DNA from: Kitasatospora sp. NBC_00374
GTDB taxonomy: Bacteria > Actinomycetota > Actinomycetes > Streptomycetales > Streptomycetaceae
Direction of reading: 5' to 3'
NCBI RefSeq assembly: GCF_041434935.1
Contig: NZ_CP107964.1
Coordinates: 7,547,001 to 7,611,000, forward strand
Length of the DNA stretch: 64,000 nucleotides
Under the pieces are notes generated by a model. It made no database searches and was not told the DNA's origin. It saw nothing but the letters and a program-made list of their open reading frames with translations. Below, piece by piece: positions 1-64,000 of this stretch. Within the stretch, counting starts at the first letter, position 1. The number at the start of each line of letters is the position of its first letter. The position numbers and the translations under genes are program-made.

Positions 1-526
1 GAACCTGCCGCGCTGGAGGAGCTGTTGGCGTCCTGTGAGGCGGACGGTGTCCGTGCCCGCCGTATTCCGGTGGACTACGCCTCGCACTCCGCGCAGGTGG
101 AGTCGATCCGTACCGAGCTGCTCGAACTGCTCGCTGACGTACGCCCGCGGGCGGGCTCGGTGCCCGTGTTCTCGACGGTCACCGGTGAACTCACCGACGG
201 CTCCGGCATGGACGCCGAGTACTGGTACACCAACCTCCGCACCACCGTCCGCCTGCAGGACGCCGCCGAGAGGCTGCTCGCGGACGGCTTCGGCACCTTC
301 GTCGAGGTCAGCCCGCACCCGGTGCTGGTGATGGCCCTTCAGGAGAGCATCGAGGCGGCCGACCGGGAGGCCGTGGCCTTCGGCACGCTGCGCCGCGACG
401 AGGGCGGGCCCCGCCGGATGCTGGCCTCGTTCGCGCAGGCGTGGGTGCGCGGGGTGGCCGTCGACTGGCGGGCCGCCGCCTTCGCCGGCGCCGACAGCGT
501 CGCGCCCATCGACCTGCCCACCTACG
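1..526 (+). repeat. Methylmalonyl-AT repeat, copy 1
   Basis: This stretch is close to identical at nucleotide level to 38916-39440, the AT of the last module. Long identical runs with few substitutions cover the part from just before YASH to the AT-KR/DH linker. Confidence 0.75.
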
Positions 527-2733
527 CCTTCCAGCACCGCCGCTTCTGGCCCGAGCCCGCCCGTCCCGAGGCCGGGGGGTCCGGCGGCGACCCGGTGGAC
601 ACCGCGTTCTGGGAGGTCGTCGAACGCGAGGACCTGGACGCGCTGGCCGGCTCCCTGGACCTGGGCGCCGACGCCCCGCTGAGCGCCGTCCTGCCCGCCC
701 TGTCGTCCTGGCGACGGCAGCACCGCGAGCAGGCGACCGTCGACGGCTGGCGCTACCGCGTCCTCTGGCGGCCCCTCACCGACCTGCCCGCACCGCTGCT
801 CCCGGGCACCTGGGCCCTGGTCGCGGCCGAGCACGACGAGGCCCGCGCGGCCGAGCTCGCCGGGGCACTCGACCGCCGCGGCGCGCATACCCGCATCCTC
901 CTCGTCCGCGCGGCGGACCTCGACCGGGACGCACTGGCCGAGCGGCTGCGCAAGGAACTCGGCGACGTGGCCGGACTGACCGGTCTGCTCGCCCTGCCGG
1001 CCGCGGATGCGGCGCCGCACGCCGACCATCAGGGCGTGCCGCTCGGCCTGGCCGGCACGGCCGCCCTGGTGCAGGCCCTCGGCGACGCCGGGATCGACGC
1101 GCCGCTGTGGTGCGCCACCCGCGGCGCCGTCGCGGTCGGCCGCGCCGAGCGCGTGTCCGATCCCGCCCAGGCGCTGGTCTGGGGCTTCGGCCGGGTCGCC
1201 GCGCTGGAGCACCCGCAGCGCTGGGGTGGTCTGGTCGACCTGCCGGAGAAGCCGGACGAGCGGGCCTTCGACGGTCTCGCCGCCGTCCTGGCCGGTACCG
1301 GGGGTGAGGACCAGGTCGCGGTCCGGGCCTCGGGTGTGCTGGTGCGCCGTCTGGTGCACGCGCCGGCCGCTCCGGTGTCGGGGGAGGGCTGGCGGCCGTC
1401 CGGCACGGTGCTGGTGACCGGTGGCACGGGTGCGCTCGGTGCGCACGTGGCCCGCTGGCTGGCCCGCAACGGTGCCGAGCACCTGCTGCTGACCAGCCGC
1501 CGCGGCCCCGACGCCGACGGCGCGGCCGAGCTCGCGGCCGAACTCACCGCCCTCGGGGCCCGCCCCACCATCGTGTCCTGCGACGTGGCCGACCGGGCCG
1601 CCCTCGCCGACCTGCTCGCCACGATCCCCGCCGAGCACCCGCTCACCGCCGTGATGCACACCGCCGGGGTACTGGACGACGGCGTCCTGGACGCGCTGAC
1701 GCCCGAGCGGTTCGCCCGGGTGCTGCGCCCGAAGGTCGACGCGGTGCTCGCCCTGGACGAGCTGACCCGGAGCCTGGACCTCTCCGCGTTCGTCCTGTTC
1801 TCCGGCATCGCCGGCACCCTGGGCGACGCCGGGCAGGCCAACTACGCCGCCGCCAACGCCTATCTGGACGCGTTCGCCGAGCACCGGCGCGCCCAGGGCC
1901 GGCCCGCCACCTCGGTGGCCTGGGGCCGCTGGGGGGAGACCGGCATGGCCGCGAACGGCGTGATCGGCGACCGGCTCGACCATGCCGGACTGCCCGCGAT
2001 GCCCCCCGAGTCGGCGATCACCGCCCTCCAGCAGGCGCTGGACCTGGACGAGACGACGGTGACCGTCGCCGCCGTCGACTGGGAGCGGTTCGCCCCCGGA
2101 TTCACCTCCGTCCGGGCCTCCACCCTGCTCGACGAACTGCCGGGCGCCCGCCGCCCCGCCGCCGGATCCCCGGCCGGCCCGGCGGACACCCCCGCCTCCG
2201 ACGCCGCCGAGCTGCGGCGGCGCCTGGCCGGCATGGCGGAGCTGGAGCGCGCGCAGACCGTCCTCGACCTGGTCCGGGCCCATGCGGCCGCGGCGCTCGG
2301 GCACGCCTCCGTGGACGAGGTCGGGGCGGGCCGGGCCTTCAAGGAACTCGGCCTGGACTCGCTGACCGCGCTGGAACTGCGCAACCGGCTCGGCGCAGCC
2401 ACCGGCCTGCGGCTGCCCGCCACGCTGGTGTTCGACTTCCCGACGCCGGCCGCGCTCGCCGAGCGGCTGCGGACCGAGCTGGTCCCGGCCGGCGCCGCGG
2501 GCGGCGGGGGAGGCACGCTCGGCGACCTCGACCGGCTGGAGGCCGCACTCGCCACGGTCGCCGACGACGAGGACACCCGGGCGGACGTCGCCGCCCGCCT
2601 CCAGGCCCTGCTGACCCGCTGGAGCGCCGCGCCGCGCGAACGGGAGGCCGACCTCCAGGTCGCCGAGCAGCTCCAGGCGGCCTCCGCCGACGAGCTGTTC
2701 GCCTTCATCGACCAGGAGCTGGGCATGGCCTGA
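1..2733 (+). CDS. Type I polyketide synthase, 3' part (AT-KR-ACP-docking)
   Basis: The frame is open from base 1, so the gene starts upstream of the window. Visible order: C-terminal half of a methylmalonyl-type AT (YASH at bases 76-87, typical of methylmalonyl-CoA ATs), a KR-only linker, KR (nucleotide-binding GGTGALG near base 1420, LDD motif of B-type KRs near 1673), ACP (LGLDSL near 2350) and a C-terminal docking region ending in a DELFAFID-type helix. There is no DH or ER, so the module should leave a hydroxyl next to a methyl branch. Oddity: the usual catalytic KR Ser, 13 residues before the catalytic Tyr (codon 1843-1845), is Gly (codon 1804-1806), so reduction may be lost. The docking tail pairs logically with the N-terminal helix of the PKS starting at 2885. 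The AT part closely matches 38916-39440. Confidence 0.96.
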   Translation, partial: EPAALEELLASCEADGVRARRIPVDYASHSAQVESIRTELLELLADVRPRAGSVPVFSTVTGELTDGSGMDAEYWYTNLRTTVRLQDAAERLLADGFGTFVEVSPHPVLVMALQESIEAADREAVAFGTLRRDEGGPRRMLASFAQAWVRGVAVDWRAAAFAGADSVAPIDLPTYAFQHRRFWPEPARPEAGGSGGDPVDTAFWEVVEREDLDALAGSLDLGADAPLSAVLPALSSWRRQHREQATVDGWRYRVLWRPLTDLPAPLLPGTWALVAAEHDEARAAELAGALDRRGAHTRILLVRAADLDRDALAERLRKELGDVAGLTGLLALPAADAAPHADHQGVPLGLAGTAALVQALGDAGIDAPLWCATRGAVAVGRAERVSDPAQALVWGFGRVAALEHPQRWGGLVDLPEKPDERAFDGLAAVLAGTGGEDQVAVRASGVLVRRLVHAPAAPVSGEGWRPSGTVLVTGGTGALGAHVARWLARNGAEHLLLTSRRGPDADGAAELAAELTALGARPTIVSCDVADRAALADLLATIPAEHPLTAVMHTAGVLDDGVLDALTPERFARVLRPKVDAVLALDELTRSLDLSAFVLFSGIAGTLGDAGQANYAAANAYLDAFAEHRRAQGRPATSVAWGRWGETGMAANGVIGDRLDHAGLPAMPPESAITALQQALDLDETTVTVAAVDWERFAPGFTSVRASTLLDELPGARRPAAGSPAGPADTPASDAAELRRRLAGMAELERAQTVLDLVRAHAAAALGHASVDEVGAGRAFKELGLDSLTALELRNRLGAATGLRLPATLVFDFPTPAALAERLRTELVPAGAAGGGGGTLGDLDRLEAALATVADDEDTRADVAARLQALLTRWSAAPREREADLQVAEQLQAASADELFAFIDQELGMA

Positions 2734-2745
2734 CCGCACCACCGC

Positions 2746-2776
2746 CCGGCGGCGGCGCACCCAGGCGCGCCGCCGG
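2746..2776. other. Imperfect GC hairpin between PKS genes
   Basis: Arms at 2746-2758 and 2765-2776 pair with one bulged base. There is no T-run. It lies 13 bases after the stop at 2733 and could slow or partly end transcription, but the next PKS gene on the same strand starts only about 110 bases later. Confidence 0.35.
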
Positions 2777-2884
2777 CCCCGCGAAGTATTCGCCCGGCCT
2801 GCCCGGGCAGGGCCTCATCCGGCCCGCCACCACACGCAGCCACCGACGAGTGACTGCAGCCATCGACATGGGTGAGGTTCCACA

Positions 2885-14785
<11,901 letters not shown>

Positions 14786-14809
14786 GCCGGAAGGCCCGCT
14801 GGTCAGGCC

Positions 14810-14864
14810 CGCCGCCGGGGTCCCGGAGCAGCACCGACGGTGTCTGCCCGGGGCCCCGGCGGCG
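14810..14864. terminator. Bidirectional hairpin terminator
   Basis: Arms 14810-14826 and 14848-14864 are 17 bases with a single mismatch and a 21-base loop. It sits between the stop of the two-module PKS gene (+) and the stop of a small - strand gene, so it can end both transcripts. It supports a separate promoter for the next PKS gene. Confidence 0.65.
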
Positions 14865-14897
14865 TGCGCCGGAGCGTGCTGGGCGGGCAGCGCGTGA

Positions 14898-15116
14898 TCA
14901 GCTGCCTGTCGAGGACGCCGGGTACAGCGGCTCTGCGGTGCAGGGCCGCTCGCCGACGACGCAGTGGTAGCAGAGCGCGGTGACCCCGTCCGAGTTGTAC
15001 CAGTGGTGATCACCGCAATCGCGGGTGCCCTTGCCCGCGAACCCGAGGTCGATGAGGAACCAGGGCAGCTGCCGACGTACCCACGTGCGCCACCGGTACC
15101 TGCCCGTTCGAGTCAT
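14898..15116 (-). CDS. Small Cys/His-rich hypothetical protein
   Basis: 72 residues, antisense to the PKS genes and inside the 710-base gap between two of them. The C-terminal half holds DCGDHHWYN and CYHCVVGERP, a Cys/His pattern I know from many small uncharacterised Streptomyces proteins, and the N-terminus is basic with a short hydrophobic stretch (QLPWFLIDLGF). No good ribosome site is seen. A TATTCT hexamer ends six bases before the ATG, which would fit a leaderless transcript. Function unknown. The paired Cys/His suggest metal binding, but this is inference. It may be an unrelated passenger gene in the cluster. Confidence 0.55.
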   Translation of the reverse strand: MTRTGRYRWRTWVRRQLPWFLIDLGFAGKGTRDCGDHHWYNSDGVTALCYHCVVGERPCTAEPLYPASSTGS

Positions 15117-15275
15117 CCCCCGAGAATATCGGGCCGGCGTCGTGGGCCTCGACGGCGGTGGCCGTACGTTCGGGTGGTGACGCGGACGGCCGTCTCCTCC
15201 TCGTCGACGCCGTGCAGCGGCGATCCTCCGGTGCCTTCTCCGCCGCGCGTGCCGTACAGCCCTGAAAGGCCGAGG

Positions 15276-15322
15276 CTAGGGGCCGGATAGGGGTTGAGAG
15301 CGCCCCGGCCGGACCATAATCT
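15276..15322 (+). promoter_or_regulatory. Predicted activator-dependent promoter of the three-module PKS gene
   Basis: Two TAGGGG boxes at 15277-15282 and 15288-15293 are exactly 11 bases apart, one helical turn. A TAATCT -10-like hexamer lies at 15317-15322, 28 bases after the A of the second box. A TTGAGA at 15294-15299 with CATAAT at 15315-15320 is an alternative -35/-10 pair (15-base spacer). The same layout recurs before other operons of this cluster. The 5' leader would be about 170 bases. Confidence 0.6.
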
Positions 15323-15368
15323 CGCACAGCGAAATGCAATAGGCGATCTGGCAGAAGCTCCTGGTGCC

Positions 15369-15388
15369 CGAAGTTGCCGACAACTTCG
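15369..15388. promoter_or_regulatory. 20-bp perfect inverted repeat (operator-like)
   Basis: Arms CGAAGTTG and CAACTTCG are perfect eight-base complements around CCGA, in the leader between the predicted promoter and the PKS start at 15496. The size and symmetry fit a dimeric repressor or activator site. The binding protein is unknown, and a short RNA hairpin is the alternative reading. Confidence 0.5.
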
Positions 15389-15390
15389 CC

Positions 15391-15406
15391 CGGGGGATTT
15401 CCACAG
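15391..15406 (+). promoter_or_regulatory. PimM-type (PAS-LuxR) operator-like 16-mer
   Basis: The bases CGGGGGATTTCCACAG match 14 of 16 positions of the published PAS-LuxR consensus CTVGGGAWWTCCCBAG known from polyene clusters. No PAS-LuxR gene is visible in this window; it could lie outside. It is downstream of the predicted promoter, so its role is uncertain. Confidence 0.35.
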
Positions 15407-15495
15407 GCCATCGGCCGTTGCTGCGAATTTCCCGCCGGTGAGAATCCGTCAAAGTGACGCGAGCCGACTGGATGCGTTGAAGAGGTGGGCATTTA

Positions 15496-31446
<15,951 letters not shown>

Positions 31447-31496
31447 CCGCACCGCCACCGCCCGACCTTCTGCAACATCCTGAGAGGTGACCTGAC

Positions 31497-34400
31497 ATGC
31501 CGGCAGACCTGGCGGCCGAGGACAAGCTTCGGTACTTCCTCAAGCGCGTGACGACGGATCTCCACGAGACCCGCCGACGGCTGAAGGAGATCGAGGACGG
31601 CGAGCACGAGCCGATCGCGATCGTCGGCATGGCCTGCCGGTTCCCCGGCGGGGTGGACTCGCCGGAGGACCTCTGGCGACTGGTCGCGGACGGCCGCGAC
31701 GCGGTGTCCCTCTTCCCGGAGGACCGCGGCTGGGACGTCGAGAACCTCTACCACCCGGACCCCGACCACCAGGGCACCTCATACGCCCGCGAAGGCGGAT
31801 TCCTGCACCGGGCAGGTGAGTTCGACCCGGGCTTCTTCGGGATCTCGCCGCGTGAGGCGATGTCGATGGACCCGCAGCAGCGGCTGCTGTTGGAGACGTC
31901 CTGGGAGGCGTTCGAGCGGGCCGGGATCGACCCGGTCACCCTGCGCGGCAGCCGGACCGGCGTCTTCGTCGGGGTGATGTACAACGACTACGGCATGCTG
32001 CTCCAGCAGTCGGTGGAGGGCGCCGAGGGCCAGATCGGCACCGGCAGCTCGGGCAGCATCGCGTCCGGCCGGGTCTCGTACACGCTGGGGCTGGAGGGGC
32101 CTGCCGTCACCATCGACACCGCCTGCTCCTCGTCGCTGGTGGCGCTGCACCTCGCCTGCCAGTCGCTGCGGACCGGGGAGTCGACGCTCGCCCTGGCGGG
32201 CGGTGTGACGGTGATGCTGACCCCGGGAACGTTCGTGGAGTTCAGCCGCCAGCGCGGGCTGGCGGCGGACGGGCGCTGCAAGGCGTTCTCCGACGACGCG
32301 GACGGCACCGGGTGGGGTGAAGGGGTCGGCATGCTGCTCGTCGAGCGGCTGTCGGACGCACAGCGCAACGGGCACCGGGTCCTGGGCATCGTGCGCGGCA
32401 GCGCCGTCAACCAGGACGGCGCGTCGAACGGCCTGACGGCGCCGAACGGCCCCTCCCAGCAGCGTGTCATCAAGCAGGCGCTGAGCAACGCCGGCCTGAC
32501 GTCCGCGCAGGTCGACGCGGTCGAGGCGCACGGTACGGGCACCACGCTGGGCGACCCGATCGAGGCGCAGGCCCTGCTCGCCACCTACGGGCAGACCCGG
32601 CCCGAGACCCGGCCGTTGAAGCTCGGCTCGGTGAAGTCCAACCTGGGCCACACCCAGGCGGCGGCGGGTGCGGCCGGTGTGATCAAGATGGTGCTCGCGA
32701 TGCAGCACGGCGTCCTGCCGAAGAGCCTGCACGTTGGCGAGCCGTCCTCGCACGTCAACTGGTCGGCAGGCGCGGTCGAGCTGCTCGCCGAGGCCGAACA
32801 GTGGCCCGAGACGGGCGAGCCGCGTCGCTCGGCGGTCTCGTCGTTCGGGTTCAGCGGCACCAACGCGCACATCATCCTGGAGCAGGCACCCGCCGAGGAG
32901 CCGGCCCCCGGGCCGGGCGGTGCGCCCGCCCGTCCGGTACCGGTGGTGCTCTCCGGCCGTACGCCGGAGGCGCTGCGGGGCCAGGCCGGGCGGCTGGCCG
33001 AGCGCCTGGCGGCCGAGCCGGACCTCGGTCTGACGGACGTCGGGTTGACGCTGGCGACGGCCCGGTCGGCGTTCGAGCACCGGGCGGCGCTGGTCGGCGG
33101 CGACCGGGCGCAGGTGCTGGCGGGGCTGGAGGCGCTGGCGGCCGGCGGGTCGGCGGCGGCGGAGGGTGTCGCGGGGACGGCCGGTCGTGCGGCGTTCCTG
33201 TTCGCGGGGCAGGGGAGTCAGCGGGCGGGGATGGGGGAGGAGCTGTACGGCGCTTTCCCGGCGTTCGCGGCGGCGTTCGACGCGGTGTGTGCGGAGTTGG
33301 ATCCGCTGCTCGGGCGTTCACTGCGCACGGCGATCGCTGACACCGACCTGAGCGACGAGACGGGTTACACGCAGCCGGCGTTGTTCGCGTTGGAGGTGGC
33401 GCTGTTCCGGTTGGTCGAGTCGTGGGGTGTGCGGCCGGATTTCCTGGCCGGGCACTCGATCGGTGAGTTGGCTGCCGCGCATGTGGCGGGTGTGTTGTCG
33501 CTGGCGGACGCGGCGAAGCTGGTGGCGGCGCGTGGGCGTCTGATGCAGGCGTTGCCGCGTGGTGGTGCGATGGTGGCGGTGGAGGCCGCGGAGGCGGAGG
33601 TGCTGCCGTTGCTGACCGGGGGTGTCGGTGTCGCTGCTGTCAACGGGCCTGTGTCGGTGGTGATTTCGGGTGTCGAGCGGGCTGTTCTGGAGGTTGCGGA
33701 GAAGCTGGCGGCGGATGGTCGCCGGACGAAGCGGCTGACGGTGAGCCATGCGTTCCATTCGCCGTTGATGGACGGGATGCTGGACGAGTTCCGTTCGGTG
33801 GCTTCGGAGTTGACGTTCGAGGCGCCAAGGATCCCGATCGTCTCCACTCTCACCGGTGCCCTGGCGTCGGACGAGCTGACGGATCCCGAGTACTGGGTGC
33901 GGCATGTCCGTGAGGCGGTTCGTTTCGCCGACGCCGTTCAGGTGCTGGAGGGCGAAGGGGTCCGGACGTTTCTGGAGTTGGGTCCGGACGGGACGCTGAC
34001 CGCGATGGCGCAGCAGTGTCTCGCCGAGGACACCGACGCCACCCTCACCCCTGCCCTGCGCCGGGACCGCCCCGAAGCCCTGAGCTTCACCACCGCCCTC
34101 GCCCGGCTGCACGTGCGCGGCGCCAGGCTCGACTGGCAGGCCGTCTTCGCGGATCTCGACGCCCGCCGTGTCGACCTCCCCACCTACGCCTTCCAGCAGG
34201 AGTACTTCTGGCCGAGGCCGTTGCGGGGCTTCGTCGGTGACGTGGTGTCCGCCGGTCTCGGTGCCGCCGATCATCCGCTGCTGGGCGCGTCGCTGGCGCT
34301 CGCGGACGCGGACGGGCACGTTCTCACCGGGCGGCTGGCGCTGGACGCCCACCCCTGGCTGGCGGACCACGCCGTGGCGGGCAAGGTACTGCTGCCGGGA

Positions 34401-37400
34401 ACGGCCTTTGTGGAACTGGCCGTTCGGGCCGGCGACCAGGTCGGGTGCGGTCTGGTCGAGGAGTTGACGCTGGAGGCGCCGTTGGTGCTTCCGGTGCGTG
34501 GTGCTGTGCAGGTCCAGGTGTCGGTGGGCGTGCCGGACGAGGCGGGCCGTCGGCCGGTGTCGGTGTTCTCGCGAGGGGAGGACGCGTCGGCGGACGAGCC
34601 GTGGGTGCGCCATGCGGCCGGAGTGCTGGCCGCTGCCGGCAGCGCTGTCCCGGTCGACCTGACCGAGTGGCCGCCGGCCGGTGCGGAGCCGCTTGCGGTG
34701 GACGGCGTCTACGAGGGGTTCGCCGCTGCCGGTTTCGCCTACGGCCCGGTGTTCCGGGGGCTCAGGGCCGCGTGGCGGCGTGGCGCCGAGGTGTTCGCCG
34801 AGGTCGCGCTGCCGGAGGAGGCACGTGGGGAGGCGGGACTGTTCGCGCTCCACCCCGCGCTGCTGGACGCCGCACTGCACACGGTGGCCCTCGGAGGGCT
34901 GCTGGAGGACACCGGGCAGGGGCGGCTGCCGTTCGCCTGGTCGGACGTGACCCTGCACGCGGCCGGTGCCAGTGAGCTGCGGGTGCGGTTCTCGGCGAAG
35001 AGCGCCGATGCGGTGGCGCTGACCGTGGCCGACGCCTCGGGTGCGCCCGTCGCGACGGTCGGCTCGCTGGTGCTGCGGACGTTCGCTGCGGAGCAGATGG
35101 CGGGCGGACGTCAGGAGTCGCTCTTCCGCCCCCGGTGGGTGCCGGTGGCCCTGGCGGCGCAGGCGGCGGACGGTGCGGTGGGTGTGCTGGGCGGTGACGA
35201 TCTGGGCCTGCCGGGCGCGGTCCGGTTCGCGGACCTCGCGGCGGTGGTGGCGGCCGGGCCGGTTCCGGAGACGCTGGTCCTGCCGGTCGCCACCGCGGAT
35301 TGCCTGGGTGTCGTCGCGGCCACGCATGCCGCCGTGCGGGACGCCCTCGCGCTGGTGCAGGAGTGGCTGGCGCAGGACGCGTTCGCGGACTCCCGGCTCG
35401 TCGTGGTGACGCGTGGCGCGACGACCGGTGACCTGGCGGCCGCCGCCGTGCACGGTCTGCTGCGCTCGGCGCAGTCGGAGAACCCGGGCCGGATCGTCCT
35501 GGTCGACCTGGACGAGGACCCCGACTCCCTGAAGGCACTGCCCCGGGCCCTCGACACGGGGGAGCCCGAGCTCGCGCTGCGCGCGGGCGAGGCGTCCGCG
35601 CGTCGCCTGCTGCGCGCCGCCGAGACGGCCGTCCCGGCGGACGGTCTGCGGGCGTTGGACCCGGAGGGGACGGTGCTGCTGACGGGTGCGACGGGTGCGC
35701 TGGGTGGGGTGGTCGCGCGTCATCTGGTGACGGAGTACGGCGCTCGTCGTCTGCTGCTGGTCTCGCGTCGTGGTGCGCAGGCCGAGGGCGCGGACGAACT
35801 GGCCGCAGAGCTCGGCAGGTTGGGTGCGGAGGTGACGTTCGCTGCGTGCGACGTGGCGGACCGCGTGGCGCTGGCGCGGCTGCTGGAGGGCGTCGAGCTG
35901 ACGGCCGTGGTGCATACGGCGGGTGTGCTGGACGACGGCGTCGTGCCGTCGCTGACACCGGAGCGGCTGGAGGCGGTGCTGCGTCCGAAGGTGGACGCGG
36001 CGTGGAACCTGCACGAGTTGACCGCCGGCCACGACCTGGCCGCGTTCGTGCTGTTCTCGTCCGCGGCCGGGGTGTTCGGCGCGGCCGGGCAGGCCAACTA
36101 TGCTTCCGCCAACGCCTTCCTGGACGCCTTGGCCGAGTACCGCCGGGCGGCCGGTCTGCCGGCGACCTCGCTCGCCTGGGGCCTGTGGGCCGAGGACGGC
36201 GGCGGGATGGGTGCCGAGCTGGACGAGGCCGACGTGCAGCGGATGGCGCGGGGCGGTGTGCAGGCGCTCTCCACGGCCGACGGTCTCGCACTGCTCGATG
36301 CCGCGGGCGACCTCGACGAAGCCGTCCTGGTGCCGATCCGCCTCGACCTCGCCGGGCTGCGCGCCCAGGCGGCCGCCTCGGGCCCGGTGCCTCCGGTGCT
36401 GCGTGGTCTGGTGCGGGCGCCGCTGCGGCGGGCGGCCGCCGGGAGCGGCAGCGCAGGCGGGTCGGCGCTTGCGGACCGCCTGGCCGCGCTGGGCGAGGCC
36501 GAGCGGACGACCGCCCTGCTCGACCTGGTGCGCGCCGAGGTCGCCGCTGTGCTCGGCTACCCGAACTCCGCCGCGGTGGACACCAGTCGGGCGTTCAAGG
36601 ACCTCGGATTCGACTCGCTGACGGCCGTCGAACTGCGGAACCGCCTCAACGGGGTCACCGGGCTGCGGCTGCCGGCGACCCTGGTCTTCGACTACCCGAA
36701 CCCGGCGGTGCTCGCCGACCAGCTCCGTACCGAGCTACTGGGCGTGTTGCCCACCGCCGGTCTTCCGTCGGCGCCCCCGGCGGGCCTGGACGACGAGCCG
36801 ATCGCCATCGTCGGCATGGCCTGCCGCTACCCGGGCGGGGTGGACTCGCCGGAGGATCTGTGGCGACTGGTCGCCGACGGCCGCGACGCGCTCTCCTTCT
36901 TCCCGGAGGACCGCGGCTGGGACGTCGAGAACCTCTACCACCCGGACCCCGACCACCAGGGCACCTCGTACGTCCGCGAAGGCGGATTCCTCTACCGGGC
37001 GGGGGAGTTCGACCCGGGCTTCTTCGGGATCTCGCCGCGTGAGGCGATGTCGATGGACCCGCAGCAGCGGCTGCTGTTGGAGACCTCCTGGGAGGCGTTC
37101 GAGCGGGCGGGCATCGACCCGGGCTCGGTCCGGGGCAGCCGGACCGGCGTCTTCGTCGGGGTGATGTACAACGACTACGCCATGGTGCTCCAGCAGTCGG
37201 TGGAGGGCGCCGAGGGGCAGATCAGTACCGGCACCTCGGGCAGCATCGCGTCCGGCCGGGTCTCGTACACCTTCGGGCTGGAGGGCCCCGCCGTCACCAT
37301 CGACACGGCGTGCTCGTCCTCGCTGGTGGCGCTGCACCTGGCCTGTCAGTCGCTGCGGACCGGGGAGTCGACGCTCGCCCTGGCGGGCGGTGTGACGGTG

Positions 37401-40400
37401 ATGCTGACGCCCAGCACCTTCGTGGAGTTCAGCCGCCAGCGCGGGCTGGCGGCGGACGGGCGCTGCAAGGCGTTCTCCGAGGACGCGGACGGCACGGGCT
37501 GGGGCGAGGGCGTCGGCATGATCCTGGTGGAGCGGCTCTCGGACGCCCGTCGCAACGGGCACCCGGTGCTCGGGATCGTCCGCGCCAGCGCGGTCAACCA
37601 GGACGGCGCCAGCAACGGCCTCACCGCGCCTAACGGACCGTCCCAGCAGCGCGTGATCAAGCAGGCACTGGCGAACGCGGCCCTCACGTCCGCCGAGGTC
37701 GACGCGGTCGAGGCGCACGGCACGGGCACCACGCTGGGCGACCCGATCGAGGCGCAGGCCCTGCTCGCCACCTACGGACAGAACCGGCCCGCGGACCGGC
37801 CGCTCTGGCTCGGCTCGGTGAAGTCCAACCTGGGGCACACCCAGGCGGCGGCCGGTGCCGCCGGTGTGATCAAGATGGTGCTCGCGATGCAGCACGGCGT
37901 CCTGCCGAAGAGCCTGTACGTGGGCGAGCCGTCCTCGCACGTCGACTGGTCGGCGGGCGCGGTCGAACTGCTCGCCGACGCCCGCGACTGGCCGGAGAAC
38001 GACCGTCCGCGGCGCTCCGCCGTCTCCTCCTTCGGGTTCAGCGGCACCAACGCGCACATCATCCTGGAGCAGGCCCCGGAGCCCGCCGCCGGGACGGCGG
38101 CCGACGGGGAGGACAGCCGCCCGTCGGCGCCCGCGGTGTCGGCCGGCGTGCCGTGGGTGCTGTCGGCCCGGAGCACGGCGGCACTGGCGCGCCAGGCGCG
38201 GCGGCTGCTCGACCGTCTGGACACCGCGCCGGAGACCTCCCCCGACGCGGTCGGCCTGGCCCTGGCCTCGACCCGTGCCGCATTCGAGCAGCGCGCCGTC
38301 GTGGTGGGTACCGACGCGGACGAGCTCAGGACGGCCCTACGGACGCTGGCGGAGGACGGAGTCTCGGCAGGCCTGGTCCGGGGCATGGCCGGCTCGGCGG
38401 GGAAGGTGGCGTTCGTCTTTCCGGGGCAGGGTTCGCAGTGGGCGGCGATGGCGGTGGAGCTGTTGGAGTCGTCGCCGGTGTTCGCGGTGCGGATGGCGGA
38501 GTGCGCGGTGGCGTTGGGGCCGTTCGCTGACGGGTGGTCGCTGCTGGACGTGGTCCGTGGTGATGGTGGTGACGCCTGGATGGACCGTGTCGATGTGGTG
38601 CAGCCGGTGCTGTGGGCGGTGATGGTGTCGCTGGCGGAGGTGTGGCGGGCGGCCGGTGTCGAGCCGGGCGCGGTGGTCGGTCACTCGCAGGGTGAGATCG
38701 CTGCCGCTGTGGTGGCGGGAGCGCTGTCGCTGGAGGACGGTGCCCGGGTGGTGGCGCTGCGCAGTCGGGCGATCGCCGGTGGGCTGGCGGGTCTGGGTGG
38801 CATGGTGTCGGTCGGGCTGTCGGTGGAGGGGGTGCGTGAGCGTCTCTCGGTTTGGGGTGAGGAGCGGATCTCGGTGGCGGCCGTGAACGGCCCGTCGTCG
38901 GTGGTCGTGTCCGGTGAACCGGCGGCGCTGGACGAGCTGTTGGCGTCCTGCGAGGCGGACGGTGTCCGTGCTCGCCGCATTCCCGTGGACTACGCCTCGC
39001 ACTCCGCGCAGGTGGAGTCGATCCGTACCGAACTGCTGGAGGTCCTCGCCGAGGTCCGGCCGCGTGCTGGTCGGATTCCGGTCTTCTCGACGGTCACCGG
39101 TGAACTCACCGACGGCTCGGGCATGGATGCCGAGTACTGGTACACCAACCTCCGCACGACCGTCCGTTTCCGCGAGGCGGTGGACACCCTCCGCGCGGAC
39201 GGCTTCGGCACGTTCGTCGAGGTCAGCGCCCACCCCGTGCTGGTCACGGGGCTCCAGGAGAGCGCCGAGCAGGCCGGATGCGACGCCGTCACGGTCGGCA
39301 CGCTGCGCCGCGACGAGGGCGGGCCCCGGCGGGTGCTGGCCTCGTTCGCGGAGGCGTGGGTGCGCGGGGTGGCCGTCGACTGGCGGGCCGCCGTCTTCAC
39401 GGGCACCGACGGTCCGGGCTTCGATCTGCCGACCTATGCCTTCGAGCACGAGAACTACTGGCCCCGCCCGTTGACCGGTTGGCTGGGTGATGTGGCCTCC
39501 GCCGGTCTGGGGTCCGCGGACCACCCGCTGCTGGGCGCCTCGCTCGCGGTGGCGGACGGCGACGGCGAGGGACACCTCCTGACCGGCCGCCTCGGCCTGG
39601 ACTCCCACCCGTGGCTGGCCGACCATGCCGTCGGCGAGCTCGTGCTGCTGCCGGGCACCGCCTTCGTCGAGCTGGCCGTCCGGGCGGGAGACCAGGTCGA
39701 CTGCGACCGGCTGGACGAGCTGACGTTGGAGGCCCCACTGATCCTGCCCGCGCATGGCGGCGTGCAGCTGCAGCTCTGGGTGGGGGCGCCGGACGACGGC
39801 GGTCGACGCACCGTCGGCTTCTACTCCCGCGCCGAGGCCGCTACCGCCGACGAGTTGTGGACCCGGCACGCGTCCGGTCTGGTCTCGACGGGCGCGGTGC
39901 CGCCGGTCGGCTTCGATCTGGCGGCCTGGCCGCCGGCCGGCGCCGCTGCCGTCCCGGTCGACGAGCTCTACCAGGGTTTCGCGGCGGCGGGGTTCGGCTA
40001 CGGGCCGGTGTTCCAGGGCCTGCGTGCCGCCTGGCGCCGTGACGGCGAGCTGTTCGCCGAGGTGGAGCTGCCCGGGGAGGCCAAGGACCAGGCGGCCCGG
40101 TACGGGCTGCACCCGGCGTTGCTGGACGGCGCGCTGCACGCGATCGGCCTCGGCGGTGTGCTGGCCGACGGCGGGCAGACGCGCCTGCCGTTCGCCTGGG
40201 GCGGGGTCAGCCTGCACGCGACGGGCGCGACGGCGCTGCGGGTGCGGATCGCCGCACAGGGCGCCGACACGGTGTCGCTGGCGGTCGCGGACGGCGCGGG
40301 TGCGCCGGTGGCCTCGATCGAGCAACTGGTTCTGCGGCCGGTCGCGGTGGACCGCCTCTCGGCCGGACGAACTCCCTTCCACGACTCGCTGTTCCGGCTG

Positions 40401-43145
40401 GAGTGGACGGCGCTGCCGCTCGGCGCGCCCGCCGCGGGCGGCGAGGGTGACGGCTGGGCCGTCCTCACCGATGCCGGGAGCGGCATCCCCGACGGTTTGG
40501 AGCAGCTGCTCGGGGCGGTCCGGGCGACCGCGTACGCCGGGCTCGACGCGCTGGCCGAGGCCGTCGCCGAGGGCGCGGCCGTCCCGGGCACCGTCGTGCT
40601 GCCGATGCTCGGGGCCGGGATGCTCCCGGCCGCCGCCGCCGGGAACGGGAACGGGAACGGGAAGGGGACCGGAGACCGGGACGGCGACGGCACGGCCGCC
40701 GCCACCCGCGCCGGCCTGCACGGCCTGCTGGGGCTGTTGCAGCGCTGGCTCGCCCTGGAGTGCTTCGCGGACTCCCGTCTGGTCGTGGTGACCCGCGGGG
40801 CGACGACCGCCGAGGACCTGGCGGCCGCGGCCGCCTGGGGCCTGCTGCGGACCGCGCAGTCGGAGAACCCGGACCGGATCGTGCTGGTCGACCTGGACGC
40901 CGACGCCGCCTCCCTGCGCGCCCTGCCCCGGGCCGCCGTCTGCGGCGAGCCACAGGTGGCGCTGCGCGCCGGCGCCGCGCTCGCCCCGCGCCTGGCGCGG
41001 GTGCCCGACACCGCCTCCGGGTCCGACCCGGCCGGGGCCGGGTTGCCCGGGCTCGACCCGGACGGCACGGTGCTGGTCACCGGGGCGACCGGCCTGCTGG
41101 GCGCACTCCTGAGCCGGCACCTGGTCACCGCGTACGGGGCCCGTCGACTGCTCCTGGTCTCGCGCCGGGGTTCGGCCGCGCAGGGCGCGGCCGAGCTGGC
41201 CGCGGAGCTGACCGGGCTCGGCGCCGAGGTGACACTGGCCGCGTGCGACGTCGCCGACCGCGAGGCCCTCGCGACCCTGCTGGACGGCCTGGCGGCCCCG
41301 CTGACCGCCGTGGTCCACGCGGCGGGTGTGCTGGACGACGGCGTGCTCTCCGCGCTGACCCCGGAGCGGTTGGACGCGGTGCTGCGGCCGAAGGTGGACG
41401 CGGCGTGGAACCTGCACGAGCTGACGGCCGGTCACGACCTGGCGGCGTTCGTGCTGTTCTCGTCCGCCGCCGGGGTGTTCGGGATGGCGGGGCAGGCCAA
41501 CTACGCTGCCGCCAACGCCTTCCTGGACGCTCTCGCCGACCACCGCCGGGCGGCCGGTCTGCCGGCGACCTCGCTCGCCTGGGGCCTGTGGGCCGAGGAG
41601 AGCACGATGACCGGCGACCTCGGCGACGCGGGCGTCCAGCGCCTGGCCCGCGGCGGGGTGGCCGGGCTGTCGTCGGCGGAGGGCCTGGCGCTCTTCGACA
41701 CCGCACTGATGCTCTCCGCCCGGACCTCGTCGGAGGGGGGCCAGGAGGCCGTGCCGGGCAGCGCACTGCTGGTGCCGGCCAGGATCGATCTGGCGGGCGT
41801 ACGGGCCGGGGCGGCCGCCTCCGGGCAGGTGCCCGCGCTGCTGCGCGGCCTGGTCCGGATCCCGCCGCGGCGCTCGGCGACGGTCGGTGGGTCCTCCCCG
41901 CAGGCGCTGGCCGAGCGGTTGGCCGGACGTTCCGCCGAGGAGCAGGCCGAGCTGCTGCTGGACCTGGTCCGGGTGCACGCGGCAGCGGTGCTCGGCCACC
42001 CGCGGCCCGAGGCCGTCGACGCCGGGCGGGCCTTCCTGGAGCTCGGGTTCGACTCCCTCACCTCGGTCGAGCTGCGCAACCGGCTTGCCGGGGCCACCGG
42101 CCTGCGGCTGCCGGCGACGCTGCTCTTCGACCATCCCGCGCCTCGCCTGCTGGCGGCCCGGCTCGGCGCCCTGCTCGCCACGCACACTCCGGCCGGCGGC
42201 GCCCCGGGGGCGTCCGGCGGCGGGGAGGCCGGGCGCCCGCTGGGCACCATCGGCACCCTGCTGAGGTCGGCGGCCGAGTCCGGCCGCAGCGGCGAATTCA
42301 TGGAGCTGCTGTTCGCGGCCTCCCGGTTCCGCCCGACCTTCGAAGCCGACACCGAGACCGGGCTGGCCGACGCGTCCCGGCCGGTGCTGGAGCCGGTCCG
42401 GCTGGCGGACGGCCCGGCGGAGCCGATGCTGCTCTGCCTGCCCTCGCTGCTGGCGATCTCCGGCCCGCACCAGTACGCGCGGCTGGCCGCCGCCCTCCGT
42501 GGCCGGCGCGCGGTGCAGGCGCTGCCGCTGCCCGGCTTCCTGGAGGGTGAACGGCTGCCCGCCGACGCGGCGGCGATCCTCGACCTGGCGGCGCGGAGCG
42601 TGCTCCGGGCGGCCGGGGGCGCGCAGTTCGCGCTGCTGGGCCACTCGACGGGCGGTCTGCTGGCCCAGGCGACGGCCGCCCGGCTGGAGGAGCTCGGCGC
42701 CGGTCCCTCGGCCGTCGTGCTGGTCGACACCTACTCCTTCGAACCGGCCGGCGGGACACCCGCCGGCCGGGGCCCGGGCGGTGGCGTTTCGGGGGCCGCG
42801 GCCTCCGTCGCCGAACTGCTGCCGGTCCTGACCGGGGCGATGCTGGCCCGCGAGGGCGCGTACGTGCCGATGGACGACACCAGGCTCACGGCGATGGGCG
42901 GCTACCTGCGGCTGTTCACCGGCTGGCAGCCCGCGGAGATCACCGCGCCGACCCTGCTGGTGCGGGCGCCCGAGTCGCTGTCGGTGCCCGGTGGCGGCGA
43001 CCGGGCGCTGACGAGCGGGGCCCGCGCCTCCTGGCCGCACGAGCACACGCTGCTCGACGGCCTGGGCGACCACTTCACCGTCATGGAGGAACACGCGGCC
43101 GCGACCGCCGAGCTGGTCGAGAACTGGCTGGGCGACGTGTGCTGA
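31497..43145 (+). CDS. Type I polyketide synthase, two terminal modules with thioesterase (KS-AT-DH-KR-ACP, KS-AT-DH-KR-ACP-TE)
   Basis: 3882 residues. The ATG follows GAGAGGTGACCTGAC, only 50 bases after the previous stop, so the two genes are co-transcribed. N-terminal docking helix [15 protein letters not shown]. Module 1: KS Cys210, malonyl AT (HAFH about 751), DH His about 959 ([10 protein letters not shown]), KR about 1390-1600, ACP Ser about 1706. Module 2: KS about 1765-2190 (Cys about 1939), methylmalonyl AT (GHSQGE, YASH about 2500), DH about 2711 ([10 protein letters not shown], Glu where Gly is usual), KR from about 3190 with intact Ser-Tyr-Asn, ACP Ser about 3520, TE about 3640-3870 with GHSTG (Ser3717) and His3859. 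This is the last PKS of the pathway. TE releases the chain as a macrolactone, a lactam or a free acid; sequence alone does not say which. Confidence 0.97.
31606..32895 (+). repeat. KS repeat block, copy 2
   Basis: Near-identical to 26047-27335 and 36790-38075. The copy spans the KS and its flanking linker. Confidence 0.7.
33179..34195 (+). repeat. Malonyl-AT repeat block, copy 5
   Basis: Nearest relative is 27629-28645. Visible differences include an Ile-to-Ser change near 33352 and a few changes at both ends. Confidence 0.8.
35641..36150 (+). repeat. KR repeat block, copy 4
   Basis: Mosaic: the first part matches 30121 onward, the next part (about 35760-35830) matches 24913-25425. Confidence 0.65.
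36790..38075 (+). repeat. KS repeat block, copy 3
   Basis: Near-identical to 26047-27335 and 31606-32895. Similarity ends at the KS-AT linker, where this module switches to a methylmalonyl AT. Confidence 0.7.
38916..39440 (+). repeat. Methylmalonyl-AT repeat, copy 2
   Basis: Matches bases 1-526 almost exactly. It covers the YASH motif and the AT 3' end of the final module. Confidence 0.75.
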
Positions 43146-43262
43146 GCCGGGGCCGGCGCCCCGCGCGCCGGGACGCCCCCCCCCGGGCCGACCGAACCAA
43201 CTGACCGACGAGCCCCTACGGGGCCCCATCCGTACTTCCAGAGAGACGAGAGAGATCCCCGC

Positions 43263-44027
43263 ATGACCGTGCCCACCAACGCCGAGTACGACCTCTGGAT
43301 CCGCCGCTTCCACCAGGCCCCGGACGCCCCGGTGCGCCTGCTCTGTCTGCCGCACGCCGGAGGCTCGGCGAGCTTCTACTTCCCGGTGTCGGCGGCGCTG
43401 TCCCCGCGGATCGAGGTGCTGGCGGCGCAGTACCCGGGCCGCCAGGACCGCCGGGCCGAGCCGAGCATCGGGACCGTCGCCGAACTGGCCGACCGCATCC
43501 ACCGGGTGCTGGGCGCGGTGGAGGACGACCGCCCGCTGGCGATCTTCGGCCACAGCATGGGCGCGACCCTCGGCTTCGAGCTGGCCCGCCGGCTGGAGGC
43601 GGACGGGCGGCCCCCGGCGGTGCTGTTCGTCTCCGGTCGGCGCGGGCCTGCCACGCACCGCGAGGAGACCGTCCACCTGCGGGACGACGACGGACTCGTG
43701 GCGGAACTCAAGTCGCTCAGCGGCACGAACACCGCGCTGCTCGGCGACGAGGAGATCCTGCGGATGATCCTGCCGGCGATCCGCAACGACTACCGGGCGA
43801 TCGAGACCTACCGCCGGCCGGAGGGCGGTCCGCTCACCGGCCCGATCGTGGCGCTGATCGGGGACGACGACGTGAAGTCGACCGTGGAGGAGGCCAAGGC
43901 CTGGGCGGAGGAGACCAGCGGCGCCTTCACCCTGCGGGTTTTCCCGGGCGGGCACTTCTACCTGGCGGCCCACCAGCAGGCCGTACTGGCCGAGATCACC
44001 GACGCGCTGGCCGCGCACGCCTCCTGA
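43263..44027 (+). CDS. Type II thioesterase (editing)
   Basis: 254 residues, the usual size of discrete alpha/beta-hydrolase TEII enzymes. These free blocked carrier proteins by hydrolysing aberrant acyl groups from PKS ACPs. Visible features: LPHAGGSA near residue 30, GHSMG with Ser98, Asp201/202 in LIGDDD, and His231 in FPGGHFYL, a full Ser-Asp-His triad. It follows the terminal PKS by 117 bases on the same strand, with no hairpin in between and a C9 run at 43176-43184 in the gap, and is probably read through from the PKS operon. A GA-rich stretch (GAGAGAG) precedes the ATG as a weak ribosome site. Confidence 0.94.
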   Translation: MTVPTNAEYDLWIRRFHQAPDAPVRLLCLPHAGGSASFYFPVSAALSPRIEVLAAQYPGRQDRRAEPSIGTVAELADRIHRVLGAVEDDRPLAIFGHSMGATLGFELARRLEADGRPPAVLFVSGRRGPATHREETVHLRDDDGLVAELKSLSGTNTALLGDEEILRMILPAIRNDYRAIETYRRPEGGPLTGPIVALIGDDDVKSTVEEAKAWAEETSGAFTLRVFPGGHFYLAAHQQAVLAEITDALAAHAS

Positions 44028-44043
44028 CCGCGGGTGGCGCACC

Positions 44044-44083
44044 GACGCCGTCGGCCCCGCTGCGCAGCGGGGCCGACGGCGTC
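44044..44083. terminator. 40-bp perfect palindrome, bidirectional terminator
   Basis: Two 20-base arms (44044-44063, 44064-44083) are exact reverse complements with no spacer. It lies between the convergent TEII (+) and LAL regulator (-) genes, 17 bases after one stop and 18 before the other, which is the expected place for a shared terminator. No T-run is present. Confidence 0.8.
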
Positions 44084-44101
44084 ACGGGCCGGTCGGGCGG
44101 G

Positions 44102-46987
44102 TCAGGCGTAGCTGGCCGCCGCCGTGCCGGCCGGGCTGCCGGTGGCCAGGCAGAGTTCGCCCGGCAGGTCGCTGCGCCGGGTGACCTTCAGCTTGCGGTA
44201 GACCCGGGTCAGGTGCTGCTCCACGGTGCTGACGGTGATGAACAGTTCCCGGGCGATCTCCCGGTTGGTGTGTCCGAGTGCGGCAAGGGAGGCGACCCGC
44301 CGTTCGGCGTCGCTGAGCCCGCCCGTGCAGGCGGTGCCGGCCGCGCCGGGCACCTGCGAGGCCTCGTCGCGGACGTCGGAGAAGAGGCTGGAGAGCCCGC
44401 GCTGGATGGGCTCGGCGCGGTGTTCCTTGGCCAGCTGCCAGGCCCGGTTCATCATGATCCGGGAGCGCTTGTGGTCGCCGAGGTTCTGGTGCGCGTAGCC
44501 GAGGTCGGCCAGCGCCAGGGCGAGTTCGATGGGGGAGTCGCTGCGCTGGAGCTCGTCGACCGCCTGGCGCAGCAGCGAGGGGCGGTGCTTGAGCTCGGCG
44601 ACGGCGGCGCTCAGGCGCACGGTCATGCCGCGGGAGCGGGACGGGCCGGGCTGCAGGCGCCGGGTCTGTTCGTCGATCAGGATCCTGGCCTGCTGGAGGT
44701 CGCCGGCCTGCAGGTGCACCCGCGCGGCGGCGCCGCGCCAGGCCACCACGCTCGGCAGGTCGAGGTCCCAGTCCTGCATCATCTCGCCGCAGATGGTGAA
44801 GTCGTCGAGGGCGGCCTGGGAGTTGTTGGTGGCGAGCCGGAACTCGCCTCTCGCGTGGAGGTAGTGCAGGCCGTAGCGGGTCTTGTAGATCGCCTGCGGG
44901 ATCGGGCGGTTGAGGAGTTCGGCGGCGTCCTCGTACTTGCCCATCGCGGTCTGTGCCATCAGCAGGGTGGACAGGGGCAGTCCGATGTTCACACCCCAGC
45001 CCTGCCAGGGCATGGTCTCCAGGGCGGTCTTGGCGTCGCGTTCGGCGTCGACCAGCCGGCCCTGGCGGACGGCGATCTGGCTGCGCAGGGCCAGCAGCGG
45101 GGGGCGCCAGCCCTCGGCGGCGTGGCCGATCCGCTCCAGTAGCTGGTCGCAGCGGAGTGCGGCGCGTTCCAGCTGGTCGCCGTAGATCAGCGCGAGCAGT
45201 GCGAACTCGGCCTGCTCCCAGGAGCGGTAGGTCAGGCGAAGGCTGCGCAGGACCTGTTCGGCGGCGAGGAAGGTGTGCTCGCGGGCGCGGCCGCTGAGCA
45301 CCTCGTCGAGGACGGCGGCGGCCTGCAGCTGCGGGTCGGCGCGGACGGCGGCGGGGGTGCTGACCTCGTCGACGCGGCACGGTCCCAGCGGCGGCAGGTC
45401 GGCGAGGGCGCCGGGGTAGGAGCTGGAGAGCAGCAGTTTGACGGTCTGCAGTTCGGCGGCGGTGCGGCTCTCCACGTCCCACTGCTGGCACATGATGTGG
45501 TCCAGGATGGCGGAGGCCTCGGTGAGCCGGCCGTGCCGCAGCAGGTATTTGAGGACGACGACGGACTGGCGCTCGGCGAGGTCCCCGGCCCGCAGGGCGG
45601 CGGTCAGCTGGGGCAGGTGGCGGACGGCGTTGCCGGCCTGGAGCTGCCATTCGACGCCGGCCAGCAGGGTGAGCACCTCGCCCTGCCTGCGGTGGTCGGT
45701 GCAGCTGCGGTGGGCGTGTTCGACGCAGCGCCGGGCCAGTTCGGCGTCACCGTCCACCAGGGCCTGCCGGGCGACGTCGCAGAGCACCTTGGTGCTCCAG
45801 GCCTCGCCGGGTTCGCCGGAGGCCAGCAGGAGTTGGGCGATGGCCCGCTCGGTGCCGCCGCGGGTGTAGAGCAGGTGGGCGGCCCGGAAGTGCAGTCGGC
45901 TGAGTTCGTCGGCGTCGGCGTCGTGCAGGACGGCGGTGCGCACCGCGGGGTGGCGGAAGCGGCCGTGCTCCAGCAGCCCGGCGGAGTCCAGGCCGCGGAT
46001 GACGCGCTCGACCGAGGCGGGGGAGTGGTCCAGCAGGTGACCGAGTACCTGCGAGCAGCTGTCCTCGTCGAGGACGGCGATGCCGCGGGCGACGGCCAGC
46101 GCCAGCTCCTCGCTGCGGTGCAGACAGCTGACGACGGCCTGGGAGAAGGCGTAGCCGGCGCCGAGGGTGGCGGGCCGCATCTCGGTGGGCAGCCGGGTGC
46201 AGGTCCGCAGGTCGTCCAGGAGGGCGTGGACCAGCAGCGGGTTGCCGCCGGTGAGGGCGTCGACGCCGGCGGAGAGTTCACCGGCGGAGACCTCGTCGGT
46301 GCGGTGGGCGTCGGTGCGGTGGACCTGGTCGAGCCGGGCGCCGATGAGCTCGTCCACACCCTGCCGGGTGAGCGGGCCGAGCATGACGCGGTGGCAGTTC
46401 GGCTGGCGCAGCAGTTCGGCGTGGAAGGCGGGCTGCGGGTGCTGGGAGGCGGTGCGTTCGGCCAGTACCACGGCTATCCGGGCCGAGCCGAGGCGGCGGA
46501 TCAGGAACAGCAGCCACTGGAGGGAGTGGTCGTCGGCGTGGTGGACGTCGTCCACGCAGAGCAGGACCGGTGACAGGGTGGAGAGTTCGAACAGGACGGC
46601 GCAGAGTTCCTGGACGAGGTCGCCGCAGAGCTGGGCGCTCTGGGCCTGCGGTCCGGCGGTGGACGCGGCCGTGGTGGAGGAGACGGCCAGGCGAAGCAGC
46701 CGCTGGACGTGTTCGTGCCGCGCCGGGGTGAGCGGGGCGAGGCGCAGCAGTTGGCCGGCGGTGCTGAGCGGGGTGCTGCTCTCGGCCTCCGCGCCGACGG
46801 CTCGCAGGGTGACGAAGCCGGCTGCGGCGGCCTGGTCGCACAGCGCGCTGAGCAGAACGGTCTTGCCGGTGGCGACCGGACCTGCCACCAGGCCGACCGA
46901 TCCCATTCCGTTCACCGCGTCGGTTGTGAGGCGGGTCAGCTGAAGCAGTTCATCGCCGCGCTCGATCAGTTCGGGTCGGGCCGTCAT
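44102..46987 (-). CDS. LAL-family (large ATP-binding LuxR) transcriptional regulator
   Basis: 961 residues, typical for LAL pathway activators of macrolide and polyene clusters. N-terminal AAA/NTPase: Walker A GPVATGKT at residues 36-43, Walker B-like LLCVDDVHHAD near 150. A long helical TPR-like middle follows, then a C-terminal LuxR HTH (LSDAERRVASLAALGHTNREIARELF, about 885-945). The ATG is preceded by AAGGAGC at good spacing. I found no TTA codon in frame, so direct bldA control is not indicated. It lies next to the TEII gene in convergent orientation and is the only cluster-type activator in the window, so it is the best candidate to bind the (C/T)AGGGG boxes described here; that link is inference. 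Confidence 0.93.
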   Translation of the reverse strand: MTARPELIERGDELLQLTRLTTDAVNGMGSVGLVAGPVATGKTVLLSALCDQAAAAGFVTLRAVGAEAESSTPLSTAGQLLRLAPLTPARHEHVQRLLRLAVSSTTAASTAGPQAQSAQLCGDLVQELCAVLFELSTLSPVLLCVDDVHHADDHSLQWLLFLIRRLGSARIAVVLAERTASQHPQPAFHAELLRQPNCHRVMLGPLTRQGVDELIGARLDQVHRTDAHRTDEVSAGELSAGVDALTGGNPLLVHALLDDLRTCTRLPTEMRPATLGAGYAFSQAVVSCLHRSEELALAVARGIAVLDEDSCSQVLGHLLDHSPASVERVIRGLDSAGLLEHGRFRHPAVRTAVLHDADADELSRLHFRAAHLLYTRGGTERAIAQLLLASGEPGEAWSTKVLCDVARQALVDGDAELARRCVEHAHRSCTDHRRQGEVLTLLAGVEWQLQAGNAVRHLPQLTAALRAGDLAERQSVVVLKYLLRHGRLTEASAILDHIMCQQWDVESRTAAELQTVKLLLSSSYPGALADLPPLGPCRVDEVSTPAAVRADPQLQAAAVLDEVLSGRAREHTFLAAEQVLRSLRLTYRSWEQAEFALLALIYGDQLERAALRCDQLLERIGHAAEGWRPPLLALRSQIAVRQGRLVDAERDAKTALETMPWQGWGVNIGLPLSTLLMAQTAMGKYEDAAELLNRPIPQAIYKTRYGLHYLHARGEFRLATNNSQAALDDFTICGEMMQDWDLDLPSVVAWRGAAARVHLQAGDLQQARILIDEQTRRLQPGPSRSRGMTVRLSAAVAELKHRPSLLRQAVDELQRSDSPIELALALADLGYAHQNLGDHKRSRIMMNRAWQLAKEHRAEPIQRGLSSLFSDVRDEASQVPGAAGTACTGGLSDAERRVASLAALGHTNREIARELFITVSTVEQHLTRVYRKLKVTRRSDLPGELCLATGSPAGTAAASYA

Positions 46988-47490
46988 GTACCGCGCTCCT
47001 TGCTTCGGTCCCGGTTGCCGCCGCCCGGGGCCGAGGATTCACTGTGGGCCGTGGATTTTTCAAAGAGAGTTCTTCCCGGCGGTACCGGCGCTGGGCGCCG
47101 TCCTACGGGGTGTCAGGTGGCCTGGATGGGGCGTCGGAACCGTCTGCGAGCTGGTGGTTCATCGCTTCGGACGGAGCCGGCACCGCCCGGGAACGGCGTG
47201 TCAGCAGCAGGAGTCGACGATGCGTCTGGGGGCTTCCGGAAGCTGTGGAGCAGCCGAATACCCGACCCTGATTTGTTGAATGCCGTATCCCGTAGCCTGG
47301 AACACTGTTCCCCCGTGAACTGGCGGAGACAATTCGGCCTGACCCGGATGAAGAATGGTCCGAGATTCAACCAGAATCGTGTCCGCGCGGATTCCATGCC
47401 CGTCCGCTCCGCCACCCTGCCGGTCGTCCTGGCGGTGATTTGGAGTTGCGGGACAACTGATCTGAACATAACACTGCCGACCCCCGCCGG

Positions 47491-47532
47491 ACGATACTTG
47501 TCGTCAGGAACTGATCAAGTTTTGCGCCCCTA
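47491..47532 (-). promoter_or_regulatory. Candidate promoter of the LAL gene with AGGGG box
   Basis: On the - strand, TAGGGG (47532-47527) is followed by TTGATC (47518-47513) and, after 16 bases, TATCGT (47496-47491). The box-to-hexamer spacing (35) differs from the 28-29 seen at the other promoters, so this could be a plain -35/-10 promoter or an autoregulatory variant. Confidence 0.4.
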
Positions 47533-47539
47533 GGTGCGA

Positions 47540-47557
47540 TAGGGGTGGAGGTAGGGG
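47540..47557 (+). promoter_or_regulatory. Tandem TAGGGG boxes upstream of the LAL gene
   Basis: TAGGGG at 47540-47545 and 47552-47557, 12 bases apart, plus the inverted copy at 47527-47532. They match the boxes in front of the biosynthetic operons and suggest autoregulation or cross-regulation. Confidence 0.45.
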
Positions 47558-47753
47558 CCCCCCATTCGGCGGGGGTCGGTGGGGCAAGCGCGGGCGAATC
47601 GGGCATATCGGCGCGCGATCGCCCGCGCACGGTACGGGCGCGTCCCGTTAACCCTCGAACGCATGCCGTACCCCGGCCGGATGCCGGTTCGCCGGCGATT
47701 CGAAGCATCGGCGGTACGCCGTAACTGTCCCGTAATTGATGGGACATATACGC

Positions 47754-47801
47754 CGACGGCCGGCTCCCCGTAGCGTTGCTGCTGCGGGGAGCCGGCCGTC
47801 G
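47754..47801. terminator. Hairpin terminator after the HTH gene
   Basis: Arms 47754-47770 and 47785-47801 are 17 bases, perfectly complementary, with a 14-base loop. It lies 45 bases beyond the stop of the - strand gene at 47847 and would end the amidase-oxidase-HTH operon. Confidence 0.75.
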
Positions 47802-47846
47802 TGCGTGATTGCCGGGCGGATGGACGGGCCGCTGTCGCGGGCGGTC

Positions 47847-48365
47847 CTACGGCTGCGAACAGTCGGAACAGTCGGTGTCCCGCGGGTGTGCGGGCGGGGG
47901 GACGGTGTCGGTGTCGGTGGTGCGGTGGGTCCTGACGATCAGTCGGCACCGGCGCCGGCGCAGCGTGCTGGTGAACTCCAGATGCGGGCCCAGATGGCCG
48001 ACGATCCGGTCCGCGGCCGACTTGGAGACGCCGAACAGCGCGGCCACCTCACGCATGGTCAGATCGGTGCGCCAGTAGGCCACCACCAGCAGGACGCGGT
48101 CGCCCAGGCAGAGCGTCCAGCGGCGTCCGGCCCGCGGGCCCTCGTCGCCGGCGAGCGGGCGCAGGGTCTCCAGCAACTGGGCGAACTCCACGGCGCCCAG
48201 GCCGGTCAGCAGCTGCACCCAGGTCGCTTCCGCCGCGCTGATCAGCTGCGTCACGGGCGGCCCGGGCCGCTTTGCCGCGGTGTCGGGCCGCTGCGCCCCG
48301 GCGCCGGCCTGCTCGGCCGGGCCGGTCCCGTTCCTCGCACCACGTCCACCGCCGCCGTCCCTCAT
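47847..48365 (-). CDS. HTH protein resembling the N-terminus of an IS5-family transposase
   Basis: 172 residues from the ATG at 48365, which follows AAGGTGG. A GTG at 48395 is an alternative start. The first 50 residues are Gly/Ala/Arg-rich. The core RRWTLCLGDRVLLVVAYWRTDLTMREVAALFGVSKSAADRIVGHLGP region is the HTH that precedes the DDE domain in Streptomyces IS5/IS112-like transposases. The protein stops soon after RRRRCRLIV, exactly where the DDE domain (usually DGTLVPT) should begin, so the catalytic part is missing. It may be a decayed insertion element or a domesticated DNA-binding protein. It follows the amine oxidase gene by 49 bases on the same strand, so it is probably in that operon. 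No inverted repeats marking an IS were found. Confidence 0.7.
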   Translation of the reverse strand: MRDGGGGRGARNGTGPAEQAGAGAQRPDTAAKRPGPPVTQLISAAEATWVQLLTGLGAVEFAQLLETLRPLAGDEGPRAGRRWTLCLGDRVLLVVAYWRTDLTMREVAALFGVSKSAADRIVGHLGPHLEFTSTLRRRRCRLIVRTHRTTDTDTVPPPAHPRDTDCSDCSQP

Positions 48366-48414
48366 CGCCCCACCTTGCCCCCGACTCGCGCTCACTTGCC
48401 CCCGAGGCGGGCGC

Positions 48415-50094
48415 TCACTCCTCCGGCAGGAGGACGGGCGCGATCTCGTCGAAGACGTCTCCGGGGCCGGGATTGGCCGGATCGCAGGCGCCACCCAGAT
48501 GGCGCACCACTCCCCAGACCGCGTTGAGCGCGGTGGTGACCGCACCCTCGGCGAACCCCGCCGTCCAGGAGACGTCGTCCCCGGCCAGGAAGAACCCGCG
48601 CTGGCCGGCCGGAAAGCCGTCCTGTACGAACTGGGTGAACAGCCGCCGCTGGTAGCGGTACTGCCCGGGGAGGTTCGCCTTGAAGGCCCCCATGAAGAGT
48701 GGCTCGGTCTCCCAGGTCACCGTAATGGGTGCTCCGATGATATGCCCACGGAGATCAACATCGGGATAGATTTCCGCCAGCCGCACGAGCAGGACCTCCA
48801 GCCGTTCCTCGTCGCTCAGCGTGGCCAACTTCAGCGAGTCGTCATTCCACGTGTACGAAAGGCATATGACCCCCGGGCGGTCCGGTCCCTCGTCGAAGAG
48901 ATACACCCCGCGGGGTGCACGGTCGGTGAGCGTCATGCTCATCACGTCGGCCCCGGTCCGGGGATCGACATCCAGCCAGAACGGCCGGTCCGTGAGCACG
49001 AAGAGCTTCGAGGCGCCCATGTAGTGGGTCCGCTCCACGGCCGTCCAGTGCGCCTGCGACAGCAGGGCCGGATCGCACTCGATGCGGTTCAGCAGCGTCC
49101 ACACGTGCGGGGTGAAGACCACCGCCGGATAGTGCTCGCGGACCCCGTCGGCGGCCGTGACCTCGACCCCGTCCCCGGCCCGCCGCAGCGCCCGCACCCC
49201 CGGCCGTGGACGGCCGCCGTGCAGCGAGGCCAGCGAGGTGCCGGCCGGCCAGTGGCCGCCCGGCCCGGCCGGCCGGGTCCACAGCCCGTCCACCAGCCGC
49301 CCGGTGCCGCCGACCAGCCGGACCTGGTCCTGGTCGGCGCCGGTGTACACCACCCGCAGCACCTCCAGGATGGAGTTGGGGAAGTCGGTGTCCCAGCCGC
49401 CGGTGCCGAAGCCCACCTGTCCGAAGATCTCCCGGTGCCGGAACGACCGGAAGTACGGCGAGGCGGCCAGGAACCCGTAGAAGGACTGGTCGTCCATGGT
49501 GCGCACCATGCGGTTCCACACCGCCTTGAGCAGCGGGGCGTCCCGGCGCCGCACCGAGTCCTCCATGACGCTCAGCTCGGCCTGTTCCAGCAGCGTCTTC
49601 TCCCAGGCGTCGGCGACCTCACGGAACACCGGCGGCAGATCGTCCACCGTCCGCGCCAGCCGCCGCTCGCCGTGCAGGTGCACCACCGTGCTCGGCGTGT
49701 GCGCCGCGAGCGGGTTGGGGAACGGACTGGTCGTCAGGCCGAGCGCGTCGACATAGTGGAACAGCGTCGTCGCCGACAGCGGGAAGCGCATCGCGCCGAC
49801 CTCCGCCGTCACCCCCGGATCGGCCGGGAAGGGCACCGCCCGCATCCGGCCGCCCAGCACACCGGCCTCGTACAGCACCGGCCGCAGCCCCAGCCGCATC
49901 AACTCGTACGCGGCCACCAGGCCGGCCACGCCACCGCCCACCACCGCCACCGCGGCGCCGAGCCGCTCGGCCGGCACCCGGCCGAGCCCGGCCGGGTGCC
50001 GCAGCCAGTCGTCGTAGGCGAACGGGAAGTCGGGGCCGAACATCGTCAGCGGAGCGGTCAGGTCACGCGAGAGGTCGCCGGTAGCGGGAGACAT
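48415..50094 (-). CDS. FAD-dependent amine oxidase/amino-acid 2-monooxygenase (probable arginine 2-monooxygenase)
   Basis: 559 residues of the flavin monoamine-oxidase family. An FAD-binding GGGVAG lies at 53-58 with the following acidic residue near 75 (LYEAG) and GGRMRA next to it. A C-terminal FAD motif reads FFLAGDDVSWTAGFAEGAV. It resembles tryptophan/arginine 2-monooxygenases and L-amino-acid oxidases. In PKS clusters with guanidino or amino starters, such enzymes turn arginine into 4-guanidinobutanamide with loss of CO2. The amidase gene just upstream (31-base gap) fits the next step. Good ribosome site GAAAGGTG. The substrate could also be lysine or ornithine; arginine is favoured by context, not shown by sequence. 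Confidence 0.87.
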   Translation of the reverse strand: MSPATGDLSRDLTAPLTMFGPDFPFAYDDWLRHPAGLGRVPAERLGAAVAVVGGGVAGLVAAYELMRLGLRPVLYEAGVLGGRMRAVPFPADPGVTAEVGAMRFPLSATTLFHYVDALGLTTSPFPNPLAAHTPSTVVHLHGERRLARTVDDLPPVFREVADAWEKTLLEQAELSVMEDSVRRRDAPLLKAVWNRMVRTMDDQSFYGFLAASPYFRSFRHREIFGQVGFGTGGWDTDFPNSILEVLRVVYTGADQDQVRLVGGTGRLVDGLWTRPAGPGGHWPAGTSLASLHGGRPRPGVRALRRAGDGVEVTAADGVREHYPAVVFTPHVWTLLNRIECDPALLSQAHWTAVERTHYMGASKLFVLTDRPFWLDVDPRTGADVMSMTLTDRAPRGVYLFDEGPDRPGVICLSYTWNDDSLKLATLSDEERLEVLLVRLAEIYPDVDLRGHIIGAPITVTWETEPLFMGAFKANLPGQYRYQRRLFTQFVQDGFPAGQRGFFLAGDDVSWTAGFAEGAVTTALNAVWGVVRHLGGACDPANPGPGDVFDEIAPVLLPEE

Positions 50095-50125
50095 GGGACA
50101 CCTTTCGGGGCCCGGCCCACCAGGG

Positions 50126-50929
50126 TCAGCCCAGCCGGGCGGGCAGACCCTCGTAGAGCTCGGGACGCCGGTCGAGGAGATAGGGAGTGTCGGCGCGCGC
50201 CTTCGCCACCACGGCCGGGTCGACGTCCGCCAGCAGCAGTCCCTCGACGGGATCCTCCAGCGTCACCCGCGTGCCGTCCGGGGCGGCCACCGTGGTCAGC
50301 CCGCAGAAGTCCAGGCCGCCCCGCTCGCCGATCCAGTTGGTGTAGGCCACGTACAGCTGGCTCTCGAACGCCCGGGCCGGCACCAGCGTCCTGGCGACGA
50401 ACTCCCAGGGCCGCATCAGCGCCGTCGGCACCACCAGCAGCTGCGAGCCGGCCATCGCGTGCGCCCGCACCGACTCCGGGAACTCCACGTCGTAGCAGAC
50501 CAGCAGACCCACCGTCAGACCGCCGAGCCGCGCCTGCACCACACCGTGGTCGCCCGGCACGAAACGGGAGGTGTCCACGTCGCCGAACAGGTGCGCCTTG
50601 CGGTAGGCCGCCAGCGTGCCGCCGTCCGCGGCCACCAGCCGGGCCGCGTTGTACACCCCGGTGCCGTCGTCCTCCGGCCAGCCGTGCACCACGGCGATCG
50701 AGAACTCGCGGGCGATCTCCGAGATCGCCGCACAGTGCGGGCCGTCCAACGGCTCGGCCGCCCGGGCCAGCGTGCCGGGCCGCAGCGGGTAGCCGCCCAC
50801 GGTCATCTCCGGCGCCACCAGCAGCTGCGCCCCCTCCCGCGCGGCCCGCCGGGCCGCCTCGCGCAACCGCGCCAGCAGATGCGGGACGTCGGGGGAGCCG
50901 CACGCGGCCTGCCAGCAAGCAATCCTCAT
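50126..50929 (-). CDS. Nitrilase-superfamily amidohydrolase (probable 4-guanidinobutanamide amidase)
   Basis: 267 residues with the complete Glu-Lys-Cys triad: Glu41 (LLVAPE), Lys111 (AAYRKAHLF) and Cys145 (LLVCYDVEFPE). This is the carbon-nitrogen hydrolase fold. Expected reaction: hydrolysis of the terminal amide from the flavin oxidase step to the free acid (4-guanidinobutyrate) plus ammonia. ATG with GAGGA nine bases upstream. First gene of a - strand operon (amidase, oxidase, HTH gene) that diverges from the acyltransferase operon across 255 bases holding back-to-back predicted promoters. Confidence 0.9.
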   Translation of the reverse strand: MRIACWQAACGSPDVPHLLARLREAARRAAREGAQLLVAPEMTVGGYPLRPGTLARAAEPLDGPHCAAISEIAREFSIAVVHGWPEDDGTGVYNAARLVAADGGTLAAYRKAHLFGDVDTSRFVPGDHGVVQARLGGLTVGLLVCYDVEFPESVRAHAMAGSQLLVVPTALMRPWEFVARTLVPARAFESQLYVAYTNWIGERGGLDFCGLTTVAAPDGTRVTLEDPVEGLLLADVDPAVVAKARADTPYLLDRRPELYEGLPARLG

Positions 50930-50986
50930 CGCGTGCGTCCTCGGGTAGCGGGTGCGGTCGTCCCCGGGCGTCCTTCGCCGCCACCG

Positions 50987-51021
50987 ACGCTAGGCGGGCC
51001 CCGTCCGCGCGACAACCCCTG
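50987..51021 (-). promoter_or_regulatory. Predicted activator-dependent promoter of the amidase-oxidase operon
   Basis: On the - strand a CAGGGGTTG box starts at 51021 and a TAGCGT -10 hexamer lies at 50992-50987, 28 bases from the A of the box. This is the same layout as at the other operons. The box forms one arm of the inverted repeat CCCCTG-AC-CAGGGG at 51016-51029. Confidence 0.6.
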
Positions 51022-51051
51022 ACCAGGGGCGGATCCGCCGCGCCCCGCGGC

Positions 51052-51108
51052 TAGGGGCGGCAGGGGTGGCAACAGGGGTGGCGGGCCCGCGGGCGTACGC
51101 GGTTACGT
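51052..51108 (+). promoter_or_regulatory. Predicted activator-dependent promoter of the acyltransferase operon
   Basis: TAGGGG at 51052-51057 is followed by two direct CAGGGGTGGC repeats (51061, 51073) 12 bases apart. A TTACGT hexamer lies at 51103-51108, 29 bases after the A of the last box. Transcription would begin near 51115, about 70 bases before the ATG. Confidence 0.6.
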
Positions 51109-51184
51109 TCCACCAGGACCCGACCGCCCCGACCCCGTCGACCGGCCCGGGCCCGGCCTCGAACCGCCGACAGAACGGGCTGAC

Positions 51185-52120
51185 ATGACGACCGGTGAGC
51201 CGGCGAGCAGCGCAATCGTCTTCCCCGCGATGGGCCCCTCGCGCTTCGCCGACTTTAGCCGCTTCATGGTGGCGAACGCAGCCGCCAGGGAACGCTTCGC
51301 GGTGGCCGACGAGGTGCTCGGCCACAGCGTCTTCGACGCGCTGCGCGCGAGCGACGACGACTACTCCGAGGTCGCCCAGGTGACCTCCTTCGTGACCTCG
51401 CTGGCCCTGGTCGACTGGGGCCTGGCGACCGGACGGCAGGCGCCCGCCGACTACTGCGCCGGGGTGAGCTTCGGCAAGCTGGCCGCCGCCGCCCACGCCG
51501 ACGTGCTGCCCTTCGAGGAGGCGGTGCGCCTGGTCGCGGAGACCGCCCGCTGCGAGCGCGAGTACTTCGCCGAGCATCACAGCGACATCGTCACCCACTC
51601 CTTCGTCAAGATCGGTCCCGAGCAGCTGGACGCGCTGCTCGCCGAACTCGCGGCCGCCGACGAGTGGTACGAACTCTCCTCGCACCTGGACCACGACCTC
51701 TACATGGTCTCGCTGTCCGAACGGGCGCTGGACGGCTTCAAGAAGCGCATCGGCGCCTGCGGCGGCTACTCGCTCTACACCATGCGCCCGCCCGCCCACG
51801 CGAGCATCTTCCAGCCGCTGCGCGACCGGGTCGAGCAGGACGTGCTGGCCGGCTACCGGCTGCGGGACCCGCGGCTGCCGATCGTCTCCGACCAGGACGG
51901 CTCGCTGGTGGAGAGCGCCGAGCAGGCCGCCGAGTGGATCCTCGGAGGCTTCGTCCGGCCGATGCGCTGGCCCGGCATCGTCGACACCCTGGCCGGCCGG
52001 GGCGTCGACCGGATCGCCATCGTCGGGCGCGACCGGCTGCTGCGCCGCCTCAAGTGCACCGTCGACAACTTCACCACCAGCACGCTCGCACCCGACTCGG
52101 CGCTCAAGCCCGCGGCGTGA
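51185..52120 (+). CDS. Discrete acyltransferase (probable starter-unit transferase)
   Basis: 311 residues, FabD/PKS-AT fold. The nucleophile region reads AGVSFGKLAAA, aligning without gaps to [11 protein letters not shown] of the PKS ATs here, so Ser is kept but the preceding His is Val. The following helix reads RLVAETARCE where the PKS ATs have [10 protein letters not shown]. The Arg that holds the malonyl carboxylate is Thr. A His remains in RPPAHASIF at the place of HAFH. The enzyme therefore probably transfers a mono-acyl group rather than malonate. In 4-guanidinobutyryl/4-aminobutyryl-primed PKS systems a discrete AT moves the starter from CoA to the loading ACP, and the first PKS gene here has a lone loading ACP. 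Weak ribosome site. Confidence 0.88.
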   Translation: MTTGEPASSAIVFPAMGPSRFADFSRFMVANAAARERFAVADEVLGHSVFDALRASDDDYSEVAQVTSFVTSLALVDWGLATGRQAPADYCAGVSFGKLAAAAHADVLPFEEAVRLVAETARCEREYFAEHHSDIVTHSFVKIGPEQLDALLAELAAADEWYELSSHLDHDLYMVSLSERALDGFKKRIGACGGYSLYTMRPPAHASIFQPLRDRVEQDVLAGYRLRDPRLPIVSDQDGSLVESAEQAAEWILGGFVRPMRWPGIVDTLAGRGVDRIAIVGRDRLLRRLKCTVDNFTTSTLAPDSALKPAA

Positions 52121-52217
52121 GCAGCCCGCACAGCGGCGCCGCAGCCCGCCGACCGGCCGGCGCCGGGCCGCCGACGCGCAGAGCGTGCGGCCGAGCGCCC
52201 GAGAAAGGCACCACCCC

Positions 52218-53081
52218 TTGACGAACCACCCCGGCGCGGCGCACGGCACGCTCTTCGCCACCAGCGACCTGCACATCGGCTACCAGGAGAACCGCGCGAT
52301 CGTCGAGGGCCTGCGGCCCGCGGCGCCGAACGACTGGCTGATCGTCGCCGGTGACATCGGCGAGATCATGGCGGACGTCCGGTGGGCGCTCGGACTGCTC
52401 GCCGAGCGGTTCGCCACCGTGGTCTGGGCGCCCGGCAACCACGAGCTGTGGACCCATCCGGCGGACCCGGTGGCCCTGCGCGGGGTACGGCGCTACGAGC
52501 ACCTCGTCGCGCTCTGCCGCGAGCTGGGCGTGCACACCCCTGAGGACCCCTACCCGGTCTGGCACGGCGAGGGCGGGCCGGTGCGGATCGCGCCGCTGTT
52601 CGTCGGCTACGACTACACCTTCCTGCCCCCGGGCGCCGCGACCAAGGCCCAGGCGCTGGCGCGGGCCCACGAGAGCGGCGCGGTCTGCTCCGACGAGTAC
52701 CTGCTGCACCCCGACCCCTACCCGAGCCGGGAGGCCTGGTGCCGGGCCCGGGTGGCGGCCACCGAACGGCGGCTCGCCGAGGCCGATCCGGCGGTGCCCA
52801 CCATCCTGGTCAACCACTACCCGCTGGTGCGCGAGCCGACCGACGTCCTGTACTACCCGGAGCTCGCGCAGTGGTGCGGCACCACGGCCACCGCCGACTG
52901 GCACACCCGCTACAACGTGGCGGCCGTCGTCTACGGCCACCTGCACATCCCCCGGCGCACCCGCCACGACGGCGTGCGCTTCCAGGAGGTGTCGGTCGGC
53001 TACCCGCGCGAGTGGCGCCGCCGAGGCCCCGACGTGCCCTCGGGCCTGACCCGGATCCTGCCGGAGCGGGGCACCCGGTGA
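52218..53081 (+). CDS. Metallophosphoesterase
   Basis: 287 residues from a TTG start that follows GAGAAAGG; an in-frame GTG at 52185 is less well placed. All calcineurin-like metal motifs are present: SDLHIG (DxH), VAGDIGE (GD), GNHELW (GNHE), LVNHYPL and YGHLHIP (GHxH). The two metals are expected to hydrolyse a phosphoester. The natural substrate is not known. It is translationally coupled to the phosphopantetheinyl transferase gene (GTGA overlap), so a role in carrier-protein or CoA-related phosphoester chemistry is possible, which is inference. It lacks the GGDHS-type motifs of agmatinases, so it should not remove the amidino group. Confidence 0.85.
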   Translation: MTNHPGAAHGTLFATSDLHIGYQENRAIVEGLRPAAPNDWLIVAGDIGEIMADVRWALGLLAERFATVVWAPGNHELWTHPADPVALRGVRRYEHLVALCRELGVHTPEDPYPVWHGEGGPVRIAPLFVGYDYTFLPPGAATKAQALARAHESGAVCSDEYLLHPDPYPSREAWCRARVAATERRLAEADPAVPTILVNHYPLVREPTDVLYYPELAQWCGTTATADWHTRYNVAAVVYGHLHIPRRTRHDGVRFQEVSVGYPREWRRRGPDVPSGLTRILPERGTR

Positions 53082-53740
53082 TCGAACGGATCCTGCCCGC
53101 CCGGGTCGCGGCGGTGGAGTCGACCTCGCAGACCGGGGCGCCGACCGCCGACCTCTTTCCCGAGGAACTCGCCTACATCGCACGCTCGGTGCCGCACCGC
53201 CAGGCCGAGTTCGGCGCCGTACGCCGGTGCGCCCGGCGCGCGCTCGCCGCCCTCGGACAGCCGGCCGTGCCGCTGGTCCCCGGACCGCGGGGCGAACCCC
53301 GCTGGCCCGCCGGGGTGGTGGGCAGCATGACGCACTGCACCGGCTACCGGGCGGCGGCGCTGGCCCCGGCCGACGAGGTGCTGAGCCTGGGGATCGACGC
53401 CGAGCCCGACCTCCCGCTGCCCGACGGCGTGCTGGAGGCGGTCGGCCGCCCCGAGGAACTGCCCGGGCTCGCCCGGCTCGGCCGTGCCCACCCGGAACTG
53501 CACGCAGACCGGCTGCTGTTCAGCGCCAAGGAGAGCGTCTACAAGGCGTGGTTCCCGCTGACCGGCCTGATGCTGGACTTCTCCGAGGCCACCCTTGCCT
53601 TCGAGCCGGACGGCACCTTCACCGCCCGGCTCCTGGTGCCGGGGCCGCTCGTCGCCGGCCGCCGCCTGCCGGGCTTCGAGGGCCGCTGGACGGCCTCGTC
53701 CGGGCTGGTCCTGACGGCGGTCGCGGTGCCCCACCCCTGA
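53078..53740 (+). CDS. 4'-phosphopantetheinyl transferase (Sfp/EntD type)
   Basis: 220 residues. The GTG start overlaps the upstream stop (GTGA). Motifs: GSMTHCTGYRAAAL, LGIDAEP (metal-binding Asp-Glu) and FSAKESVYKAWF (Lys/Glu), in the order usual for the EntD branch. It transfers phosphopantetheine from CoA to the ACP serines, activating this PKS. A cluster-owned enzyme fits the large number of ACPs here. Its 3' end is followed by 319 bases with the ligase promoter. Confidence 0.93.
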   Translation: MIERILPARVAAVESTSQTGAPTADLFPEELAYIARSVPHRQAEFGAVRRCARRALAALGQPAVPLVPGPRGEPRWPAGVVGSMTHCTGYRAAALAPADEVLSLGIDAEPDLPLPDGVLEAVGRPEELPGLARLGRAHPELHADRLLFSAKESVYKAWFPLTGLMLDFSEATLAFEPDGTFTARLLVPGPLVAGRRLPGFEGRWTASSGLVLTAVAVPHP

Positions 53741-53806
53741 ACTCCCAGGGGGCTTTCGCCGGACGGCAGTTGGTGCGACGGAGCGCCTCCTCGGGCTGGG
53801 GGCGGA

Positions 53807-53841
53807 TAGGGGTACTGCGGCCCGCGACCGGTCGGTAACGT
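53807..53841 (+). promoter_or_regulatory. Predicted activator-dependent promoter of the acyl-CoA ligase gene
   Basis: TAGGGG at 53807-53812 (AGGGGT, as in the other operons) and TAACGT at 53836-53841, 28 bases after the A of the box. The remainder of the 53741-54059 gap is GC-rich and shows no gene. Confidence 0.55.
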
Positions 53842-54059
53842 CCGGAACGCGGCGGCGCGGCTCCCCCCGGCCTCCGGCTCCGCCGAACGGCGCGCCCGAC
53901 GCCGGCGCCGCAGCTGCCCAGGGCCCGGACCGGGCCCGACCGAGACCGTGTCGGCCCACTGCCGCGGTCTTTCCCCACGGCCCCGGATCCGACGCCCGTG
54001 CGCCGGAGTTGCGGGCGCGTCCCGCGGTGGCCGCCGAGTAGAGAAGGAAGAGTGAGCCG

Positions 54060-55484
54060 ATGGCGGCAAAGATCCTCGCGGAGGACTCGGCGGTGACCCT
54101 CGCCGCGTTCGAGCAGGACACCCTGAGGGTCGCGCAGGTCCTGCGCGAACGCGGTGTCGGGCTCGGCAGCAGGGTACTGCTGAAGGCCGGGAACTCCGCC
54201 AGCTACGTGTCGGTCCTGTTCGCCCTGATGCACGTGGGCGCCTCGATCGTGCTGCTCGACCAGCAGGAGCGGGCGGAGGCCACCGGCTCCGTCGTCCGGC
54301 GGTCCGGCGCCAAACTCGTCCTGGTGGACGACGACGCCCCGGTGCCGGCCGACGTCGACCCCGTGCACCTCTACGAGCTCATCTCCGCGGCCCCCGAGGT
54401 CCGGGTCACCGACGAGCACCTGGACTTCGGTGCCTGGAGCGACCTCGACGACGCCCTGATCATGTGGTCCTCCGGCTCGACCGGCGAGCCCAAGGGCATC
54501 GTCAAGAACGGCGGCCGGTTCCTGAGGAACCTGGAGCGCAACGCCCACCACATGGGCCACCGCGCCGACGACGTGCTGCTGCCGCTGCTGCCGTTCTCCC
54601 ACCAGTACGGCCTGTCGATGGTCCTGATCGCCTGGATCGTGCAGGGCTCCCTCGTCATCGCCCCCTACAAGCGCCTCGACCGCGCCCTGCGGATGGCCGG
54701 CCCTTCGGGCGCCACCGTCCTGGACGCCACCCCGGCGACGTACCGCAGCATCCTCGGCATCCTGCGCCAGAAGCCGGCCCTGGAGCGCTCGCTCGGCGCG
54801 GTGCGGATGTTCTGCAGCGGCGCCGCCCCCCTCGACCAGGCCCTCACCGACCTGTACGTGGAGCAGTTCGGCCTGCCGCTGCTGGACAGCTACGGCAGCA
54901 CCGAGGCCGGCAACGTGGCCTTCGCGACCTCGGACAACCCGGTCTCCTGCGGCCGGGTCATGGACGGCCTGCGGATCCGGGTCGTCGACGACGAGGACCA
55001 CGAGGTGCCGGCCGACGTGGTCGGCGAACTGCTGGTCGAGACACCGGACGTGATGATCGGCTATCTGACCGGCGACGGCGGTGTCGACCCCGTCCCGCAG
55101 GACGTCTTCCGCACCGGGGACCTCGGCTACCTGGACACCGACGGGAACCTCTTCGTCCTCGGCCGGAAGTTCGCCGTGCACCGCAACGGCTACACCCTCT
55201 ACCCGGAGATCGTCGAGCGCAAGGCCGCCACCGGCGGCTGCGCCACCCGCATCGTGGCGCTGCCGGACGAGCGCCGCGGCAGCAGCCTGGTCTTCTTCGT
55301 GGAGGACGAGCAGCTGCGCGAGGCCGCCCACTGGCGCGGCCTGCTGAACGAGCTGCTGCCCGCGTACGAGCAGCCGAACCGGGTGGTGGTCCTGGAGCGC
55401 TTCCCGCTCAACCGCAACGGCAAGCCTGACAAGCGCCGGATGACGGAACTGGCGCTCGCCGGGGCCGGCCAGGCGGCCGCCTGA
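54060..55484 (+). CDS. Acyl-CoA ligase (ANL superfamily), starter activation
   Basis: 474 residues, with GAAGGAAG before the ATG. Adenylation motifs in order: IMWSSGSTGEPKG (P-loop, about 138-150), DSYGSTEAGN, GELLVETPDVMIGYL, FRTGDLGYLD, LGRKFAVHRNGYTLYP and the C-terminal LNRNGKPDKRRM catalytic Lys. It should activate a carboxylic acid as acyl-AMP and pass it to CoA. With the oxidase and amidase it completes arginine to 4-guanidinobutyryl-CoA, the likely substrate of the discrete acyltransferase. It is a single gene with its own predicted promoter. The exact acid is not readable from sequence; 4-aminobutyrate or a related amino acid is possible. Confidence 0.9.
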   Translation: MAAKILAEDSAVTLAAFEQDTLRVAQVLRERGVGLGSRVLLKAGNSASYVSVLFALMHVGASIVLLDQQERAEATGSVVRRSGAKLVLVDDDAPVPADVDPVHLYELISAAPEVRVTDEHLDFGAWSDLDDALIMWSSGSTGEPKGIVKNGGRFLRNLERNAHHMGHRADDVLLPLLPFSHQYGLSMVLIAWIVQGSLVIAPYKRLDRALRMAGPSGATVLDATPATYRSILGILRQKPALERSLGAVRMFCSGAAPLDQALTDLYVEQFGLPLLDSYGSTEAGNVAFATSDNPVSCGRVMDGLRIRVVDDEDHEVPADVVGELLVETPDVMIGYLTGDGGVDPVPQDVFRTGDLGYLDTDGNLFVLGRKFAVHRNGYTLYPEIVERKAATGGCATRIVALPDERRGSSLVFFVEDEQLREAAHWRGLLNELLPAYEQPNRVVVLERFPLNRNGKPDKRRMTELALAGAGQAAA

Positions 55485-55508
55485 CGTCCCCGGTGCCCAC
55501 GGTCCGCC

Positions 55509-55550
55509 GGACTGACGGAGCCCGCGGCCGTCCCCGCGGCCCGTCAGTCC
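55509..55550. terminator. Hairpin between convergent ligase and response-regulator genes
   Basis: Arms GGACTGACGG (55509-55518) and CCGTCAGTCC (55541-55550) are perfect, with a GC-rich interior that can pair further. The right arm overlaps the stop of the - strand response-regulator gene. Confidence 0.6.
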
Positions 55551-56188
55551 AGCAGGCCGCGCTCCATCGCCGCCAGGACCGCCGCCGTGCGGTCGGACAC
55601 GTCGAGCTTGCGGAAGATCCGCAGCAGGTGCGTCTTGACCGTCGCCTCCCCGATGTGGAGCTCGCGACCGATGTCGGCGTTGGTCAGTCCCCGGCCGACC
55701 AGCTGCAGCACCTCGCGCTCACGGGCGGACAGCGGCTGCGGCTCGTGCGCCCGCGCCCGGAACAGCCGGCCGGCGACCGCGGGGGAGAGCACCGTCTCAC
55801 CCCGGGCCGCGGCCCGCACCGCGTTGATCAGGTCGACCCGCGAGGTGCCCTTCAGCAGGTAGCCGGCGGCGCCCGCCTCGACCGCGCGCAGGATGTCCGC
55901 ATCGCTCTCGTAGGTGGTGACCACGACCACGCGCGGGCGGCGCGAGTGCGCCAGGATCCGGGCGGTGGCGGTCACGCCGTCCATCGCGCCCATCCGCAGG
56001 TCCATCAGCACCACGTCCGGGGCCAGCGCGGCGGCCAGCACGACCGCCTCCTCGCCCCCGCCGGCCGTGCCGGCGACCATGATGCCCGGCGCCGACTCCA
56101 GCATCGCCGAGAGGCCCTCCCGCACCACCGGGTGGTCGTCGGCGATCAGCACGGTGATGGTCTGCTCGTCGGGCCGGGCGGTGCTCAT
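55544..56188 (-). CDS. NarL/LuxR-family response regulator
   Basis: 214 residues. Receiver domain with acidic pair Asp17-Asp18 region (LIADDHP), phospho-acceptor Asp63 (VVLMDLRM) and Lys113 (YLLKG). A C-terminal LuxR HTH lies at about 153-210 (LSAREREVLQLVGRGLTNADIGREL). Its start overlaps the kinase stop by ATGA, so the pair is translationally coupled and should act together. Likely targets: its own operon and the divergent membrane/PH operon, whose shared upstream region carries repeated GTCCACC sites. That is inference. Confidence 0.94.
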   Translation of the reverse strand: MSTARPDEQTITVLIADDHPVVREGLSAMLESAPGIMVAGTAGGGEEAVVLAAALAPDVVLMDLRMGAMDGVTATARILAHSRRPRVVVVTTYESDADILRAVEAGAAGYLLKGTSRVDLINAVRAAARGETVLSPAVAGRLFRARAHEPQPLSAREREVLQLVGRGLTNADIGRELHIGEATVKTHLLRIFRKLDVSDRTAAVLAAMERGLLD

Positions 56189-57597
56189 CGGGGCTCTCCG
56201 TCGTACGGGGCGGATGACTGGGCGGTGTCCAGGGCGTCCTGGGTTTCCACGGCGTCCTGGGTGTCCACGGCGTCCTGCGGGTCCCGGCCGTCCTGCGGCC
56301 GCGCCCCGGCGTCCGGTCCGCCGCCGAGCGGCACCCGTACGTCCACGACCGTGCCGAAGCCGGGCCGGCTGGACACCCTGGCCGTCCCCCCGATCTCCGC
56401 CAGCCGCGCGCGCAGGCCGCGCAGCCCGTACCCCTCGGTCCGCTGCCCGGCGTCGAACCCGCAGCCGTTGTCCGTCACCGTCAGCCGGACCTCACGGTCC
56501 GTGAACTCGGTGCGCAGGGACACCCGCTGGGCCCCGGCATGCTTGCGGACGTTCGCCAGCGACTCCTGCGCCGAGCGCAGCAGGACCACACCGACCGCCG
56601 TCGGCAACGGGAACTCCGTGCCCTCGGCGCTGTAGCCGACCGTCAGGCCGGTCTCGGCGGCCAGCGCCTCGCCCTGGCGCCGCAGCGTCTCGCCCAGCGA
56701 GTTGCCACGCAGTGCGGCCGGGGTGAGCGCCGCGACGAAGCCCCGCGTCTCGGCCAGGTTCGCGGTGGCGGACCGGGCGGCCAGGGCGAGGTGACGCCGG
56801 GCCAGCTCCGGCTGCTCCTCCAACTCCGACTCGGCGGCCTGGATCAGCGCGATGATGCTGGTCAGGCCCTGGGCCACGGTGTCGTGGATCTCGCGGGCCA
56901 GCCGTTCGCGCTCGGCGGCGATCCCGGCCTGGTGCGAGAGGTGGGCCTCCCGCTCGCGGCTGCGCTCCAACTCCTCGATCAGCCGGCCGCGGTCCCGGCT
57001 CTGCTCGACCACCCTGGTGATCCACAGACCCAGCAGCACCGTCAGCGCGATCCCCAGCAGCGTCAGCGGCAGGATGCCCAGCACCTCGGCGCCCAGCCTG
57101 CCGCTGCTGATCCACACCAGCACGGGCGGTACCAGGTTGGCGAAGAGCACCACCGCGATGCCGAGCGAGGTCGGCAGGCTCATCAGCAGCATCGGGCAGA
57201 TCGCGAACAGCGCGAACGCGCTGGCCAGATCGAGCGCGGCGGCGACCGCGAACAGCACGAGCAGGCCGAGGGCGAACCAGCGGCTGCGCGGCGGCTTCTC
57301 GCCGCTGCGCAGCAGCGGCCGCCCGAACGCGGCGTACCAGGGCACGATCAGGGTCAGCGCGGCGACCGCGCCCGCCACCCGGCCGGGCGCGGCCTGCGAG
57401 GTGAGCAGCAGCCCGGCGGTGACCACGTAGGACACGCCGAAGTAGGTGTCCCACAGGCCGACCCAACGGACCACCGGATCCTGCCGGAAGGCCGCCTCAC
57501 CGCCGTCGTCGCCGGCGGAAGGGCCCGCGGCCGGGCGGTCGTCGTCGGGGCCGCGGTCGGCGGCGGTGGGCTGGTCGGACAGGGCGTGAGCTGGCAC
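56185..57597 (-). CDS. Sensor histidine kinase (HisKA_3 type)
   Basis: 470 residues from the GTG at 57597, which has TAGGA about 11 bases upstream; a longer GTG start at 57615 and an upstream open frame exist but add a Gly/Arg-rich tail with no support. N-terminal hydrophobic segments (about four to five membrane helices: LLLTSQAAP, LGLLVLFAVAAALDLASAFAL and others), then a HisKA_3 dimerisation/phosphoacceptor region with His238 in AREIHDTVAQGL, and an HATPase domain (SLANVRKHAG, DNGCGF, GYGLRGL). The C-terminus has an 18-base tandem repeat that codes for QDAVxT-like hexapeptides. Partner of the response regulator downstream. Confidence 0.93.
   Translation of the reverse strand: MPAHALSDQPTAADRGPDDDRPAAGPSAGDDGGEAAFRQDPVVRWVGLWDTYFGVSYVVTAGLLLTSQAAPGRVAGAVAALTLIVPWYAAFGRPLLRSGEKPPRSRWFALGLLVLFAVAAALDLASAFALFAICPMLLMSLPTSLGIAVVLFANLVPPVLVWISSGRLGAEVLGILPLTLLGIALTVLLGLWITRVVEQSRDRGRLIEELERSREREAHLSHQAGIAAERERLAREIHDTVAQGLTSIIALIQAAESELEEQPELARRHLALAARSATANLAETRGFVAALTPAALRGNSLGETLRRQGEALAAETGLTVGYSAEGTEFPLPTAVGVVLLRSAQESLANVRKHAGAQRVSLRTEFTDREVRLTVTDNGCGFDAGQRTEGYGLRGLRARLAEIGGTARVSSRPGFGTVVDVRVPLGGGPDAGARPQDGRDPQDAVDTQDAVETQDALDTAQSSAPYDGEPR
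56227..56298 (-). repeat. 18-bp tandem repeat in kinase C-terminus
   Basis: Four 18-base units (56227, 56245, 56263, 56281), the last two least regular, encode repeated hexapeptides such as QDAVDT, QDAVET and QDALDT. The unit length keeps the frame, so copy number can vary without breaking the kinase. Confidence 0.8.
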
Positions 57598-57682
57598 GCT
57601 GACCAGTCCTACCACGCCCGGTCCGGCGCGTGCACCCGCCGCCCGGCGGCAGCCGCCTCCCACGGGTGCTGCGCCGCCCGCT

Positions 57683-57723
57683 GTCCACCGACCGGTGGAC
57701 AACCGGGTCCGTCCACCGGTTGT
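57683..57723. promoter_or_regulatory. Repeated GTCCACC sites between kinase and membrane operon
   Basis: GTCCACC-GACC-GGTGGAC (57683-57700) is a perfect inverted repeat. A third GTCCACCG follows at 57711, and ACAACCGG (57699-57706) pairs with CCGGTTGT (57716-57723). They lie in the divergent gap between the kinase start (57597) and the membrane gene (57814), upstream of a TAGCGT hexamer at 57746-57751. Likely binding sites of the response regulator (inference). Confidence 0.5.
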
Positions 57724-57813
57724 TCCGGCCCCCGAGCCGCGTCCCTAGCGTGGAAGCAGGGAGGACGGGACGTCAGGAGGTCCTCCACGGACGAGCAACG
57801 GGAGTCGCACCAC

Positions 57814-58323
57814 ATGAGCGGGTTCACCACCACCCTGGTGGTCAGCGGGACGGTACTGACCGTCATCCTGGCCAGTGACCTGGGCCGCCGCCGGATCACC
57901 ACCATGCGCCTGGTCCGGCCGCTGATCGCGGTGGCCGTCGTGATGGCGTTGTTCTTCCACACACCGCAACTGGCCGGCAACGACCTCTCGCTGCAACTGG
58001 TCGGAGTCGGACTCGGCAGCATTCTGGGCCTGGTCGCCGGGGCGATGCTGCCCGGGGAGAGGGATTCCGACGGAAACGTCTACACCAGGGCCGGCGTGCT
58101 GTACGTCCTGTTCTGGCTCGCCATGTCGGCGGCCCGGGTGGTATTCGTCTACGGAATCGAGCACTGGTACACGGCCGATATCATCGAGTTCGCCATCACG
58201 TACCGGATCAGCGGGCCGGAGGTCTTCTCGAATTCGCTCGTCCTGATGGCTCTCGCCACCGTACTCGCACGGACCGCCGTGGTGCTCAACCGCCGCCGAC
58301 GGCTCCTCGCCGCCACCCGATAG
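57814..58323 (+). CDS. Unknown five-helix membrane protein
   Basis: 169 residues with five hydrophobic segments (TTLVVSGTVLTVILASDL, IAVAVVMALFF, LVGVGLGSILGLVAGAML, GVLYVLFWLAMSAARVVFV, SNSLVLMALATVLARTAVV) and positively charged loops. I do not recognise the family; a CcdC/DUF1453-like protein is possible. It starts after a weak GGGAG ribosome site and is first in an operon with two PH-domain genes, divergent from the two-component system. The context suggests a job at the membrane, perhaps envelope stress or self-protection, which is inference. Confidence 0.75.
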   Translation: MSGFTTTLVVSGTVLTVILASDLGRRRITTMRLVRPLIAVAVVMALFFHTPQLAGNDLSLQLVGVGLGSILGLVAGAMLPGERDSDGNVYTRAGVLYVLFWLAMSAARVVFVYGIEHWYTADIIEFAITYRISGPEVFSNSLVLMALATVLARTAVVLNRRRRLLAATR

Positions 58324-58338
58324 AAACAGGAACAGGAA

Positions 58339-58839
58339 ATGCCCTCATCCGAAGGTCTCCGGCTGCGGCCACCGCGGCACCGGGTGGAGCGCCGCGCCGT
58401 CGCCTGGTGGACGGTGCAGGCCTCGCTGATCCCCGTGCCGCTCATCCTGACGGCAGCCGCCCTCTACCTGTTCATCCCGCCGGCCCGGTTCGTCTTCGGC
58501 TGGGTGCTGCTCGCCGTCGCCGTCCCGGGCCTGGCGTACATCGCGGTGATGCCGCAGTGGCGCTACCGGGTGCACCGCTGGGAGACCACCGACGAGGCGG
58601 TCTACACCGCCTCCGGCTGGCTCTGGCAGCGCTGGCGGGTCGCGCCGCTGTCGCGGATCCAGACCGTGGACACCGTCCGCGGCCCGCTGGAGCAGCTCTT
58701 CGGCCTCGCGGGGATCAAGGTGACCACGGCCTCCGCCTCCGGCGACGTCAAGATCCGCGGCATCGACCACCGCAAGGCCGTCGAGGTCGTCGAGCACCTG
58801 ACCCGCACCACCCAGGCCACCCCGGGAGACGCCACGTGA
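58339..58839 (+). CDS. Bacterial PH-domain membrane protein, YdbS-like
   Basis: 166 residues. Two N-terminal hydrophobic helices (WWTVQASLIPVPLILTAAALYLF, FGWVLLAVAVPGLAYIAV), then a bPH_2 domain (VAPLSRIQTVDTVRGPLEQLFGLAGIKV near residues 105-135, followed by SGDVKIRGI). It is the short partner of a YdbST-type pair and its stop overlaps the next gene's GTG (GTGA). Ribosome site AGGAA. In Bacillus subtilis ydbST has been linked to resistance against peptide antimicrobials; here a role in coping with the cluster's own membrane-active polyketide is plausible but unproven. Confidence 0.87.
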   Translation: MPSSEGLRLRPPRHRVERRAVAWWTVQASLIPVPLILTAAALYLFIPPARFVFGWVLLAVAVPGLAYIAVMPQWRYRVHRWETTDEAVYTASGWLWQRWRVAPLSRIQTVDTVRGPLEQLFGLAGIKVTTASASGDVKIRGIDHRKAVEVVEHLTRTTQATPGDAT

Positions 58840-60449
58840 GCCCCGAGCCGGCCGGCCCGCCCACCACCGGCACGGACGATCCCGCCCGGGGCGTCCTGCC
58901 CGGACCGCGCGCCGGGCAAGCGCCCGACGGGCCCGCCGACGGCGCCGACGGGCTTGCCTGGCAGCGGCTCAGCCTGCGCTCCGTCCCCGTCCACCTGAGC
59001 TGGTTCCTCGCACCCGTCGCCACCACCGCCGGCACCGTCCTCGGCGGGGACGGCACCCTCAACCTCCAGGCCCTGATCACCCTGGCCACCCTGACGGTCG
59101 CCTTCGGCGTGGTCGCCGCCGTCAACCTGATGCGCTGCCTCACCACCCGCTACCGGATCACCCACGACCGGCTGGAGGTGCGCAAGGGCCTGCTCTTCCG
59201 CAGCAGCCGCACCGTCCTGCTGGAGCGCGTCCGCAACGCCGACGTCACCGCCAAACCGCTCTACCGCGTCCTCGGCCTCGCCTCCGTCGCCGTGGGCGTC
59301 GCCGGCGGCGGCTCCTCGGGCGGCTCGCTGTCGCTGGACGGCGTCACCCGCGACCAGGCCACCGAACTGCGCCGGGACCTGCTCAACCGGCGCGCGGCGC
59401 TGCTCGCCGCCGACGGCGCACCGGCGGCGGAGGCCGAGGACGCGGCGATCGTCCGCTTCGACCGCACCTGGGTGCGCTACGCGCCGCTGACGATCTGGGG
59501 CGTCGGCGGCCTGTTCGCCGCGCTCGGAGTCACCTACCGCACGCTCCACGAGATGCAGGTCGACCCGCTGGAACTGGGCGCCGTGCGCGGCCTGGTCGAC
59601 ACCTTCACCTCCGTCCCGGTCTGGGTCGCCGTCCCGGTCACCCTGCTGGCCGTCGCCGCCGTCGGCACCGCGGGCGCGGTCGCCCTGTACGTCGAGGGCT
59701 GGTCCGGCTTCCGCCTGGAGCGCGAGGAGGGCGGCATCCTGCGGGTGCGGCGAGGGCTGTGGATCCACCGCTCGGTCTCCATCGAGGAGCAGCGCCTGCG
59801 CGGCGTCGAGGTGGTCGAGCCGATGCTGCTGCGCTGGGGCGGCGGCGCCCGGCTGCACGCCGTCGCGAGCGGCCTCGGCACCGCCGAGGAGAACCGCGCC
59901 CGGGGCACCCTGATGCCGCCCTCACCCCGCTCCGAGGTGCTGCGGGTGGCCGCCGCGGTGCTCGGCGACGACCGCTCGCCGACCGAGACCGCCGAGCTGG
60001 CCCGCCACCCCCGCCGGGCGCTGCGCCGCCGGATCAACCGAGGCCTGCTGGTCGTCCTGCCGCTGGTCGGCGTGGTGGCACTGCCCGGGATCTGGGTGCC
60101 CGCGTTCCTCACCGCGGCCGGGGTCGCCGCGGCCGTGCTGCTGCCTGTCGCCGTGCTGCTCGCGGTGGACGCCTACCGCACCCTCGGCCACGGCCTGGCC
60201 GGGCCCTACCTGGTGAGCAGGGCCGGCACCTTCGCCCACCGGACGGTCGCCCTCCGGCGCGAGGGCGTGATCGGCTGGACGGTCTCCCGCTCGTTCTTCC
60301 AGCGCCGGGCCGGCCTGCTGACGCTGGCCGCCGCCACCGCGGCCGGCGCCGGGGTGTACCGGGTGCGCGACGTCGCCGAGGGCGACGGGCTGGCCTTCGC
60401 CGAACAGGCCGTGCCCGGGCTGCTCGCGCCGTTCCTGGAACGCGACTGA
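58836..60449 (+). CDS. Bacterial PH-domain membrane protein, YdbT-like
   Basis: 537 residues from the GTG overlapping the upstream stop; a longer in-frame extension upstream is antisense-like filler without a ribosome site. Hydrophobic pairs alternate with three bPH_2-type segments (RITHDRLEVRKGLLFRSSRTVLLERVRNADV near 110; FRLEREEGGILRVRRGLWIHRSVSIEEQRLRGVEVVEP near 300; LVSRAGTFAHRTVALRREGVIGWTV near 470). This is the large partner of the YdbS-like protein. The two should form a membrane complex; the biochemical activity of the family is not established. It is followed by the intergenic region of the first PKS gene. Confidence 0.87.
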   Translation: MSPEPAGPPTTGTDDPARGVLPGPRAGQAPDGPADGADGLAWQRLSLRSVPVHLSWFLAPVATTAGTVLGGDGTLNLQALITLATLTVAFGVVAAVNLMRCLTTRYRITHDRLEVRKGLLFRSSRTVLLERVRNADVTAKPLYRVLGLASVAVGVAGGGSSGGSLSLDGVTRDQATELRRDLLNRRAALLAADGAPAAEAEDAAIVRFDRTWVRYAPLTIWGVGGLFAALGVTYRTLHEMQVDPLELGAVRGLVDTFTSVPVWVAVPVTLLAVAAVGTAGAVALYVEGWSGFRLEREEGGILRVRRGLWIHRSVSIEEQRLRGVEVVEPMLLRWGGGARLHAVASGLGTAEENRARGTLMPPSPRSEVLRVAAAVLGDDRSPTETAELARHPRRALRRRINRGLLVVLPLVGVVALPGIWVPAFLTAAGVAAAVLLPVAVLLAVDAYRTLGHGLAGPYLVSRAGTFAHRTVALRREGVIGWTVSRSFFQRRAGLLTLAAATAAGAGVYRVRDVAEGDGLAFAEQAVPGLLAPFLERD

Positions 60450-60485
60450 TCCGGCCCGCGCGGCATAAAGAAATGACACATCGGC

Positions 60486-60514
60486 TTTACCGCCCCGCCG
60501 TCGAGCGGTAGCGT
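60486..60514 (+). promoter_or_regulatory. Candidate vegetative promoter upstream of the first PKS gene
   Basis: TTTACC (60486-60491) and TAGCGT (60509-60514) with a 17-base spacer. It lies 200 bases before the ATG, upstream of the TAGGGG boxes. Confidence 0.4.
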
Positions 60515-60543
60515 GATCCGACTGCGGGCCCGGAATACCCCAC

Positions 60544-60595
60544 CGGGAATTCCCGCCGCGTATTCACCGGCCGGCGTCCCCAGGGATTTCCTAGG
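60544..60595. promoter_or_regulatory. Two GGGAWTTCC-type palindromic sites
   Basis: A perfect 12-base palindrome CGGGAATTCCCG (60544-60555) and, 38 bases on, CCAGGGATTTCCTAGG (60580-60595). Both share the GGGAWWTCC core of PAS-LuxR (PimM-type) operators but match only 12 of 16 consensus positions. The second runs into the first TAGGGG box. Confidence 0.4.
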
Positions 60596-60669
60596 GGCCG
60601 CCGGTCGAATCGTAGGGGTGATTAGGGGCCCCGTAGGGGGTTATCCGCCGCCCGATTCCCGTGGCACGC
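60592..60669 (+). promoter_or_regulatory. Four phased TAGGGG boxes and predicted promoter of the first PKS gene
   Basis: TAGGGG starts at 60592, 60613, 60623 and 60634, that is 21, 10 and 11 bases apart, close to whole helical turns. A weak -10-like GCACGC lies at 60664-60669, 29 bases after the A of the last box; TATCCG at 60642 sits 28 bases after the second box. The start codon at 60715 is about 45 bases on. This is the richest box array in the window, as expected for the first PKS gene. Confidence 0.6.
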
Positions 60670-60714
60670 TGACCAACGGTGTTTGATACCGTCAGCCGGG
60701 TAGTGGAGCGCGCG

Positions 60715-64000
<3,286 letters not shown>

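Follow-up and report, generated by a model that had tools for sequence, protein, structure and literature searches.

A TAGGGG box at a fixed distance from predicted -10 hexamers as a probable activation site of the LAL regulator in a Kitasatospora polyketide cluster

The promoters of a polyketide cluster in Kitasatospora sp. NBC_00374 carry a G-rich box with the consensus TAGGGGTT, which very probably is the activation site of the LAL encoded within the same cluster, to which we infer binding from sequence comparison. The box is found ahead of several operons within this cluster, as well as of operons in the vicinity of related LALs in other genomes, and it overlaps the -35 region at a fixed distance from the predicted -10 hexamer, with a peak at 28-29 bases at LAL loci.

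Results

Box promoters and their target operons

The window, a stretch of 64,000 nucleotides, contains the following boxes and hexamers, with distances counted from the A of the box to the first base of the hexamer.

15277..15293, + strand: two TAGGGG boxes, 11 apart, 5' of the PKS gene at 15496; profile score 21.9 bits
15317..15322, + strand: -10 hexamer TAATCT, at 28
51016..51021, - strand: CAGGGGTT box, 5' of the amidase and amine-oxidase genes; 16.1 bits
50987..50992, - strand: -10 hexamer TAGCGT, at 28
51052..51078, + strand: TAGGGG at 51052, CAGGGG at 51061 and CAGGGG at 51073 (9 and 12 apart), 5' of the acyltransferase gene; weak, 7.0 bits
51103..51109, + strand: -10 candidates TTACGT (at 29) or better TACGTT (at 30), 5' of the acyltransferase gene
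53807..53812, + strand: TAGGGG box, 5' of the ligase gene at 54060; 16.1 bits
53836..53841, + strand: -10 hexamer TAACGT, at 28
60592..60639, + strand: four TAGGGG boxes (21, 10 and 11 apart), 5' of the PKS gene starting near 60715; weak, 8.9 bits
60664..60670, + strand: -10 candidates GCACGC (at 29) or better CACGCT (at 30), 5' of the PKS gene near 60715

The genes downstream of these promoters and the gene of the proposed regulator are located as follows.

15496..31446, + strand: PKS gene, target operon, whose first 1000 residues contain KS, AT and DH domains
44102..46987, - strand: LAL regulator of 961 aa, the proposed reader of the box, with an N-terminal AAA_16 ATPase and a LuxR-type (GerE) HTH at residues 891-941, helix TVEQHLTRVYRKL
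47527..47557, strand not assigned: group of boxes upstream of the LAL gene, with TAGGGG on the - strand (47527-47532) and on the + strand (47540, 47552)
48415..50929, - strand: target operon of amine oxidase (48415-50094) and carbon-nitrogen hydrolase (50126-50929)
51185..53740, + strand: target operon of VinK-like acyltransferase, metallophosphoesterase and phosphopantetheinyl transferase
54060..55484, + strand: target gene for an AMP-binding ligase
60715..64000, + strand: PKS gene opening with a carrier domain, which runs past the window end

A sequence-only reading had claimed one layout for five operons, with distances of 28, 28, 29, 28 and 29 and with box spacings of 11 (15277/15288) and of 21, 10 and 11 (60592-60634). 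All boxes and hexamers are found at these positions and spacings, and the shared layout is real. The five promoters are not of equal quality, since three are strong (21.9, 16.1 and 16.1 bits) and two, those with hexamers at 51103 and 60664, are weak by profile (7.0 and 8.9 bits) and carry poorer hexamers, which fit better one base further on. Three more box sites, absent from that reading, are located upstream of the window within the same PKS cluster. It had equally passed over the group at 47527-47557, which points away from the LAL gene and shows no -10 hexamer at 27-30; its + strand pair (47540/47552) is present in ST-888 and not in GAS204B, and it might possibly constitute an autoregulatory site.

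The boxes are conserved in three orthologous clusters (ST-888, GAS204B and G060), where the divergent promoter region was compared by ungapped lists, its MAFFT alignment being poor. Both boxes at 15277/15288 are invariant in the three aligned clusters, and orthologous promoters of the amidase/amine-oxidase operon contain TAGGGG where this cluster has CAGGGGTT. In ST-888, the boxes 5' of the acyltransferase gene show the identical spacing of 9 and 12, and in all three orthologous clusters the acyltransferase promoter contains, 27 bases from a CAGGGG, the hexamer TAGGCT or TAGGTT. The TAGGGG of the ligase promoter is present in GAS204B and G060, with none found in the short ST-888 gap 5' of the ligase gene, and the promoter orthologous to 60664 has CAGGGT or CAGGCT at 28 in two orthologues.

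Genome-wide profile searches

A profile of the box promoter (R1) was trained on 31 sites from other genomes, five of them from orthologous clusters, which included promoters orthologous to those at 50987 and 53795 but not those of 15277 and -35430; its E-values are based on a shortened calibration. When the whole genome of 9.2 Mb was searched (150 of 7431 first-look candidates scored), the four best matches all fell into this cluster, with the site at 15277 at the top (21.9 bits), and the two weak promoters at 51103 and 60664 were absent among the 21 matches listed.

Across 293 genomes, LALs were detected in 27 of the 30 genomes with a profile match compared to 83 of all 293, and the association between LAL and match amounted to 22/75 versus 3/210 (p ~2e-11) with the training genomes set aside. 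Among 32 untrained matches, 21 reside on the same contig as such a LAL, of which 20 are located within 110 kb (a limit chosen after the distances were seen), 19 within 80 kb and one at 2.5 Mb, eight are found on contigs without such a LAL and three in genomes where none passes that threshold. Within the genus, 12 of 14 profile-match genomes contain a LAL compared to 38 of 70 (p 0.008, training genomes included), leaving two without, and 10 of the 26 matches are by our own count training sites.

Recurrence at loci of related LALs

The sequence-only reading had envisaged a motif search in related clusters at the same distance from the -10 element and, with predicted hexamers, the motif indeed recurs at loci that were chosen only for a related LAL. 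In these strict counts, which are confined to TANNNT and do not include looser hexamers, 13 of 109 TAGGGG words at independent Streptomyces-family LAL loci are followed by TANNNT at 28-29, where 0.13 would be expected. The same was found for 7 of 92 (0.08 expected) at LAL loci of a plasmid collection, from which 13 of 26 matching records were used after near-duplicates and shorter matches had been dropped by eye. The corresponding counts are 0/64 in matched control stretches of the same genomes and 0/40 beside LALs that have a different recognition helix. Among hexamers located 28-29 ahead of intergenic TANNNT, TAGGGG is the most frequent one at LAL loci and in none of the three other sets. 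Extra copies often occur 10-11 or about 21 bases further upstream in the same direction, and their helical phasing is reflected in the spacing of box pairs up to 45 bases apart, since 26 of 37 pairs at LAL loci are separated by 10-12 or 20-22 bases, with only three pairs found in controls.

The first base of the box had been proposed as C or T. Outside this cluster, no enrichment of CAGGGG was seen at 28-29 (1/281, 0.33 expected) and we thus regard T as the general form and C as a local variant. The consensus TAGGGGTT was derived from 37 promoters from which near-duplicates were removed only if identical over 40 bases and, since TAGGGG with TANNNT at 28-29 was the selection criterion, only the other positions of the logo are informative.

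Boxes were observed at loci in Kitasatospora, Streptomyces, Embleya and Micromonospora, and 19 of the 20 test loci encode the helix TVEQHLT. A strict box promoter is absent within the stretch in 11/20 and 8/13 LAL loci and in 14/20 within the genus (about half overall), and in one LAL clade (L025, L026, L028, L030, L033, L034, L036) no box promoter was seen. We consider it reasonably likely that TAGGGGTT at about -41 to -34, together with direct repeats about 11 bases apart, constitutes a common operator code of LALs of the whole TVEQHLT class.

Assignment of the regulator and alternative readings

The link between box and LAL, originally proposed as an inference, has gained comparative support from the recurrence at related-LAL loci, from the zero counts in controls and beside LALs that have a different recognition helix, and from the location of untrained profile matches near related LALs. 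The LAL is the sole family (<1300 aa) found in all 28 hand-picked box loci, a selection that omits loci whose hexamers are weaker (such as L007 and L073), and this complete presence follows by construction, because the loci were found by their LAL.

Among regulators, a response regulator follows with 10 of these 28 loci, and it is conceivable, although improbable, that the box is a real activator site that is read by another protein, such as a response regulator, an HTH_Tnp_4 protein or a global factor. The cluster encodes both kinds of specific candidate.

55544-56188: response regulator
47847-48254: small HTH_Tnp_4 protein

The response regulator and its kinase are kept in ST-888, but no match to this two-component pair (55544-57474) exists in the stretches from GAS204B and G060, two of the three orthologous clusters, where the boxes are retained, and the pair was for this reason rejected as the main reading. 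All three orthologous clusters retain the HTH_Tnp_4 protein, but the more distant loci that were examined contain no match to it. A global factor is contradicted by the 0/64 count elsewhere in the same genomes and by the clustering of untrained matches near LALs.

The location of the box just upstream of the -10 hexamer, at a nearly fixed distance, would also be compatible with a -35 element of an alternative sigma factor acting without activator, which we regard as very unlikely. The gap between box and hexamer is 23-24 bases, and the usual spacer between -35 and -10 elements of sigma-70-type promoters is 16-19 bases, a mismatch upon which a sigma-70-type element was rejected. The copies 10-11 and 21 bases upstream would not be needed by a -35 element and the profile matches lie near LALs.

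Similarly improbable is the assignment of the box as half of a palindromic PimM-like PAS-LuxR site (CTVGGGAWWTCCCBAG) in the -35 region, despite the resemblance of its half-site CTVGGG to CTAGGG and the similarity of the DNA-binding region of PAS-LuxR regulators to that of LALs and the location of their site in the -35 region (PMC9774167). No inverted partner follows the box, as positions 8-25 downstream do not exceed 0.26 bits in the 37 promoters, and with up to three mismatches the 16-base palindrome occurs once in the window (at 15391) compared to 2.4 expected, which is at chance level and not at a box.

Of the 45 YAGGGG words in the window, 17 fall within 13 intergenic gaps that comprise 3569 of 64,000 bases, as assigned with a simple custom gene caller. 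In seven of these gaps, which we had selected, 17 boxes compare with 4.1 (sd 2.0, largest 15) over 2000 dinucleotide shuffles, a count that is somewhat favoured because the six gaps without YAGGGG were left out, and box-TANNNT pairs at 28-29 amount to three versus 0.026 (largest 2). The sequence-only reading would have been undermined by a box frequency in the wider genome equal to that of the gaps, which for the paired layout is not the case, as none of 40 TAGGGG words in 400 kb elsewhere in the same genome has TANNNT at 28-29. Chance in G-rich DNA, where AGGGG is common (73 in the window) and two of the five sites score weakly, is thus refuted for the site class by shuffles, own-genome background, matched controls and two untouched test sets and has become a barely credible explanation, although it may still apply to single weak sites.

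Discussion

The described features suggest how the LAL might act. As proposed by the sequence-only reading, the box occupies the place of a class II activator site. Taking -12 as the first base of the hexamer, TAGGGG would span about -42/-41 to -37/-36. The protein, which combines an ATPase with a LuxR-type HTH, would bind the repeats by oligomerising head to tail along one helix face, its proximal subunit overlapping the -35 region and recruiting RNA polymerase to promoters that lack a good -35 element. A single LAL could in this way turn on PKS genes and starter-unit enzymes together, in a manner similar to MalT.

LALs commonly serve as master switches of polyketide clusters, and in the literature examined they have either no defined DNA site or a predicted one only; according to a 2019 review, the recognition sequences of the geldanamycin regulators, which include two LALs, were still to be elucidated (PMC6784220). 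No published description of the box was recognised among the papers listed for LAL, LuxR and Streptomyces, though an earlier one is possible, for example in work on FkbN targets. Prediction of target operons in different genera from a word of fixed geometry would make a regulon readable from sequence, guide the choice of the LAL to be overexpressed for waking a silent cluster and allow LAL-dependent promoters to be built, and it renders a MalT-like mechanism directly testable. If true for the whole TVEQHLT class, the regulons of many silent polyketide clusters could be predicted from a single word and spacing, and the LALs would, like MalT, act as oligomers arranged head to tail.

In SARP sites, the last repeat is located about 8 bases before the -10 element compared to 23-24 bases here, and a SARP site was rejected on this distance while sharing 11-base direct repeats. 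SARP heptamers are directly repeated at intervals of 11 bases, one helix turn, as observed here but with other letters (PMC3367932). PimM and related PAS-LuxR regulators share the LuxR-type HTH, the GGG half-site and the location at the -35 region of polyketide promoters, but bind a 16-base palindrome in contrast to direct repeats without inverted half (PMC9774167). FkbN, itself a cluster LAL, binds promoter regions of its own cluster in EMSA, as related in a review, where its site is predicted as two 7-nt inverted repeats, by description unlike the direct repeats found here (PMC6022917). SCO6993, a smaller LAL of S. coelicolor, was footprinted on palindromes (PMC9628970). These palindromes and the predicted FkbN inverted repeat count against a direct-repeat reading of LAL sites. 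MalT is a regulator of the same kind, and its sites in E. coli, Klebsiella and Actinoplanes contain a G-rich word that overlaps the -35 region (PMC7567727). This word, GGGGA(T/G)GAGG, differs from TAGGGGTT, and the repeats in Actinoplanes SE50/110 are inverted (TCATCC-5-GGATGA) instead of direct (PMC7567727). With a consensus that is TAGGGGTT and not the MalT word, the described element would therefore be MalT-like in its action but not a MalT box.

Box layout in the cluster

The sequence-only reading had proposed that five operons of a polyketide cluster share a promoter in which the A of a (C/T)AGGGG (YAGGGG) box lies 28-29 bases before the first base of the -10 hexamer, and that the box would be a class II activator site for the LAL regulator at 44102. 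On re-reading of the window, all of its box and hexamer coordinates were correct and the layout held overall. At 51103 and 60664, better-fitting hexamers are found one base further on (TACGTT and CACGCT, respectively, both at distance 30; the orthologues have 27 and 28 at these places). Among the 45 copies of YAGGGG in the window, 17 are intergenic, within 13 gaps totalling 3569 bases. In 2000 dinucleotide shuffles of seven of these gaps, the other six being devoid of YAGGGG, 4.1 boxes were found (sd 2.0, largest 15) compared to the 17 observed, and box-TANNNT pairs at 28-29 numbered 0.026 compared to three, a value that no shuffle reached. Elsewhere in the same genome, twenty 20-kb stretches contained TANNNT at 28-29 after TAGGGG in 0 of 40 cases.

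The cluster exceeds the window. In a simple gene map covering 184 kb of the chromosome, giant genes begin about 35 kb ahead of the window and continue for at least 60 kb beyond it, and PKS domains were found in six 1000-residue stretches from six giant genes and in the last gene listed. The layout is absent from some cluster gaps, among them those before 2885, 57814 and 95600. It recurs at three upstream sites, all of which have a further box 11 or 21 bases ahead.

Features upstream of the window (negative coordinates), with distance and hexamer of box sites
-35419: box site, 28, TAGCGT, preceding a PKS gene
-19322: weak box site, 27, TATTGA, preceding an arginase-family gene
-19146 to -18028 (L039:854-1972): arginase-family gene between two PKS genes, with its own weak box promoter
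-17979: box site, 29, TAGCGT, preceding a PKS gene

The arginase-family gene probably belongs to starter-unit processing. The cluster further encodes an amine oxidase, a carbon-nitrogen hydrolase, a ligase and a VinK-like acyltransferase, and the PKS at 60715 starts with a carrier domain; judged from these enzyme families and the carrier domain, a starter unit derived from arginine would fit.

Association with LAL loci

The proposed reader of the box is the LAL, the cluster regulator at 44102..46987 (- strand) with an AAA_16 ATPase and a LuxR-type (GerE) HTH. In distant loci chosen by LAL homology alone, including Micromonospora wenchangensis, the box-hexamer distance peaks at 28/29, and echoes are seen near 39/40 and 50, indicating box copies one and two turns upstream. 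A strict test (TAGGGG with TANNNT at 28/29) was fixed first and then applied to untouched data, where it identified pairs for 13 of 109 boxes in 20 LAL loci drawn from the same order, against 0.13 expected, and for 0 of 64 in 20 control stretches taken from those genomes. With other first bases, the counts were 1/281 for CAGGGG, 2/255 for GAGGGG and 0/123 for AAGGGG in the LAL loci (2/257, 1/290 and 2/129 in the controls). The first T of the box therefore matters, and the C initially admitted beside it is not sustained outside the cluster. Strict pairs numbered 7/92 (0.08 expected) across 13 LAL loci of a plasmid collection and 0/40 across 20 loci of LALs with another recognition helix. The pooled counts are 20/201 versus 0/144. 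When hexamers 28-29 bases before intergenic TANNNT were counted unprompted, TAGGGG ranked top in the LAL loci (13 among 285 TANNNT) but did not do so in any of the three other sets.

At the strict setting, 9/20, 5/13 and, within the genus, 6/20 loci were positive compared to 0/60 controls, and the strict promoter is thus missing from more than half of the loci in the stretch read; the targets of these LALs may lie beyond it, or a different word may be recognised. One LAL clade of the genus, well supported and comprising L025, L026, L028, L030, L033, L034 and L036, carries the recognition helix TVEQHLT but shows no box promoter within the 20 kb read; its members may have their targets elsewhere or read another word.

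Whole-genome searches

The sequence-only profile R1 was built from 31 box promoter sites of other genomes, five of them from orthologous clusters. Its best four matches in the 9.2-Mb genome of the window are located at 15277 (21.9 bits), -35430 (21.6), 50987 on the - strand (16.1) and 53795 (16.1), while outside the cluster, where 17 of the 21 matches listed for this genome reside, the best scores 15.3 bits. Across 293 genomes of the order, R1 at E 0.005 gave 36 matches in 30 genomes, 27 of which encode a LAL (E 1e-110) compared to 83/293 overall (p 1e-13); with training genomes excluded, matches were found in 22/75 genomes with and 3/210 without a LAL (p 2e-11). Four of the 36 matches are training sites. 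Of the 32 untrained ones, 20 lie at most 110 kb from a LAL (19 at most 80 kb), one is on the LAL contig but 2.5 Mb off, eight are on other contigs and three are in genomes that lack such a LAL at the threshold used, the last two numbers having been counted by hand. In 70 genomes of the genus, a LAL is present in 12/14 genomes with a match versus 38/70 overall, and the two remaining genomes contain distant LALs only. Matches without a nearby LAL of this class at threshold (G302:C1:5772635, G196:C1:5732708, G127:C2:26196, G177:C1:1137627) may either be due to chance or be controlled by a LAL that is more distant.

Anatomy and conservation of the site

In 37 promoters of other genomes, the extended word is TAGGGGTT (T in 32, next T in 23), with a second GGGG 11 bases upstream of the box in 23-27 promoters per position. 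The information content does not exceed 0.26 bits at positions 8-25 after the box, hence no inverted half follows. Among box pairs within 45 bases, 26/37 are spaced by 10-12 or 20-22 in the two test sets, compared to two of three in the controls. With the -10 element at its usual place, TAGGGG would span about -42/-41 to -37/-36.

The LAL has three close relatives in its own genus (73-76%; ST-888, GAS204B and G060), and boxes with a predicted hexamer at 27-30 are kept in all three clusters. At the promoter of the 15496 PKS, two boxes 11 apart are both invariant across the three clusters compared. In ST-888, the gap before the ligase gene is short and lacks TAGGGG; the stretches of GAS204B and G060 contain boxes, yet no match to the two-component genes of the window's cluster. 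Within the genome set, the record named Saccharothrix sp. ST-888 groups in one genus with the window genome and Kitasatospora sp. GAS204B, and its organism name looks wrong.

Several features surround the LAL gene itself. At 47527-47557, about 540-570 bases upstream of its start, TAGGGG occurs once on the - and twice on the + strand (12 apart), the latter pair facing away from the LAL, lacking a -10 at 27-30, and being present in ST-888 and absent in GAS204B. A perfect inverted repeat upstream of the LAL gene (AGTTG-CGGGA-CAACT, 47444-47458) is a possible operator of the LAL promoter; it belongs to a block that ST-888 shares and that GAS204B shares apart from one change. Between the amine oxidase and the LAL, a small HTH_Tnp_4 protein with a transposase-type HTH (47847-48254, - strand), 59-77% conserved in all three orthologous clusters, is a possible second regulator.

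The LAL as candidate reader

The proposal that the LAL acts as activator through the box gains from the layout at loci chosen by LAL and from untrained matches near LALs, whereas not every LAL locus has a strict promoter; the assignment is inferred from genomic association. The helix TVEQHLT is found in 19/20 test loci. In comparison LAL loci the pattern is matched in 11/20, with Q replaced by V, T, L, M or F, and the own-genome paralogues L002 and L003 carry TVEVHLT. In 28 hand-picked box loci, the LAL is the sole family below 1300 residues common to all, followed by thioesterase (17), metallophosphoesterase (10) and response regulator (10). Since the loci were found by LAL, its presence in 28/28 is by construction; this does not apply to the lack of another regulator shared by all. 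Among solved structures, the relatives of the LAL HTH are NarL-, DosR- and GerE-type domains.

Relation to known regulators

We propose that, in the manner of MalT, an oligomer of the LAL would occupy the direct repeats, with the proximal copy overlapping the -35 region, and would recruit RNA polymerase. Among the papers listed by our literature searches, no description of the box word, its direct-repeat form or its breadth was recognised. The FkbN site was compared as summarized in a review (PMC6022917), according to which the predicted site consists of two PimM-like 7-nt inverted repeats. Class II sites of ATPase-LuxR regulators are already known as a kind. In the excerpt of the Actinoplanes study considered here (PMC7567727), 34.4 +/- 1.0 bases separate the end of the MalT motif from the transcription start, which is close to the distance that would apply to the LAL box.
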